The notes under the pieces were generated by a model. It saw nothing but the letters and a program-made list of their open reading frames with translations. It had not been told where the DNA came from and did no database searches. Source: Pseudobythopirellula maris (GTDB lineage Bacteria > Planctomycetota > Planctomycetia > Pirellulales > Lacipirellulaceae). Taken from it: a stretch of 64,000 nt of DNA. Of this stretch, positions 1 through 64,000 are shown one piece after another. The DNA is taken from positions 744,001-808,000 of the forward strand of contig NZ_SJPQ01000001.1 of assembly GCF_007859945.1 (NCBI RefSeq), in the 5' to 3' direction. The position numbers were made by a program, and so were the translations under genes. Each line of letters begins with the position of its first letter. Position 1 is the stretch's first letter.

Positions 1-2
1 AC

Positions 3-2189
3 AACCTGGCCACGGCGTTCACCCACGTCCGCGGCAAGGGCCACGTGCTGCTGATCGAGGACTGGGAGCACCCCGGCGAGTTCGACACGATGGTCGACGC
101 CCTGCGGGCCGAGGGGCTCGAGGTCACCACGATGCGCAGCGACCGCCTGTTCGGCTCGCTCGCCGAGCTGCAACGCTACGACACCGTGGTGCTGGCCAAC
201 ACGCCGCGCAGCAGCGGCTTCGGCGGCGGCTCGGGCACGGTCACCACCGACTCGATCAGCGCCTTCAGCGACGACCAGATCGGCATGCTGGTGCGCAACA
301 CCGAGGAGCTCGGTTGCGGGCTGGTGATGATCGGCGGCGACCGCAGCTTCGGCGCCGGCGGCTGGGACGACACCAAGATCGAAGAGGCGATGCCGCTCGA
401 CTTCGAGATCAAGGCCGCCAAGGTCACCCCCGTCGGCGCGCTCGGCATGATCATGCACGCCAGCGAGATCGCCCGCGGCAATTACTGGCAAAAGCGCATC
501 GCCATCGAGGCGGTCGACGCCCTGGGCGAACGCGACTACGCCGGCCTGTTGCAGTGGAACGGCTCGGACCAGTGGCTGTGGGGCCAGTCGCAGGGGGGCA
601 TGATTACGGTCGGCGCCAACCGCAACCAGATGAAGGCCCGCATCGACCGGCTCACCGTGGGCGACATGCCGCAGTTCGACCCCGCGATGAAACTCGCCGC
701 CGCCTCGTTCGCCGGGCTCACCAACCCCGTGCCGGCGATCAAGCACATGATCATCATCTCCGACGGCGACCCCTCGCCGCCCTCGGCCGCGGTGATGAAG
801 TCGTTCATCGACCAGAAGGTCAAGATCACCACGGTGGCCGTGGGGGCCCACGGCCCGCCGGGCCACGCCACGATGCAGAAGATCGCCACCTCCACGGGCG
901 GCAAGTACTACGTGGTGCGCAACGCGAACGCCCTGCCCCGCATCTACCAGCGCGAGGCGCGGCGTGTGTCGCGTCCGCTGGTGCGCGAGCTCAAGCCCCC
1001 CGTCGCCCCGCGGCTGATCACAAGGCACGAGATCCTCGGCGGCCTGGAGAGCGACTTCCCGCCGCTCGCCGGGTACGTGCAGACCACGGTGAAAGACAGC
1101 TCGCTCGTGGAGGTGGTGCTCCGCTCGCCCATCCCGGCCGACGGCGACAGCTCGACCATCCTGGCCACCTGGAACTACGGCCTCGGCAAGACCGCCGCCT
1201 TCACCTCCGACGCCGGCGCCCGCTGGGCCGACCAATGGACCGGCTGGAGCGAGTACAACCGCTTCTACAGCCAGCTGATCCGCTGGTCGATGCGCCCCAC
1301 CGGCGACACCGGCAACTTCACCGTGGCGACCGACATAAAAGACGGCAAGGCGCGCGTGGTGATCGACGCCCTCGACAAGAACGACCAGTTCCTCGAACTC
1401 CCCACGATCGGCGGCGCCGCCGTGGCGCCGGGGCTCGACTCGCTGCCGATCGTCTTCCGGCAGATCGCCCCGGGCCGCTACGTCGGCGAGTTCGAGGCCG
1501 AGGACCCCGGCAGCTACATGGTCGTGATCAATCCCGGCTCGCAGCAGCCGATGATCCGCACGGGGCTCAACGTCGGCTACTCCGACGAGTTCCGCGACCG
1601 CGAGACGAACCGCTCGCTGCTCAGCTCGATCGCCTCGCTGAGCGCCGAGGGGGGCGAGGCGGGCAAGATGATCGACGAGGAGGCTGGCGTCGCCTTCACC
1701 GGCGCCGACTCGGCCGAGCCGCTCTCGGCGGTCGACCCGTACCGCCGCGACCTGCCGCCGGCCGTCTCGACGCAGCCGATCTGGCCGCTGCTGATCTTGC
1801 TGGGCAGCTGCGTCTTCTTGGCCGACGTGTTCGTCCGCCGCGTGCAGGTGAACCTCGACTGGGTCCCCCCGCTGTGGGCCCGCCTCCGCGGCCGCACGGA
1901 AGTGATAGAGCCAGAGACGATGTCCCGCCTCCGCAGCCGCAAGCAACAAATCAGCGACGAGCTCGGCGACCGCCGCGCCCAAACGCGCTTCGAGGTCGAC
2001 GAAGACGCCCCGGCCGCCGGCGCCTCGCCGCTGGCCGACCTGGAGCGTCCCGCGGGCGAGAGACGCCCCACGCCAACCACCGACAAGGAATCGCTCGCCT
2101 CGGAAGAGAAAGCCCAAGAAGAGGGCTACACCTCACGCCTGCTCAAAGCCAAACGCGACGCGCTGAAGAAGAAAGACGACAACCAATAA
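3..2189 (+). CDS. VWA / glutamine-amidotransferase-like membrane protein, 5'-truncated by window start
   Basis: The frame is open from the first complete codon at base 3, so the gene begins outside the window; the GTG at 45 is internal. Visible parts in order: a class-I glutamine-amidotransferase-like fold with the motif MIGGDRSFGAGG near 328-363, a VWA-like region (HMIIISDGDPSPP near 745-785), a beta-rich region, one membrane segment near 1780-1840 (WPLLILLGSCVFLADVF), then a charged, probably cytoplasmic tail. The protein coded at 24566-27073 has the same GATase and VWA arrangement, so the two are likely paralogues. Proteins of this type occur in MoxR/Bat-like operons with a MoxR ATPase, and one follows 63 bases downstream. 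The client or process is unknown. Family call is solid; function is inference. Confidence 0.85.
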   Translation, partial: NLATAFTHVRGKGHVLLIEDWEHPGEFDTMVDALRAEGLEVTTMRSDRLFGSLAELQRYDTVVLANTPRSSGFGGGSGTVTTDSISAFSDDQIGMLVRNTEELGCGLVMIGGDRSFGAGGWDDTKIEEAMPLDFEIKAAKVTPVGALGMIMHASEIARGNYWQKRIAIEAVDALGERDYAGLLQWNGSDQWLWGQSQGGMITVGANRNQMKARIDRLTVGDMPQFDPAMKLAAASFAGLTNPVPAIKHMIIISDGDPSPPSAAVMKSFIDQKVKITTVAVGAHGPPGHATMQKIATSTGGKYYVVRNANALPRIYQREARRVSRPLVRELKPPVAPRLITRHEILGGLESDFPPLAGYVQTTVKDSSLVEVVLRSPIPADGDSSTILATWNYGLGKTAAFTSDAGARWADQWTGWSEYNRFYSQLIRWSMRPTGDTGNFTVATDIKDGKARVVIDALDKNDQFLELPTIGGAAVAPGLDSLPIVFRQIAPGRYVGEFEAEDPGSYMVVINPGSQQPMIRTGLNVGYSDEFRDRETNRSLLSSIASLSAEGGEAGKMIDEEAGVAFTGADSAEPLSAVDPYRRDLPPAVSTQPIWPLLILLGSCVFLADVFVRRVQVNLDWVPPLWARLRGRTEVIEPETMSRLRSRKQQISDELGDRRAQTRFEVDEDAPAAGASPLADLERPAGERRPTPTTDKESLASEEKAQEEGYTSRLLKAKRDALKKKDDNQ

Positions 2190-2206
2190 AGCCGACCGCC
2201 CCCCAG

Positions 2207-2244
2207 CCCCTAGTTCCTAGCCCCTAGTTCCTAACCCTAACCCC
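2207..2244. repeat. Short tandem repeat between the VWA and moxR genes
   Basis: The unit CCCCTAGTTCCTAG (2207-2220) is followed directly by CCCCTAGTTCCTAA (2221-2234) and a shorter CCCTAACCCC. It fills most of the 63-base spacer between the two genes. It may be neutral slippage; no regulatory role is evident. Confidence 0.6.
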
Positions 2245-2252
2245 ACCCCGCA

Positions 2253-3269
<1,017 letters not shown>

Positions 3270-3276
3270 GCCACAC

Positions 3277-4016
3277 CGTAGGTCAAGCTGTGCCCACAAG
3301 TGTTCGGCACAACGGATGCGTTGACTAGGGAGGCGGCATGCCGAACGCTTGGAGCAGGTCCTCGTCGTCCGCCCAACCGCTGAGGCGAAGGCAGACCATC
3401 TCGTACTGCCGTTTGGTGACCGAGCGGCCGCAGGCAAGCGCCAGCAACAACGACGCCAGCACCGCGCAGTAGAGCTGGATCTGGCCCCCCTCGGTCTTGG
3501 TGCTCAGCAGCTTCTGGCAGCCGAGGTGTGCTTCAGGAAGCGGAAGAATAGCCCGATCGTCCAGCGTTGTTCGTAGAGCGCCACGACCTGCTCCGCCGGC
3601 AAGTTGAGCATCGTGGTGGCGAGCACCAACTCGTCGCGCCCGGTCTGGTCGGTCCGCGGGCGCCCTTGACGCGCCGAGCTCGGCCGGCCCGCCGGCGGTC
3701 AGCTTGCGGACCCCCTTGGCGCCGGAGGCGGCGACCAGGGCCCGGGCCGAGTCGAGCGTCGGGTTGAACAGGCCGATGAGGATCAGCGAGGCGTACTGGG
3801 CGTAGGTCAGCCGTCGGTTGCCCGCCTTGTCACGCTCGGCCGAGTTGTCGGCGATCCGCCCCAGCAACGGGAACACCTCCCGCAAAAGGTGGCTCCCCTG
3901 CGCATTGAGATCTTTCGCCTTGCTTCCTTTCTTCGCCGCCATGGCCGAAGATATACACCATGACCCCCACGGCGCAAAAAGCGTGCCGAACACTTGTGGG
4001 CACAGCCTGACCTACG
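3277..4016 (-). mobile_element. IS4-type insertion sequence remnant with intact terminal inverted repeats
   Basis: Bases 3277-3310 and 3983-4016 are 34-base inverted repeats differing at one position; the outer part reads CGTAGGTCA at the left end. Between them lie the two ends of an IS4-family transposase gene, on the minus strand, with the middle missing. Total length of 740 bases is about half of what an intact element of this type needs. I could not see a convincing target-site duplication flanking the ends. The element sits 7 bases beyond the moxR stop codon. It should not be able to move by itself but could still be mobilised in trans. Confidence 0.85.
3325..3939 (-). pseudogene. IS4-family transposase, internally deleted and frameshifted
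   Basis: Read on the minus strand from an ATG at 3939. The N-terminal part (LLREVFPLLGRIADNSAERD, then a segment with LTYAQYASLILIG) resembles the start of IS4 transposases. The C-terminal part includes [13 protein letters not shown] and SVTKRQYEMVCLRLSGWADD, typical of the family end. The middle, which would carry most of the DDE catalytic core, is missing around 3640-3720. The conserved [16 protein letters not shown] block near 3555-3595 lies in a different frame from the segment after it, so there is at least one frameshift besides the deletion. Non-functional. Confidence 0.85.
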
Positions 4017-4248
4017 CACTCCGCGGCAAATCGCGTCGTCACAATCCCTGGAGGCAGCCCTGGACAGGACGGCGCGATGCGTTTTGCCCATGGACTCGGT
4101 CGGGCCGCCGATCCTGTATCGCTTGACGTGGGCGCTAGCGAATGCGCAGTGTATCTTCATAAGTGCGTAACACCCCTGCCGCAGGGAGGGTAAGAACGAT
4201 TGCATTGCATCCGATGTAGTTCGGAATATTTCAGGGCGCCACCTACCC
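4017..4248. other. Spacer between IS remnant and yidD-like gene
   Basis: No convincing coding sequence, RNA or repeat was recognised here. It presumably contains the promoter of the yidD-like gene. Confidence 0.4.
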
Positions 4249-4644
4249 ATGCTCACCCGCCTCTCGGTAAGCCTGATTACCTTCTATCAACGGCGTATTT
4301 CTCCCCACAAAGGGTTTTCGTGCGCGCACCGGTTGGTCCATGGCGGGGCCTCCTGCTCCGAAGCCGTGGCAGACATCGTTCGTGATCAGGGCGTGCTCAG
4401 TGGATGGGCCATAATTCGCCGCCGCTTCGCCGCCTGCAAGGCAGCGGCTGTCGAGCTGCGCTGCGCAGCCATGGCCGATACCGAACCCCATGGCGTCGAA
4501 GAAAAGAAACCGAACAAGCCGAGTAAGAATCGTGGCGCCGATAGCCCTTGGTGCTGTGATCTTAGCTTCTTACCGGTCTGTGGTGATGGAGGGGGCTGCG
4601 ACGGAGGGGGCTGCGATATGGGTGGCTGCGACTGTGGCATCTAG
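4249..4644 (+). CDS. YidD-like protein with cysteine-rich tail
   Basis: A 131-residue protein whose first 65 residues match the pattern of the YidD/DUF37 family (membrane protein insertion efficiency factor): an N-terminal amphipathic segment, FYQRRISPHKGFSCAH, then GGASCSE and a second Cys near residue 63. This is the divergent ISPHKGF subtype rather than the classical ISP-CRFxPSCS form. The C-terminal half carries a Cys-rich repeat (CGDGGGCDGGGCDMGGCDCG) that could bind metal or form disulfides. It is not next to oxaA/rnpA/rpmH as classical yidD is. The role in membrane insertion is taken from the family, not shown here. Confidence 0.65.
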   Translation: MLTRLSVSLITFYQRRISPHKGFSCAHRLVHGGASCSEAVADIVRDQGVLSGWAIIRRRFAACKAAAVELRCAAMADTEPHGVEEKKPNKPSKNRGADSPWCCDLSFLPVCGDGGGCDGGGCDMGGCDCGI

Positions 4645-4652
4645 GAGGGTGA

Positions 4653-4748
4653 CGGCGGGTGGCCGGGGTCGCAGCGAAGCGGAGCCCCCGGCGAATCACC
4701 AACGCGAACTCCCCTCGCTAAACGCTTGGGGCGACGCCTTCGGCTTTG
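4653..4748 (-). repeat. GC-rich dispersed repeat, copy 1
   Basis: Contains GGTCGCAGCGAAGCGGAGCC followed by CGGCGAATCACCAACGCGAA and a downstream part running to CGACGCCTTCGGC. A second copy with the same order lies at 5787-5865. The reverse complement of its core (GGGGGCTCCGCTTCGCTGCG) also resembles the repeats at 4993-5065 and 7275-7374, so these appear to be one family in both orientations. Intergenic; REP-like. Confidence 0.75.
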
Positions 4749-4826
4749 ACCCCAGCCACCCGCCCGACGCCTACAAAGCGGGCAACCCAGGGCCCAACTC
4801 CTCTCATTCAACCGGCAAGCATCTCC

Positions 4827-4988
4827 ATGAAAGCCATCAGCGCATCGATCGTCGTGCTCGCCGGCGCCCTGCTGTTGGCTGTTGGCTCCATAACGAACAC
4901 CGACACGGGGTGGTTCGTCATGCTCGTCGGCTTCGGAGTGGGCCTCCTTGGACTATGGGGATGGCAGGCCGCCTTCCTGGAGAAGTAG
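4827..4988 (+). CDS. Small hypothetical membrane protein
   Basis: A 53-residue frame from ATG 4827 (MKAISASIVVLAGALLLAVG). Two hydrophobic segments, roughly residues 4-22 and 29-46, with a short polar turn (NTDTGW) between them suggest a two-helix membrane hairpin. The upstream in-frame ATG at 4746 lies inside the dispersed repeat and is not favoured. No homologue is recognised. It stands alone between two repeat copies. Reality as a gene is plausible because of the clean membrane profile, but not certain. Confidence 0.5.
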   Translation: MKAISASIVVLAGALLLAVGSITNTDTGWFVMLVGFGVGLLGLWGWQAAFLEK

Positions 4989-4992
4989 CTAA

Positions 4993-5065
4993 GTGGGGGG
5001 CTGACCGATCGGGTTGGTGCGCACGGGGGCTTCCGCTTCGCGGTGCGTCCCCGCCACCCACCGAT
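4993..5065 (+). repeat. GC-rich dispersed repeat, copy 2
   Basis: Contains GACCGATCGGGTTGGTGCGC and GGGGGCTTCCGCTTCGCGGT, then GCGTCCCCGCCACCC. The same string order occurs at 7320-7374. Its core is similar to the reverse complement of the repeats at 4653 and 5787. Confidence 0.7.
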
Positions 5066-5181
5066 CGGTTGAGACGCGTGCCGCCCAATCGATGCGGCGG
5101 GTGGCACTGCCGAGGCTGCTGCTCGAAGCTACCTGGGCGCCACTGCCCGGCTTGCCCTAAAGCACTTGCCAAGGAATCCAG

Positions 5182-5772
5182 ATGGCCGTTTACAGCACGC
5201 TCTTTACCGCTGCAGACACCGAGATTGTGGCCTGTTTTCCCGACGCCCGGCGGCGGCTCGCCACGCCTGTCACCCGCTCGGGCAGTAACCCGTTCACTGG
5301 CGAAGCGACGGAGTACACCACCTGGGACCCCGGAGCCCCGGAGGGCACGGCGCCGACGACCCTCGCCGGTCCTCAAGGACGGCCCGCCGTCGATCCCGTT
5401 GAGCCGGCCGACACGGACTATGCCAAGTATCTTGAAGCCAACGCCCCGCCGTTTGTCCGCACCTTCCCGCACGTCGCGCTCAAGTCGGTCGATCCCGGAG
5501 ACATTGCGGAGGCCCTCGGCGTCGAGGACCCGCCCGAGTGGTTCTTCGACTGCCCCGACGACGAAGGTTGCGTTGTCGGCCTTCCCCGGCAGGCGCTGCG
5601 CCGTATCTCGACGATGGGCGAAGACGAGCGGCGCGAGTTCGCGGCCGAGTGGGCAACGCAGTCCAGCTGGCTGAGTGACCCGGGAGATTGCGACCACGTG
5701 CTGCGGCTCATCCAGCGGCTCGCCCACGGCGTCGGCGACGACGCCCACTTATTCAGCCACATGCTACCGTGA
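5182..5772 (+). CDS. Hypothetical protein
   Basis: A 196-residue soluble, acidic protein with no signal peptide or membrane segment. ATG 5182 is preceded by AAGGAA at 5171-5176. Visible traits are an N-terminal MAVYSTLFTAADTEIVACFP, a Pro-rich middle (residues 45-75) and a C-terminal half ending in a predicted helical region (CDHVLRLIQRLAHGVGDDAH). I do not recognise a family. It precedes the toxin/antitoxin-like pair after a repeat-containing spacer, and both genes share the AAGGAAT ribosome-binding context. No function is proposed. Confidence 0.6.
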   Translation: MAVYSTLFTAADTEIVACFPDARRRLATPVTRSGSNPFTGEATEYTTWDPGAPEGTAPTTLAGPQGRPAVDPVEPADTDYAKYLEANAPPFVRTFPHVALKSVDPGDIAEALGVEDPPEWFFDCPDDEGCVVGLPRQALRRISTMGEDERREFAAEWATQSSWLSDPGDCDHVLRLIQRLAHGVGDDAHLFSHMLP

Positions 5773-5786
5773 CCCGCCGGGCGCAC

Positions 5787-5865
5787 GGGGTCGCAGCGGA
5801 GCGGAGCCCCCGGCGAATCACCAACGCGAACTCCACTCGCTAAACGCTGGGGGGCTACGCCTTCG
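5787..5865 (-). repeat. GC-rich dispersed repeat, copy 3
   Basis: About 80 bases repeating the order seen at 4666-4748: GGGTCGCAGCGGAGCGGAGC, then CGGCGAATCACCAACGCGAA, then CGCTAAACGCTGG and CTACGCCTTCGGC. It differs from copy 1 by scattered substitutions and short indels. Confidence 0.75.
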
Positions 5866-5926
5866 GCCACGCCCGCGCCACCTCAGCCGTTGTGATACAA
5901 TACGGTTGCCCCCAAGGAATCAAACG

Positions 5927-6163
5927 ATGGACGCCAGCGCCGACCACCTGCTCAACGAGGCCCTCCGGCTGCCCGCCGGCGAACGCGAGGAACTCGCGGT
6001 TCGCTTGATGGGGAGCGTCGAGGCGCCGGCTGAGGGGCTCACGCTCGATTCGGCCTGGGACGCCGAGATCGACCGTCGCGTCGCCGAGCTGCGCAGCGGC
6101 GCCGCCCCCACGGTCGATGCCGACGCCCTGCACGCGGAGCTGCGCGACCGTGCCCAGAGTTGA
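5927..6163 (+). CDS. Addiction-module antitoxin (PF09720-like)
   Basis: A 78-residue protein of the putative addiction module component family: a helical N-terminus with LLNEALRLPAGEREELAVRL, then a linker and a C-terminal EIDRRVAELRSG segment before a variable tail. These small proteins are encoded immediately upstream of RelE/ParE toxins and are thought to bind them. ATG 5927 is chosen because AAGGAA lies at 5914-5919 and family members start just before this helix. The gene overlaps the next, frameshifted toxin gene by 14 bases, the usual arrangement. Confidence 0.8.
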   Translation: MDASADHLLNEALRLPAGEREELAVRLMGSVEAPAEGLTLDSAWDAEIDRRVAELRSGAAPTVDADALHAELRDRAQS

Positions 6164-6451
6164 ATTCGCCTACCACCGCGAAGCCGCCGCCGAACTCACG
6201 GAGGCCCACGCTTGGTACCGCCAGATCAGCGACCGTGTCGCCACTGCGTTTCTGATCGAGGCGGAGGCGGCGGTCGAGTCGATCCCAACCACCCGCAGCG
6301 ATGGCCGCTCTACCGCGACGAGATTCGCTACGTACGGCTCCCAGGTTTTCCGTACGCCATCCTGTATCTCACGGAGGGTGAGCGAGCCGTCGGTGTCGCC
6401 GTCGCGCACCTGCACCGCCAGCCCGATTACTGGAAGCATCGAGTGCAGTAA
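6150..6451 (+). pseudogene. RelE/ParE-family toxin with a single-base frameshift
   Basis: Starts at GTG 6150 (MPRVEFAYHREAAAELTEAH), the normal N-terminus of a ParE/RelE toxin, and reads AWYRQISDRVATAFLIEAEA up to about 6285. The rest of the fold continues in another frame: PQRWPLYRDEIRYVRLPGFP, then YAILYLTEGERAVGVAVAHL and the expected ending QPDYWKHR. One base appears to be missing near 6275-6300. Restoring it would give about 100 residues, the usual family size. Possible explanations are true inactivation, an assembly error, or recoding; the first is simplest. The antitoxin upstream is intact. Confidence 0.8.
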
Positions 6452-6500
6452 TGTGCGACACTCGTCCACACGACAGTGCCCAACGAAAGGACTCCCCCCC

Positions 6501-7091
6501 ATGCCCACCATCCGTGAAATCGCCGGCCTCCCCAGCACACCCGCCAAGCTGAGCGAGTCGGCCCTCGTGCTGATCGACTGCCAGAACACTTACCGCGAAG
6601 GGGTCATGCAACTCGAAGGCGTCGAAGAGGCGCTCGAACACGCCAGAGGGCTGCTCGAGCGGGCCCGCGAGGCGGGCGTGCCGGTCTTCCACATCCAGCA
6701 CGACGCCGGGCCGGGATCGCCCTACGACCTGACGGCGCCGTGCGGGCAGATCGCCGAGCCGGTGGCGCCGCGCGAAGGCGAGCCGGTCGTCGTCAAGAAT
6801 TTCCCCGACTCGTTCGCCTCGACCGACTTGGGCGATCGGCTCCAGGCGGCCGGTTGCAAGAACCTCGTGCTGGCCGGCTTCATGAGCCACATGTGCGTCA
6901 GCTCCACCGCGCGCGGCGGCTTCGACCGCGGCTACGCCGTGACGGTCGTCGAGAACACGACCGCCACCCGCGAGTTGCCCGACGGCCACGGCGGCGTGAT
7001 CTCGGCCCACGACGTGCAGCGCGCCAGCCTGAGCGGCCTGGCCGACCTGGTGGCGATCGTCGTCGAAGACTCGGGCGCGATCGCGGACTGA
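6501..7091 (+). CDS. Isochorismatase-family cysteine hydrolase
   Basis: A 196-residue cysteine hydrolase. The catalytic triad of the family is visible as D26 (LVLIDCQNTY), K99 (VVVKNFPDSF) and C132 (SHMCVSSTARG). The cis-peptide/Cys segment is typical of isochorismatase-like amidases and nicotinamidase relatives. ATG 6501 follows a purine-rich AAAGGA at about 6485-6490; the frame is open upstream but that part belongs to the toxin remnant. No linked genes suggest a substrate. Probably cytosolic, no signal peptide. Confidence 0.88.
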   Translation: MPTIREIAGLPSTPAKLSESALVLIDCQNTYREGVMQLEGVEEALEHARGLLERAREAGVPVFHIQHDAGPGSPYDLTAPCGQIAEPVAPREGEPVVVKNFPDSFASTDLGDRLQAAGCKNLVLAGFMSHMCVSSTARGGFDRGYAVTVVENTTATRELPDGHGGVISAHDVQRASLSGLADLVAIVVEDSGAIAD

Positions 7092-7408
7092 CGTGTATTG
7101 AGTTGTCTTCGACTCGCTCCGTGGTGGCTGGCGCTGCCGTAGTACGCAGCCGGGTGCGCTGCTGGGGCTAGGCCAGCGCTACTTGCGGCGCTTTCGTGGC
7201 GGCTTCTTGTAGCCTTTGGCGACCCAGGTTTGAAAAACCTGGGCTACCCGGTGGGTCGCCGTGGGCGGGAGGTCGGGGTGGCGGGGGCGCTCCCGCCAGG
7301 GAAGCCCCCGGGCGAGCCGATCGGGGGTTGGTGCATCTCGGGGGCTTCCGCTCCGCGGTGCGCCCCCGCCACCCTTTCTTGGCGCCTGGCTGCCTGACTG
7401 CTTGGCTG
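7092..7408. other. Convergent spacer holding a palindromic repeat
   Basis: This 317-base region lies between the cysteine hydrolase and aldo/keto reductase genes, which converge. It includes a small hairpin (CCAGGTTT-GAAA-AACCTGG around 7226-7245) and the larger fold-back repeat at 7275-7374. No gene is supported. Confidence 0.6.
7275..7374. repeat. GC-rich fold-back repeat, copy 4
   Basis: Outer arms GGGTGGCGGGGGCGC and GCGCCCCCGCCACCC are complementary, and an inner pair (GGAAGCCCCCG with CGGGGGCTTCC) is also complementary, giving an imperfect hairpin of about 100 bases. The right half repeats the copy at 4993-5065. Located between convergent genes, so it could also help stop transcription. 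Confidence 0.75.
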
Positions 7409-8434
7409 TCACACGCCGTCGTAGCCGTCGACCGCGGCGGTGATGGTCGCCAGCTCGTCGGGCGTCAGCTCCAGGTCGCCGGCGCCGCAGTTCTCTTGGG
7501 CCTGCTCGGCGTTGCGGGCGCCGCAGAGCACGTGCGAGCAGCCGCGCACCGCGAGGGTCCACGCCATGCTCACCTGGCCCACGGTGGCGCCGTGGGCCTC
7601 GGCGATCGGCCCGAACGGCTCGAGCATCGAGAGCACCTTGCGGACGTTGTCGGGCGCGAACCGCGGGTTCTCGCGGCGCTGGTCGTCGCGTGGGTACTCG
7701 CGGTGGGGGTCGGTCTTGCCGGTCAGCAGCCCCTGGGCCATCGGGCAGTAGGCGAGCAGCGCCAGGCCGTCGTCGGCGCACTTCGCGAGGTTGGTCGATT
7801 CGAGCCCGCGGTCGAGCATCGAGTACATCTCTTGGTCCGTGTCGAGCTGGCCGGCGGCGCGGTACGCGTCGATCTGCTCCGGCGAGGCGTTCGAGACGCC
7901 GATCGCGCGGATCTTGCCCTCGTCCTTCAGGCGGAGGAGCGCCTCCATCCGCTCGTCGATCGGCGTGCTGTCTTGCTGCCAGTGCGTTTGGTAGAGGTCG
8001 ATCGTCTCGACGCCGAGCCGCTCGAGGCTGCGCTCGACCTCCTCGCGGATGCCGTCGGCGCCGTTGTAGATCGACACGTCGAAGCTGTCGGGGGTCGGCT
8101 CGCCGCGGTCGAAGATCTCTTTGGTGGTCGAGAACTTGTGCGACGCACGCTCGAGCTGCTTCGGGCTGAGGTCCCAACGCATGCCGCACTTGGTCGCCAC
8201 GACCACCTGGTCGCGGCGCCCCTGGATGGCGCGGCCCACGACCTCCTCGCTGTGGCCGAAGCCGTAGATCGGCGCGGTGTCGATCAGCGTGCCGCCGGCG
8301 TCGAGGAACGCGTGGATCGCCCGCACCGAGGCGTCGTCGTCGGGCTCGCCCCACATCCAGCCGCCGATCGCCCAGGCGCCGAACGCAACGACCGAGGCTT
8401 CTATACCAGAGGGACCGAGGGGACGCGTTTTCAT
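7409..8434 (-). CDS. Aldo/keto reductase
   Basis: A 341-residue NAD(P)H-dependent oxidoreductase with a TIM barrel. The catalytic tetrad is visible: D52 (LIDTAPIY), Y57 (IYGFGHSE), K82 (ATKCG) and H151 (YQTHWQQD). The C-terminal cofactor region has VLCGARNAEQAQEN. ATG 8434 (MKTRPLGPSGIEASVVAFGA) is the family-like start; the frame is open upstream but the extension has low-complexity content. It is closest in style to the AKR11/AKR12 YghZ-IolS type. Substrate unknown. It stands alone, converging on the repeat-containing spacer. Confidence 0.92.
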   Translation of the reverse strand: MKTRPLGPSGIEASVVAFGAWAIGGWMWGEPDDDASVRAIHAFLDAGGTLIDTAPIYGFGHSEEVVGRAIQGRRDQVVVATKCGMRWDLSPKQLERASHKFSTTKEIFDRGEPTPDSFDVSIYNGADGIREEVERSLERLGVETIDLYQTHWQQDSTPIDERMEALLRLKDEGKIRAIGVSNASPEQIDAYRAAGQLDTDQEMYSMLDRGLESTNLAKCADDGLALLAYCPMAQGLLTGKTDPHREYPRDDQRRENPRFAPDNVRKVLSMLEPFGPIAEAHGATVGQVSMAWTLAVRGCSHVLCGARNAEQAQENCGAGDLELTPDELATITAAVDGYDGV

Positions 8435-8757
8435 CGAGCGGTGGCCTGGGCAGCGAGGATTGGGAGCGGGGCAAACGGTTAGCCGGATCGTCGCATAAGG
8501 GCCGGGGCGTGTCACTTCCCAATGGGGCCGCTCCGTTGGGCGGCTCACGGAGTTTGCGGCAAGTCGCCCTCTTCTCGGGCACGTTCTCGTCCCGTGCGGC
8601 GCCAGCCGGTAGGTTTCGCTGCAGCCTAGCGAGGCCTTTCATAGAAAGAGTGCCTTGGCCAACGACATCGACTGGGTGAACCTCGCGGCTGCGGTCGCTG
8701 TCAACCCAAGCCTGCCGCCCTTCGATATCCCCTTCTCCCCCTCAACCACACCCCGCC
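8435..8757. other. Divergent spacer between aldo/keto reductase and GNAT genes
   Basis: This 323-base region should hold the two outward-facing promoters. No repeat, RNA or extra gene could be supported in it. Confidence 0.4.
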
Positions 8758-9198
8758 ATGATCCGCCCCTACCAAGAGGACGACCTCCCGCGTCTGCTCG
8801 CTGTTTGGGAGGAGGCCACGGTCCTCGCCCACCCGTTTATGGACGAGGCGTTCCGCTCCGAGGCGAAACGCCAGATCGCCGAGGTCTTTATGCCAATCAC
8901 CGAGAACTGGGTGTGGGACGCCCCCGACCGACCGGTGGCCGGGTTCGTCGCGATGCTGGGCGACGAGGTGGGGGGCCTGTTCGTCGCCCCCGAGCTTCAG
9001 CGCCAAGGCGCCGGCCGAGCGCTGCTGGATCACGTCGCCGAGCCGCGTGACGCGCTCGAGCTTGATGTCTTCGCAGTGAACGCCGTCGGAAGGGCGTTCT
9101 ACCAGAAGTACGGGTTCCGTTTGACCGAAGAGAAAGTCCACGATGAAACGGGCCAGCAGGTGCTGCGTCTTCGCTGGACGCATTCACCGCGGGCTTAG
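8758..9198 (+). CDS. GNAT-family N-acetyltransferase
   Basis: A 146-residue acetyltransferase. The acetyl-CoA pyrophosphate loop is RQGAGR at residues 82-87, preceded by the beta-4 strand GGLFVAPEL and followed by LDVFAVNAVGRAFYQKYGF, the usual motif-B ending. The first 60 residues (MIRPYQEDDLPRLLAVWEEA) are typical of YjaB/YafP-like members. Its TAG stop (9196-9198) coincides with the first bases of the 157-bp repeat, so insertion of that element may have set or replaced the 3' end. Substrate unknown. Confidence 0.9.
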   Translation: MIRPYQEDDLPRLLAVWEEATVLAHPFMDEAFRSEAKRQIAEVFMPITENWVWDAPDRPVAGFVAMLGDEVGGLFVAPELQRQGAGRALLDHVAEPRDALELDVFAVNAVGRAFYQKYGFRLTEEKVHDETGQQVLRLRWTHSPRA

Positions 9199-9352
9199 AG
9201 CGTTTTTCGAATAGGTGTGGACGAGCGGGGAAGCGATTGGTGGCGTGGCGAGGAAGCCGAAGCAGGCAATGCGGTGCATTGTCGATGCAGGCTGACGAAG
9301 CCATGACGCCGATCGCGAGCCGAGCGTCTACACCAATGAGCAAACCGCTCTA
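9196..9352 (+). repeat. 157-bp MITE-like repeat, copy A
   Basis: Begins TAGAGCG and ends AAACCGCTCTA. The terminal 28 bases form imperfect inverted repeats, and the centre holds a small hairpin (CAATGC-GGT-GCATTG). It differs from the copy at 48070-48226 at four positions by eye. Its first three bases are the stop codon of the GNAT gene. Both ends carry TA, as expected if TA is the duplicated target. Confidence 0.85.
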
Positions 9353-9692
9353 GGTCGAAGGCTGCCCACTGCTTGGCTAATCCGACAACGCTGGGCAAGG
9401 CGCCATAAGGACCTACTAGATCCCGTCGTTACATAAACGGGGGCGGCACTGGGTAATTTCACCCTAGTCACGCGCTCCATTCACCTATCAACAATTCATC
9501 CAAGATCGCCCCCCTTTTGGCGAACCACACGGCGTGGCGTCAATATTCGTTGAGGAAGCTGGCAAATCGAGTTGCCGGGGCCCGGTGTGATAGGTCACAA
9601 TCGCACCATACTTTTCTTCAGCTGCGATCGAGTCCGTTTTCTTGTCGTGAACAGACAGCTCTTGTCGTGAACAGACAACAAAGAGGCGTGGG
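9353..9692. other. Upstream region of the giant TPR gene
   Basis: 340 bases without a gene. The last 50 bases hold the tandem operator-like repeat annotated separately and a ribosome-binding site AAGAGG at 9681-9686. The promoter was not identified with confidence. Confidence 0.5.
9641..9677 (+). promoter_or_regulatory. Tandem operator-like repeat before the giant TPR gene
   Basis: The 17-mer CTTGTCGTGAACAGACA occurs at 9641-9657 and again at 9661-9677, a 20-base period. Each unit contains the inverted half-sites TGTC and GACA separated by seven bases, which looks like a dimer-binding operator. A 20-base spacing places the sites on the same face within about two helical turns. It ends 15 bases before ATG 9693, in the likely 5' untranslated region. 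The binding protein is unknown. Confidence 0.45.
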
Positions 9693-12600
9693 ATGACACG
9701 TTGGCGCCGGAAACCTTGGATTGCCGCGACAGTGCTGGGGCTGCTGATTGCCTGCACGATCGCTGACGCCGAGACCTCGAGTGATCAGCAAAACGCAACC
9801 GAGCCCCCCGCCGCGGCGGCCAAGTATCATCGCGTGCTGCTGCGGCGCCCCGATCCGGGGTACCTGTACGACCGGTTCATGGGCGCCTGGCTGGACGAGT
9901 CGTCGCACGAAGAGCTCGAAGCGTTCCTCGTCGAGCGGGCCAAGGCGTCGAGCGACGCCGCCGATGGGCTGCTGCTGGCGTTCTACTATTCCAAGCAGGG
10001 CGACGACCTGAAGGCGATCGAGCGGTTCCGTGCGACGCTCGAGGGGAGCCCCGGCTCGGCTTCCGCTTGGTACGAAAAGGCGGTGCTCGAGGCCCGCACG
10101 CTCGACTTCGAGACCGCGTTGTCCGACCTCGACGCGGCCGGCAAAGCCGACCCCGACGACGAGTTGTCGGTCAAAATCGCCAAACTCCGCGGCCAGTTGC
10201 TGGTGCGCGAACGCCGGCAAGAAGAGGCGCTGCAGGTCTTCAACGAGCTGCTGGCGGCTCGGCCCGACGACGCCGAGCTGGCTGAAGACGTGATCGAGCT
10301 GGAGGTCGACGAGCAGCTCTACGACGAGGCGATCGCCCAGTCGCAGCGACTCATCCAACAGACCAAAGACCCCTACCGCCGCGTGCTGCGCACGCTGCGT
10401 GTGGGCGACATCCACCAGCTGGCCGGCCGCCGCGACGAGGCGATGGCTGTTTACCGCGGCGTGCTGGGCGACATCGGCATGGGGAGCTGGCTGGAACGCG
10501 AGGTGCTCGCCCAGATCGAGCGGGCTTATCGCAAACAGGACGATGTCGCGTCGCTCAAAGACGAGTACGAGAAGCTCCTTGAGGAGCACCCACGCCGCGT
10601 GGGCGTGCACCGCGGCTACGCGAGCGTGCTGGTCGACTTGGGCGACGCCGACGGCGCCATCGAATGCTTCAAGAAAGTGCTGGAGATCACGCCGGGCGAT
10701 CGCGCCAACCAAGAAGCTTTCGTGCAACTCTGCCTGCGAGCCGATAAAACAGCCGAGGCCCGCAAGCGGCTCAAGGCGCTCGTCGAGCAGCACCCCCGCG
10801 ACGGCGAGTTGTGGCTGCAACTGGCCGAGCTGAGATCCAAGACCAAGGACCCCGCGGCGGCGGCCGCAGCGGTCGACGAGTTCCTGGCGGTCTCAGACAA
10901 AAGCGAGTACGCCCACCTGCGCGCGGCCCGGCTGCTGGAACGGCTCGAACTGGTCGACGGGGCCCGAGAAAAGTACGCGCTGCTGACCGACACGTTCCCC
11001 GATTCGCCAACCGCCAAGGAGTCGCGGGCGGCGTTCCTCTACAAAGCGGACGACAAGGAGCAGGCGATCGAGCTCTGGCTCGCCGCCGCTGAGGGCGACG
11101 ACCCGCAGCAGGCGGTGCGGGTCGCCCGAGCTTTGGCGTCTCGGCAAGAGCACGAGGCGGCCCACGGGCTGCTCGACGCGCGCCGCGAAGCGTTCGCTTC
11201 CGACAGCCTGTTTCTGGGCCAGTTGATCGACGAGAAGCTAGCGCTCGAAAAGGCGGCCGAAGCCGTGCCGCTGGCGTTGCGACGCGTCGACCTTGCCGAG
11301 GCTCCGCGCGAATTGGAGGAGGCTATCTCGCAAGCGGCGCGGGTGATCGCCCGGGCGGAGGTGACCGCCGCGACCGCCGAGGACCTCTCGGCCAACGCCA
11401 CGACGCCGCAACGCGTTTGCTTGCTCTCCGAGCTGCACGAGCAAACGGGCGACGTGCAAGCGGCCGACTCCGCCCTCGAAGCGCTGGCCGCCGCGGGCGA
11501 CCCGCTCGCGATCGGCCAGCAGGTGCGGCTCGCCCAGCGACGCCGCGACTGGGACGCCGCGGCCGCCGCCGTGCGACGGTTGATCGACCTGCCCGGCGGC
11601 CGCAAGAGTGTGAACGTCCGCCGGTTGGTCGAATGCTACCAGCGGGCCTACCGGCACGACGATGCCCTCAAATGGATCCCCGAGTGGAAGAAGCTCTCGC
11701 CCGGCGGCACGTCTCCGTGGCTCACCGAGTCGCGTCTCTTGTTGATCGAGGGCGAGAAGGATGCGGCGCTCGAGGTGCTGCGCGAGGCGATGCGAGAATT
11801 CGAGGGCGCCGTTGAGGTACGCGACACCCTTGCTCGCACCTACGAGTCGGTCGGCAAGCTCGCCGATGCGGAGCGGATCTACTGGCGCGCGTTCGAAGAC
11901 ACCGAAGACGCCCTGGGCAAAGTGCGTGTGGTCGAACAGCTCGCCCGGCTCGCCCAGCAGCAAGGAAAGACCGAGAGCTTCGTGGCCAACCTTCAGGAGC
12001 GGCGCCGCGAGAACCGCACGGCGATCGAGCCACTGATGGCGCTCGCCGCGGCGCACCGCGTTGCGGGCGACTACGAGAAGCGGCTGCAGGTGCTGGCCGA
12101 GGCTGCCAAGTTGCGTCCGGACGACCTCTCCTTGCTCAGGCAGATCGCGACGATCCAAGAGCAAGAAGGCGACTGGGAGGCGGCCCGCGACACGCTGCAA
12201 CGCGCCGCCCCGCTCGACAAGACCGACACCGTCGAACGCCACCTGGTACGGCTGCTGCTCCGCTGGGGCAACACCCAAGAAGCCTACGCCAGGCTTTACC
12301 GTCTCTCGGGCGGCGAAGACGCCGAATCCAAGGACCTCGAAGACCTCGCCGACGCGATGATGAGCGTGGGCGACTGGGATCAGGCCGCCCGGTTCCTCGA
12401 GCCGATCACCGAGCGTCGGCCAAACGAATACCGACTGCGGTACCTGCGGGCGATCGCCCTGGAGGAGTACGCCGAGCCGCTCGCCGCCGCCCAGGAGTTT
12501 CTCCGGCTGCTGAACACAAACGAGAGCGAGGCCGCCAAGAACCCACCGCCTGCCGCAGGTTCCATGACCGCCAACAGCTACTACGACCAGCTCAAAGAGG

Positions 12601-15600
12601 CTGCGCCTCCCGGCGTCGTGGAGCTGATGACCGCTGTGCAGAGCAGCCGCATGGCGTATCAGTACCGGCAAATGCGTGGGCGGAATCGTTACGCCGGAAG
12701 ACACACCCAAGCCACCGTGAACCTGCCTGCTTCGCTCGAGAACGCACGCCAGCACGCGTTGGCGCACCTCGGCTCGGTGATGCGTTACCTGGAGGAGGGC
12801 GAGGCCGAAACGATCCGCGACGAGATCACTCGGATGCGTCTTCCGGAAGCGGATGCGCTGCTGTCGATCGGCGGCGAGACGAACAACCAGGCGGCGATGA
12901 TTGCCGGCATGCTCGAGCGGCGCCCGGAGCGTGAGAGCGTGATGGCCTTCGCACTGCTCTGGGGCGGCCAAAACCACAACATTGACAACGATTTCTACCG
13001 CCGCTCTCGCGACGCCTTCGCCGATCGCTGGCCGCAGCTGGCTTTGCTCGCGGCGATCAAGGGGGCGATGGCTTCCGAGGAGATGCGGGGCGAGGAAGAC
13101 ATCGCGCTGGCCGAGCAACTGCTGCGAAGCGAAGACGAGCCGAACGCGATCATGCTGATGCAGGTTTTCCAGGCGATACGCAACTCAAGCGGCGTGGCGA
13201 GCGTCATCCCCGAGCGACTCCAAGAACTGATCCGCCGACGGCTTGTCGAGTGGTACCCCAAGGTGCGTGACTCGCAACCTTACGGCCAACACCTTTTCTC
13301 CATGGCGGCGGGGGTGCTGAAGTCGAGCCCCGACCCCACCGAATTCGTCCGCCTGCTCGAAGAGGAGGTCGTCCGACAGAAGAGCGACGGCGCCAAACAT
13401 CCCCATGCGGCCGCGATGCACGCCCACCATCTCCAGCAAAACTTCCTCGCGCCGCCGAGTTTCCCTCCGGTGAGTTTGCAGGATTTCCCGTTGCAGGTGG
13501 TCGCCCTGCTCGGCGCTCAGCAGAGCAACAACCTGTTTTTCAACGCCGATCCCCGAGACGCAGCAGCCGCCCAATGGAGCGACGAGGCCGTCGATGGCCT
13601 GCTCCCCAGCGTGGCCGACCCGACCCTGCGAGTTCTGCTGGCGAACCACGTGGGCAGAGAGAAAGTCGTGGAAAGCGAGATCGCCGCGCTTGAGACCAAA
13701 GAGGGCCCTACGATCGACGATTGCATGATCGCCGCCGGCTGGGCCTGCCAGAACGACGAATTGGAGAAGGCGCTCGGTTGGTTGCAGAAGGCCCGCTTCT
13801 TGCCGATGGAGCGCGCGGTCCGGAACCACATCGACAGTCAGCTGGCTGGCGTCGCACAGCGGATCGCCAACGAGGCGGACCCCGACGTTCTCTCCGATGC
13901 CGAGAAGGGCGGCGACGTCCCGGACTGGCTGCTCGCCGGCCGCGAGGCGGCGATGCGTCTGCGGCAAGTGACCCTACAACCCAATCAGCGGACGCAACTC
14001 GGCACGACGATGGAGCTGCTCGGGCTCGAGAAGGAAGCGCGCCGGTTGACCGCCTCGGCGCCGGCAAACGCTGCAGGGTCCACAGCGACCCGTGTCGTGC
14101 TTCAATCGAGCGGGCCCACGCCCCAAAGCCAGATCGATCGCCTGCTCGCCGCCAACAAGCATGAGGCGGCGGCCAAGCTGCTCGCTCAAGAATTGCGCGG
14201 CATGATTTCTCAACACGGCCACCAGCCGGGCAATCGAAGCTATTTCAACCACGTCACGCGAGAATTCCGGGGACGGCTCAATAAGCTGGGCCTGACCGAC
14301 GAAGTGCTCGCCGTGATCGATCCGGGCGATTCGCGGAACCCGCAGCGTGTGGTGGAGTTCGCCGAGGCGCTCGACGCGCTCGGCCAGAGCGAGAGGGCGC
14401 TCGAGCTGTGGGAACGTGCTCTGGAACTGCGGCCGCGAGAAGACACCTACCGCGTCAAGCTCATGCTCGCCAGCACCGACGCCGATCGCCTCGAAGAGGC
14501 GACAGCGCGTTTCGAGGAGTTCAAACCGGGGGGCGCCGAGGAACTTGCCGCGCAAATCCTCGCGTCCTACCAGAACAACTACCGAGACCCGTTCGAACCA
14601 CGCTGGCGTCGCGCTGAGCTAGGGATCGCGTTGTTCGACCACGAATCGAACAGCCCTAGGGCCGACCTCGCCTGGGCGCCGCTGCTCCGCAAGAACCTGT
14701 CGAACCCGCAGCACGGCAACAACTCCTCGATGCCTTCGCTGTACCAGCGGCAAGGAAGCAACCGGCATTCGGACACGACGCGAGAGAACGAAGAGCGCCG
14801 CCGCGAATTGCACGACCGACTCTGCCGCAAGATGCTCGCGCACGCCGCCCTGGCCGACGAAGGTTTCATGGGCCTGATGGCCTCTTTCGAGGCGTCGGGC
14901 GGAGACCTCACCGACGCCCCCGAGTACGAGCAAATGGCGCGCGACGTGCTGATGAGATTAGAGGGCCGGCCCCTCTCGTCCGCAGCATTCCATCGGCACA
15001 CGGTCCATTACAACCAGAGCGATTTGGTTGCGATGCGGCCGCCCGGGGAACATCTGGTTTGGGTCTGCTGGCGCGAAGGCGACTGGTCCGCGTTGGAGGA
15101 CGAGGTGCTGCCCCACTTGCGTGACCACGGCCGCGGCGACCTCGCCCGGCGCCTGGAGGCGTACCGCGGGCTCTACGAGGCCGACGCGGAGGGCTTCGCC
15201 CAGGCGGCCCGTGAGTACCTGCGCCGCGTCCCCTCGGGTCTCACCCGCTACGACGTGGAGGAGCAGCCCGAGTTGCTCGTGATCGAGGCTTGGCGACGGC
15301 GCGACTTCGGCGGCGGTGAGGGCGCCGACCTCGACCCACTCGTCACGGGGTGGATGAAGCAAGTCGCCCAAACGGCGCGCAGCACGCGTATGCCTCCCTT
15401 CGTACTCGACTACGCCGAGGGATTGATCGAGCGCGATGGCGTTGCGGCGGCCGACGCTTGGCTTGAGCACATCGCCGAGCTGTTCGCTGGCCCCCGTGAG
15501 AAACGCCAAGACTACATCGCCAAGCACTTCACGCGTAATCAGATACAGTCCGGCACGCCAAACATGGCGATCCACTGTTTGGGTCACATGATCAGCGAGG

Positions 15601-18600
15601 CCCTCAAGCAACCCCGGCTGTTCGCCGCCGCGACGCGTTTGCTGAACGAGGGGCGTGTCAATGGGATCGTGCAGAACGCCGAGTACGCGATCCAACAAGG
15701 CTTGCAAAAAGCGCTCAACGACGACTCGATCGATCCGGTTGAGTTCTTCGAGGAGCTGGGCCTGCTGAGCGATGCCCCGCGCGACCCCACAGCGGGACTG
15801 GCGACCGAACGTTTCTACAACCTCCTCCGCTCGCGCCTCAGCCGGCAGGGAGAACGCGAGGATCGACTGGTCGAGGCTCTTGCCGATCGCCAGCCGCAGA
15901 CAATCGGCGTGCTGATGCTCCGCTCGCTCGCACGCGACGCCGACAGCGACCTCCCCGCCAAGCTGCTCCAGCGCATCGGCGAGCAGCTCGATGAGCTTCG
16001 GGCGTTGGAGACCAGCCGCCAAACCGAGATCGCAAAACAGATCGACCAGATCACCCAGAGCACGGCCGAGGCGGCTCTCGTCAAGGCGAAGAACGAGAAC
16101 CCCGCCGTCCAAGAGGCGAGCGATTGGCTCGAAGAACGGTTGCGTCAGGGTGGGCTCGCGGTTTGGGACAAGCTCCGCGAGACCAAGCGTTTCCAAGAGC
16201 TCGGCGTCGAGGGGCACCAACTGGACGAGTGGATGGCGCGGGAGCTGACGCCGCTCGTCCACGCCGATCCTGCCACCGCGGCCGAGGCGTTCTACAAGGT
16301 CATCGATCTCTACCACGACGCGGTCGCTAGCGGGTCGACCCATTATTACTTTGGCGGAAATACCGAGTTGCATCTGCTCCAGCAACTAGGTTACCGATCG
16401 CAAAACGGCGACCGCGGCTCGCTCGACATGGTGCGGCTTCACATCGCCTTGGCGCACAACAAGGGCGCCGAACGTTTCGCTCTTTCGCACAACACGTCTC
16501 AACGGTTTTTCCAAGCGTTCCGCCACAGGTTCGACTCGGCGATCCGTGAGAATCGGTCGAGCAAAGGCGATAACCAGCCGATCCAAGACTGCCTGCGGCA
16601 ACTGGACGACGATCTGTCGGGGGACGATTCACCGTTGCTCCTTGCCGCCATGCTTTATGTGACACAGCGTGCGAGCCACCAAGACCTCGAGTCGCTCCAA
16701 GAGCTTCTCACGAACGGCGCCGACGAGGGGTTGGCCAATCCCAATTTGGTCGGCTATTTGCAAACGGCGACAGGATTGGCTCTCGACAATAAGGACCGCT
16801 CGCAGAGCAAATCCTTGGAGTCCCAGAAGCCGGCGCCTCACCACGAGCGGGTGATCGAGATTCTTTCCGACAAATCACTGCCACTCTCGGCGCGGATGAC
16901 AGTCGCCTCGGGCCTGCTGCATTACGACAACGATATGATGCCGATCGAAACGGCTCGCGCCGTGGCGTGGCTCGGCGCCGAGGCGTTCGGTGGCGAGATC
17001 GCTTACAGCTACGAGTTGGAGAGACAGCTCGCTGAGAATCTCGAGACGCTGCTGGCGGAATCCACCGAAGACGAGGCCGCACTCGCGTTCCTCGAAGCTT
17101 GGCACCAGCGTTTCGTCCGGCGCCCGCCAAGCTCGAAAGCCCAGCATCACCTCCAGAAACCGACCGAGGCTCACGACGCCTCGGGGCTGGTGCGGATCCT
17201 GGCCGCGAGTTACCTGATTGGAGACAGCGCTTCGGCCCATCGCCTGCTGCACAAGTACTCGGCCAAGATCGCCAACCGTCAAGAAACAATCGCCCTGGTC
17301 GCCCGCGAGGGGGAGATCAAACGCGCCGCGGCGTTAGCCCAGCGCGGCTGGAGCAACCTGCCCAGCACCAACCTGAGTCCCCCCTGCGTTCATTACGACG
17401 AGCGGATCGAACGCGTGATGCCCGAGCTCATCAAGGCGATCGGCGACCGTTCGCTCGCCTACTTGATCGAGGCCTCCATCGCCCGGCTCCCCGATCCGAA
17501 GGGCGCCGAGGACGCGGTCCGCGACGAGCGGCTGTCCGCCGTCGCCGAGCGTTTCGAACAGGCCGATATCAAGCAGCCACAGATGCGCCGGATCACGCTG
17601 CTGCAGTTAGCGGCCCGCGACGCGGCGCTCGACCAAGTGGCCGAGCCGTTGCGCGAAGCGGTCGAGCAGATCGACCTCGTCAAACTGGCCGAGCTGAACG
17701 TCTCCGACTTTGATGAGGCGGCGCTGCTGGTCGCCAGGCACGCCCACTGGGCGGCGCGTCGCGGCGACCCCGGCCCCGCCGCCGAGCTGATCACCACATT
17801 GATGGAGGCCGACACCAGCCGCATGTGGCGTCTGAACAACGTGATGCACCAGCACGGACAAAGCACGATTCGTCTGTTGGCCCATCAAATACGAGACTAC
17901 GACGCCGAGGCGTGCGAACAGTTGGCCCCGTTGCTCCGCTCGCTCACCACCAACGACGAGTGGCGCAACATGGGGGGCAACCAGAGCCAGGAGCTCACGA
18001 TGCTCACTCACCTGAAGGCGGGTCTGATCGACGAGTATTGTGATTGGCTCGCGGGGCTCGAAGAATCATCCGTCAGGCAATTCAGACAACGCGGCGTGTA
18101 CAACGACATGTGGAAGTCGGTCGAGGAGACGCTCGAACTCAAGGGCGAGCCGCTAGCGACTCGCATCGATCGCCTAGTCGACGTGATCCGTATGGCCCAC
18201 GCCAGCGGCTGGGTGTTCGCCAGCGATCCATCACGCGTGAGCCTGCGTTTCCGCGGAGGCCACAAGAACTTCGAGCCGTACAAGGCGTTCTTCTCGAAGG
18301 AAGAGCTTCCCGAGGCGGTTCAAGGCGTCGCCAGCCGTGTCCCGGCAGACGGCTTGACTTGGTTGGCCGGCGCCGCGGCGCTCAAACGGTCCAAGCAGTA
18401 CGCCGAGGCCGCCAACGCGTTCGAGGCGTCGGCAGACGCCGCGCCGAGCGGCCAGGCGGTGCGTGCTTATCTTGCCCGCCTTGAGGCCGTACGCTGCTAT
18501 CTCCAACCGGGCCAAACCGATAAGGCTCGTAAGCAGATCGATGAGCTGGGCAACACGCCGCCGCCATCGGATGCGGCTGAAAACCAGTATGATTCCCTCG

Positions 18601-18881
18601 TCCTGCGGATCGACAAGCTCACCGCCGAGCGAGACAACAATCACGACGAAGCATCCGACACGGCGGTTGAGACGAACGCTTCCGAACCGGCCCCCTCCAC
18701 GGCTGACGCCACAACCCATGATGAGGGCGGAGAGACTGCCCACGACGAGGCTACTCACGACGAGGCTACTCACGACGAGGCTGCTCACGATGAGGCTGAT
18801 CACGACGATGAGAAACCCGAAGATACCGTCATCGAAAACGAAACGTCGGAGCCAGACGCCGCGTCCAACCAAGCGGCGTAG
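9693..18881 (+). CDS. Giant exported TPR-repeat protein (3062 residues)
   Basis: A 3062-residue protein with an N-terminal signal peptide (RRKPWIAATVLGLLIACTIA, cleavage near ADA-ET). Almost all of the rest is helical repeat of TPR type; clear units lie in residues 100-1000, for example DAAGKADPDDELSVKIAKLR and AYRKQDDVASLKDEYEKLLE, with more degenerate repeats to about 2950. The last 60 residues are a low-complexity His/Asp/Glu tail made of five-residue repeats (HDEAT). ATG 9693 has AAGAGG six bases upstream. It is the first gene of the block that continues with coiled-coil, MoxR, DUF58 and VWA genes, all on the same strand. It is likely a periplasmic scaffold for that system; this is inference. 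No enzyme motif was seen. Confidence 0.9.
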   Translation: MTRWRRKPWIAATVLGLLIACTIADAETSSDQQNATEPPAAAAKYHRVLLRRPDPGYLYDRFMGAWLDESSHEELEAFLVERAKASSDAADGLLLAFYYSKQGDDLKAIERFRATLEGSPGSASAWYEKAVLEARTLDFETALSDLDAAGKADPDDELSVKIAKLRGQLLVRERRQEEALQVFNELLAARPDDAELAEDVIELEVDEQLYDEAIAQSQRLIQQTKDPYRRVLRTLRVGDIHQLAGRRDEAMAVYRGVLGDIGMGSWLEREVLAQIERAYRKQDDVASLKDEYEKLLEEHPRRVGVHRGYASVLVDLGDADGAIECFKKVLEITPGDRANQEAFVQLCLRADKTAEARKRLKALVEQHPRDGELWLQLAELRSKTKDPAAAAAAVDEFLAVSDKSEYAHLRAARLLERLELVDGAREKYALLTDTFPDSPTAKESRAAFLYKADDKEQAIELWLAAAEGDDPQQAVRVARALASRQEHEAAHGLLDARREAFASDSLFLGQLIDEKLALEKAAEAVPLALRRVDLAEAPRELEEAISQAARVIARAEVTAATAEDLSANATTPQRVCLLSELHEQTGDVQAADSALEALAAAGDPLAIGQQVRLAQRRRDWDAAAAAVRRLIDLPGGRKSVNVRRLVECYQRAYRHDDALKWIPEWKKLSPGGTSPWLTESRLLLIEGEKDAALEVLREAMREFEGAVEVRDTLARTYESVGKLADAERIYWRAFEDTEDALGKVRVVEQLARLAQQQGKTESFVANLQERRRENRTAIEPLMALAAAHRVAGDYEKRLQVLAEAAKLRPDDLSLLRQIATIQEQEGDWEAARDTLQRAAPLDKTDTVERHLVRLLLRWGNTQEAYARLYRLSGGEDAESKDLEDLADAMMSVGDWDQAARFLEPITERRPNEYRLRYLRAIALEEYAEPLAAAQEFLRLLNTNESEAAKNPPPAAGSMTANSYYDQLKEAAPPGVVELMTAVQSSRMAYQYRQMRGRNRYAGRHTQATVNLPASLENARQHALAHLGSVMRYLEEGEAETIRDEITRMRLPEADALLSIGGETNNQAAMIAGMLERRPERESVMAFALLWGGQNHNIDNDFYRRSRDAFADRWPQLALLAAIKGAMASEEMRGEEDIALAEQLLRSEDEPNAIMLMQVFQAIRNSSGVASVIPERLQELIRRRLVEWYPKVRDSQPYGQHLFSMAAGVLKSSPDPTEFVRLLEEEVVRQKSDGAKHPHAAAMHAHHLQQNFLAPPSFPPVSLQDFPLQVVALLGAQQSNNLFFNADPRDAAAAQWSDEAVDGLLPSVADPTLRVLLANHVGREKVVESEIAALETKEGPTIDDCMIAAGWACQNDELEKALGWLQKARFLPMERAVRNHIDSQLAGVAQRIANEADPDVLSDAEKGGDVPDWLLAGREAAMRLRQVTLQPNQRTQLGTTMELLGLEKEARRLTASAPANAAGSTATRVVLQSSGPTPQSQIDRLLAANKHEAAAKLLAQELRGMISQHGHQPGNRSYFNHVTREFRGRLNKLGLTDEVLAVIDPGDSRNPQRVVEFAEALDALGQSERALELWERALELRPREDTYRVKLMLASTDADRLEEATARFEEFKPGGAEELAAQILASYQNNYRDPFEPRWRRAELGIALFDHESNSPRADLAWAPLLRKNLSNPQHGNNSSMPSLYQRQGSNRHSDTTRENEERRRELHDRLCRKMLAHAALADEGFMGLMASFEASGGDLTDAPEYEQMARDVLMRLEGRPLSSAAFHRHTVHYNQSDLVAMRPPGEHLVWVCWREGDWSALEDEVLPHLRDHGRGDLARRLEAYRGLYEADAEGFAQAAREYLRRVPSGLTRYDVEEQPELLVIEAWRRRDFGGGEGADLDPLVTGWMKQVAQTARSTRMPPFVLDYAEGLIERDGVAAADAWLEHIAELFAGPREKRQDYIAKHFTRNQIQSGTPNMAIHCLGHMISEALKQPRLFAAATRLLNEGRVNGIVQNAEYAIQQGLQKALNDDSIDPVEFFEELGLLSDAPRDPTAGLATERFYNLLRSRLSRQGEREDRLVEALADRQPQTIGVLMLRSLARDADSDLPAKLLQRIGEQLDELRALETSRQTEIAKQIDQITQSTAEAALVKAKNENPAVQEASDWLEERLRQGGLAVWDKLRETKRFQELGVEGHQLDEWMARELTPLVHADPATAAEAFYKVIDLYHDAVASGSTHYYFGGNTELHLLQQLGYRSQNGDRGSLDMVRLHIALAHNKGAERFALSHNTSQRFFQAFRHRFDSAIRENRSSKGDNQPIQDCLRQLDDDLSGDDSPLLLAAMLYVTQRASHQDLESLQELLTNGADEGLANPNLVGYLQTATGLALDNKDRSQSKSLESQKPAPHHERVIEILSDKSLPLSARMTVASGLLHYDNDMMPIETARAVAWLGAEAFGGEIAYSYELERQLAENLETLLAESTEDEAALAFLEAWHQRFVRRPPSSKAQHHLQKPTEAHDASGLVRILAASYLIGDSASAHRLLHKYSAKIANRQETIALVAREGEIKRAAALAQRGWSNLPSTNLSPPCVHYDERIERVMPELIKAIGDRSLAYLIEASIARLPDPKGAEDAVRDERLSAVAERFEQADIKQPQMRRITLLQLAARDAALDQVAEPLREAVEQIDLVKLAELNVSDFDEAALLVARHAHWAARRGDPGPAAELITTLMEADTSRMWRLNNVMHQHGQSTIRLLAHQIRDYDAEACEQLAPLLRSLTTNDEWRNMGGNQSQELTMLTHLKAGLIDEYCDWLAGLEESSVRQFRQRGVYNDMWKSVEETLELKGEPLATRIDRLVDVIRMAHASGWVFASDPSRVSLRFRGGHKNFEPYKAFFSKEELPEAVQGVASRVPADGLTWLAGAAALKRSKQYAEAANAFEASADAAPSGQAVRAYLARLEAVRCYLQPGQTDKARKQIDELGNTPPPSDAAENQYDSLVLRIDKLTAERDNNHDEASDTAVETNASEPAPSTADATTHDEGGETAHDEATHDEATHDEAAHDEADHDDEKPEDTVIENETSEPDAASNQAA
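18741..18815 (+). repeat. 15-base coding tandem repeat (HDEAT units)
   Basis: About five units of CACGACGAGGCTACT with drift in the last two. It encodes the His/Asp/Glu tail of the giant TPR protein. The near identity of the first three units suggests recent slippage expansion. Confidence 0.8.
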
Positions 18882-18943
18882 CGTCTGAGCCTGCGGCGGC
18901 CATGTGTTTACTTTCCTATTTCCCCTAGCGTGCGGAGACTCGG

Positions 18944-20625
18944 ATGCCTGCCTCGCGTGACCAAATCGAAGCGTTCTTGCGGCTCGTTGGCCGGCGGCTC
19001 AACATGCGCCGCCTGGCGGCGACGGCCGTCTGGGCCGTGATCGCCGCATCGCTCGTGCTGCTCGTGGCGGGGGCGAGCTACATCGCCCGCGGCCACGCTT
19101 TTGACCTCCGCTGGTACGGCGCCGCGGCGTTAGCCGCGGGCGCCGCCACGCTGCTTGCTTGGGTGGTGCGGTTGGCGCGGCGTGAGTCGTCGGCGCGGTT
19201 CGCCGATCGGCACTTCGGACTCAAAGACGCGTTGGTCTCGTCGCTGCACTTCGCCCGCGACGGCAAGCGCGAAGGGTTTTACACCCTGCAGCAAGAGCAG
19301 ACCGCCCAACGGGTGGCGGGCCTCGACGCCGAGGCGATCGACTGGCGGCCATCGCAGCGTCCCCTGGCGGCCGCCTGCTGCCTGGCGGTGCTCGCCATCG
19401 CGCCGGCCCTGCCCCCCACCAGTCAGACGGTGCTCGACCGCATCGCCCTGGAGGAGCAAACGCTTGAGCTCAGCGAACGGTCGAACCAAGAACTCAAAGA
19501 GCTCGTCCGCGAGCTGAACGAGCAGGTGGCCGATCCGCTCGAGCGGGAGATGATCGAGCCCGACAAGCTGCGTGAGATGGTCGAGTCTTTGGAGAAAACA
19601 TCGGACCAGAAAGCGGCGTTGCGGCAGTACGCCCGCCTTGAGAAGCAGATCCAGGAACAGCTCACAAAGCTCTCACAGCGTCGCGACGAGCAGTTGATGT
19701 CCGAAGCGGCCGTCGAACTCGCCAAGGATCGCGCCACCCGGCCGCTGGCGGAGGAGCTCGCCAAAAAGAAATACGACGCCTCGGCCGAACATCTCGAGCA
19801 GATGAAACCGACCAAGACCCCCAAGCTAAGCGAGCAACAGAAAGAGGTGGCCCGCCTCGAGGCGGCCGCCAAGCGGATGGCCGCCGCGGTTCGCAACCAG
19901 CGCGGCCGGGGGGCCTCGGGGGGATCGTCTCCCTCGTCCAAGAGCGGCGAATCGGCGGGCGCCTCCGGCTCGTCGTCGGGCAAGGGGGGCTCGGCCGACG
20001 GATCGGGCGGGTCGGGCGGCGGCGCCATGGGCGACGCGATCGAGGACCTCGAAGCTTCTCTCTCGAAGTGGAGCGAGTCGCTCCGCGAGGCTTCGCGCCA
20101 AGAGAAACAGCATGGCAAGTGCGACGCGAAGACCGCCGGCGAGTGCAAGGAGTGCCGCAGCAAGTCGCTCTCGGACCTCAATAGCCTGAAGAAATGCCTC
20201 ACTCGCATGGCGATCAAGAAGAAAGCGTGCGACAAGCTCGGCGGACTCTGCAAGGCCTGCAGCCGGTGCCAGGGGGGAATGTGCCAGGGGGCAATGTGCC
20301 AGTCCCCCAAAGCTGGTGGCAAGAAGGCCGGCACGGGATCGAACCTGGCCCTGCGCAACGAGCGAGACACGCTGCTGGACAACGGCCAGACCGAGACGCT
20401 CAAAGGCGTGAAGAGCGGCGACGGCCCGTCGCAAACCACCGTGGAAACGGCCGAAGAGGGGACCGGCGTCTCCGGCCGCGCGGCGGTCGCCCAGCGTCGC
20501 GAATTCCGCCGTCAGTTCGAGTCGTTCGTCAGCCGCGAGGACGTTCCCGAAGAGCTGCGGACGGGCGTGAAAGAATACTTCGAGTCGATCCACATCGACG
20601 CTCAATCACCAGTCGAGGAGTCGCG

Positions 20626-20629
<4 letters not shown>
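18944..20629 (+). CDS. Membrane-anchored coiled-coil protein with cysteine cluster
   Basis: A 561-residue protein. Three hydrophobic segments lie near residues 24-47, 57-76 and 141-157. A long Glu/Lys/Leu/Gln-rich coiled-coil stretch covers about 165-315, then a Gly/Ser linker (320-362). Ten cysteines fall between residues 393 and 452, in patterns such as CKEC and CKACSRC, before a short C-terminal domain. ATG 18944 has GGAG six bases upstream. The gene starts 62 bases after the TPR gene and overlaps the next MoxR gene by four bases (ATGA). Proteins of this layout accompany planctomycete MoxR/Bat-like clusters; no biochemical role is known to me. The cysteine cluster may bind metal. Confidence 0.8.
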
Positions 20630-21621
<992 letters not shown>

Positions 21622-21721
21622 GTCGTTCCCACCCCCGCTGCGTCCGGCAAGCTCCCGCCGCCGAGCGCCCCCGTTCTGCTTCTACGCACTGCCCCAGTTC
21701 CGCGCCACCACCGAAGACCGC

Positions 21722-22603
21722 ATGGCCGCTGGCGAGATGAAACTGACCGACCCGCAGTTCATCCAGCGGCTGGAGTCGCTCTACCTGCTTGCGCGCAAGG
21801 TCCTCGGCGGCTCGTTGCAGGCCGACCGCAAGAGCGTGAAGAAGGGCGCCGGCGTCACCTTCGCCGACTACTCGGAGTACTACTACGGCGCCGACTTCCG
21901 GGCGATCGACTGGCGGGTGTTCGCCCGCTTCGAGACGCTGGTCGTCAAGCTGTTCGAATTGGAGGAAGACGCCACGATCTACCTGCTGATGGATTGTAGC
22001 CAGTCGATGGCGTCGAAGTTTCCTTACGCCAAGCAGCTGACCGCCGCGCTCGCCTACATCGCGCTGAGCTCGCTCGATCGTGTGGCGATCTACGGCTTGG
22101 GCGACGGGCTCACGCCGGTGCTCGAGCCGTGCCGCGGGCGCGCCAAGGCGTTGGCCATGCTGCGCGGTCTCGAAGACGCCCCGCTCTTGGAAGGCGACAC
22201 GCGTTTCAACCTGGCGGCGCGCCAGTTCCGCGCCCGCCACGCCCGCCGCGGGCTGGTCGTGGCGATCTCCGACTTCTTGTTCCCCGAGGGCTTTGAAGAG
22301 GGCCTCAAGTTCCTCGGCTACCACGGCCACGAGGTCTACGCCCTGCAGGTGCAGGACGAGGGCGACACGCGGTGCGAGCTGCGCGGCGACGTCGACCTGG
22401 AGTGCGTGGAGACCGACGCCCGGCTGCGGGTGACGGTCTCGCCCCGCGAGGCCCGCCTGTACGAGGAGGCCGTCGCCGAGTGGAACGAGTCTCTCCGCCG
22501 CTGCTGCGTTCGGCTCGGTGTGGGCCTCGCCGCGACCACGCCCGAGGCGCCGTTCGAGCGAGTGGTGCAAGACATCCTGCGTCGCGGGGGGCTGGTCGCT
22601 TGA
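21722..22603 (+). CDS. DUF58 domain protein
   Basis: 293 residues with the DUF58 signature YGADFRAIDWRVFAR at 55-69 and a VWA-like fold after it; the MIDAS-type motif is DCSQS at 91-95 (LLMDCSQSMASKF). There is no membrane segment, so it is probably cytosolic. DUF58 proteins are standard third members of MoxR/Bat-type operons. It starts 100 bases after moxR and its stop overlaps the likely TTG start of the next gene by four bases. Exact role unknown. Confidence 0.92.
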   Translation: MAAGEMKLTDPQFIQRLESLYLLARKVLGGSLQADRKSVKKGAGVTFADYSEYYYGADFRAIDWRVFARFETLVVKLFELEEDATIYLLMDCSQSMASKFPYAKQLTAALAYIALSSLDRVAIYGLGDGLTPVLEPCRGRAKALAMLRGLEDAPLLEGDTRFNLAARQFRARHARRGLVVAISDFLFPEGFEEGLKFLGYHGHEVYALQVQDEGDTRCELRGDVDLECVETDARLRVTVSPREARLYEEAVAEWNESLRRCCVRLGVGLAATTPEAPFERVVQDILRRGGLVA

Positions 22604-24558
22604 CATTCGCCTCGCCCGCCATGCTCTGGTCGCTGCTGGCGATCGCGCCGCTCGTTGCGGTCTACCTGCTGAGGGTGCGTCCGCGCAAGCGGCCGACGAC
22701 CGCCTACTTCTTGTGGGAGAAGATCTTCCACGAGAAGCAGTCGACCCGGCTCTGGCGGCGGCTGCGGGGGCTGCTGTCGCTGTTGCTGATGGCGCTCGCG
22801 TTCGCGGCCGTGGCGTTCGCCTTGGCCGAGCCGCGTTGGAGCGACGCCCCCCGCCCCGACCTGCTGCTGCTGATCGACAACAGCGCCTCGATGAACGCCG
22901 AGGAGGGAGGCGCCACGCGGTTGGAAATGGCCAAGGAGCGGGCCCGAGACTTGGTTCGCGCGCTCGACGGCGTGCAACGCGCGGCGGTGGCGACCGCCGC
23001 CGACCGGCTGCGGTACTGCTCGCACTTGAGCGACAACCCCCGCGAACTGCTCGCGGCGATCGACGCCATCGGCCCCACGAACGAGGCGTTCCGCACCGCG
23101 GCCCTTCCCCAGCCGAAGCAAGATGACGAGGCCCCGTCTACCGAGGCGCCGTCCCCCGAGGTTGAGCAAACCGAGGTCGACGAAACCACAGCGACGCAAG
23201 ACGCCCCCCCCGCTGAAGAAGCCGACGCCGCGACACAGCGGCGGGTGCTATTGCTTAGCGACGGCGTGCTCGGCGGCGCCGAGACGCCCGCCGAGGTCGA
23301 GCTCGTCCGCGTCGGATCGCCACGTCCGAATGTCGGCGTCGTGGCCGCCGACCTTGCCTTTACTCCCGGCAGCGTGTCGCAGTTGAGTTTCTACTACCAA
23401 ATCGCCTCGACGCACGAATCGATGGTGAGCGTCGACCTGTTGCTTTACCACGAGCATCCCAACGACCAAAGCGCCGGAGGCCGGACGCTGGCGAAGGTCA
23501 TCCCGCTCGACGTCGCGCCGGGGCTCAACGCACCGCGGGTCATGACGGTCGACGGCGCCGAGCCGGGCCGCTGGGTCGCCGAACTCGACATCGACTCGCT
23601 CGTAAGAGCCTCTACGGAGAAGGGCGCTGGTGCGACAGGGCTGAGCGACAGCCTCGCGGCCGACAACACGGCGTGGCTCGTCGCCCGCCGGCCTGATCCG
23701 ATCACGATGAGTGTCGCCACCGACGAACGCTATTTCCTTGAACAAGGGGTGCTGGCGTTCGACCGCACCGAGGGGGGGCTGCGGCTCGTTGAAAGCGGCG
23801 GCGAGGTCGTGCTCGCCGTGGGCGCCGCCGACGCTCGCGACGGCGAGGAAGACTCCGCCGCTACGATCGTGTTCAGCCCTGATGGCGAGTCGCGTTGGTG
23901 GAGCAGTCTTGGCGAAGAGATCGAGGTCGCGGCGCCGCGTGTCTTGATCGAGGGTCATCCCTTGTTGCGTGGTCTCGACCCGCTGTCGATCCGATACGCC
24001 GGCGCTCGCCAGATCGAACCGCCCGCCGGCGCGCAGGTTCTGGTCGCCTCGGAGACCGGCGCGCCGCTCATTTATACGGCCCGAGACTCGGGCGCCGCTG
24101 CCGTGGTGGTGAACCTCGACCCCGTGGCGGCCGAGTTTTACTACAGCGCTTGGTTCCCGGTTCTCACTCACTCGGCGGCGCACCATTTGGTCGGTCGCGA
24201 AGAGCCGCTGCTCGCCGTTTACCGCCCGGGAGATACGCCCCGGCTGCCCGTTCCCGATACCACAACCGGCGCCGAGCTGATCGATCCTTTGGGCGATGCG
24301 CATGTCGTCCAAGGCGCCGTGGTCCCCGCCTTGGCGTCGCTCGGCTTCTACGATGCGCGGCTCGATGACGAGGCATGGCCGCTTGCTTGCGGCCTGCTCA
24401 GTGCGGGCGAGACCCTGCTCTCGCCGCCTCAGGCCGATCCGGACACCCCCGCCGTCGACGTGGCGAGCGGCTCGCCCCCCTCCACGTGGTTGGTCGCGCT
24501 CGCCTTGTTGGCCGTGTCGGCCGAGTCGCTCCTCTATCACCGTCGCAAGGTAGGTTGA
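22600..24558 (+). CDS. BatA-like VWA membrane protein
   Basis: About 652 residues. The N-terminus has the paired-helix arrangement of the BatA N-terminal family: helix 1 about residues 8-24 (LWSLLAIAPLVAVYLL), a basic loop, helix 2 about 56-76. A VWA domain follows with MIDAS motif DNSAS at 93-97, interrupted by a Pro/Glu/Thr-rich insertion, then a beta-rich region, and one C-terminal helix (STWLVALALLAVSAESLLYH). The start is taken as TTG 22600, giving M-TFASPAMLW as in relatives and a TTGA overlap with DUF58; ATG 22621 is the alternative. The VWA domain probably faces the periplasm. Confidence 0.85.
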   Translation: MTFASPAMLWSLLAIAPLVAVYLLRVRPRKRPTTAYFLWEKIFHEKQSTRLWRRLRGLLSLLLMALAFAAVAFALAEPRWSDAPRPDLLLLIDNSASMNAEEGGATRLEMAKERARDLVRALDGVQRAAVATAADRLRYCSHLSDNPRELLAAIDAIGPTNEAFRTAALPQPKQDDEAPSTEAPSPEVEQTEVDETTATQDAPPAEEADAATQRRVLLLSDGVLGGAETPAEVELVRVGSPRPNVGVVAADLAFTPGSVSQLSFYYQIASTHESMVSVDLLLYHEHPNDQSAGGRTLAKVIPLDVAPGLNAPRVMTVDGAEPGRWVAELDIDSLVRASTEKGAGATGLSDSLAADNTAWLVARRPDPITMSVATDERYFLEQGVLAFDRTEGGLRLVESGGEVVLAVGAADARDGEEDSAATIVFSPDGESRWWSSLGEEIEVAAPRVLIEGHPLLRGLDPLSIRYAGARQIEPPAGAQVLVASETGAPLIYTARDSGAAAVVVNLDPVAAEFYYSAWFPVLTHSAAHHLVGREEPLLAVYRPGDTPRLPVPDTTTGAELIDPLGDAHVVQGAVVPALASLGFYDARLDDEAWPLACGLLSAGETLLSPPQADPDTPAVDVASGSPPSTWLVALALLAVSAESLLYHRRKVG

Positions 24559-24565
24559 GCACCGC

Positions 24566-27073
24566 GTGGAACTCCTCTCCCTCGAACCGCTGATCTGGCT
24601 GTCGGCCATCTTGCTGCTGGTCGCGGCGTTGCGCTACAGCTTGGTCGACCTGCCGATGTGGCGACAAGCGCTGTCGGTGGGGCTGCGGGCCTTGGCGATC
24701 GTGGCGTTGGTGCTCGGCCTCTGCCGTCCGTACTGGCTCTCGCCGGGCGAAGACCTGCACGTGAACTTCCTGGTCGACGTGAGCGATTCGGTCGACCCGG
24801 ACGCCATCGACAACGCGGCCGATCGGGTCGCCGCCTCGATCGAGGCGCTCCATCCGGGAGACGGCTGGTCGCTGTTCGCCGTCGGCGCCGAGGCCCGGCC
24901 GCTCGACTCGCCCGAGCGGCTGAAGGAGCTCACCGCCGGGTGGCGCGAGGGAGGCCCGAGCGGCGGCATGCGGGGCGAGTCTCGCTTGGCCGAGGCGATG
25001 CTCGAGACGCGTCTCGCGTTCCCCGCCGGCAAGACGCGTCGCGTGGTGCTGATGACCGACGGCCGCGAGACCGCCGGCGCGCTGCACGGGGCGATCGATC
25101 AATTGGCCGAGGAGCGGACCGACGTGCGGCTCGCCCGCCTCGACACCCTCGCCGAGGCCGAGGCGAGCGTCGTCTCGTTCGAGGCGGCTTCGCCGATCGC
25201 CTACCAGGGCGAGGTGATCCGCCTGCGGGCCAAGGCCGCCGCCAACCGCACGATGCAGGCCGAGGCGCGACTCGTGCGTGACGGCGTCGTCGAGAGCAAG
25301 CGGACCATCACACTCAAGCCCGGCGAACCGACTCCGGTCGATTTTGATGTCGAGGCGCGTTCGGCGGGGGCGGCCCGTTACAGCGTTGAGATCGTCCCGG
25401 AGGAGGACCGCTTCCCGCTCAACAACCGGGCGTCGACCGCGGTCGAAGTGCGCGGCAAGCCGCGTTTGCTCGTGCTCCACGAGAAGCCGCGCGACATGCG
25501 GCCGCTGCGTCGCGCGCTCGAGCAACAAGGGCTGGAGCTCGACGTGCGTGGTCGCCTGGGCCTGCCCGGGTCGATCGAAGAGATGCTGGCGTTCGAGGCG
25601 ATCGTGCTGGCCGACCTGCCGGCGACCGACCTCTCGCCGCGTCAGATGGACGCGCTCAAGCGTTACGTGATCGACTACGGCGGGGCGTTGGCGATGCTCG
25701 GCTCGGAGAACAGCTTTGGGTTGGGGGGCTACTTCAAGACCCCGGTCGAAGAGGTCTTGCCGCTCGTCTCAAGGTTCGAGAAGGAGAAAGAAAAGCCCTC
25801 GCTCGCCATGGTGCTCGTCATCGACAAGTCGGGATCGATGCAGGGGGCGCCGATCGCGCTGGCCCGCCAAGCCGCCAAGGCGGCCGCCGAGCTGCTGAGC
25901 CTGCGCGACCTGATCGGCGTGGTCGGCTTCGACGGCCAGCCCCACACGATCTCCGAGCTGCGATCGGCAGGCGACATCGACGCGATACACGGCTCGATCG
26001 ATTCGCTGCAAGCGGGCGGCGGCACGTACCTTTACCCCGCCATGGTCCAGGCCCGTGACATGCTCGAGACCGCGCCCGCCAAGATCCGCCACATGATCGT
26101 GCTGAGCGACGGCCACACCCAGCCGGCCGACCATCACAGCTTGGCGCAAGAGGCTTCGGACGCCGGCGTGACCGTTTCCACGGTCGCGCTCGGCGCCGCC
26201 GACAAGCAGCTCTTGGCGAGCATCGCCGATATCGGCCACGGCCGTTACTACGAGACCGACGACCCCTCGAACGTGCCGCAGATCTTCACCAAGGAGACGA
26301 TGCAGGCCAGCAAGTCGGCGATCAAGGAGGACCTTTACGCCGCCGTGCGCACGGGCGACCATCCGATGCTCAGCGGTTTCGGCGAAGACGACCTGCCTTT
26401 CTCGCTCGGCTACGTGATGACCGAGGCCAAGCCGACGGCCCAATTGCTGCTGGCCGCGGAGACGGGCGACCCGCTGCTGGCGGTCGGTCGCTACGGCCTG
26501 GGGACCGGGCTTGCCTTCACCTGCGACCTCACGGAGCGATGGGGGGGCGAATGGCTCGCTTGGGGCGACTGCGGCAAGTTTTGGGCGCAGGTTATTCGTG
26601 GCGTCCTCCGCAAAGCGTACGCCGAGGGCCTGCTAGTCCACGCCGAGGCCCATGGAGAGCTCTGGCGGATCGACGTCACACGGCGCGACGAGTCGGGCGC
26701 CCCCGTGGGGGGTCTTGTCTGGGATGCCGCGGTCACCGACCAGTACGGCGCCCAAACTCCGGTCGAGGTGCACGAGGTGGGCCTGGGCCGCTACTCGGCC
26801 GAAGTCCCGCTCGGGGGCGCCGAGCGGCTCAGCATGCGGCTGCTCGACACGGAGTTCGGCAAACTCAAAGTGCTGCATTGGCAACGCCCGTACCCGGCCG
26901 AATACGCGCTATTGAGCAAAGCGGACCCGTCGCTTGAAGGGCTTGCGGGGTTCTCTCCCGATACGCTTCGCGAGGGTCTCGAGCCCGAGCCGCAGCGCGA
27001 ACCGGTAGCCCCTTACTGCTACTTCACGGCTCTCGCGTTGCTGCTGGCGGGCGTGTTGGTGCGGCGGCTGTGA
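24566..27073 (+). CDS. Double-VWA / GATase-like membrane protein
   Basis: 835 residues from GTG 24566, seven bases after the previous stop. Two N-terminal helices (about 8-24 and 37-53), a first VWA domain with MIDAS DVSDS (71-75), an Ig-like beta region, a glutamine-amidotransferase-like domain (about 300-410, with LGSENSFGLGGYF), a second complete VWA domain with MIDAS DKSGS (421-425), a C-terminal beta domain and a final helix (817-833). The catalytic Cys of true GATases is not evident, so this domain is probably structural. It is paralogous to the truncated gene at the window start. Last gene of the block. Function unknown. Confidence 0.88.
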   Translation: MELLSLEPLIWLSAILLLVAALRYSLVDLPMWRQALSVGLRALAIVALVLGLCRPYWLSPGEDLHVNFLVDVSDSVDPDAIDNAADRVAASIEALHPGDGWSLFAVGAEARPLDSPERLKELTAGWREGGPSGGMRGESRLAEAMLETRLAFPAGKTRRVVLMTDGRETAGALHGAIDQLAEERTDVRLARLDTLAEAEASVVSFEAASPIAYQGEVIRLRAKAAANRTMQAEARLVRDGVVESKRTITLKPGEPTPVDFDVEARSAGAARYSVEIVPEEDRFPLNNRASTAVEVRGKPRLLVLHEKPRDMRPLRRALEQQGLELDVRGRLGLPGSIEEMLAFEAIVLADLPATDLSPRQMDALKRYVIDYGGALAMLGSENSFGLGGYFKTPVEEVLPLVSRFEKEKEKPSLAMVLVIDKSGSMQGAPIALARQAAKAAAELLSLRDLIGVVGFDGQPHTISELRSAGDIDAIHGSIDSLQAGGGTYLYPAMVQARDMLETAPAKIRHMIVLSDGHTQPADHHSLAQEASDAGVTVSTVALGAADKQLLASIADIGHGRYYETDDPSNVPQIFTKETMQASKSAIKEDLYAAVRTGDHPMLSGFGEDDLPFSLGYVMTEAKPTAQLLLAAETGDPLLAVGRYGLGTGLAFTCDLTERWGGEWLAWGDCGKFWAQVIRGVLRKAYAEGLLVHAEAHGELWRIDVTRRDESGAPVGGLVWDAAVTDQYGAQTPVEVHEVGLGRYSAEVPLGGAERLSMRLLDTEFGKLKVLHWQRPYPAEYALLSKADPSLEGLAGFSPDTLREGLEPEPQREPVAPYCYFTALALLLAGVLVRRL

Positions 27074-27191
27074 CCGGCTTTGGGTGAAGGCGACCGGTTC
27101 TAGTGCGAATAGCACGGATGCGTAGCGTGTGTGGCGGTGTGATTCGACGTCGAAATGGCGAAAACAACGCTACGGCTAGCGGTAGTGCGAT

Positions 27192-28367
27192 CTAGGGGGT
27201 CATGTCCGCACGGAAGGCGCCTGGCGTGCAACCCATGCGGCACTGAAAGAACTGGATGAAATAGCCTGTCGACCCGAACCCTGCGAGCCGCGCCACCTGC
27301 GATACCGAATAGGTGGTTTCGAGCAACAAACGCTTGGAATTCTCGAGCCGCACCGTTTGCACCTCGTCGAGAATGCTGCGACCGAGTGATTGACGGAATC
27401 GCTTTTCGAGGCTCCGCCGCGAGACGTTGAGCTCATCGACAATCGATTTGACCGTGATCCCCACCCCCTGACGCGAGTGGATGATCTGCAAGGCGGCGGA
27501 GACATCGTTGTCTTCCACCACCACGATCTCACTCGAGCGGCGTGTGACGATGCCCAGTGCGTCGACCTTGATCGCTTGCGCGCGGTCGATGTTCCCCGAC
27601 ATCAGGCCGTCGAGCAACGCGGCGGCTCGGTAGCCCGCGGTCTCGATGTTGAGCGACACGCTCGAGAGCGGCGGGTCGGCGAGGTCACAAAAAACCTTGT
27701 CGTTGTCGACGCCCACCACGGCCACGTCGCCCGGGACCTCAACGCCGGCGAGGGCGCAGGCCTCGAGCACCTCGCGGCCCCGGTCGTCGTCGCAGGCGAA
27801 CACGCCGATGGGCTTAGGCAATTCGCGTATCCATTCCGCCAACACGGACTGTTCCCGCTCCCAAACCTGCTGCCGGGGCTTGGTTGGCGGCTCGTAGGCG
27901 ATCGGCTCGATGCCGTGAGTACCCAGGTAATCGCGGAACGCCAGCTCTCGACGCTTGGACCACTCCCGGTCGCCGATCCCGACGTAGGCCATCCACCGGA
28001 ACTGACGCTCCAAGAAGTAGTCCGCCACCATCCGCGAAACCTCGGCTGCGTCAGAACTCACTTCCGACAACGAGTGCAGCGGGTTGTCCTCGGAGAGCTG
28101 CTCGTCGGTCAGCCCAACGGCGATGGTCGGCACCCCGGCCTCAAGGATCTTGGCGGCAACGCGTTGATTGGGGATGCGGGCGATGATGCCGGTGCCGCCC
28201 CACTGGTGCATCTTCGGGACAACCTGCTCGTAGTCGCCCGGGCTGATGTGAAAGCTCCAGGGCCCGTGCTCGTGTGAGTAGCGAGCGATTCCCCTCAAAA
28301 GATCTCGCCCGAACACGCGCGCCGTTTCAACGAGCAAAGCAACGCGGTATTGAGGCGGTGTGAGCAT
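27192..28367 (-). CDS. XylR-like transcriptional regulator of the AraC family, copy 1
   Basis: 391 residues: an N-terminal periplasmic-binding-protein-like sugar sensor (VALLVETARVFGRDLLRGIA through VPGDVAVVGVDNDKVFCDLA) and a C-terminal AraC-type double helix-turn-helix (VSRRSLEKRFRQSLGRSILD, then VSQVARLAGFGSTGYFIQFF). This is the architecture of XylR, the xylose-responsive activator. ATG 28367 (MLTPPQYRVALLVETAR) is preferred over upstream in-frame starts because the sensor begins just after it. It diverges from uxuA across a 512-base spacer. A paralogue lies at 56210-57418. The likely inducer is a pentose or uronate; inferred from context. Confidence 0.92.
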   Translation of the reverse strand: MLTPPQYRVALLVETARVFGRDLLRGIARYSHEHGPWSFHISPGDYEQVVPKMHQWGGTGIIARIPNQRVAAKILEAGVPTIAVGLTDEQLSEDNPLHSLSEVSSDAAEVSRMVADYFLERQFRWMAYVGIGDREWSKRRELAFRDYLGTHGIEPIAYEPPTKPRQQVWEREQSVLAEWIRELPKPIGVFACDDDRGREVLEACALAGVEVPGDVAVVGVDNDKVFCDLADPPLSSVSLNIETAGYRAAALLDGLMSGNIDRAQAIKVDALGIVTRRSSEIVVVEDNDVSAALQIIHSRQGVGITVKSIVDELNVSRRSLEKRFRQSLGRSILDEVQTVRLENSKRLLLETTYSVSQVARLAGFGSTGYFIQFFQCRMGCTPGAFRADMTP

Positions 28368-28879
28368 CGACAAGAAGTGGAGTGATAAATGGGGCGCCAC
28401 TCTGGCACAGACGATCATCGGCGCTAAAGCGACATCGAGCATTCGCAATCGGCTCCGGAAGACTATCGGAGTATCGCCGCAAGCACATGTCGCAATGGCG
28501 TAAAACATGTCTGTTTTTGCGAACCCCGACTATAGCTTGCCCGCCAACGGATTGAAGGTGGCGAACCAGGGCAATCCGTCGCTTTCCCCTGAGATTCAAA
28601 GCCCCCAGGAGGGGCAAGCGGTTGAACAAGCCGTCGAGGCTCGCCGGCGCCGTGGCGTGGTGGTCGCCTGGCGATCGGCTTTCGAGACTGCCGCTAGGAA
28701 CACAAGAAACGCAGGACGGTCCATTGCCAAACGCCCTCGCATGGGCCTTGGGGCCGATGACTCAAATGCGTAGAATTATTATGCGAATGCGACGGAGGTC
28801 TACCGACAGCTTGCGAAAACCCGAGGCTGGGAGAACCATAGGAGCTCTTCTCGACTTTCCACGATGAGGCTGAGGCGGC
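28368..28879. other. Divergent control region between xylR-like gene and uxuA
   Basis: 512 bases with no supported gene. This is the most likely place for operators of the adjacent regulator. A weak candidate promoter toward uxuA is TTGGGG at about 28747 with TAGAAT 17 bases later. GAGG at 28872-28875 serves as the uxuA ribosome-binding site. Confidence 0.4.
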
Positions 28880-29971
28880 ATGAAACTTGGAATGGGGCTC
28901 TACCGCCACATGCTCAACCGGGACAACTACCGCTTCGCCCGCCAGTGCGGTGCGACGCACCTAGTGATCCACCTGGTCGACTACTTCCGCGGCCACCCCG
29001 ACAACCCCACCGGTGACCAGCCGACCGGCGGCGACCGCGGCTGGGGGCTGGCTGGCGATCCCGACCGGCTCTGGACGGTTGAAGAAATCGTGCGTGTCCG
29101 AGACGAGGCGGCCGCCGAAGGGCTCACTCTCGAGGCGATCGAGAACTTCGACCCGGCCCATTGGCACGACGTGCTTCTCGACGGCCCGCAACGCGATGCG
29201 CACATCGAGAACGTGAAGACCTTGATCCGCCGCGTGGGCGAGTCGGGCACGCCGATCTTCGGCTACAACTTCAGCATCGCCGGCGTGTGCGGACGGGTCA
29301 CCGGTCCTTATGCGCGTGGCTCCGCAACCTCGGTCGGCATGGACGGCCCGTACGACAAGCCGATGCCGCTGGGCATGGCTTGGAACATGACCGTCGATCC
29401 GGCGGCGCCCCAGGGCGACGCCCCCGCCGCGACTCACGACGAACTCTGGGGCCGTTTCCAACGGTTCCTCGACGAGGTGATGCCGGTCGCCGAGGAATCG
29501 GGCGTGCGGTTGGCCCTGCACCCCGACGACCCGCCGATGGAGTTCATGCGCGGTCAACCGCGGCTGGTCCACCGACCGGAGCTCTACCAGAGGGTGATCG
29601 ACATGCGGCCGAGCCCCTCGAATCAACTCGAGTTCTGTGTCGGCACGATCGCCGAAATGCCGGACAGCGACGTCTACGACGCAACCGAACGCTACGCCGC
29701 TCAAGGCAAGATCGGGTACGTCCACTTGCGGAACATTGCGGGCAAAGCGCCGCACTACCACGAGACCTTTGTGGACGACGGCGAGGTCGATGTGCCTAGG
29801 GTGCTAAGCCTTTTGCACCGCAATCATTTCCAAGGGGTCATCATCCCCGACCACGCTCCCCAGATGACCTGCGACGCGCCGTGGCACGCCGGCATGGCCT
29901 ACGCGATGGGCTACCTGAGGGCGGCTATTGACGCGGTATTGGCCGAATCGGCCGAGCCGTCGTTGGCCTAG
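28880..29971 (+). CDS. uxuA: Mannonate dehydratase
   Basis: A 363-residue TIM-barrel enzyme that dehydrates D-mannonate to 2-keto-3-deoxy-D-gluconate in hexuronate breakdown. The metal-binding residues of the family are visible as H214 (LALHPDDPP), C253 (EFCVGT), H282 (YVHLRNI) and D324 (IIPDHAP). The family-typical ENFDPAHWHDVLLDGP segment is present. Length matches. ATG 28880 has GAGG five bases upstream. Its substrate would come from glucuronic acid removed from xylan by the GH115 enzyme, after isomerisation and reduction; the SDR at 55067-55948 is a candidate for the reduction step. It converges with the SGNH hydrolase gene. Confidence 0.93.
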   Translation: MKLGMGLYRHMLNRDNYRFARQCGATHLVIHLVDYFRGHPDNPTGDQPTGGDRGWGLAGDPDRLWTVEEIVRVRDEAAAEGLTLEAIENFDPAHWHDVLLDGPQRDAHIENVKTLIRRVGESGTPIFGYNFSIAGVCGRVTGPYARGSATSVGMDGPYDKPMPLGMAWNMTVDPAAPQGDAPAATHDELWGRFQRFLDEVMPVAEESGVRLALHPDDPPMEFMRGQPRLVHRPELYQRVIDMRPSPSNQLEFCVGTIAEMPDSDVYDATERYAAQGKIGYVHLRNIAGKAPHYHETFVDDGEVDVPRVLSLLHRNHFQGVIIPDHAPQMTCDAPWHAGMAYAMGYLRAAIDAVLAESAEPSLA

Positions 29972-30047
29972 AGGCCGCTGCCGACCAGCCGGAGAAGCAC
30001 GCCGCCGCACACGCCCCGCGTCGAAACGAGACGCCCCGCGATGCGGT

Positions 30048-30854
30048 TCACTTGGCCGCCGACGGGTCGCCCGTGGGGGGTGGCGAGAGGTCTTGCTCTG
30101 CCGGGGGACCGAGCAGATCGGTCAGGTGCGGCTTCAGCGCGGCGGCCCAGATGTCGTAGCCGCTGGCGGAAAGGTGCAGCCCATCGACGGTAACCCCTTC
30201 GAGGAGCCGTCCCTCGTCGTCGGTGAGGCGATCGTTGATGTTGATGAACCGCAGGCCCTCGCCATCGGCCAGACCGGCCAATCGCTCGTTGATCGTGGCG
30301 ATCATGCCGTTGACCGCCGGGTTGTCGCCACGCGGGAAGACGCCGGTAAGCAGCACGGTCGCGTGAGGGGCCTTCTCCCGGCTTGCGGCCAAGATCGCTT
30401 GGATGCCACGGACCACCTCGGCCGCTTTTTGCTCGGCCTGCTCGTCGTTGTACTGGCGCCAGCCGATGTCGTTCGTCCCGGCTTGCAAGACCAGGACCTT
30501 CGGGTCGATCCCTTCCATCTCGCCGTTCTCGATTCTCCAGAGAATGTTGTGCGTCGTGTCGCCCCCCCACGCAAAGTTGGCGGCGTTCCAGCCATGGAAG
30601 TGGCTCCGCCAATTCTGCTTCAGGTCGGTGTAAGCCGGGTCGGTGCACCCCCACCGCCGCGTGATCGAGTCTCCCTGGAAGTAGACATCGATCTTTCCCT
30701 GCTTGAGCTTTTCGAGCAGTTGCCGATGCGCGGTCTTCGAGTTCTGATCGCCGCGCGGCCAAGCCTCAAAGTCGGCGGCCGTCGCCGGGTCGATTAACAG
30801 ACCGAGCGTCGCAAGGACAAGCAAACAAAATACGCGGCTGGAGTGAGAGATCAT
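30048..30854 (-). CDS. Secreted SGNH/GDSL-family hydrolase
   Basis: 268 residues with a signal peptide (VFCLLVLATLGLLIDPATAA, cleavage near residue 27). SGNH blocks are clear: nucleophile S63 in FQGDSITRRW, block III N128 in LQAGTNDIG, and block V D224 and H227 in VDGLHLSASG. Sequence style resembles PAF-acetylhydrolase-like esterases. Because it lies beside the divergent GH10 xylanase gene, an esterase removing acetyl groups from xylan is a reasonable guess, but substrate cannot be read from sequence. The last 20 residues are a Pro/Glu-rich tail. Confidence 0.9.
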   Translation of the reverse strand: MISHSSRVFCLLVLATLGLLIDPATAADFEAWPRGDQNSKTAHRQLLEKLKQGKIDVYFQGDSITRRWGCTDPAYTDLKQNWRSHFHGWNAANFAWGGDTTHNILWRIENGEMEGIDPKVLVLQAGTNDIGWRQYNDEQAEQKAAEVVRGIQAILAASREKAPHATVLLTGVFPRGDNPAVNGMIATINERLAGLADGEGLRFININDRLTDDEGRLLEGVTVDGLHLSASGYDIWAAALKPHLTDLLGPPAEQDLSPPPTGDPSAAK

Positions 30855-31196
30855 CGCTATTCGCTTGTTGATACCAGAGAAGCATCACCGCACCGGACGG
30901 TCGCCCCCCAGCTTACCGCCTCGACGCGTGGTTCCACCGCCGGAACGCAATAGCACCACCGGTTTACGCATCTGCGGAGTAGGCGTCGACTGCTGCCAAA
31001 AGTAGCCTCGAACCATTCGAGGCGCCCGGCGTCGCGGCTCTCTCTACCCTCGCTCCACGCTGCATTCTTACAGGTTGGCTGGCCAATCGGCCGGTGCTGA
31101 GCCCGTCGATCGCGCCGCCAAACACCGCGGCGTGCAGCGGGCGCTCCTCACGCGCGACGTTCGTCTGGCCGGACCTGCTACCCAGAGGCAATCACG
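30855..31196. other. Divergent spacer between SGNH hydrolase and GH10 xylanase genes
   Basis: 342 bases with no supported gene. It contains a short hairpin (CCTCGAA-CCA-TTCGAGG near 31006) and the GH10 ribosome-binding site (AGAGG near 31182). Probably holds both outward promoters. Confidence 0.4.
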
Positions 31197-33272
31197 ATGA
31201 GATCATGGACGATGCGTCTTGGGTTGGCGGCGGTGCTGCTAGGGGGCGCCATATCGCAGACGCATGGCCAGACACTCGACGGCGATGAATTGGCCCACCG
31301 CTCGGGCGGGTACGACGCTGGAGCCGTGAGATGGACGCTCGACAAGAATGGCTACGTCGGCACGTACTTCACTCTCGACGAAGCCGGCCCCGTGACGATC
31401 AAGGTCGACGCCTTGGGAACCACTAACGACGCAACGCTTCCCATGATGGGGATCGCCGTCGCCGACCAACTCGCCACTTTCGAGGTGGGCACGTCGCTCG
31501 CCGAGTACGGCCAGTCCTACGAGCTCCCAGCGGGAACGTATTTTGTCCGCACCGAGCTGAGCAACCACTCGGGCCCCGGCAGCCGCACGCTTTCGGTCGA
31601 CGGCCTGACGATCGAGGGCGCCTCGTCAATCAGCAACACCTCCAACCGCACAGTCAACGAGGCCAACGCGCTCGCGATGGCCGACAGCTACATCGAGAAC
31701 TTCCGTCAGGGGTCGGCTACGGCTGCGTTGCCCGGCGCGGCGCCCGGTTCGAACGTGACGGTTCGGATGCGTCGCAACGAGTTCAACTTCGGCACGTACG
31801 TCACCGGCTTCAGCGCCGATCCGTGGGTAGGCGATCTGTCGCCCGGTGAGACCGCCACCGACCGTGCGCGGTACCAAGAATTCGTGCCCCAGTATTTCAA
31901 CATGCTCGTCCCCTCGAACATGGGCAAATGGCAACCCACGGAGAACTCCGAGGGCTCGCCGCAGATGGGCAATGTCGACGCGATCCTCGATTTTGCTGCG
32001 GACCACAACATGGCGTTCCGCCAGCACAACCTGGCCTGGGGCCACCAGCAGCCGTGGTGGGTCAACAACCTGATCGACGACGCTCTCGCCGGCGACCCCC
32101 AGGCCAAGGCCGATCTCCGCCAAGCGGTGATCGACCGCATCGCCTACTACGTGGGCGACGGCGACAACGATCAGCACGACGGCGACCGAGCCCGCCAGTA
32201 CGAAGAACTCGACGTGATCAACGAGCTCCTCCGTGAGAAGACCTACTACGACATCTTCGGGGACCAAGGGGTCGCGGAGATCTACAAGCTGACCAAGGAC
32301 GCCGTCGACGCCGCCGGGGCCGACACGCTGCTCATGACCAACGAGTACAACCTCTTCAATTTCGCCGGCAACCCGCTCACTGGCGGCAGCGACCATTACG
32401 CCAACTGGTACCGCGAACACATCGAGACACTCAACAATCAAGGCTTCGGGCAAGTGGTGACCGGCGTCGGCATCCAAGCGCAAACGAACCCGGCGCCAGA
32501 CGGCTCGCCGACTTCGGGGCAGAACCACAACCCGTCCCGCATGAACCAAGTGCTCCAGAACATGTCGATCCTGGGGATGCCGATCACGCTCACCGAGTTC
32601 TCGGTCCCGTCCGAGGCCTTCGGTGTCGAGACGACCCCGGAGCGGGCCGCCGAGGTGTACACCGAAACGCTCCGGATGATGTTCGGCACGGCCCAGGCCC
32701 GTTCGATGCTGATCTGGGAAGAGTGGCCGCCCAACAGCACCAACCAGACGACGATTGTCGACGAGAACTGGGACCTGACCGTCGTGGGCGAGGCTTTCGT
32801 CGCGTTGATGGAGCAATGGACCACCGACGAGCAGCTGCTCACCGTGGGACCCGATGGCATGATCGAGATCGCAGGCTTCTACGGCGAGTACGAGGTGGTG
32901 ATCGATGGCGAGACGTTCGTGATCGACCACCTCAAAGGGGTCGAAACCCATTCCTTGGTCACCGCAGACTTCCTGCCAGGTGATTTCAACACCGATGGTG
33001 TGGTCGATGCGGCGGACTTCACCGTGTGGCGCGACTCGCTTGGCCAGACGGGCCTGATCGCGTACTCCGGCGCCGACAGCAATGGCGACGGCGAAGTCAC
33101 CTTGGCGGATTACGACTACTGGGTTTCGAACTTCGGCATGAGTCTCAGCACACCCCAAACGTCTGCCCCGGAGCCGGGCTCGGTAGTTCTGTTTGCTTGG
33201 TCCCTCTTCATCTCGGCCCCGAGAGGCCAGCGGCGGAAGTGGCGCCCGGCGTGCGTATCGGCGAGACTCTAG
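31197..33272 (+). CDS. Secreted GH10 endo-1,4-beta-xylanase with dockerin-type repeat
   Basis: 691 residues with signal peptide (cleavage near THG-QT, residue 25). Residues 27-140 form a beta-rich, probably carbohydrate-binding region. The GH10 barrel spans about 150-570: NMGKWQPTE (substrate-binding Asn/Lys), acid/base E343 in DVINE and nucleophile E467 in ITLTEFSV. A dockerin type I pair (GDFNTDGVVDAADFTVWRDS and DSNGDGEVTLADYDYWVSNF) follows, then a degenerate PEP-CTERM-like tail (APEPGSVVLFAWSLF) extended by about 20 residues. The enzyme would cut the xylan backbone outside the cell. It is probably co-transcribed with the GH2 gene 78 bases downstream. Confidence 0.93.
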   Translation: MRSWTMRLGLAAVLLGGAISQTHGQTLDGDELAHRSGGYDAGAVRWTLDKNGYVGTYFTLDEAGPVTIKVDALGTTNDATLPMMGIAVADQLATFEVGTSLAEYGQSYELPAGTYFVRTELSNHSGPGSRTLSVDGLTIEGASSISNTSNRTVNEANALAMADSYIENFRQGSATAALPGAAPGSNVTVRMRRNEFNFGTYVTGFSADPWVGDLSPGETATDRARYQEFVPQYFNMLVPSNMGKWQPTENSEGSPQMGNVDAILDFAADHNMAFRQHNLAWGHQQPWWVNNLIDDALAGDPQAKADLRQAVIDRIAYYVGDGDNDQHDGDRARQYEELDVINELLREKTYYDIFGDQGVAEIYKLTKDAVDAAGADTLLMTNEYNLFNFAGNPLTGGSDHYANWYREHIETLNNQGFGQVVTGVGIQAQTNPAPDGSPTSGQNHNPSRMNQVLQNMSILGMPITLTEFSVPSEAFGVETTPERAAEVYTETLRMMFGTAQARSMLIWEEWPPNSTNQTTIVDENWDLTVVGEAFVALMEQWTTDEQLLTVGPDGMIEIAGFYGEYEVVIDGETFVIDHLKGVETHSLVTADFLPGDFNTDGVVDAADFTVWRDSLGQTGLIAYSGADSNGDGEVTLADYDYWVSNFGMSLSTPQTSAPEPGSVVLFAWSLFISAPRGQRRKWRPACVSARL

Positions 33273-33350
33273 CTGCCATCGGCTTGCCCGCACCACTCTG
33301 CGAATTGTTTGCTTGTTAGTCCTCTTAAGCTCAGCGCCGATAAGAATTTG

Positions 33351-36155
33351 ATGCAGCCAGATCAGCCGAACAGAATCCTCTTCCTTGCTCGACTCCTGGC
33401 AGGCCGCCACTTGCTTGTCGCGATCCTGATCGCGAGCGCTTGCTCTCTCGGCGCGCCGGCGAGCGCCCAGCCGGCTGGTGAGGGGGCGAAGGGTTCGGCC
33501 CGAGAGAGGGTTTCACTCAACGAGGGCTGGCGGTTCTACAAATACGGATCGGCCGACGAGGCGGACGAACTTGTCTACGATGTGCGGCCCGAGGTGACCG
33601 ACCGTCGCGACGACCGCCCCGCCGACGCGCAACCGACCGAGGCGGTCGCCCTGCACTCCGATCGGCAAGTGCTCAAGCCTTGGGTGCTGCCCACGGCCAA
33701 CCGTTTCATCGCCGACCCGGCGCAACGCCACGAGCGGCCCGTGGGCGCCCCGGGCAGCGACTTCCCGTTTGTCCAAAATGGGTTCGACGACAGCGACTGG
33801 GAGCGAGTCACCCTGCCCCACGACTGGGCGATCCAAGGGCCGTTTCTCGAAGGTTGGGGCGCCGAGGTCGGCGGCGGCATGGGAAGGCTGCCGAGCCCCG
33901 GTGTCGCCTGGTACCGAAGAGAGCTCAGCCTCGCAGAATCGGACGCCGGCAAGTCGATCTTCCTCGACGTTGACGGCGCCATGTCTTACGCCATGGTGTG
34001 GGTCAACGGAGAGCTGGTAGGCGGCTGGCCCTTCGGCTACTCCTCCTGGCGGCTCGACCTCACGCCCCACCTCCGGATTGGCGACGAGAATCAAATCGCG
34101 ATCCGCCTCGACAACCCTCCCAACTCGTCGCGCTGGTACCCAGGCGGCGGGCTGTACCGCCACGTGTGGATCGTCAAAACCGACCCGGTGCACGTCGCCC
34201 AGTGGGGCACGGTGGTCACCACGCGTGAAGTCACCCCCGATTCGGCCATCGTCGAGCTGAGGGTGACGATCGACAACGACTCGGATTCCGGCGCGGAGGT
34301 CGAGGCGACCACTTCGGTCTACGCCCTCGACGAGGGCGGCTCGCGGAGCGGCGAAGCGGTCGGCGAGTTTAGGACGCAGACCGCCCGGATCGCCCCCGGC
34401 AAGCACGCGACGCTCGACGGCTCGATCGAGCTCGCCCAGCCACGCCTCTGGGGCCCGCCGCCCACGCAAACGCCCCACCGCTACGCGGCGGTCACCACGC
34501 TGCGGCGCGAGGGCCGTACCATCGACGAGTACGAGACGCGGTTCGGCGTCCGCGCGTTGCGATTCGACCCGGAGCGAGGCTTGAGCGTCAACGGGGAGCG
34601 GATTGAGATCCGCGGCGCCAATCAGCACCACGACCTGGGGCCCCTCGGCGCCGCGTTCAACCGGCGGGCCGCCGAGCGGCAGCTCGAAACGCTCCGCGAG
34701 ATGGGCTGCAACGCGATCCGCATGTCCCACAACCCGCCGGCCCCCGAACTCTTGGAGCTCACCGACCGCATGGGTTTTCTGGTGATCAACGAGTCTTTCG
34801 ATGTGTGGGAACGGAAGAAGACGCCGCTCGATTTCCACCTGATCTTTCCCGATTGGAGCGAGCCGGACCTGCGCGCCCTGATACGTCGCGATCGCAATCA
34901 TCCCTCGGTAATCATGTGGAGCGTTGGCAACGAGGTCGGTGAGCAGTACACGGGCGACGCGGGCGCGGACGTCGCGCGGCGTTTGCACGGGATCGCCAAG
35001 CAAGAGGACCCCACGAGGCCCACGACCACGGCGATGAACTACGCCAAGCCTCCGATGCCCCTGCCCGGCGTCCACGACGTGATCAGCCTCAACTACCAAG
35101 GCGAAGGCATCCGAGACGCCCCGGCCTACCGGGGGATGAAGGGCATCACCACGCCGCCGCTCTACCCGTCGTTCCACGAGTCCCATCCCGACAAGATGAT
35201 CGTCAGCAGCGAGAACGCCGCGGCGGTGAGCAGCCGGGGCGTTTACATGTTCCCCGTGCACGAGGGCGTCAGCGCGCCGGTCAAAGACGGGGCGGGCGGC
35301 GACCCCGAGAGCCGCCAAGTCAGCTCCTACGAGCTTTACACGACCCCGTTCGGCTCCTCGGCCGACAAGGTGCTGGCTTCGCTCGAGAAACACCCGTATG
35401 TGGCCGGCGGTTTCGTGTGGAGCGGATGGGACTACCTCGGCGAGCCGACCCCTTACTACCTGTCACGGAGCTCGTACTTCGGCGTCATCGATCTGGCGGG
35501 CTTCCCCAAAGACCGTTTCTATCTCTACCAATCGCGGTGGCGCCCCAACAAGCCGATGGCCCATATCTTACCACACTGGAATTGGCCCGAACGCGTTGGC
35601 AAGGTCACGCCGGTGCACGTGTTCACCTCGGGCGACGAAGCCGAGCTCTTCCTCAACGGAGCGTCGATGGGTCGCAAGAAGAAAGGGCCCCACGAGTCGC
35701 GGCTGCGGTGGGACGACACGATCTACCAGCCAGGCGAGCTCCGCGTGGTGGCTTACAGCAACGGTCAAGAGTGGGCGACAGAAACGGTCAGCACCACCGG
35801 CAGCCCGGCCCGGCTCGAGGCGACAGTCGACCGCGCGACTATCGCCGCGGATGGGGCCGACCTGGCTTTTGTCACCGTGCGGGTAATCGACGATAGCGGG
35901 CGAACATGCCCCCGCGCCGCCAACCCGATCCGTTTCGAGATCGATGGCCCCGGCGAGATCGTCGCTACGGCCAACGGCGACCCGACTTGCATGGTCCCCT
36001 TCCCTTCCCCCGAGCGTGCGTCGTTCACGGGACTCTGCCTGGCCATCGTGCGCGGCTCCCACAACCTCCCCGGCGCCATTCGGCTCACGGCGTTATCCGA
36101 CGGGCTGGAAGAGGCGAGCATCTCGATCGAAACCGCTCGTTCCCACTCGAATTGA
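33351..36155 (+). CDS. Secreted GH2 glycoside hydrolase
   Basis: 934 residues from ATG 33351 (signal peptide with LLVAILIASACSLGAPASA; a TTG at 33309 is the alternative start). GH2 sugar-binding domain with DDSDWERVTLPHDWAIQGPF, Ig-like domain, then the TIM barrel with acid/base E528 (WSVGNEVGEQY) and candidate nucleophile E621 (IVSSENAAAVSS). C-terminal DUF4982-like and Ig-like domains follow, as in many beta-galactosidase-like GH2 enzymes. Specificity cannot be fixed: beta-galactosidase, glucuronidase and xylan-side-chain activities all occur in such proteins. It is followed 36 bases later by the GH43 gene. Confidence 0.9.
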   Translation: MQPDQPNRILFLARLLAGRHLLVAILIASACSLGAPASAQPAGEGAKGSARERVSLNEGWRFYKYGSADEADELVYDVRPEVTDRRDDRPADAQPTEAVALHSDRQVLKPWVLPTANRFIADPAQRHERPVGAPGSDFPFVQNGFDDSDWERVTLPHDWAIQGPFLEGWGAEVGGGMGRLPSPGVAWYRRELSLAESDAGKSIFLDVDGAMSYAMVWVNGELVGGWPFGYSSWRLDLTPHLRIGDENQIAIRLDNPPNSSRWYPGGGLYRHVWIVKTDPVHVAQWGTVVTTREVTPDSAIVELRVTIDNDSDSGAEVEATTSVYALDEGGSRSGEAVGEFRTQTARIAPGKHATLDGSIELAQPRLWGPPPTQTPHRYAAVTTLRREGRTIDEYETRFGVRALRFDPERGLSVNGERIEIRGANQHHDLGPLGAAFNRRAAERQLETLREMGCNAIRMSHNPPAPELLELTDRMGFLVINESFDVWERKKTPLDFHLIFPDWSEPDLRALIRRDRNHPSVIMWSVGNEVGEQYTGDAGADVARRLHGIAKQEDPTRPTTTAMNYAKPPMPLPGVHDVISLNYQGEGIRDAPAYRGMKGITTPPLYPSFHESHPDKMIVSSENAAAVSSRGVYMFPVHEGVSAPVKDGAGGDPESRQVSSYELYTTPFGSSADKVLASLEKHPYVAGGFVWSGWDYLGEPTPYYLSRSSYFGVIDLAGFPKDRFYLYQSRWRPNKPMAHILPHWNWPERVGKVTPVHVFTSGDEAELFLNGASMGRKKKGPHESRLRWDDTIYQPGELRVVAYSNGQEWATETVSTTGSPARLEATVDRATIAADGADLAFVTVRVIDDSGRTCPRAANPIRFEIDGPGEIVATANGDPTCMVPFPSPERASFTGLCLAIVRGSHNLPGAIRLTALSDGLEEASISIETARSHSN

Positions 36156-36191
36156 GTGGCCCCCTCAAACTCAATGGTCTGGTGGTCCCCT

Positions 36192-37931
36192 ATGAGCGCT
36201 TTCCTCATCAGGTTGTCGGCGGATGCTCGGTTTTGTCTCGTGGGGTTGTGCCTCATGCTGGCGCCCTCGATAGCGTTTTCGGCTGAGACTGAGCCGGGCG
36301 GCTGGGCGGAGTTCGCGAGCTTCCGCTACGAAGGCCGCGACCCGCGGCGTGAGACAGTCACGGTCGGCGACGGGGAGTACTACAACCCGGTGCTGGCTGG
36401 TTTCTACCCCGACCCGAGCGTTTGCCGCGCCGGCGACAACTATTATCTGGTCAATTCGACCTTCGCCTATTTCCCGGGCGTGCCGATCTTCAAGAGCGCC
36501 AACCTTGTCGATTGGGAGCAGATCGGCCACGTGCTCGACCGCCCCTCGCAGCTCGACCTCGACGGGCTGCCGGTTTCGAGCGGCGTCTTCGCTCCGACCA
36601 TCACATTCCACGAGGGCGTGTTCTACATGATCACGACCAACGTGCGTGGCGTCGGCAATTTCTATGTCACGGCGACCGATCCCGCGGGCCCCTGGTCGGA
36701 CCCCCACCGCTTGTCATTCGACGGCATCGACCCCTCGTTCTTCTTTGACAGCGACGGGCGGACCTACATCGTTCACAACGGGCCGCCCCCCGGGAACCAA
36801 CCGCTTTACGAAGGCCACCGCGCCATCTGGATCTGGGACTTTGAGCCCGCAACCAGAACGGTCGAGAACGGCCGGATCATCGTCAACGGCGGGGTCGATC
36901 TCGCTGAGAAGCCTGTATGGATCGAGGGCCCGCACATCTTCAGACGCGATGGCTGGTACTATTTGAGCTGCGCCGAGGGGGGCACCGGGCCCAACCACTC
37001 GCAGGTCGTCTTTCGGACACGCTCGCTCGACGAGCCATTCCTGCCGAGTCCCCATAACCCGATCCTGACCCAACGCGACCTCGACCCGGACCGCCCTTTC
37101 CCCGTCACCGCCCTGGGCCACGCCGATCTCGTAGAAACGCCCGACGGCGATTGGTGGTCCGTCTTTCTCGGCATCCGCCCGTACGAGAACGGCCTGTCGA
37201 ATCTGGGCCGCGAGACTTTTTTGCTGCCAGTCGAATGGCGAGACGGGTGGCCCACGATCCTCGCCCCCGGCCAGCCGCTCCCGATGGTGGTTGACCGTGG
37301 CGGGACGCCCAGCACGCCCGACATCGAACCCACGACAGGCTCCTTCTCCTGGAGCGACGAATTCGACGCGGAAGAACTCGGTTTGCCCTGGGTCTTTCTG
37401 CGGACGCCGCGAGAAAGGTGGTGGTCGCTTGTCGACAAACCGGGTTCGCTGCTGCTGAAGCCGCGTCCGATCTCGATCGCCTCCCAACCCGATCGATCAC
37501 TCGAGCGGAACGGCAATCCCAGCTTCGTGGGCCGCCGTCTCCAACACGAGGATTTCTCGGCAACGACGCGCCTGATGGCTAATCCGAACTCGGCCGACAG
37601 CGACGCCGGCGTCGCCGCGCTGCAGAACGACGCGAACTACTTCTTCCTCGGCGTCCGCCTGTCCGGAGGCGCCGCTCTGGAGGTGTTTCTAGAACAGAGC
37701 TCTCAACACTCCGATGGCCCGGTGATTGTGGCCCGTGCGCCGCTCGACGGAGTCAACGGCCCGATCGACCTGCGGATCGAGGGCGCAGGCCGAGACTACC
37801 GCTTCCGCTACCGGCTCGATGACGGCGAGTGGAACACCCTAGCCGATGGCGTGGACGGCGGCCTGCTGAGCACCCAGCAAGCGGGCGGCTTTGTCGGCAC
37901 GGTGCTCGGTCTCTACGCCCGAACGCCGTAA
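36192..37931 (+). CDS. Secreted GH43 glycoside hydrolase (beta-xylosidase/arabinofuranosidase type)
   Basis: 579 residues from ATG 36192 (signal peptide FCLVGLCLMLAPSIAFS; GTG 36156 and ATG 36174 are in-frame alternatives). Five-bladed propeller catalytic residues are visible: base D74 (FYPDPSV), pKa-modulating D180 (GIDPSFF) and acid E245 (IEGPHIF). A C-terminal beta-sandwich (about 390-579) with FSWSDEFDAEELGLPWVFLR matches the XynB-type C-terminal domain of two-domain GH43 beta-xylosidases. It would release xylose or arabinose from oligosaccharides. Probably last gene of the GH10-GH2-GH43 unit. Confidence 0.93.
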   Translation: MSAFLIRLSADARFCLVGLCLMLAPSIAFSAETEPGGWAEFASFRYEGRDPRRETVTVGDGEYYNPVLAGFYPDPSVCRAGDNYYLVNSTFAYFPGVPIFKSANLVDWEQIGHVLDRPSQLDLDGLPVSSGVFAPTITFHEGVFYMITTNVRGVGNFYVTATDPAGPWSDPHRLSFDGIDPSFFFDSDGRTYIVHNGPPPGNQPLYEGHRAIWIWDFEPATRTVENGRIIVNGGVDLAEKPVWIEGPHIFRRDGWYYLSCAEGGTGPNHSQVVFRTRSLDEPFLPSPHNPILTQRDLDPDRPFPVTALGHADLVETPDGDWWSVFLGIRPYENGLSNLGRETFLLPVEWRDGWPTILAPGQPLPMVVDRGGTPSTPDIEPTTGSFSWSDEFDAEELGLPWVFLRTPRERWWSLVDKPGSLLLKPRPISIASQPDRSLERNGNPSFVGRRLQHEDFSATTRLMANPNSADSDAGVAALQNDANYFFLGVRLSGGAALEVFLEQSSQHSDGPVIVARAPLDGVNGPIDLRIEGAGRDYRFRYRLDDGEWNTLADGVDGGLLSTQQAGGFVGTVLGLYARTP

Positions 37932-37975
37932 CTCGCCCTTCAGCCGGAGGCGACTGACACGCGATGGTTAGGCTG

Positions 37976-40867
37976 TTAGCCGCGACGACGCCTCCGAGTG
38001 GGCAGCACCGCCGCGACCGCCAGCAAGACGAGCGTCCCAGGCTCCGGCACACTCGTCTCGCCAGGCGAGTCGAGCTGTTGCCCGAACTGCGCGACCCACA
38101 TGTCGTAGTCGGCCATGTCGACCACGCCGAAGCTGGCGCCCGATTCGTCGCCCGCGCCGTTCAGCGCCGAGTTGTTGCCTCCCAGGTTGTCACGCCACAC
38201 GGTGAAGTCGGCGGCGTCGACCGAGCCGTCGCCGTTGAAGTCGCCTTGCAGCAAGGGAGCGACCAACGCGTAGCCGACCCCGTCGTACCAGGTGCGTGAG
38301 GCGTTGCCGTTGAGGGTCTCCCAATCGTCGATGAAGACCTGAATGTCATCGCCGTCGCCCACACTCTTGCGGCCCAGGTAGGCCCGATAGAGCAGCAGGT
38401 CGTTGTTGTCGTCGGCGACGATCTCGATCGATTCGAAGCTCTCGGCGTCGGCGTGCTGCGACCCGTAACGCCGGAAGTCCACCAGGTTGTCCTGCTCGAG
38501 GCCGGCCATCAGTCGCCAGTCCTCGTCGTTGTCGCCCCAGAAGTAGGCGAACACGTCGTAGAGCCCCGCATCAAGATCTTCGATCGTCGTGCGCAGCATG
38601 GCGGCGTTCTCGGAGCCCGACTCGTTGGACGCGTAGACGCTGCCGCCGTTGCCGTAGCCGGTGCGCTCGTGCCATTGGTTGTCGTCGGCGCCGGACGCGG
38701 CGGCGGGGCCGGTCGCGCCGATCGCGGCGCCGTTGGTGCGTGTGGTGTTCGAGTCATCGGCGTCGACGTACACGCTCTGGCCGATCACCTCGTCGCGATC
38801 GACGATGCCGACCACCGCCGCGTTGATGTTGTGGGCGGTGTTGTAGTCGCCACGAAACCAGAAAACCGACTGCGGCCCCACGCCGTGGGTGTCGGGCGCG
38901 ATCGGCCTGAGGTTGTCGACCGAAGAGTTCTCGGTGACGGCGGTCCAGTTCCAATCGGAGCCGTCGTACTCGCCCTTGTAGATCTCGTGGTGATCGGTCT
39001 CGGTTTCCCATTCCGGATCACGCGGGTCGTACGGGGTGGAGATGTAGAGCGTGTTCTCGTCTCCCGGGATGAGCGCCCCCAGGCCGGTGTAGTCCTGCTC
39101 CGGGCCGTAGAGCCGCGGCCCCATCTTGGCGATCTCGTGCGACTCCCAGCTCTCGCTGTCGGGGTTCCAACGCGAGAAGTGCAGCCGGTGGTCGATCGGG
39201 TTGTTGGTGCTGCCCGCGTCGGTCGAGCCGTCGGGGTTGTTGCGAGACGTGTACAGCGCCATCAGGTTGCCTTGCGAATCGAGCGCCGCGTCGGTCGTCC
39301 AGAGGCGGTTCTGCCCCTCCCCCAGGGCGTCCGGGGCGTCGACCAGCGTGAAGTCGGTCACGTCGGGCACGGAGCCCGCGCCCGCCGTCACGTTGCTGTC
39401 GAACAGGTTCTCGTCGATCAGGTTCCCTTGCATGTCGAAGGTCTGGCCGCCTTCGATGTAGCCCGAGTAGATGCTGTTGTTGTAGTTGCGAGGGTGCGTC
39501 TCGGTCGTGGTGAAGTAGATGCGTGACTTGCCATCGGAAACGTACTTCGGGTACGCCGAGTAGCCTTGCGCCGACGACTCGAGGAATTGGCCCGCCCACT
39601 CCACCTCGTTGGTGTCCGGGTCGTAGCGGATGATATTCGGCATGTTCTGGCCAGCGCCATTGGTCGACAGCATGCCGTAGCTGCGCGAGATGTTGTAAAC
39701 CTGATCCTCGTCGGACAGGTAGAAGATGTTGTGGTAGCTCACGTTGGCCTGGTTGTCCGAGCCGCCCGGGTGGGTGTTGGCGCCCGGCACGTTGTCGAAC
39801 CAGTTGTAGAGCTTCTCCTCCGACCACGAAGTGCTGTCGCCCGGGTCGGTGCTCACACGGAACCGGGTGAACTCGTCGCCCAATCCGCCGTTGTTCCCGT
39901 GGTTCGCGTACATCGCCAGGTAGCGTCCGTCCGGCAAGACCAGCAGGGCCCCCACGTTGTGGTCGTCGTTCTGGATCTGGGGGTTGCCGCCCACTTGGTT
40001 CGAGAGCTGCGTGCGGACTCGGCGCCCCGTCGACGGGTTGAAGTTGACGACGTCCACGTTGCCCGGGTAGCTGCCGCCCTGCACCGTTTCGTCGAAGCCA
40101 ACCGAGTTGACCAGCACGTTGCCGTTGTTCGGATCGACGATCGTCCGTTCGTCGGTGTACCAGGTCCAGTTGCCGTCGCTGTCGAACTGGATGAGGTTTC
40201 CGTTGACGCGATCGGTGATCATCCCCGGGGGCGGCGGGGGCTGAAGGCTCGCCCCGATCGCGTCGAAGGCAACGTTGCGGGCCGACCCAGAGCTAACCCG
40301 CTCGGCGCCCAGCGAGATCCGCAAGGTCGCGGCGTTGGTCGGCACCTCGGTGGCGCCGAGTTCTTCGATGAACTGCCAGCCGCCGCCGCTCGTGGTTTGG
40401 GCGCCGTAACCTTGGCCAACCGACGCCCCGCCCGAGTCGAAGAAGTCGTAAGCGATCGTGCCTAGGTCTCCCCCGTCGTTGTGGTAATAGGCGTAGGAGA
40501 GGCCCAGGTGCAGATTGCCGAGGCCGATCTCTGCGCTGTGCGGGGTGAGATCGATGTCTTGGTAGAGCAGCCCGCTGTTGGCGTCGCCGCCGATCAAGGA
40601 GCTGGCGTTCGGCAGCCCGCTGTATTGCCAACTGCCCGAGAGAAACTGGTCACTGAGGTAGCCGCTGCCCGGATCGGCGCCTCCCATCGCGGAGTCGCCA
40701 ACCCACAGCGGGTTGCTGCCGGCGGAAACCGTCCACCCGCTCGGCGCCGAAAGCGGCGAGCTGTTCTCAAAGTCGCCATTGTTCACCGTCAATGCGATCT
40801 GCGCGTTCGCACAGGCCGCAGACATACAAAGCACGAACAGCATCATCGTGAAGCGATTAGAAGCCAC
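37976..40867 (-). CDS. Secreted BNR-4-type propeller protein with dockerin and PEP-CTERM tail
   Basis: 963 residues from GTG 40867, chosen because GGGAG lies just upstream and it gives a charged signal peptide (MASNRFTMMLFVLCMSAACA, cleavage ANA-Q); a TTG at 40888 and ATG at 40846 are alternatives. Residues 23-200 are a beta-sandwich starting VNNGDFENSS. A BNR-4-like propeller follows (WTWYTDERTIVDPNNGNVLV, NDDHNVGALLVLPDGRYLAM), a fold shared with PL24/PL25-type ulvan lyases and sialidase-like proteins. Next come a module from VYVDADDSNTTRTNG to RTWYDGVGYALV, a dockerin pair (GDFNGDGSVDAADFTVWRDN) and a PEP-CTERM tail (VPEPGTLVLLAVAAVLPTRR). Polysaccharide binding or cleavage is likely; substrate unknown. 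Confidence 0.82.
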   Translation of the reverse strand: MASNRFTMMLFVLCMSAACANAQIALTVNNGDFENSSPLSAPSGWTVSAGSNPLWVGDSAMGGADPGSGYLSDQFLSGSWQYSGLPNASSLIGGDANSGLLYQDIDLTPHSAEIGLGNLHLGLSYAYYHNDGGDLGTIAYDFFDSGGASVGQGYGAQTTSGGGWQFIEELGATEVPTNAATLRISLGAERVSSGSARNVAFDAIGASLQPPPPPGMITDRVNGNLIQFDSDGNWTWYTDERTIVDPNNGNVLVNSVGFDETVQGGSYPGNVDVVNFNPSTGRRVRTQLSNQVGGNPQIQNDDHNVGALLVLPDGRYLAMYANHGNNGGLGDEFTRFRVSTDPGDSTSWSEEKLYNWFDNVPGANTHPGGSDNQANVSYHNIFYLSDEDQVYNISRSYGMLSTNGAGQNMPNIIRYDPDTNEVEWAGQFLESSAQGYSAYPKYVSDGKSRIYFTTTETHPRNYNNSIYSGYIEGGQTFDMQGNLIDENLFDSNVTAGAGSVPDVTDFTLVDAPDALGEGQNRLWTTDAALDSQGNLMALYTSRNNPDGSTDAGSTNNPIDHRLHFSRWNPDSESWESHEIAKMGPRLYGPEQDYTGLGALIPGDENTLYISTPYDPRDPEWETETDHHEIYKGEYDGSDWNWTAVTENSSVDNLRPIAPDTHGVGPQSVFWFRGDYNTAHNINAAVVGIVDRDEVIGQSVYVDADDSNTTRTNGAAIGATGPAAASGADDNQWHERTGYGNGGSVYASNESGSENAAMLRTTIEDLDAGLYDVFAYFWGDNDEDWRLMAGLEQDNLVDFRRYGSQHADAESFESIEIVADDNNDLLLYRAYLGRKSVGDGDDIQVFIDDWETLNGNASRTWYDGVGYALVAPLLQGDFNGDGSVDAADFTVWRDNLGGNNSALNGAGDESGASFGVVDMADYDMWVAQFGQQLDSPGETSVPEPGTLVLLAVAAVLPTRRRRRG

Positions 40868-41847
40868 GGCCGTCTCCCTGGAATTCAATGGTTGCCGATT
40901 CCGCCCTGCATCATGGCGACTTGAAAAGCATGGTAGCGCGATGCGTGGCCCTGCCCCTGGGCCTTAGTTGAAAAGCAATCGAGAGGTGAAGCTGAACGCT
41001 TCGCAAAGGATGGCTGACCGCCCACCGGCAAGCTGTTGGTCTGCTGGGGCGACAGCGTCATCCGAGGTTCCGATTCCGTGGGTTCATCATAGTGGCTTGA
41101 GAGACTCGCCAATAACGCAGTTGCGCAATTCAATACCGTGAACCCCCACGCCTCGCTGATCACCGTCAAGCGAAGCCCCAGCGAGTAACCTCATTCTGCT
41201 CGTGCTATATCGCCAATTGCGTTGAACGGCGATGATCCTAGCTGGCACTCCCACGAGAGCATCCTGCAAGTTGATTCGCCTACGAATGCCTCAGCGCCTG
41301 GCCAAGGCAACTCGCTTTCGGCGGGCGATCGACCCCGATCCGCGGCAAGCACAACGAGCCTTCGCCAAAGCGCGAAGCACAAACGCGGTTGCATCAATTG
41401 AGCAAATGCATGCCGCGATTGCGGCATTCTGTTGACAGTCGAGCAGCACATCCCCAGTATGGATTCTGGACATGAGAGGCGTGCCCCTTCGCAGGGGGCA
41501 AACGGCAACGGCTACCAAGTTCACAACTCTTTTCTCAAGGCGGCGACACGGAGCCGCACTCGTCATCTCGACACAGTTTTTCTCCATGGGCATGAGCCAA
41601 CCGCTCTTGCCGCGACACACCTTGGGCGCTCTTACGCTTCGCAACGGAGCCGCCCGACACCAGCCCATCCCGTGGGACACGAGCCCCACGTTGGCGCTAT
41701 GTACGTGTTGATTCGTTCGATCGCTCGTGGCGTAAATCGTCTTTCGTCTTCCAGGAATCAACGGAATGTGACTCCCTGCAAGTCAGGTCGAGAGGCGTCA
41801 ACATGCCAATAGAATGCAACCGCTCATCTGATAAGGAAACGTTTCTG
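40868..41847. other. 980-base spacer without a supported gene
   Basis: Short reading frames occur on both strands (for example 41291-41761 minus and 41432-41812 plus), but none shows a recognisable domain, membrane profile or good ribosome-binding site. Near 41833-41839 AAGGAAA serves the downstream DUF1559 gene. The region separates divergent genes and may include a decayed insertion; I cannot prove it. Confidence 0.45.
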
Positions 41848-43026
41848 ATGATCCCATTTGCCTCAAGCAAGCGGATGCGTGCGGCGTTCACGCTGGTCGA
41901 GTTGCTCGTTGTGATCGCAATCATCGGCATCCTCGTAGCGTTGCTGCTACCGGCCGTCCAGGCGGCCCGTGAGGCCGCACGACGCACGCAATGCACCAAC
42001 CAACTGAAGCAATTCGGCCTGGCCCTGCACAACCACCACGACACCTTCAAGCTGCTGCCCGGCGGCTCGGCCTTGCCCTCCATCTGGGACAACGGGAACC
42101 TCCGCTACTGGAGTGACGGCGAACAAGTCGAGTGGACTTGGGTGACATCGATCATGCCTTTCATCGAAGAGCAAACGCTCAAAGACTCATTCCACATGAC
42201 ATACGGCAATGGAGATTGCTGGCCGAACTCGACCGGGATCCCCAGCGGCGCCTCGTTCGCCAACGTCGACCTCGTGGACAAGAGAGCTTTCCCAAGTCTG
42301 CTCTGCCCTTCCGACCCGATAGCGGCGCGGCCGATCAAGATCCGTCTCACCAACCCGCAAGGGGGAGAAATCATGGGCAGCGACGTGAATCCGCCTTCCG
42401 CGCCGGGGGTCTCTTACGTCGTCTCGATGGGCCCGACGATCCCCGATTTTTGCATGTACCCCCGCGAGTCGAACAACATCAACACGGAGGAAAACAACAG
42501 CGCGAGCGAGACACGCCGCGTCTGCATGGGGCGAGCCATGGGCTCCCAGCCATCCGGCGGCGCCGCGGCGCCGTGCATGGGAGGCAAGGCCGGCTCGGCG
42601 AGCGGCTGTGTCGCCGCTGCCGACAAGTTCGGCGGGGTCGGCATGTTCAATCGCAACCCGAACGGCAAGGCGTTTCGCAAGGTCTCCGACGGCCTCAGCA
42701 AAACCTTCATGGGCGGCGAGACGCTCTCGATGCACAACAATCGCAACTGCGCCTACTGCACCAACTTCTTGATGGCGTCGACCAACACCCCGATCAACGA
42801 GAAGCACAAGTGGGACGACCCCGATCTGATCGACATGAGCGACGGTTTCGGCGAGCCGGGCTACGCCTTCACCTCGGGCTTCAAGAGCGACCACCCAGGC
42901 GGCGCCAACATGCTGCTGGGCGACGCCTCGGTCCACTTTGTCAACGAGAGCATCGACTACTTTTCATGGAACGAGTACGGAACCATCGCCGGGCAAGAGG
43001 CGCCAGACTATATCGTAGGGAACTAG
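41848..43026 (+). CDS. DUF1559 protein with prepilin-type N-terminus
   Basis: 392 residues. The N-terminus carries a type IV-pilin-like processing and methylation motif ([20 protein letters not shown], cleavage after residue 13), then [20 protein letters not shown], the DUF1559 signature. The C-terminus ends with the usual [20 protein letters not shown] motif. ATG 41848 is chosen over 41803 because AAGGAAA lies about eight bases upstream and the signal is then at a normal distance. DUF1559 proteins are abundant in planctomycetes and thought to be surface pseudopilins; individual roles are unknown. It stands before two PEP-CTERM genes, with no shared operon evident. Confidence 0.93.
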
Positions 43027-43311
43027 CGATTATGGACTTCCCACCACTTCCCCCCAAAGCACTACCCAGACCTTCAGTAAAGCAGATACCAGCGGGAGCC
43101 GGGCTATCCGACGTTTTTAGCTATTAGAGACGTTTGCGGCTGAGTCGCGAGTGGGGCACTCGTCGGCCAGCCCGCCAAGTGACAACGAGACCTGGGGCAA
43201 AACAGGTAATGGCGTCGCGGGCGCAGCAGCGCGGGTGACAGAATCAAGAATCACCATGGGGTAACGGACGCTGCCCTCAGAACTACTCATCTTCATCTAG
43301 GGACGATAATT

Positions 43312-46302
43312 ATGTTACGGCATCTTTCGTTTTTGCTTATCACAGGCTGCCTCATCGGCCCCGCCGCAAGCGTCATGGCGCAAGGCTTGATTTACGTCGA
43401 CGCCAAAGATGGCTACTACCCGAACAACAATCTCTACAGCACCTCCGAAGGGGCGATCGGGACCTTGATCGAGCCTGGCAACAATGACTTCGTCAACGGC
43501 GACGGCCGTTTCCCTGAAGACGGCGCCTGGCACTGGGCAAACTTCGGTTCCACCTGGGGTTCGTCCACCGAGGTGATGAACGTTTGCGGCGTTGAGTGCA
43601 CCAGCGTGTACGAGTCACTCGAGGAGGACGCGCCTCTGATCGGCATGCGACTCGGAATCGAGCCGGGGGCGCAATACGCCCTCACGCCGGGAGCCGAGTA
43701 CGATGTTTACGTCGCCTACTGGGGCGACGGGGGCGGCAACTGGGGCGTGCAAGCGGGCCTCGACTCCGCGGCGATGACCCTCTTTGACTTCGACGGAGCC
43801 GAAGGCGCGGTCCAAGGCTCCTTCGCCAGCAGTGGCGCCTGGGCGGTCAAGCCGCTCGACAACCGCACGGACAACAATTCGAGTGAAGACGAATTCTACC
43901 CGGCCAGCGACGACAACGATAACCCGTTCTTGGACAACACCCCCGGCGCCCCGGCCGGCTCGGCGCGTAACCTGCGCGTCGGCTTGGTCGGCACGACGAT
44001 GGCCAACGCCTCGGGTCATATCGACGTGTTCATCGACGACAAAGACAGCCTGGAAGCGGGGCAACGTTCGTTCTTCGACGGCCTGGCGTTCGTTCCGGCC
44101 GGCACCCCTGTTTTCACCACGGGAGCGTTGGACCGTAGCACCGGCGGACTGACCATCACCAACCCCACACCAGCCGATTTCCAGATCAACGCCGTGAGGG
44201 TCACTTCGCCCGCGGGCAGCTTGAACGCGAATCTGTGGAACTCGATCACCGAAGACGGCTTGATCAACGACCCCGATGGCGACTGGGCCATCACTTCCCC
44301 GGTGAGCGACAGCGAAGTAGAGCTCGCCGAGAGCGACGCCGGCGACTTGGACGGCGTGACCTGGCTGAGCGGCGGCGCCACGCTGGACCTCGGGAACGTC
44401 TGGCGCAAGGGCATCTTCGAGGACATCACGATTGAGCTCGACGTCGTAGGCGGCGGCACCGTGGTGATTACTCCTGAATACACGGGCACGCCGTTCGAGA
44501 CGGGCGATTTTGACGCCGACGGTGACATCGACGCCGACGATTACATCCGCCTGGTGCAAGGGCTCCACGTCGAACACGCGACCACATCAGCCGCGTACGC
44601 TTTCGGCGACATCAACGGCAGCGGCGCGGTGGACCGCAGCGACGTCTTGGCGTTTGCAGAAAACTTTAACCTGTTCAACGGTTCGGGCACTTTTGCCGAG
44701 ATGGTCGAGGGCCTGTCGGTCCCCGAGCCCTCGACCGGACTGCTCTCTCTGGCCGCCACTGGACTGCTGGCCTTGCGTCGTCGCCGTCGGGCGCCCGTCG
44801 CATCGCCCGCTTCGCGGGTCGCTAACAAGGGGGTGCTCGCTGCGGCTATGCTCGTGGCGTTGCTCGCCGCCAAGCCGGTCTCAGCGGTCGAGGTGGTCAA
44901 CTGGGAGATCGACCCGCTCGTTCCGAACAGCGGCTCCAATCTTAGTAACGAAGCAACCAGCTCCCCCACGGTTGGGTTGATTGACGGCAGCAACGTCCCG
45001 GAGCTCGACAGCGCCGATCAAACCGCGATTTGGGGCTCGATTCCAATCGACGTCAACCTGACCAACGGCCAAGAGGTGGTGCTGCGTGGTTCGGTCCACC
45101 TCCACGGCGGCGAGAGCATGAACAACGGGGCGTTCCGTTGGGGCATCTTCCAGGACGACACCCCCGACGAGGGAGAACCCACGGGCAGCTGGCTGGGATA
45201 TCTGGCGAGCAGCTCGTCGGGCGGCGGCGGTGGGGTTGGCGATGGCCGATTGACGGCCAAGAACCCCGACGCCGGTGACTGGGAAACCGCCACGCCGATC
45301 TCGACCAACGGCACCGCCACCGAGCTGGGTGGAGGCGGCCGCATCTACAACCTCTCCGTCGGCGGCACGACCGACGGTTACGCCGACGGCGTGTACGATT
45401 ACGGCATCACGATCGGCCGCTACGGCGACGAAGTGACCGTGAGCTCATTCCTCAAGCTTGCTCACCCCGAAGGTGACTACAACGACAACGGCAAGGTGGA
45501 CGCGGCCGACTTCACGGTTTGGCGTGACAACCTGGGAACGGGCGCCGCACTGCCAAACCGCAGCCTCGCCAGCCATGGCGACGTGAGCATGGCCGATTAC
45601 GACGTGTGGGTGAACAACTTCGGAAACGAGTACGACCACGTCCTGGGTGGCGGCACGGACACGAACTCGATCCCGCACCCGCTGTTCCCGGTCGCCCAAG
45701 TGGAAGACCCCGAAACCATGGAGCTGGTGGACGCCGAGGTCACGCCTCACTTGTCCTTCCAGTACAATCGGGTCGCTTTCTTGCTGGCGGATCACCTGAA
45801 CGCCGATTACGCCCAGTTCCAGGACACCGAGATCGCGGCTCAAGCCATCGAGTCCGTCACGCTCGAGGTCAACGCCGCGACGGGCGAGGCCACGTTCAAG
45901 AACGTCTCGAGCACCGACTTCTCGATGACCTATTACGAGATCACGAGTCCCTCGGATTCGCTGGTCGAGAGCAATTGGGACAGCCTCGCCCCCGACGCGG
46001 TGATCGATGGCGTCGAATGGGATCGCGCGGCGGGGTCGAGCGACTCGATCCTTTCGGAGGTCAACCTGTTCGGCGCCCCGGCCTCGCTACCGGTCGGTGT
46101 GACGCCGATCAGCCTCGGTAATATCTGGGACACCGGCGGCGAGCAGGATTTGACCCTGTTCTTCATCGACGACGAAGGGGCGTTGATCCGGGGCATCGTC
46201 AACTACGTGGGGGCTTCGGTCGCCGTGCCCGAGCCTTCGGCGATCGTGCTCCTCTCCCTTGCGGCCGCCATGGCGGCCTCGATCCGGCGGCGGGGCTGCT
46301 GA
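43312..46302 (+). CDS. Tandem PEP-CTERM protein: two secreted proteins fused in one frame
   Basis: 996 residues. First half: signal peptide (LSFLLITGCLIGPAASVMAQ), a module beginning LIYVDAKDG and ending FFDGLAF, a beta domain with VRVTSPAGSLNANLWNS, a dockerin-like pair (GDFDADGDIDADDYIRLVQG) and a complete PEP-CTERM tail (VPEPSTGLLSLAATGLLALR then RRRR, residues 470-493). Second half: a signal-peptide-like segment (GVLAAAMLVALLAAKPVSA, 507-525), a new beta domain, a second dockerin pair (GKVDAADFTVWRDN), another domain like that of the first half (YEITSPSDSLVESNWDS) and a second PEP-CTERM tail (VPEPSAIVLLSLAAAMAASI then RRR). The natural reading is fusion of two adjacent genes by loss of a stop. 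Function unknown. Confidence 0.85.
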   Translation: MLRHLSFLLITGCLIGPAASVMAQGLIYVDAKDGYYPNNNLYSTSEGAIGTLIEPGNNDFVNGDGRFPEDGAWHWANFGSTWGSSTEVMNVCGVECTSVYESLEEDAPLIGMRLGIEPGAQYALTPGAEYDVYVAYWGDGGGNWGVQAGLDSAAMTLFDFDGAEGAVQGSFASSGAWAVKPLDNRTDNNSSEDEFYPASDDNDNPFLDNTPGAPAGSARNLRVGLVGTTMANASGHIDVFIDDKDSLEAGQRSFFDGLAFVPAGTPVFTTGALDRSTGGLTITNPTPADFQINAVRVTSPAGSLNANLWNSITEDGLINDPDGDWAITSPVSDSEVELAESDAGDLDGVTWLSGGATLDLGNVWRKGIFEDITIELDVVGGGTVVITPEYTGTPFETGDFDADGDIDADDYIRLVQGLHVEHATTSAAYAFGDINGSGAVDRSDVLAFAENFNLFNGSGTFAEMVEGLSVPEPSTGLLSLAATGLLALRRRRRAPVASPASRVANKGVLAAAMLVALLAAKPVSAVEVVNWEIDPLVPNSGSNLSNEATSSPTVGLIDGSNVPELDSADQTAIWGSIPIDVNLTNGQEVVLRGSVHLHGGESMNNGAFRWGIFQDDTPDEGEPTGSWLGYLASSSSGGGGGVGDGRLTAKNPDAGDWETATPISTNGTATELGGGGRIYNLSVGGTTDGYADGVYDYGITIGRYGDEVTVSSFLKLAHPEGDYNDNGKVDAADFTVWRDNLGTGAALPNRSLASHGDVSMADYDVWVNNFGNEYDHVLGGGTDTNSIPHPLFPVAQVEDPETMELVDAEVTPHLSFQYNRVAFLLADHLNADYAQFQDTEIAAQAIESVTLEVNAATGEATFKNVSSTDFSMTYYEITSPSDSLVESNWDSLAPDAVIDGVEWDRAAGSSDSILSEVNLFGAPASLPVGVTPISLGNIWDTGGEQDLTLFFIDDEGALIRGIVNYVGASVAVPEPSAIVLLSLAAAMAASIRRRGC

Positions 46303-46605
46303 GGCGACGCCCCCCCGGGGCTTCTCGAAGGCGAATGTCTTGAGAAGCCCCGGGGGCAGCGACACGGGGCGTTGCCTAAGTCAGGGCGCCCCGCTGAGTT
46401 CGACGCAACGTTAGGGGATAGAGTGGCGGCAATCTCATCAGATCGTTCGACATCCAATTATCTGGGAGGGTTATTGCACCACTGCTGACCGACACTGCTC
46501 CATGGGTCTGAGGACGCGTTTTCACACCTCGACACGCAGCCGTTTACCAACTGCGAGTCAACAACGTGTTCTATCGTTTTTCTCATCAAACGAGGCATGC
46601 TTCTA
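46303..46605. other. Spacer between the two PEP-CTERM genes
   Basis: 303 bases. Apart from the hairpin at 46312-46356 and a GAGG ribosome-binding site at 46592-46595, nothing could be assigned. Confidence 0.4.
46312..46356 (+). terminator. Strong hairpin after the tandem PEP-CTERM gene
   Basis: Arms CCCCCGGGGCTTCTC (46312-46326) and GAGAAGCCCCGGGGG (46342-46356) pair perfectly over 15 bases with a 15-base loop. It begins ten bases after the stop codon. There is no U-run after it, so it may act as a Rho-assisted terminator or mRNA 3'-end stabiliser. Confidence 0.65.
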
Positions 46606-47625
46606 ATGAACATACGATCGAAACTTATTGCGGCTACGCTCGGCGTCGGCCTCATGGCGATGGCGTCGAGCGCATCGGCCGCATTCACCTACTTCGACGC
46701 CGATCTGATCGGCTACACCTTGGCGGGCAGCAAAACCTCGCCCGAGACGCCCGTAGCGCCGAACACGACGATGGTCAACGGCGACCCGGTTCCCTATGTG
46801 ATCGGTGTCGGTTCGGGTGGCACGGGTTGGGACAACTTGTGGCGTATCCGGGAGAACGATGGCTTTGGAAACAGGGCAACGGGCAGCCCGGTGGTCGCCG
46901 GCGGAACCAAGCCCTCGGCCGACAATGGCAGCGGCGAGCAACTTATCGGCGACATCATCGAGGCCCGAGGCGACTTTGGGGCCGACAACTCGGAGAACGT
47001 TCCTACGCTGAAAACGACCGTTGATGTCGACCCGTCTGACGAGGGCCAGGAAAAAGCGGTCTACGCCTTCTTTTGGACCGCGGGGACCGCGGGTTGGCAG
47101 ATGAGCGCCTCGCTGACGAATAGCAGCAACTTGGGCCCCCCCACCCCATCGAACCCCCTGCAGCCGGTGTTCCAGGCGGGCGCCACGGGGCAAGTCGCTT
47201 ACGGTGAGACCCTGGGCGAGTCGAACACAACCCACCTCTTCAACGTGTTCGACGCGAGCACCGAGAGCGGCACGCCGCCGGTTGACGCGGTTTTCCAGAA
47301 CCCGCTGTACGCGAGCAACGACTTGCTGCTGACCAGCTCCGATGGGTCGAACAGCGGCGGCGCCGCCGGTGACCGACAGCTCTGGGCCGCCTTCCTGGGC
47401 AATGTGACGCTCGGCGACGAGCTCTCCGTGTTCATCAGTGAAGGCTTTTCGCTCGGCAACCTGTCGGGCGGAAACAACCGTACTTGGTACGACGGCATCG
47501 GATACGGCGACCCCATCCAGGGACTCAGCGAGTTGCCGGAGCTCGTCATTCCGGAGCCGTCGGCGATCGCCCTGCTGAGCGTTGTTGGAATCACGTGCCT
47601 CGGACGCCGCCGCAACCGAAGCTGA
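46606..47625 (+). CDS. PEP-CTERM protein of unknown function
   Basis: 339 residues from ATG 46606; ATG 46597 is in frame but only one base from GAGG, while 46606 has normal spacing. Signal peptide (LIAATLGVGLMAMASSASA, cleavage near ASA-A). The body begins FTYFDADLIGY and ends NRTWYDGIGYGDP, resembling modules in the BNR-4 protein and the tandem PEP-CTERM protein. Tail: IPEPSAIALLSVVGITCLGR then RRNR, a standard PEP-CTERM sorting signal recognised by an exosortase and then cleaved or anchored. A strong terminator follows. No enzyme motif seen. Confidence 0.85.
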   Translation: MNIRSKLIAATLGVGLMAMASSASAAFTYFDADLIGYTLAGSKTSPETPVAPNTTMVNGDPVPYVIGVGSGGTGWDNLWRIRENDGFGNRATGSPVVAGGTKPSADNGSGEQLIGDIIEARGDFGADNSENVPTLKTTVDVDPSDEGQEKAVYAFFWTAGTAGWQMSASLTNSSNLGPPTPSNPLQPVFQAGATGQVAYGETLGESNTTHLFNVFDASTESGTPPVDAVFQNPLYASNDLLLTSSDGSNSGGAAGDRQLWAAFLGNVTLGDELSVFISEGFSLGNLSGGNNRTWYDGIGYGDPIQGLSELPELVIPEPSAIALLSVVGITCLGRRRNRS

Positions 47626-47658
47626 TTCCCACCGGGCTAAGCATCACACGACATCCGC

Positions 47659-47698
47659 AAGCCCCGCGGGTTCCCCACGGAACCCGCGGGGCTTTTTT
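47659..47698 (+). terminator. Rho-independent terminator
   Basis: Arms AGCCCCGCGGGTTCC and GGAACCCGCGGGGCT pair perfectly across a CCAC loop and are followed by TTTTTT. It lies about 35 bases after the stop of the PEP-CTERM gene at 46606-47625. Confidence 0.92.
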
Positions 47699-48363
47699 GG
47701 TGCGGAAGAAGCCGGGCTCTAACTCAACACGCGGAAGAGCAAAACGCCCCAGCATCACGCCAACCGCACGCGCGGCGCACTCGAGCGCAGATCCTCGGAG
47801 CGGGTGAGTTCATCGACCGTTCGTGCCGATCGTAGCCTTGACTTTGGCATGGAATCGCATGCCAATGCCCTCTTCCCGGGCGCAAGGGATGACAAGCTTT
47901 GCGGTAGGCCGAGCCCCCCGCTCGGATCGCGGAGTGGGCCATCAATTGCCGCCACAGGTCTTGCCCAGGCTTGGTCGCTTTGAGAACGAAGCACGCGAAC
48001 GTTTGTGGATTATTCTCATGAAATGACGCTCCACCGCAGATGGCGAAGAACTGCTCACGACGGATCCCCTAGAGCGGTTTTCGAATAGGTGTGGACGAGC
48101 GGGGAAGCGATTAGCGGCGTGGCGAGGAAGCCGAAGCAGGCAATGCGGTGCATTGTCGATGCAGGCTGACGAAGCCATGACGCCGATCGCGAGCCGAGCG
48201 TCTACACCTATGAGCAAACCGCTCTAGGCCGCAGCCGTGGCCCAGCGAGCGACCTGCCGCGGCTCCGTCGGCTCCCCCGTAGCGGCGCCTGCAGACGGTC
48301 CGACGAAGACAACCTGACTGGCGGCTGCCTGGAGGCTCCCTTCTTACGCAGAAGCGGCAGTGC
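47699..48363. other. Spacer with MITE-like copy B
   Basis: 665 bases between the terminator and the 3' end of the MFS/spermidine synthase gene. The 157-bp repeat occupies 48070-48226. The rest contains only short frames (for example 47755-47994 minus) with no recognised domain; no gene is supported. Confidence 0.5.
48070..48226 (+). repeat. 157-bp MITE-like repeat, copy B
   Basis: Begins TAGAGCGGTTTT and ends CAAACCGCTCTA. The outer 28 bases at each end form inverted repeats with four mismatches by eye. It is 157 bases like the other two copies, about four differences from copy A and three from copy C. It lies 137 bases beyond the stop codon of the minus-strand MFS/spermidine synthase gene. 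Confidence 0.88.
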
Positions 48364-51300
48364 TCATTTTGCTGACTGGGCAGTGAACCGCGCCACATCA
48401 GCTTCGGCTCGCTCGGCGAGCGGGCTATCGGTCTCGCGATAAGCGTTGGCTCTCGCCTCGAGCAAGTGCAACTGCCACGGCGCGTGGGGCTCGAGCGGAG
48501 CGAAAGCGTCGACAACCCGCGTGGGGTCGTCGCCCTGCATCGCGACCAGCACACGCGTGATCCGCCGCATGTACTCGAGTCGGTGCGTGACAAAGGGCTC
48601 CTCCAGCAAGCCGTAGACCCGCTGGCAAGCCTCGGGTCCCCGTTGGGCGAGGTCGACCGCTCGCTCGAGAGCCAACGGCATCAGCGTCGCGAGCCCCCAA
48701 GGCTCTTCGCGCAGGCTCGACATCATCGCCGCGAGCGAAGCCTCCGATTCGTCCGGCGAGCCGGAGTACCAGTAGTAGATGGTGCGAACCGCGTGCACGT
48801 CGCTGGGATGAAGACCCGCAAGCGGCGCGACCAGTTCGAGGCAGCCTTGCTGGGCGTTCTCCGCCATGCAGTGCCCCAGAACCAGGCGGAGCACGGCGCT
48901 GTCGGGCTGCCGATGGGCTTCGGGCCAGGCGGCGAGAGACTGCTTGAAATCGCCGAGTCGGTAGTACTCGAGCGCGGCGAGGAGCTGTTGGTCTTCGGGC
49001 CGCGTCAGCAACGCGTTGGAGAGAACGCCTTTGTGGATAAGGTTGTTCGCCTGACGCACCAGTTCAACCCGCCGCCAATCGACCGGATCGCCTTGCAAGC
49101 TAGGTCGGTGCCACCCCTCGTTGGAGAGCAGCGCGCGCGCGCCTTCCACGGCGAAACCGCTGGGCTGACCGACGGTCTTGGCAAATCGGTACTCGAGAAT
49201 CGTCCGGTCGTCCGTGTTGATCTCGACGCCGGGCATGCCCGAAACGTGGTCGACCCATTCGGCGTTGGCGACAAAGTGTGAGAGGAACCCCTCCACGCCC
49301 GGCGTTCTCCACACCTTCTCGAGGGCGGTCCGCACGACGGGGTCTTCGAGGCGCGTGCGCAGCTCTTGCTCGGAGTAGAGAATCGGCTCGTTCGAGCAGA
49401 CCAATTGCATATCGACGGGCAAGGTTTGCCAAACCTCCACGTGCTTAAAAGCGCTGCGCACCGTGGCGAGCACCGTGGCCACCGTGGCGTTGTCGATCTC
49501 GTAAGCCTGCAAGAATTGCACGAACACACCGCCCCGGTTCAGCCGGCGGCTGGCGGCGGCGTAAAACTCTTCGGTGTACAGCGTGGCGACGCCAGCCCGG
49601 TAAGGATTCGAAGGCTCGGAGATGATCACGTCGTATTTGTCGTCGGTGGTGAAGACCGTCTCGCGCCCGTCGTTGTAGATGCGGCGGACCTCGGGGTGGT
49701 TGAGCGCGTCGAAGTTCACCGGCGCACAGAGCTCCACCATCTTGTCGATGGCCGGCTCGAGTTCGACCGCGTCGACACGCTCGACGGCGCGCATCTCGGC
49801 GAGCCACCCGACCGACTCCCCGGTGCCGAGCCCGATGACCATCGCGGTCTTGGGGTCCTCGTGCAGCACGGCCCCAAGCAAAGCGACGCCCACCTGCGTC
49901 GAGGCGTCGGAGATGCTATTGCCATCGACCTTGCCGTTGACCACGAACTCGTAGCCGTCGAAGTCGCGGACGCCGATGCTCGCCTCGAGGCCGTCGGCCT
50001 CCCAGGCCAAGCCGCGGCGATTCTCGACGAGCAAAAACTCAACGGCGTTCGGCTCGAACGAGGGGAACTTGGCTCGTCCTGCGCCAATGCCGCTGTGCCG
50101 CCAGCCGGCGGTGGGACCGGTGAAGCAAGCCAGCACGACCGTGGCGGCCGCCAAGAGGCCTACCGTCAGCTTGGTTCGGGCGCCGCCCCGGCGGTCGCAC
50201 GCCACGAGCAGCACGGAAAGGAGCGCCAGCCCGCCGCCAATGGCGACCCACATGCCCGGCGCTGTCAACAACGGCAACGCCCCAAAGCCCGCCACCAGCG
50301 AGCCGCTGATGGCCCCGAGCGTGTTCCAGGCGTAGGCGACCCCCACCTGACGGCCCACGCCGCGGCGCCCCTCGCCGAGCAACGCGATCAGCAACGGGAA
50401 CTGCAACCCGCTGACGATCGCCACACCCAAAACGACCGCCGAGGTCACTTGCAGCCAGCCGCCCGTGAGCGCTGCGAACGATTCGGCGTTCTGCGTGAGC
50501 CAGGCGGCGTGCACGGCGAGCCGGTCGCCCGCGGCGTAGGGTACCATCGTGAAGAAGGCCTCGAGCCCGCAGGTTAGCGCCAAGGCCCCGAGGGTGGGAG
50601 TGACCCAACGCGAAAAGATGAGATTGTAGAGCAAGCCCCCCAAACCGATGCCCAGCAACGCCACCCCTAGGATCGTCCCGAACGTGAAGGTCGTCCCGCC
50701 GAGAATCGGGGCGAGCATCCGATACCAGACGATCTCGAGGGCGAAGAAGGTGAACCCGGCCGCCGCAGCGGTCGCATAGATCAGCCCCCTCATCCCGCCG
50801 CCGCCCTGCTCGCTGTCGCCCTGCCCCGCCGTAAGTCGTTCCGTAGCAGAGCTTTGGACCTCTTCGGCATCGGAAGGCGCCGCGCTGCTCTCGACGGGAA
50901 CAGGATCGAGACCCCGCGCCACTCGGATCGCTACCAGTCCCGCCAGAAGACTCAGGCCACAACCGAGCATCAGAGTCGAGAAGGAACCGAGCTGCTCGAG
51001 CGCGTAGAAAGTCGCGACCACCGAACCGAAGACAGCCCCCAAGGTGTTTACGCCGTACAAGATGGCGAGAGCGCCCCGGTGGGAATCGTGCGGGCGCGTG
51101 GCGCTGCGGCTGATAGCCGGCAGAGTTCCGCCCATCAAGAACGCCGGGACGCCCATGACGAAGGCAGCCAAGCAGAGCCGAACCGCCGTGGCGCCGGTGA
51201 TGCCGAGCGCGTCTTGGCCTCCCAACGCCAAGTAGAAGTGACCGGCCGCCGCCAGCAAGATCGGGCTGACGGCCACGGCGATCGAGATGCCGACCTCCAG

Positions 51301-51615
51301 CTGGCCGTACATCCTCAGCGGCTTGGCGGCGAGCTCCGTTCTCCTGCCGAGCACCGCGCTGCCCACCCCCAGCCCGGCCATGAAGATGGCGAGCACGGCC
51401 GACACCGCTCCGGTCGTGGCGCCGAAAATCAGCCGCAGTTCACGCATCCAGGTGACCTGGAACACCAGCGCCGAGCAGCCCGAAAGGAACACGAGCATGG
51501 CGAGCAGCGGCAAAGGCGGCACACGCTGGAGAGCGGACTTGCGCGACTCCTTGTGAGACTTCTTCTTAGGAGCGACGTCTTTGGCTTCGGAAGACTTTTT
51601 CTTGGATCGGGCCAC
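48364..51615 (-). CDS. MFS-like / spermidine-synthase-like / TPR fusion protein
   Basis: 1083 residues. After a Lys-rich cytosolic start come about 12-14 membrane helices (residues 34-530; first one PLLAMLVFLSGCSALVFQVT). A spermidine-synthase-like Rossmann domain follows, with the nucleotide-binding loop VIGLGTGESVGWLAEM near residue 588, VDAVELEPAIDKMVELCAP, and DVIISEPSNPYRAG. The end (about 830-1083) is helical and TPR-like. Such fused MFS/spermidine synthase proteins are widespread in planctomycetes; whether they make or move polyamines is unknown. It faces away from the GH115 gene across a 463-base divergent spacer. Confidence 0.88.
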   Translation of the reverse strand: MARSKKKSSEAKDVAPKKKSHKESRKSALQRVPPLPLLAMLVFLSGCSALVFQVTWMRELRLIFGATTGAVSAVLAIFMAGLGVGSAVLGRRTELAAKPLRMYGQLEVGISIAVAVSPILLAAAGHFYLALGGQDALGITGATAVRLCLAAFVMGVPAFLMGGTLPAISRSATRPHDSHRGALAILYGVNTLGAVFGSVVATFYALEQLGSFSTLMLGCGLSLLAGLVAIRVARGLDPVPVESSAAPSDAEEVQSSATERLTAGQGDSEQGGGGMRGLIYATAAAAGFTFFALEIVWYRMLAPILGGTTFTFGTILGVALLGIGLGGLLYNLIFSRWVTPTLGALALTCGLEAFFTMVPYAAGDRLAVHAAWLTQNAESFAALTGGWLQVTSAVVLGVAIVSGLQFPLLIALLGEGRRGVGRQVGVAYAWNTLGAISGSLVAGFGALPLLTAPGMWVAIGGGLALLSVLLVACDRRGGARTKLTVGLLAAATVVLACFTGPTAGWRHSGIGAGRAKFPSFEPNAVEFLLVENRRGLAWEADGLEASIGVRDFDGYEFVVNGKVDGNSISDASTQVGVALLGAVLHEDPKTAMVIGLGTGESVGWLAEMRAVERVDAVELEPAIDKMVELCAPVNFDALNHPEVRRIYNDGRETVFTTDDKYDVIISEPSNPYRAGVATLYTEEFYAAASRRLNRGGVFVQFLQAYEIDNATVATVLATVRSAFKHVEVWQTLPVDMQLVCSNEPILYSEQELRTRLEDPVVRTALEKVWRTPGVEGFLSHFVANAEWVDHVSGMPGVEINTDDRTILEYRFAKTVGQPSGFAVEGARALLSNEGWHRPSLQGDPVDWRRVELVRQANNLIHKGVLSNALLTRPEDQQLLAALEYYRLGDFKQSLAAWPEAHRQPDSAVLRLVLGHCMAENAQQGCLELVAPLAGLHPSDVHAVRTIYYWYSGSPDESEASLAAMMSSLREEPWGLATLMPLALERAVDLAQRGPEACQRVYGLLEEPFVTHRLEYMRRITRVLVAMQGDDPTRVVDAFAPLEPHAPWQLHLLEARANAYRETDSPLAERAEADVARFTAQSAK

Positions 51616-52078
51616 TTGGCGGTGCGCCTCAGCTGTAGAGTGAAATCTTGAAAAGTGTCGCCTGCCCCGGTTTGGTTGCTCGAGCTGATCGAGACACGCA
51701 CCAGGGGGCCGCGGAAGATGATCGACACGATCTTCGCCGGATCATCCCTGAGCAATCTAGCATGTTAACCTGAAGCGAAGCAGCCGCGTGGGGTTCGATC
51801 CGCACGCCAAATATTACAACGCCGCCAAGCTAGGTCGCGGGCGCGGGGCGGCGGGGTTGGCGAGGCGTTATCGATTGTTCGGCTGCCCAGAAACTTGAGA
51901 GACGCCCCCTCTCTCCCGCAGCGGGCATACGACATTGATTTGCGCAATTGCGAAGCCGAAAAATGGCATACTCCCTTCTCGTAATCGATCCGCGTTGCGG
52001 AGCGGCTGCCGAAAGGTTTGCCGCCCGCCGACGCCGACTCATCTCTCCCAATCGATTCGACCCCTTATCCACAGCGCC
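51616..52078. other. Divergent spacer before the GH115 gene
   Basis: 463 bases between the divergent MFS/spermidine synthase and GH115 genes. No gene or RNA supported. A reading frame from 51935 runs into GH115 but adds a non-secretory 48-residue extension and is not preferred. Confidence 0.4.
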
Positions 52079-54682
52079 ATGCCCATTCTCCGAACCGGCT
52101 GCCGGTTTCTGTTTCTGATTCTCTTTGTGGCGAGCGGCTCCCACGCCCACGGCCAAGAGTTGCCTCGCATCACCGAGGGCGGCGACGGCTTTGCCGTGAT
52201 TGCCAGCGGCCAACCCGCCGCCGTATGGGTTGATCCCGCGGCGCCGGTCGGCGTGCAACGCGTCGCCGAATGGTTTGCCGACGACCTGGAGCGGCTGACC
52301 GGCGTTCGGCCGTCGGTGACATCGGGCGAACAACCTCCCGCCGAGCCCTGCGTTCTCGTAGGCGTGCTGGGCTCCGGGGGGGTGATCGACCGCGTCGTTG
52401 AGTCGAAGAAAATCGACACGAGCGAGGTGAAAGGCAAGCGCGAGGCGTCGCTCACGCAGTCCGTCGAGCAGCCCGCCGAGGGGCTCGATAACGCGCTCGT
52501 GATTGCCGGGAGCGACAAGCGCGGCGCCATTTACGGCCTGCTCGACCTGTCGCGAGCGATGGGCGTCTCGCCCTGGTACTGGTGGGCCGACGCGCCCGTC
52601 GAGCGCCGTGAAAACGCTTATTGCGCCCCCCAGGCCCACGTTCGTCCGGAACCGAAAGTCCGCTACCGCGGCATCTTCATCAACGACGAGGCGCCCGCCT
52701 TGTCGAACTGGGCGAGCGACAACTTTGGCGGCTTCAACAAGGACTTCTACGCCAACGTTTACGAGCTGATCCTCCGCAACCGCGGCAATTTCTTGTGGCC
52801 CGCCATGTGGGGCAACGCGCTGTTCGACGACGACCCCGACAGCCAGCAACTGGCTGACGAGTTGGGTGTCGTGCTGAGCACCTCGCACCACGAGCCGATG
52901 ATGCGGGCCCACGCCGAGTGGTCGCGGTACGGCGAAGGCTCGTGGAATTTCGAGCGTAACCCCGAGAAGCTCAAGGAGTTCTGGAGCGAGGGCATCCGCC
53001 GCATGGGCGACCGCGAGAGCGTGGTCACCCTCGGTATGCGAGGCGACGGCGACAAGCCGATGACCCAGAGCGCCAACATCGATCTCCTGCAGCGGATCGT
53101 CGCCGCGCAACGCGAGATCATCGCCGAGGAACGCGGCGAGGACCACACAAAGACCCCGCAGGTTTGGGCCCTCTACAAAGAGGTGCAGGAGTACTTTGAC
53201 CGGGGCATGCGTGTCCCCGACGACGTGATCCTCTTGCTCTGCGACGACAACTGGGGCAATGTTCGCCGCCTCCCCCGCCCCGACGAGCCGCGCCACCCCG
53301 GCGGTTACGGCATGTATTACCACTTCGATTACGTCGGCGATCCGCGCAACTACAAATGGACCAACACGAACTCCCTGCCGCGGGTGTGGGAGCAAATGAA
53401 CCTCTGCTGGCGACACGAGGTCGACCAGATCTGGGTCGTCAACGTCGGCGACATCAAGCCGATGGAGGAGCCGATCGACTTCTTCCTCACGCTGGCGTAC
53501 GACCCCGACCGGTTCCCCGCCGAGAGCATCGGCGAGCGATTGGACGCCTGGCGCGTGGGATGGGCCCGCGAGCAATTCGGCCCCGAGAAGGCCGAGGAGG
53601 TCGCCTCGCTGCTGCGCCGCTACGCCAAGTATGTCGCCCGCCGAACGCCGGAGCAGCTCGACGCGAACGTCTACAGCCTTACCAACTACGACGAATGGCC
53701 ACGCGTGGTCAACGAGTGGCGTGACCTGATGCGCGACGCCGAACGGATCGAGAAAGCGATTCCCGATCGCTCGCAGTCGGCCTACTACCAACTGGTGCTG
53801 CACCCGATCCTGGCCGTTGGAAACTTGCACGAGCTCTACTTCGCCGTGGCCGAGAACCACGCCCTCGCCGACCAGGGCGACCCGGCGGCCAACAAGCGTG
53901 CGGACGACGCCGAGCGGCTGTTCGCCCGCGACCAGGAGCTGACCCGCCGGTACCACGAACTCGAAGGCGGCAAGTGGAACCACATCATGAGGCAGGTCCA
54001 CATCGGCTACACCAGCTGGAGAGACCCGCGAGAGCAAGTGATGCCCGAAGTCCGCCGCGTGGCGGCCGACGCCGCGAGTGGCCAAACGCCGTCTGCCGCT
54101 CAGGACGCCAAGGACGATCACCTGCCGCCCAACGCGCGGGGCTTTGTCGAACAGAACGGCTACGTTTCGATCGAGGCGCCGAGCTTCTCCCGAGCGACCG
54201 AAGCCGACGGGGTCCGCTGGCGAGTGGTTGCCGATCTGGGCCGTGTCGGCTCGTCGGTGATCAGCACGCCGGTCGCCGCCGCGGCTTCCGCCGTGGGCGA
54301 GGGCCCTTGCCTCGAGTACCCGATCTTTCTCACCAGCAGCGGCCCGGTGAGTGTTGAAGCCCACCTCTCTCCGACACTCGACTTCTACGGCAACGACGAG
54401 CACGGCATCCGCTTCGGCGTGTCGATCGACGACGCCGAGCCGGTCGTGGTCGACATGCACGCCGACCGCAGCACGAACCACTCGAACCCCAATCCGTGGC
54501 GCCGCCGGGTTTCGGCCGCGATCCACGTCGCCGCAACGCCTTCGATCGACGCGACCGCCGGAGCGCACACGCTGCGGTTCTGGCGCATCGACCCGGGGGT
54601 CGTGCTGCAAAAATTGGTCGTCAAAACCGGCGAGGTGGCCCCGAGCTACCTCGGACCGCCAGAGAGCCCCCGGGCCGACTGA
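52079..54682 (+). CDS. Secreted GH115 xylan alpha-1,2-glucuronidase
   Basis: 867 residues from ATG 52079, which gives a signal peptide (CRFLFLILFVASGSHAHG). The GH115 family core is clear: VRYRGIFINDEAPALSNWAS, NFLWPAMWGNALFDDD, LGVVLSTSHHEPMMRAHAEW, LGMRGDGDKPM, LCDDNWGNVRRLP and VWVVNVGDIKPMEEPIDF-type blocks in the expected order. A C-terminal beta-sandwich (about 700-860) is typical. Members remove 4-O-methyl-glucuronic acid from xylan, which fits the nearby GH10 gene and the uronate catabolism genes. Stop codon is followed by a hairpin. Confidence 0.93.
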   Translation: MPILRTGCRFLFLILFVASGSHAHGQELPRITEGGDGFAVIASGQPAAVWVDPAAPVGVQRVAEWFADDLERLTGVRPSVTSGEQPPAEPCVLVGVLGSGGVIDRVVESKKIDTSEVKGKREASLTQSVEQPAEGLDNALVIAGSDKRGAIYGLLDLSRAMGVSPWYWWADAPVERRENAYCAPQAHVRPEPKVRYRGIFINDEAPALSNWASDNFGGFNKDFYANVYELILRNRGNFLWPAMWGNALFDDDPDSQQLADELGVVLSTSHHEPMMRAHAEWSRYGEGSWNFERNPEKLKEFWSEGIRRMGDRESVVTLGMRGDGDKPMTQSANIDLLQRIVAAQREIIAEERGEDHTKTPQVWALYKEVQEYFDRGMRVPDDVILLLCDDNWGNVRRLPRPDEPRHPGGYGMYYHFDYVGDPRNYKWTNTNSLPRVWEQMNLCWRHEVDQIWVVNVGDIKPMEEPIDFFLTLAYDPDRFPAESIGERLDAWRVGWAREQFGPEKAEEVASLLRRYAKYVARRTPEQLDANVYSLTNYDEWPRVVNEWRDLMRDAERIEKAIPDRSQSAYYQLVLHPILAVGNLHELYFAVAENHALADQGDPAANKRADDAERLFARDQELTRRYHELEGGKWNHIMRQVHIGYTSWRDPREQVMPEVRRVAADAASGQTPSAAQDAKDDHLPPNARGFVEQNGYVSIEAPSFSRATEADGVRWRVVADLGRVGSSVISTPVAAAASAVGEGPCLEYPIFLTSSGPVSVEAHLSPTLDFYGNDEHGIRFGVSIDDAEPVVVDMHADRSTNHSNPNPWRRRVSAAIHVAATPSIDATAGAHTLRFWRIDPGVVLQKLVVKTGEVAPSYLGPPESPRAD

Positions 54683-54691
54683 GCCTCGCTA

Positions 54692-54722
54692 GCGACAGCC
54701 GCCACTCGGCGGCGGCTGTCGC
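54692..54722 (+). terminator. Hairpin after GH115 gene
   Basis: Arms GCGACAGCCGCC and GGCGGCTGTCGC pair perfectly with a seven-base loop. It lies ten bases past the stop codon and lacks a U-run. Between convergent genes, so it may serve either direction. Confidence 0.6.
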
Positions 54723-54747
54723 CTTGGGCGCCTGCAGGTGATGGGTC

Positions 54748-54904
54748 TAGAGCGGTTTGCTCATAGGTGTAGACGCTCGGCTCGCGATCGGCGTCATGGC
54801 TTCGTCAGCCTGCATCGACAATGCACCGCATTGCCTGCTTCGGCTTCCTCGCCACGCCGCCAATCGCTTCCCCGCTCGTCCACACCAATTCGAATACCGC
54901 TCTA
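54748..54904 (-). repeat. 157-bp MITE-like repeat, copy C
   Basis: Opposite orientation to copies A and B. Ends are TAGAGCGGTTTG and TACCGCTCTA. It differs from copy B at about three positions. It lies between the convergent GH115 and SDR genes. Confidence 0.88.
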
Positions 54905-55066
54905 GCCGAAGAAGCCCGCCGCCCACTGCGCGGCGGCATCCCCCCTCTGCAACAGCATCGCGGGGCTGGCGGGCCTAGTTCGAATCGCAACGATGTGCAG
55001 CGATCGCGGCGGCGTGAATCGGCGGCGATCGAGCGAAAGGCTCACTACGAAGTTGGGCAGTGCACT
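54905..55066. other. Remainder of convergent spacer
   Basis: The 162 bases between the repeat copy and the 3' end of the SDR gene hold no gene that I can support. Confidence 0.4.
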
Positions 55067-55948
<882 letters not shown>

Positions 55949-56209
55949 TCCGGGGTAGGTTCCGTAGTTAAAGAGCCGCCAAGTTCTTTGGCGTGTAGCG
56001 CCGTGGTGCCGCGTTGAACAACCACACGGATGCGAAAGGAGCCGTCACCCGGTCGAGCGATAGCGTTCGCCGGATACGCATACTCCAGACTAAGCAACAA
56101 CACCGGAGGCAGCGATAGCTACGTATACGCAAATCAATGCCGCGATCGCGTCACCCCGCGCCGCGCTCAGAAGCCCGCAAAATCGCGAGACGCAAAGTCC
56201 GAAAAAGAC
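55949..56209. other. Spacer between XylR-like gene 2 and SDR gene
   Basis: 261 bases, both neighbours on the minus strand. It may hold a separate SDR promoter; no motif could be named. Confidence 0.3.
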
Positions 56210-57418
56210 CTAACTTCCTTGGCTATTCTGCCGAAAACGAGCGGGGGTCGTGCCGACCCTCTTCTGGAAGAATTGGATGAAGTAACCGATCGATCCAAAA
56301 CCGGCGAGCTTCGCGATGCGTCCCACGGGATAGCCGGTGCTCAGCAGCAACCGCTTGGCGTGACCCAGCCGCACCCGTTGGATCTCTTCGAGAATCGTGC
56401 GTCCCAAAACCTCACGGAATCGCTTCTCGAGGTTGCGTCGAGAGACCGCCACCTCTTGGATCACCATCTCGGCGGTCACGTCCCGAGCCAGGTCGCGATG
56501 GATGATCTGCAGCGCCGCGGCGACGTCTTCGTCTTCGACCGCCACGATGTCGGTCGAACGCCGGGTCACCACCCCCTTGGGCTCGACTCGGATGATGCGC
56601 GACTTCTTGATGCGACCCGACATCAACCCATCGAGCAACGCCGCGGCGTGGTAGCCGGCGGACTCGACATCGAGCGCGACGCTCGAAAGGGGCGGGTCCG
56701 ACAGGTCGCAAAAGACCTCGTCGTTGTCGACGCCGATCACCGCGATGTCCTCCGGCACCCGCAGGCCGGCGAGGGCGCAAGCCTCGAGCACCTCCCGGCC
56801 GCGGTCGTCGTCGCAAGAGAACAGCCCCACGGGGGTCGGCAGTCTGGCGATCCATTTCGCCAGCGTCCCCTGCTCGTTCTCCCAAGCGCGAGCGCGGGCG
56901 CTCTTGGGAGGCGAGTAGACCCACGGCTCGTACCCCTTCTTGCCGAGATGCTCGACGAAGGCCGTCTCACGCCGCGAAGACCACCCCCGATCGCTGCTCC
57001 CCACGTAAGCGAAACGCGTGAACTGGCGGTCGAGGAGGTGATCGGCGGCGAGACGCGATACCTTGACGGCGTCCGAACTCACCTCGGACAAACCGTGCAG
57101 CGGGCTGTCCGGCTGGAGTTGCTCGTCGGTCAGCCCGATCGCCACGGTCGGCAAATCCGCCTCGAGAATCCGCTTGGCGATCTTGCTATTCGGGATCCGC
57201 GCGATGATCCCGTTGCCCCCCCACTGCTTCATCAGCGGCACGGTGTGCTCGTAGTCGCCGGGGCTGATGTGAAAACTCCACTGACCGTTCTCGCGGCAGT
57301 AGCGCGCGATTCCGTTCAAGAGCTCGCGGCCAAAGCTCCGCGAGGTCTCGACGAGCAGGGCGACTTTCGCCTTGGGGCCCTTGGAACGCGCGACGGGTTC
57401 CGTTTTGTCTGGGCTCAT
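56210..57418 (-). CDS. XylR-like transcriptional regulator of the AraC family, copy 2
   Basis: 402 residues from ATG 57418. Same architecture as the gene at 27192-28367: sugar-sensor fold (KVALLVETSRSFGRELLNGI, IAVIGVDNDEVFCDLSDPPL) and AraC helix-turn-helix pair (VSRRNLEKRFREVLGRTILE, VGRIAKLAGFGSIGYFIQFF). Two in-frame ATGs, 57439 and 57418, each begin MSPD because a 12-base string is repeated 21 bases apart; either may be used and neither has a clear ribosome-binding site. It is placed between the SDR and GH3 genes. It likely controls the xylosidase/xylonate genes, inferred from position. Confidence 0.9.
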   Translation of the reverse strand: MSPDKTEPVARSKGPKAKVALLVETSRSFGRELLNGIARYCRENGQWSFHISPGDYEHTVPLMKQWGGNGIIARIPNSKIAKRILEADLPTVAIGLTDEQLQPDSPLHGLSEVSSDAVKVSRLAADHLLDRQFTRFAYVGSSDRGWSSRRETAFVEHLGKKGYEPWVYSPPKSARARAWENEQGTLAKWIARLPTPVGLFSCDDDRGREVLEACALAGLRVPEDIAVIGVDNDEVFCDLSDPPLSSVALDVESAGYHAAALLDGLMSGRIKKSRIIRVEPKGVVTRRSTDIVAVEDEDVAAALQIIHRDLARDVTAEMVIQEVAVSRRNLEKRFREVLGRTILEEIQRVRLGHAKRLLLSTGYPVGRIAKLAGFGSIGYFIQFFQKRVGTTPARFRQNSQGS

Positions 57419-57619
57419 CGCAAGTCTGTCTGGGCTCATCGCAACCAACGCAAGGAAGAGGGCTGCCGGCGTCCCAAGCCAGCTGACACGGGACACACGA
57501 TTATGTGTGAACCGCAAGGCGAATAACAGCACGACAATGTCGTCTTTGCGCACATCGATGCGACTTCCCCGCCTGTTGACCGGCAACACTTGCGTCCGCA
57601 GGCCGCCGCGGGTCTTGGA

Positions 57620-59992
57620 TCACGGCGTGACGCGGAACCCGACGGACTGAACCTCGGACGAGTTGGCCCCCAGCATCAGGGTGAACTGGCCCGGCTCGAC
57701 GGTCCATTGCATGTCGCGGTCGTAGAAGGCCAGGTCGTCGGGGCCCAGCGTGAACGAGACCTCGGCGGTCTCTCCGGGTGGGAGCGTCACGCGCCGGAAC
57801 CGCTTGAGCTCTTTGACCGGCCGGGTCACGCTGCTTTGCTCGTCGCGCAGGTAGAGCTGCACCACCTCGTCGCCGGGCCGGTCGCCCTTGTTGGTCACTT
57901 CAGTGGTCACCGTGATCGAGCCGTCCGCACCGATCTCGGGCGACGACAGGCGGGGCGCCGAAATCTCGAAGGTCGTGTAGCTAAGCCCCCAGCCGAACGG
58001 GTACAGCGGGTCGGTGGAGCTGAACAGATACTGACGGCGGGCGGTCGGCTTGTGGTTGTAAAAAATCGGCAGCTGACCCACCGAGCGAGCCACACTCACC
58101 GGCAGCTTGCCGCCGGGGTTCGTGTCGCCGAACAACGCCCCCGCGATGGCGTTGCCCGTTTCTTGACCGAGATACCAGCAGTCGAGGACGGCGGCCGTCT
58201 TCTCGGCGATGGCCCCGATGGCGAGCGGCCGCCCGTGGATCAGCGTGATGACGGTCGGCTTGCCCAAGGCGAGCACCGCCTCGCAAAGAGCTTCTTGCTG
58301 GCCAAACATACGCAAATCAGAGCGGTCGCCGAGGTGCTTCTCTGAGTACCCCTCACGGCTCGTGTGCTCGTTGCCGCCCACGGCGAGGATCACGATATCG
58401 GCGCGTCGCGCGACTTCGACCGCCGCCTCGATCCGCTTCGCGTTCTCGGCGGGATCCGAAGGGGTCACTTCGTGCGTGTAGAGGGCCCGTCCCTCGGTGA
58501 TGCGGCAGCCTTCGGCGTGCTCCACCGAAACCTCGCCCGCGTCGATCGGCCCACGCAAGCGTTGGCGGATTCCCTCGAGCAGGCTCACGGCGTAAGGGGG
58601 CTCGTCGCTGTAGCCGCCGAGCAACGTCTCCGCCGCGTTGGGCCCGATGACCGCGATCCGCTGCGACTTGTTGGGGTCGAGCGGCAACAGCCCGTCGTTC
58701 TTGAGCAGGACGATCGCTTTGTCCGCCGCCTCGCGGGCGAGCTCGCGCGCCTCCGCGTTGCAGGTGACACGCTCGGCCGCGTCCGGATCGGCGTAGGGGT
58801 CGTCGAACAACCCGGCCAGGAACTTGGCCCGCAGCAGGCGGGCGACCGAACGATCGATCAGCTCTTCCTCGAGGAGCCCCTCACGCACGGAATCGACCAA
58901 GGTCGGGAAGGCCTCGGGCTTGGGCAGTTCGATGTCGACCCCGGCCTCGACCGCGAGCCGGGCCGCTGCGGCTTGCGATTCCGCCACGGCGTGGCGGGTC
59001 TCCAGCTCTTTGACGGCCGAATAATCGCCGACGACATAACCGCGGAACCCCCACTCGTCGCGGAGGATGTCGCCCAGCAGCCAACGGTTGGCGTGCGACG
59101 GCACGCCGTCGATCTCGTTGTACGACGCCATCACGGCCATCACGTCGGCCTGCTGAACCGCCCTGCGGAACGGCGGGAAGAACGCCTCGCGGAGGACCCG
59201 CTCCGAGATGTTCGCCGGGCCGATGTTCGTGCCGTTCTCCGGTTCGCCGTGGCCGGTCATGTGCTTGAGAGTCGCGAACACGCGGCCCTCGGCCAGCGGT
59301 TGGGGGTCGTTCTGTCGGCGGTCGCCTTGCAGGCCGCGCACGGCGGCCATGCCCATCATCGAAACCAGGTAGGGGTCCTCGCCAAAGGTCTCCTCGATGC
59401 GTCCCCAGCGGGGGTCACGCGCCACGTCCACCACGGGCGAGAGTGCTTGCCTCACGCCGCGCACGGCGATCTCTCTGCCGATGACCCGATTGACTCGCTC
59501 CACGAGGTCCGGGTCCCACGTGCTCGCCAGCGCGATCGCTTGCGGGAAGTGGGTAGCCCCACGCGCTTTGTAGCCGTGGAGTCCCTCTTCGTGGAACATC
59601 GCCGGGATGCCGAGCCGTGTTTCCTCGATCAGGTGCCGCTGGATCTGGTTGACGAAATCGGCCGTCTCGCGCGGCCCGCGGGCCGGTTCGAAGCCGACGT
59701 CGCCCTCGCCCTTGATGTCGCTGGGGCGGGCGATCTGCCCGATGCCGTGCGGCATCGCCTCGCGTGCCCGGTCGCTGTTGAACGAGCCGTCGGCGTTCGG
59801 AAACGATCCCTTTTCGTCCCACACGCACGTCATCTGGGCGACCTTCTCCTCGAGGGTCATCCGGCCGAGCAGGTCGGCCACCCGGCGATCGACGCTCAGG
59901 ATAGGGTTCTTGTAAGGCGGCGCCTCTTGGGCGTTCGCCTCGGACAATGCGATGGTCAGGATCGATGCGATCACGCATAGCAAATGGATCAT
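57620..59992 (-). CDS. Secreted GH3 beta-glycosidase (probably beta-xylosidase)
   Basis: 790 residues with signal peptide (cleavage near ANA-QE). GH3 N-terminal barrel with RDPRWGRIEETFGEDPYLV and nucleophile D323 in YVVGDYSAV, the (alpha/beta) sandwich with AVIGPNA and VGGNEHTSREGYSEKHLGDR carrying candidate acid/base residues, and the fibronectin-III-like C-terminus (TNKGDRPGDEVVQLYLRDEQ). Closest in style to bacterial xylosidase/glucosidase Xyl3A types. It lies 67 bases after the xylonate dehydratase gene on the same strand, suggesting a shared transcript. It would finish xylo-oligosaccharides to xylose. Confidence 0.93.
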   Translation of the reverse strand: MIHLLCVIASILTIALSEANAQEAPPYKNPILSVDRRVADLLGRMTLEEKVAQMTCVWDEKGSFPNADGSFNSDRAREAMPHGIGQIARPSDIKGEGDVGFEPARGPRETADFVNQIQRHLIEETRLGIPAMFHEEGLHGYKARGATHFPQAIALASTWDPDLVERVNRVIGREIAVRGVRQALSPVVDVARDPRWGRIEETFGEDPYLVSMMGMAAVRGLQGDRRQNDPQPLAEGRVFATLKHMTGHGEPENGTNIGPANISERVLREAFFPPFRRAVQQADVMAVMASYNEIDGVPSHANRWLLGDILRDEWGFRGYVVGDYSAVKELETRHAVAESQAAAARLAVEAGVDIELPKPEAFPTLVDSVREGLLEEELIDRSVARLLRAKFLAGLFDDPYADPDAAERVTCNAEARELAREAADKAIVLLKNDGLLPLDPNKSQRIAVIGPNAAETLLGGYSDEPPYAVSLLEGIRQRLRGPIDAGEVSVEHAEGCRITEGRALYTHEVTPSDPAENAKRIEAAVEVARRADIVILAVGGNEHTSREGYSEKHLGDRSDLRMFGQQEALCEAVLALGKPTVITLIHGRPLAIGAIAEKTAAVLDCWYLGQETGNAIAGALFGDTNPGGKLPVSVARSVGQLPIFYNHKPTARRQYLFSSTDPLYPFGWGLSYTTFEISAPRLSSPEIGADGSITVTTEVTNKGDRPGDEVVQLYLRDEQSSVTRPVKELKRFRRVTLPPGETAEVSFTLGPDDLAFYDRDMQWTVEPGQFTLMLGANSSEVQSVGFRVTP

Positions 59993-60059
59993 GGTGCTGC
60001 TCGGCTCGTCGTGGGTGGCTGATCGGTTTCCCGCTGCTGTCTTCAGGCGGGCTGCGGAG

Positions 60060-62036
60060 TCACTCGTTTCGTCGCACGGCGTCGCGGATCATCTTGGCGT
60101 CGTACACGCAGCCGCCCCATGCCCCGCCGCTGAGGGTTTGCAGCGCGGCCCAGAGTCGGGTGTCGTCGTGCAGCCCTTCGGCTTCGGCCAGGTCGTCGCG
60201 CGAAGGGCGCCGGTCGAGCTCCTCGGCTCCCCACGCCTGGTCGCGAGTCCCGTGCGTGTCGCCGATCAGGTTGACCGACCCCGACGCCTGAGCGGGATCG
60301 ATCGTGATCTCGATCTGGTCGCCGTCGAGCAGCTTTCCGATCGGCCCGCCGGCGAGGCCCTCGGGGCCGATGTGGCCGATGCACGCCCCGGTCGAGACGC
60401 CCGAGAACCGGGCGTCGGTAATCAGAGGGACCTGCTTGCCCCACGCCAGATGCTTGAGCGCCGAGGTCAGCTGATAGGTCTCCTCCATGCCCGTGCCGAT
60501 CGGCCCCGCCCCGGCAAGCACGATCACATTGCCGGGCGACAAGCCGTGCTCTTCGGGCGATTTGATGGCCGCCATCGCCGCGGCCTCGCTGGTAAAGACC
60601 CGCGCGGCCCCCGTGTGGCGGTAAACGCCCTCGCGAAACAGCGAGCGGTCGATCGAGGTGGCCTTCACCACGGCCCCGTCCGGGGCGACGTTGCCGGTGG
60701 GGAACGCCAGCGTGCCGGTGAGGCCTTGCTCCGCGGCGCGCTCGGGCGAGTAAATCACGTCGTCGGGGTCGACGCCGTCGGACTGGCGGAGTTGCTCCCG
60801 CACCCGCCACCGGCGGTCCGACTTCTCCCACGCGTCGAGCACCTTGTCGAGCGGCTCGGCGAGCGCGGTTTTGGTCGACGTGTTGAGCAGGCCGAGACGA
60901 CGGAGGTGCAACATCACCTCCGGAACCCCGCCGGCGAGAAAGACGCGCACGGTCGGGTGGTCGGCGGGCCCGTTGGGCAAGACGCTCACCAGCCGTGGCG
61001 TGGTGCGGTTGATCTCGGCCCAATCGTCGACCGTCGGCCGCCTGAGGCCGGCGGCGTGGGCGATCGCCGGCACGTGCAGCAGCAAGTTGGTCGATCCCCC
61101 GAAGGCGGCGTGGACCACCATCGCGTTCCTGATCGATTCTTCGGTCACCATATCGGCGGTCGTCAGACCGGCGGCCCGTTGGTTGGCGACCGCGCGGGCC
61201 GAGCCGCGCGCCAGCTCGAGCCACACGGGCTGCCCGCTCGGCGCCAACGCCGAGTGGGGCAGCGAGAGGCCCAGGGCCTCGCCGATGACCTGCGACGTGG
61301 CGGCCGTGCCGAGGAACTGGCATCCGCCCCCCGGCGTGGCGCACGCCCGGCAGCCCAGCTCGGCCGCCTCGCGCAGCGTGAGCTCGCCGTGGCTGTAGCG
61401 GGCGCCGATGGTCTGTATCCTGCCGGCGTCTTCGCCCGAGACGGGGGGCAGCGTGACCCCGCCCGGGACAACCACGCCCGGCAGGTCGGGCGATCCGGCG
61501 AGCGCCATCAGCATGGCGGGGTGGCCCTTGTCGCAAGTGGCGACCCCGATCACGCCCTTGCGTGTGGGCAACGAGCGGATGAGCCGACGCAGCACGATCG
61601 CCGCGTCGTTGCGGTAAGCCAGGCTGTCGTACATGCCGCGGGTCCCCTGCGAACGCCCGTCGCACGGGTCGCTGCACGCGGCGGCGAACGGGATGCCGCC
61701 CCCGGCGCGGATCTCGCGGGCCGCGGCTTCGACCAGTAATCCGACCTCCCAATGACCGGTGTGGTAGCCCAGAGCGATCGGCTCGCCGTCCGGCGCACGG
61801 AGCCCTCCCTGCGTGCTGAGGACCAGGTACTCATCACGGCCGAGCTCGGCGGGGTTCCACCCCATGGCCGCGTCTTGGGTCCAGCCGAAGAGGTCGCCGC
61901 TCGGCCGGCTCCGCAGGGCGGAGTCGGTCAGCGGCAACGAGCCCGCGGGCCCCTTGGCCGAGGTGACGACCGCCGTCAGCTCGGGCCCGCTCGGGAACCA
62001 GTCGTCCTGCGCCAAGGTGGGTTGCTTAGCCGCCAT
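60060..62036 (-). CDS. D-xylonate dehydratase (YjhG/YagF type, IlvD/Edd family)
   Basis: 658 residues. It follows the E. coli YjhG/YagF pattern nearly end to end: [96 protein letters not shown]. The iron-sulfur ligands expected for IlvD/Edd enzymes are C125, C168 and C239. It converts D-xylonate to 2-keto-3-deoxy-D-xylonate. It starts seven bases after the GntP permease stop, so the two are co-transcribed; E. coli pairs yjhG with a GntP-type gene in the same way. Cytosolic. No E. coli-type YjhH aldolase is adjacent; a divergent FAH-family gene is. Confidence 0.92.
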
Positions 62037-62043
62037 TCGTCAT

Positions 62044-63423
62044 TCACCCCGCCGGTGTCATGGGAAGCAACATCGACAACAGCAGGGTCATCGCCATCGA
62101 CACGGTCCCCAGGATCGCAAGCAGCGGCGTCCAGGTCTGCAAGGTTTGCACCTCCGAGAGCCCGCCCATGCGAGCGAAGATCCAGAAGCCGCTGTCGTTC
62201 ATCCACGAGCCGACCAACGAGCCGGCGCCGATCGCCGTGCCCAGGTAAACCGGGTGGAAGCCGAGCGCCACGCCGCTCGTCATGGCGGCGAACATGCCCG
62301 ACGTGACAATCATCGCAGCGGTGCTCGACCCCTGAGCGAACTTGATCAATGCGGCGACGGCGAAGGCCAGCAGCAGCAGGCCGACGCCCCTGGTGGCGGA
62401 CTCGCCGAACAAGTCTTGGATGGCGGGCGCCAGGCCGGCGATCTTGAGCATGCCGCCAAACGCCCCGCCCGCCGCGGTGATGAGCACGATCACCGCCCCG
62501 CTCATCAGGCCGTGCTCCACGGACCTCGCCAGATCCTGCAACGAACGGCCCCGGTTCTTGCGGAGCGTTCCCAACGCCAGGAAAGCGGCGACCAGCAGCG
62601 CCGTGTTCGGATTGCCAAGCACTTGCAACGCGTTGGCGAGCGGCGTCGCCAACTCCAAGCCGGCCGAGGAGACCGTGGTTTTGGTCGCGATCAGCAGCAG
62701 CGGCACGACGATCGGGGCCAGCGAGGCCCAGATGCTCGGCAGGTCGCTGTCGTCCGGCGCATCCTGCAGCAGCAACTCGTCGGCCGGCGACTCCTCGGCG
62801 GGAGGGGCGACCTCGATCCGCTTGTCGATCCAGCCCGCGAACAGCAGGCTGGCCAGCGCCGCCGGCGCCGCCACCGCCGTTCCGATGAGCATCATCGTGC
62901 CGATATCGATGCCGAGCTCGCTGGCGATCACCAACGGGCCCGGCGTGGGCGGGATCAGCGCGTGAGCCGAGGCGCACGACGCGGCGGCCACCAAATACTT
63001 GACGTACGAGCCCCCGGTCCGCCGGTACATCGAGCGAGCCAACGGGACCAAGAGATAAAATACCGTGTCAAAGAAAACCGGGATCGCCACGACAAACCCG
63101 CTGGCCATGAGCGCCGTGGCGCCGTGGCGTTCGCCCATCAGGCCGAGGAACATCCGCACGATGCGGTCCGCGGCGCCGCTCTCGGTCATCGCGATGCCGA
63201 TGATCGCCGCGAGCGAGATCACCACCCCCACCGAGGCCGCGGTGGCGCCGAAGGCCTCGACAACCCTGGGGGCCTTCTCGTCCCATCCGCCCGGCGCCAT
63301 CAGGCTCACGGCCAGCGCGGCCGAGATCAGCGCAAGGAAGGCGTGGATCCGGAGAAAGACGATCCCGCCCAAGACGACCGCGATGCCGACGAGCAGGATC
63401 AGGAAAGGGGACCAGCTGGTCAT
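62044..63423 (-). CDS. GntP-family gluconate/sugar-acid permease
   Basis: 459 residues with about 12-14 membrane helices. GntP features: an N-terminal ILLVGIAVVLGGIVFLRIHA, AIIGIAMTESGAADRIVRMF, ALMASGFVVAIPVFFDTVFY, SCASAHALIPPTPGPLVIAS and a C-terminal GFHPVYLGTAIGAGSLVGSW. Known members import gluconate and related acids with protons. Because it precedes the xylonate dehydratase by seven bases, xylonate is the likely substrate (inference). First gene of the minus-strand run that continues with the dehydratase and GH3 genes. Confidence 0.92.
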   Translation of the reverse strand: MTSWSPFLILLVGIAVVLGGIVFLRIHAFLALISAALAVSLMAPGGWDEKAPRVVEAFGATAASVGVVISLAAIIGIAMTESGAADRIVRMFLGLMGERHGATALMASGFVVAIPVFFDTVFYLLVPLARSMYRRTGGSYVKYLVAAASCASAHALIPPTPGPLVIASELGIDIGTMMLIGTAVAAPAALASLLFAGWIDKRIEVAPPAEESPADELLLQDAPDDSDLPSIWASLAPIVVPLLLIATKTTVSSAGLELATPLANALQVLGNPNTALLVAAFLALGTLRKNRGRSLQDLARSVEHGLMSGAVIVLITAAGGAFGGMLKIAGLAPAIQDLFGESATRGVGLLLLAFAVAALIKFAQGSSTAAMIVTSGMFAAMTSGVALGFHPVYLGTAIGAGSLVGSWMNDSGFWIFARMGGLSEVQTLQTWTPLLAILGTVSMAMTLLLSMLLPMTPAG

Positions 63424-63644
63424 AGAGCAAACGACCAGAAGGTCTTAACTCAAGCAAGGATGAGAAGGGAGAAGAACCACAGTTTACTCCATGGGGCCGC
63501 GCGTTCGCAATGATGTGTTTACGACGATCGCGTGTTGTTTTCACTCAAGGCATTGCCTCCAAGCCTTTCTCCTGCAAGGCTAACGATCCACCCCAGGTCA
63601 ACTCTTAAGAATCGCCTCCTCTACGCACAAGCTCTGCGCGCCTC
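63424..63644. other. Divergent control region of the xylonate genes
   Basis: 221 bases between the GntP and FAH-family genes, which are transcribed away from each other. Likely holds shared regulation; no operator could be identified by eye. Confidence 0.4.
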
Positions 63645-64000
63645 ATGCTGCTTTACAACACCTCATCGGGGCCGATCCTGCGCGACGCCTCGCGATACGC
63701 CCGCATCGACCAGCCCTGGAGCGACTTGGTCAACAAGCCCGATCTGCCGGAGTTGTTGGCCGGCCAAGCCGGGCGGCTCGCGGAAGACCCGGCTCTCGCT
63801 GCGCTGGCCGAATCGCCCCTGGCGCCGCTCGGCGAGCGGCAAGAGATCTGGGCCGCCGGGGTGACTTATTACCGCAGCCGCACCGCGCGGATGGAGGAGT
63901 CGAAAACAGCCGGCGGGGGCAGTTTTTACGACCGCGTGTACGAGGCCGAACGCCCCGAGATCTTTTTCAAAGCCACGCCGCACCGCACCGTCGGCCCCGG
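63645..64000 (+). CDS. FAH-family protein, probable 2-keto-3-deoxy-pentonate dehydratase, cut by window end
   Basis: ATG 63645 opens a frame that runs off the window after 118 codons ([20 protein letters not shown]). The segments [20 protein letters not shown] and [20 protein letters not shown] match the fumarylacetoacetate-hydrolase-related dehydratases of pentose catabolism, which turn 2-keto-3-deoxy-pentonate into alpha-ketoglutarate semialdehyde. With the adjacent YjhG-type dehydratase this points to a Weimberg-like route rather than the aldolase-based Dahms route. The metal-binding part lies beyond the window, so the call rests on the N-terminal third. Confidence 0.8.

Follow-up and report, generated by a model that had tools for sequence, protein, structure and literature searches.

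A reading frame in the planctomycete Pseudobythopirellula maris raises the question of whether a single bacterial gene can encode two separately sorted surface proteins and, if so, how these would be released from their common precursor. The frame lies in a 64,000 bp stretch of contig NZ_SJPQ01000001.1 (positions 744,001 to 808,000), referred to here as the window, and occupies window coordinates 43312-46302 on the forward strand. It is uninterrupted, encodes 996 residues, and contains two complete exosortase substrates in series with no stop codon between them, each with a signal peptide, a body, and a PEP-CTERM tail. A sequence-only reading had described two PEP-CTERM proteins in one frame; this is confirmed, and understated the case, as the pattern recurs widely. 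We consider it probable that the two exosortase substrates are secreted as one polyprotein, cut at a hairpin by signal peptidase and exosortase, and that this reflects a widespread planctomycete strategy. The features of the ORF are as follows.

43312-46302 (+), candidate two-unit PEP-CTERM polyprotein ORF, 996 aa; open frame, with single-ORF orthologues of the same unit order in five genera
43312-43380 (+), signal peptide at the N-terminus of unit 1, residues 1-23, VMA/QG (the slash marks predicted cleavage); sequence, with A23 and G25 invariant across the aligned orthologues
43381-44718 (+), mature unit 1, residues 24-469, beta-rich; sequence, orthologue alignment, and a low-confidence model
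44503-44652 (+), dockerin type I domain, residues 398-447; PF00404, 27.6 bits (cut-off 22.9)
44719-44790 (+), inner PEP-CTERM tail, residues 470-493, with VPEP, membrane helix, and Arg run; PF07589, 27.5 bits, and TIGR02595
44791-44832 (+), predicted cytoplasmic loop from the Arg run to the inner signal peptide, residues 494-507; sequence
44833-44886 (+), core of the inner signal peptide with its predicted cleavage site, residues 508-525, VSA/VE; hydrophobic segment aligned across all five orthologues
44887-46224 (+), mature unit 2, residues 526-971, best conserved at 851-965; sequence and orthologue alignment
45472-45627 (+), dockerin-like segment of unit 2; by eye, below the Pfam cut-off
46225-46293 (+), terminal PEP-CTERM tail, residues 972-994; PF07589, 24.1 bits

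Both tails exceed the curated PF07589 cut-off in a genome-level scan, in which the inner match covers residues 469-493, and a protein-level Pfam scan also returns two PF07589 stretches. The NCBIfam model TIGR02595 likewise places both tails above its cut-off, with the best stretch at residues 470-493, exactly where a full sorting tail in mid-protein had been proposed. Each tail has a PEP motif, a membrane helix, and a basic cluster; only the terminal one lies at the extreme C-terminus, and the inner tail lies 503 residues before the end of the protein. The signal-peptide-like segment expected soon after the inner tail is present at residues 508-525 (K506-G-VLAAAMLVALLAAKPVSA/VE), with a basic loop, the core VLAAAMLVALLAA, and the site VSA/VE, such that a signal peptide precedes each unit, one N-terminal and one inner, according to a simple rule and not SignalP. 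Of the features claimed for unit 2, the PEP-CTERM tail is confirmed and the dockerin is only dockerin-like by eye: only the first dockerin (398-447) passes the Pfam cut-off, and the dockerin-like segment of unit 2 (residues ~721-772) sits mid-unit, away from the tail. An AlphaFold model generated from a five-sequence alignment is of low confidence (mean pLDDT 40), and the helices that it draws at 475-492 and 499-518 carry no evidential weight.

Other genes of the region include a single-unit PEP-CTERM gene directly downstream (46597-47625, +) with its own signal peptide and tail, which has no real similarity to the polyprotein except in the tail. Just upstream (41803-43026, +) is a gene whose product has a prepilin-like N-terminus of a type common in planctomycetes. 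Further to the left (37976-40888, -) there is a 970-residue PEP-CTERM protein with a BNR_4 domain (PF15892, 42.5 bits) and dockerin-like repeats, probably a surface protein acting on polysaccharides.

The sequence-only reading called for a comparison of orthologues for one gene versus two, and the answer is one. A whole-protein search of 97 relatives returned matches that continue past the inner tail and into the signal peptide behind it within single long ORFs. Counting the window's own, there are five full-length homologues (carriers including Botrimarina colliarenosi Pla108 and Aeoliella straminimaris ICT_H6.2), which represent five genera and have the same unit order at ~33% identity. Their alignment spans both units, the tail, the hairpin, and the second tail, with the junction in frame in all aligned orthologues and the loop shorter in the others than in the window. 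Across one junction, comparison of the close orthologues L044 and L050 gives a dN/dS of ~0.19, which favours the polyprotein reading, although this single pair is itself close to synonymous saturation and two broader comparisons were saturated and uninformative. The codon-position GC over the junction (0.67/0.61/0.70) is uninformative, being dominated by signal-peptide composition.

The arrangement extends well beyond these orthologues. In more than 40 planctomycete genomes we found 104 multi-unit ORFs, which together have 170 inner junctions. Each ORF encodes several otherwise complete proteins, and together with the five-genus orthologues these ORFs support the earlier suggestion of a natural polyprotein. 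The raw compilation held 105 ORFs and 171 junctions, including a wrong-frame false positive (L131); this locus, L041, and short ORFs of L066 and L072 were false positives of a loose tail pattern and were dropped by eye. Genomes were searched with a 57-position junction profile, sampled within Planctomycetota only. Complete stop-free junctions are present in many genomes of the window's family and, at the level of the order, in 36 of 296 sampled genomes from ten families (E<=1e-8); in another class they are sparse, and most tails there end in a stop. Two-unit ORFs were read in many genera among the fetched loci, and one ORF (L056) has 2531 residues and ten tails, recovered by Pfam as 10 PEP-CTERM stretches, and reaches a contig edge. 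Others have 2298 residues with eight tails and 2427 residues with seven (L061, G086:C14), the latter being a near tandem repeat of a secreted enzyme-like unit, in which Pfam counts seven PEP-CTERM stretches and six FGE-sulfatase domains. The genome encoding L056 (G068, with L057 and L108) has ORFs with 8 and 10 tails whose units differ (LamG-like, F5/8 type C-like), and contains 17 strong junctions in a fragmented assembly. In a single-contig genome (G012), 17 of 17 further candidate loci are multi-unit ORFs.

Within the P. maris genome itself (G000; 5.07 Mb, 6 contigs, 82 PEP-CTERM matches) two more ORFs, of 1431 residues (L009) and 1570 residues (L010), each contain three tails and three signal peptides. 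By an approximate hand count, about nine same-strand adjacent tail pairs within 3 kb are separate genes there, versus five fused junctions. The genome has three exosortase ORFs, and exosortase is present in all 11 polyprotein genomes tested (this one and 10 of 10 others). Two exosortase domains (G012:C1:1484638-1485399 and G021:C91:533714-534469) lie within frames of ~1740 residues; other exosortase ORFs have 310-640 residues.

This recurrence bears directly on the suspicion that a stop codon was missed, or that a frameshift or decayed gene produced the long frame. One relative does carry a nonsense codon: in L050 (G005:C9, Botrimarina) unit 1 is interrupted by a single TAG at a position that is a sense codon in L044, and the remainder is open, which makes it a natural test for survival of unit 2. 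However, there are 104 ORFs in more than 40 genomes, several of them assembled as single contigs, orthologous single ORFs occur across genera, and the inner tails are undegraded. A missed stop or indel is therefore excluded as a general explanation for the class, and we regard error or decay as barely credible.

The junctions have a common anatomy, usually consisting of PEP, a membrane helix, an Arg-rich loop of about 9 residues, a hydrophobic core, and AxA, a layout that would form a hairpin of two helices and place the two predicted cut sites at the outer face. In the first 75 junctions, most loops between the tail helix and the core of the signal peptide are 3-12 residues long. A signal-peptide-like core lies within 60 residues of the tail in all 75, whereas random windows drawn from these ORFs contain one in 82 of 4000 cases; with the five-genus orthologues and the 104 ORFs this led us to reject chance or artefact. 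The test, a home-made rule and not SignalP, is passed by 167 of the 171 junctions, and the remaining three true junctions show a visible signal peptide. As part of the locus set was picked by the junction profile, loci picked otherwise were counted separately; 74 of their 77 junctions pass, the failures being the false positive L131 and two weaker visible cores. Of the inner signal peptides, 72% have AxA after the core, as do 56% of N-terminal signal peptides; shuffled sequences average 49% and reach at most 60%. The inner cleavage sites are thus at least as good as those of ordinary signal peptides, although their excess over composition is moderate.

Haft et al. 2006 (PMC1569441) described PEP-CTERM tails near the extreme C-terminus and suggested that the rare proteins whose tail is much longer may lack function. 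The inner tails are, judged by score, unlike such degraded motifs: median scores are 43.3 for inner tails, 42.4 for terminal tails, and 44.1 for single-unit genes (inner versus terminal P=0.20; 175 inner tails). In one 1418-residue three-unit-like ORF (L148, G010:C1:2330000-2337500) an inner tail has VPEG for VPEP, possibly a loss of exosortase recognition at that site.

A rival reading is an overlapping operon, in which downstream units are made from internal translation starts. Some long-loop junctions do keep an ATG (L009, L057, and L037), and the window has a GTG at 44833, the codon of V508, which the sequence-only reading had put forward as a possible start. This is a poor candidate, as the preceding AAGGGG (44827-44832) abuts the GTG with zero spacing; the sole ATG there (44848) is 15 nt from AAGGGG as read from the sequence. 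More generally, an ATG between tail and core is absent from 60 of 75 junctions, ATG, GTG, and TTG are all absent from 29 of the 75, and loops of 3-12 residues leave scant room for a leader. An ATG with a spaced Shine-Dalgarno sequence is found at 6 of 127 inner junctions, versus 13 of 15 single-unit relatives (one unit family, with a somewhat wider search window), which suggests that downstream units lack translation starts of their own. In L010 the Arg run of one tail doubles as the n-region of the next signal peptide (...LAPRGLRRAAPLAAVLAIACCCGTASAQ...), and therefore there is no space for a start codon. Internal starts were rejected for most junctions on the ATG and Shine-Dalgarno counts; initiation at inner junctions appears unlikely, and as an account of the whole class we judge it very improbable.

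A secreted precursor cut at its hairpins would accommodate these observations. PEP-CTERM tails are considered to span the membrane such that PEP is exposed on the outer face and the Arg run stays inside (PMC1569441). The first signal peptide would start export of unit 1 until the inner PEP-CTERM helix stops transfer, its Arg-rich end staying in the cytoplasm. The short basic loop would then serve as the n-region of the next signal peptide and export of unit 2 would restart. With PEP outside and the Arg run inside, the next signal peptide would thus be correctly oriented to restart export, and both cut sites would face outward. The resulting two-helix hairpin would present both sites at the outer face of the inner membrane, where signal peptidase I would cut after the inner signal peptide to free the next unit and exosortase would cut at PEP to free the previous one, with the small hairpin peptide discarded; the terminal tail would be processed in the usual way. 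Signal peptidase alone would suffice to separate the units, with exosortase trimming the upstream one. We infer the membrane topology, both cuts, and the separate action of the units from sequence. Extended to the class, we lean, a little less firmly than for the window ORF, towards planctomycetes regularly making surface proteins as many-member polyproteins (up to ten members per ORF), with a hairpin module cut twice from outside by exosortase and signal peptidase.

Two variants differ in which cuts occur. Signal peptidase might resolve the polyprotein alone, with exosortase limited to free C-terminal tails, such that upstream units keep a hairpin anchor and only the last is sorted. A cut at the inner AxA would be enough for this, and exosortase action at inner tails is a prediction; but a mere stop-transfer helix would need no PEP, and the inner tails retain both the PEP and scores equal to those of terminal tails. 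We consider this variant unlikely. The second, in which the product stays uncut as a multi-domain membrane protein of extracellular beads linked by membrane hairpins, fits the topology, but the cleavage motif of the inner signal peptides exceeds shuffled sequences and is no weaker than the N-terminal one, and the unit family exists as separate genes in relatives. It seems less plausible still.

In one unit family, fused and separate forms coexist. This unit is LamG-like (by eye, without a Pfam match), carries the signature DRxYxFGDD, and is the last unit of many three-unit ORFs. A profile of it matches 83 copies within the taxonomic family. Most of them belong to ORFs of 900-1660 residues and ~18 to single-unit ORFs of 397-541 residues, several of which lie directly behind another PEP-CTERM gene (L125, L127, L128, L130, L133, and L045). 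A tree of 56 copies requires seven parsimony changes between fused and single states, three of them forced by well-supported branches, and includes one clade of 16 copies (100% support) from several genera that are all fused. Fusion is therefore old and maintained, yet interchangeable with separate genes, and such interchangeability fits products that finish as separate proteins. Units within one ORF are near repeats in L061, L062, and L044 and dissimilar in L009 and the window ORF, and therefore both unit duplication and stop loss between neighbours seem to be at work. The probable origin is loss of stop codons between adjacent PEP-CTERM genes together with unit duplication; the long-loop junctions with an ATG look like younger fusions, and short loops lacking Met like older ones. 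Since the tail would in any case be removed by exosortase, the stop codon would no longer be needed in a gene with a signal peptide behind it.

The multi-unit PEP-CTERM design looks like a genuine bacterial polyprotein strategy that seems to have gone unnoticed. A literature search covering few subscription journals found no paper joining PEP-CTERM or exosortase with polyproteins. Polyproteins are usually regarded as a viral device, with operons expected in bacteria, and if the interpretation is correct the planctomycete ORFs would, to our knowledge, represent the first large class of multi-protein polyproteins encoded on bacterial chromosomes. We know of exosortase having been considered so far on C-terminal tails only, and it might need a free end; it would now have to be able to act at internal sites. 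Its specificity would be directly testable, with internal tails as a probe of the need for a free C-terminus, and proteomics would have a fixed prediction in new N-termini after AxA and new C-termini at PEP. Annotation would change for ORFs that look like odd giant proteins and for internal PEP-CTERM motifs suspected of being non-functional, and a route would be apparent by which stop codons between adjacent genes become dispensable.

Three known systems provide comparisons. Conventional PEP-CTERM/exosortase sorting (TIGR02595, PF07589) shares the tail with its PEP, helix, and Arg run, the N-terminal signal peptide, and exosortase genes in the genome, whereas here the tail is internal and a new signal peptide follows directly. 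In the FbcH cytochrome b/c1 precursor of Bradyrhizobium, signal peptidase separates the parts of a bacterial polyprotein by cutting at an internal signal peptide, as predicted here, but this precursor has one junction, belongs to a respiratory complex, and involves no sorting tail or exosortase, whereas the planctomycete ORFs have up to nine junctions. In viral glycoprotein polyproteins such as the bunyavirus precursors, signal peptidase cuts at an internal signal sequence that comes after a stop-transfer helix, again as predicted here; they differ in that the planctomycete units are cellular bacterial proteins with a second cut predicted by exosortase, and the likeness implies no common descent.

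Follow-up and report, generated by a model that had tools for sequence, protein, structure and literature searches.

Three secreted proteins encoded in the window, which is the whole 64,000-nucleotide stretch of Pseudobythopirellula maris DNA analysed here, have a module of about 170 residues in common. We consider it likely that this module represents an unnamed family of secreted, non-catalytic β-sandwiches resembling carbohydrate-binding modules (CBMs), which attach an enzyme, or the surface of the cell, to a polysaccharide. The family recurs in Planctomycetota and Verrucomicrobiota, often fused to a BNR_4 propeller, and its fold is predicted with confidence.

The module and its carriers

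Copy A (46684–47508, forward strand) covers residues 27–301 of a 339-residue PEP-CTERM protein, and its long insertions bring it to 275 residues. The gene (46606–47625, forward strand) encodes an N-terminal hydrophobic stretch, the module as the main domain and a PEP-CTERM tail (47548–47619). Copy B (43387–44100, forward strand; 238 residues) is the first domain (residues 26–263) of a 996-residue tandem PEP-CTERM protein, the gene of which (43312–46302, forward strand) encodes the module, dockerin-like repeats and two PEP-CTERM signals (44716–44790 and 46222–46293). Copy C (38261–38779, reverse strand; 173 residues) spans residues 704–876 of the 970-residue BNR_4 protein P0003 and lies C-terminal to the propeller. 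Its gene (37976–40888, reverse strand) encodes an N-terminal region with no Pfam match, the propeller, the module, a weak dockerin-like stretch and a weak PEP-CTERM tail (37982–38053). Copy C is the compact and most typical form, and insertions occur in A and B. The PEP-CTERM profile TIGR02595 gives 19.7 bits on copy A's gene (cut-off 16), which stays below the Pfam PEP-CTERM cut-off; copy B's gene exceeds the cut-off in both libraries, and the tail of the BNR_4 protein is just at the TIGR02595 cut-off (16 against 16 bits) and under that of Pfam. Gene 43312–46302 reads as two consecutive PEP-CTERM proteins, one complete signal lying mid-protein (residues 469–493) and the other at the end; two PEP-CTERM matches are also found in other long frames of the genome, of 1570 aa on contig C3 and 1431 aa on contig C2.

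The local alignments of A with C and of B with C score 107 and 101, against 37±6 and 39±7 for shuffles of one partner, and neither score was reached by any of 1000 shuffles. The score of A with B (57 against 41±7, reached by 31 of 1000 shuffles) is weak, and A and B are therefore linked mainly via C. An independent profile of 16 modules that include neither A nor B (A2) was run on the window's own genome and found copy B with an E-value of 7.0e-16 and copy A in two pieces (8.0e-7 and 1.8e-4), while profile A4, which includes A itself, matches A at 2.8e-22. The original prediction of one module common to three secreted proteins is borne out by the shuffles and the independent profile, and the coordinates it gave for the three regions stand. 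The same two results rule out a chance likeness of low-complexity secreted proteins. A fourth copy, absent from that prediction, is present in the genome (G000:C3:547687-548181); it is 47% identical to C and is fused to a second BNR_4 propeller.

The motifs first picked out by eye (Y/FxDA, the FW strand, AGL, LG, VFIDD and RTWYDGxGY) are all conserved across 59 members, with deviations such as S-E in A where C has D-D and S-F-F in B where C has T-W-Y. The N-terminal part of the family consensus reads Y-V-D-A, N-T, D..W..R and E..P.L.TT..GL..G..Y.V...FW......W...AGL, and a variable middle is followed by R.L....LG......G.I.V.IDD and then R-T-W-Y-D-G-V-G-Y. R162, G136 and G167 are invariant in 59 of 59 members, and D6, A7, N11, T12, W36, R39, T64, Y74, W88, W164, Y165 and D166 are nearly so, D6 being kept in 56 and D166 in 55.

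One genome per species (84,980 species) was scanned for the motif R[TV]WYDG[VL][GS][YAF], an exact pattern that misses diverged copies such as B and that returned 42 stretches, 36 of which encode a relative, in 33 loci. By record title, these loci comprise 11 from Planctomycetota, 20 from Verrucomicrobiota, one from a KSB1 MAG and one from an unnamed bacterium, and the family is thus mainly one of Planctomycetota and Verrucomicrobiota (31 of the 33 named loci). Verrucomicrobiota carriers include Roseibacillus, Haloferula, Limisphaera and two MAGs labelled Akkermansia muciniphila. Profile A2 has matches in 8 of 392 genomes sampled from the phylum; within the window's family, module matches occur in 15 of 43 genomes, with at most 10 copies per genome.

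A BNR_4 propeller is found on 23 of 52 module ORFs and in 22 of 33 loci, as counted by module and propeller profiles on mechanical ORFs (opened at the first ATG, GTG or TTG) from a seed that is itself propeller-fused, which favours finding fusions. The module is C-terminal in 13 of these fusions; in the other 10, all of which come from Verrucomicrobiota records, it is N-terminal. A Pfam survey of 39 of the 52 ORFs revealed as other partners a BD-FAE/abhydrolase esterase (L057, L075), Laminin_G_3 (L053, L073), CotH (L064) and FecR (L077), together with Ig and TSP3 repeats, dockerin, PEP-CTERM and Por_Secre_tail. Since the carriers end in PEP-CTERM, dockerin or Por_Secre_tail, the module would work outside the cell. 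Short ORFs of about 220–280 residues consist of the module and a PEP-CTERM-like tail with little else (L052, L057, L058, L062, L064, L070, L075), and copy A's protein is of this stand-alone kind. Tandem copies also occur. The shuffled positions and the stand-alone copies support the view that the module would fold as an autonomous unit.

The 43 genomes of the window's family hold 34 propellers and 50 modules. A module lies within 2 kb of 17 of the 34 propellers, and 32 of the 50 modules have a propeller at most 20 kb away, whereas uniform placement would put about 0.9 of them that close. The module is present in 10 of 16 genomes with a propeller and in 5 of 27 without one (Fisher p 0.007, kinship ignored).

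Several carriers have unusual architectures. In the KSB1 MAG, a propeller–module fusion (L047:6150-8456) carries Por_Secre_tail, a type IX secretion signal, in place of PEP-CTERM, which suggests a transfer with a swap of the sorting tag. Three proteins of about 360–380 residues (L046:4350-5420, L059:192-1334 and L069:7863-9002) contain the module and, after it, another region of some 100 residues, which has '..YWQW' near its end and no Pfam match. Three PEP-CTERM-type proteins of about 1385–1640 aa (L049:1398-5555, L054:8939-13438 and L166:11297-16210) are encoded near a propeller gene and have one confident module each; in those of L049 and L054, Pfam gives PATR repeats and PEP-CTERM only.

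Predicted fold and named families

The AlphaFold2 model of copy C (59 rows) is all-β, with a pLDDT of 90.0 and a pTM of 0.88, and confidently predicts a β-sandwich of the galactose-binding-like/jelly-roll group. The model of copy A (pLDDT 71.6, pTM 0.77, 40 of 275 residues below pLDDT 50) is of the same all-β kind and draws the same class of matches, so the two copies that were folded do not have unrelated folds. The best Foldseek match of copy C is MiXBM (7ehg; E 2.1e-4, TM 0.48/0.58, 10% identity), followed by CBM35, C-terminal parts of GH115, CBM6 and other lectin-like sandwiches. In VIA-align, copy C is best superimposed on the CBM35 part of a GH26 (3zm8; Z 10.2, 3.1 Å, 121 aligned, residues 8–130) and then on residues 905–1039 of xanthan lyase 6f2p (Z 10.1). 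The CEX esterase 6hfz (Z 9.6), the CBM36 7ay3 (Z 9.4), the CBM35 4qb2 with glucuronic acid (Z 9.1) and 7ehg_G (Z 9.0) follow, with 4qb2, 2w47 and others also at Z 8–9, and 76 of 996 chains have a Z of at least 8. Copy A matches the same class with lower values (6f2p 7.3, 7ehg 7.0; also CBM35 and CBM36), and none of 994 chains has a Z of 8 or more. Non-sugar jelly rolls, namely Cry toxin domains, ephrin receptors and meprin, are among the matches too, and the fold alone is therefore no proof of sugar binding.

CBM84/MiXBM (7ehg) and the C-terminal domain of the Paenibacillus xanthan lyase (6f2p, 905–1039) are β-sandwiches like that of the module, and each is appended to a polysaccharide lyase, which we count as a further likeness. 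However, the identity is only about 10–16%, neither is matched in the PDB profile searches, and the module exceeds the 7ehg chains in length by about 40 residues. A review places MiXBM with a PL8 xanthan lyase from Microbacterium and gives CBM84 as the xanthan-binding module of this lyase (PMC10881899); xanthan, the ligand of MiXBM, has glucuronosyl side chains (PMC11002231). The CBM35/CBM36/CBM6 group shares its fold with the predicted module (3zm8, 7ay3, 4qb2), but CBM35 and CBM6 show no profile–profile similarity to it, with hhalign probabilities of 0.2 and 0.4 against small local sets of 7 and 5 rows, respectively. The domain 5 of GH101 (PF21466, endo-α-N-acetylgalactosaminidase) is matched below threshold by 4 of 59 members (best E 0.048), and 3ecq appears with a Z of 5.8 in copy A's structural list; however, the family cut-off is never reached and the enzyme context differs.

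None of the 59 members reaches the cut-off of any Pfam family. Sub-threshold Pfam matches are to fn3 in 7 of 59 (best E 0.017) and to the GH101 domain, and further ones are to single CBM_4_9, DUF or unrelated families. NCBIfam yields isolated single matches at chance level only. CBM35 (PF16990) is not matched by any of the 59 members even at E 1, CBM6 (PF03422) is matched by none of them, and no CBM family is reached at cut-off. PDB sequence searches with copy C and with a 3-row alignment returned nothing up to E 10, and profile A4 (59 rows) returned 14 sequences up to E 10, which are short fn3-like stretches and chance rows; 3sik in this list was dismissed as chance. The CBM84 structure 7ehg is absent from the 14 sequences, which was the sole sequence route tried for CBM84. 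The fn3-like matches span about 32 columns (best E 1.5e-4, to fibronectin). Homology to fn3 was rejected because fold and length differ, and the stretch is read as a common strand motif, L.TTI.GL.PG..Y.V. A literature search by title or abstract start, which is blind to subscription papers, preprints and CAZy, found no paper describing the module, and none of the papers compared mentions BNR_4 together with Planctomycetes. The statement that the module has no named family thus holds in Pfam and NCBIfam, the libraries compared. Judged by its sequence against these two libraries, the module is a family of its own with a predicted CBM-like fold, apart from CBM35 and CBM6 as far as tested, and probably founds a new CBM family.

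The partner propeller and its locus

The BNR_4 (PF15892) propeller of P0003 occupies 38789–40246 on the reverse strand (Pfam 42.5 bits; alignment A6). His310, His330, Tyr385 and Arg402 of P0003 are invariant across all 15 propellers that were aligned, and the two histidines form a His-x19-His motif with a spacing of 20. The PL25 ulvan lyases contain the same Pfam domain and a similar His/His/Tyr/Arg set: SH2L_Ulv3 uses His95, Tyr160 and Arg176, and His115 is among its predicted substrate-binding residues (PMC13193363). The distance from the second His to Tyr is 34–55 in the propellers versus 45 in SH2L_Ulv3, and that from Tyr to Arg is 17–22 versus 16. In contrast to the characterised PL25 lyases, which are single-domain according to the same paper (PMC13193363), the partner propellers carry the module. 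The propeller profile search of the PDB found no PL24 or PL25 chains and hence no ulvan lyase, which leaves residue spacing as the sole basis of the lyase reading; this spacing suggests that the partner propeller may have lyase chemistry. The first approximately 180 residues of the BNR_4 protein (40247–40798, reverse strand), which precede the propeller, have no Pfam match; their NNGDFE start may resemble that of CBM_4_9-type domains.

Pfam identifies on the forward strand UxuA (28880–29971), GH10 (31197–33272), GH2 (33309–36155), GH43 with a xylosidase C-terminal domain (36156–37931) and GH115 (51935–54682), and on the reverse strand a GDSL esterase/lipase (30048–30854), a short-chain dehydrogenase (SDR; 55067–55948), GH3 (57620–59992), an ILVD/EDD dehydratase (60060–62036) and a GntP permease (62044–63423). 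GH10 is a xylanase, GH115 is an α-glucuronidase, GH43 and GH3 are xylosidases, and UxuA belongs to the glucuronate pathway; given these roles, the window locus is a glucuronoxylan-type set. The PL25-like residue set in propeller 38789–40246 is present despite this xylan-type locus.

Much of this set is kept next to close orthologues of the propeller–module gene in two other genomes. GH115, GH2, GDSL, SDR, AraC and UxuA lie beside the gene both in G406 (propeller 81% identical) and in G437 (76%), which has GH10 and GH3 as well. G423 (81%) has a partial set, with GH3 and a distant GH43, and no such catalytic genes were found within the fetched stretch in G396:C1 (83%) and G397:C12 (69%). The short GH10 matches in the latter two and elsewhere cover 70–116 residues of the 691-residue query and are probably to the query's tail. 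At the distant fusions (G000:C3, G393:C11 and G421:C94), tblastn detected no counterpart of the catalytic xylan genes in the window. The neighbours in sampled loci are mixed, such as a fucosidase with a glucose dehydrogenase (L063) and a ricin-type lectin with LamG (L066), and some have no polysaccharide link, such as a thioredoxin-like protein with TsaD (L061) and an FG-GAP/peptidase (L067). Because paralogues occur without the catalytic xylan genes, the ligand probably varies across the family; xylan is a likely ligand in the window locus but not across the family as a whole.

The window protein encoded at 41803–43026 is presumably a DUF1559 pilin-like protein. A gene like it was found by tblastn in 6 of 8 fused regions, in both regions with the module further off and in none of 6 regions where the propeller has no module, region lengths being different (the regions compared include L164, L166, L171, L172, L173, L183, L184, L197 and L199). 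DUF1559 genes are common in Planctomycetes.

Proposed function and alternatives

Carbohydrate binding, at which the original prediction had hinted, is inferred from the predicted fold and from the company that the module keeps. On the BNR_4 protein, the module would hold a polysaccharide-active propeller, probably of lyase type, on its polymer. In the case of the short PEP-CTERM proteins, like that of 46606–47625, the same kind of binding site would be displayed at the cell surface or matrix, and the displayed modules may keep the polymer and its products near the cell. At the window locus, this polymer would likely be a glucuronoxylan-type hemicellulose. It is possible, though we regard it as rather doubtful, that the module is a new Planctomycetota–Verrucomicrobiota CBM family for uronic-acid-bearing polymers, that together with BNR_4 propellers it makes up an as yet undescribed lyase system that acts on glucuronoxylan-like polymers, and that the free PEP-CTERM-anchored modules are surface glycan-binding proteins, in which case their role would parallel that of SusE/SusF of Bacteroidota.

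The ligand might instead be a matrix component, such as the exopolysaccharide that the cell itself makes, in which case the module would fix enzymes and surface proteins in a biofilm rather than on a food polymer. PEP-CTERM sorting has been described as exopolysaccharide-associated (PMC1569441), 82 PEP-CTERM matches are found in the genome, and several of the carriers consist of a short PEP-CTERM protein that lacks an enzyme part. We nevertheless consider this unlikely, given the propeller of polysaccharide-active type on 23 of the 52 carrier ORFs, the same fusion with Por_Secre_tail instead of PEP-CTERM (L047) and the hydrolases kept in the orthologous locus. A fibronectin-III-like or Ig-like structural spacer, which provides distance or stability and binds nothing, would account for the fn3 matches below threshold (7 of 59 members) and the 32-column fn3-like PDB matches. 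However, the module has about 170 residues and a predicted fold nearer to CBMs than to fn3, stand-alone proteins contain hardly anything else, and the aromatic and charged residues W36, R39, W88, R162, W164, Y165 and D166, whether buried or exposed, are nearly invariant; a spacer thus appears improbable.

That the module is so often fused to a single type of enzyme, and that the R-T-W-Y-D-G motif is highly conserved, with R162 and G167 in all 59 members, could also be expected if the module were itself catalytic or an integral accessory domain for the BNR_4 active site and not an autonomous binder. This is very hard to reconcile with a module that may precede or follow the propeller, occurs in tandem or by itself, and is also joined to unrelated partners. 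Propellers often lack a neighbouring module too: 15 of 34, some of them on short contigs, have none on the contig within 20 kb. We retain a secreted, non-catalytic, CBM-like module as the likely reading.

Among polysaccharide degraders, the Planctomycetota and Verrucomicrobiota are important, and many of their large secreted PEP-CTERM proteins lack recognised domains. As a small soluble domain of 170 residues, the module is a target for binding assays, and the BNR_4 propeller group is flagged as probable new polysaccharide-active enzymes. A module profile would annotate dozens of secreted PEP-CTERM proteins, including those of Roseibacillus, Haloferula and Aeoliella isolates and of Akkermansia-labelled MAGs.
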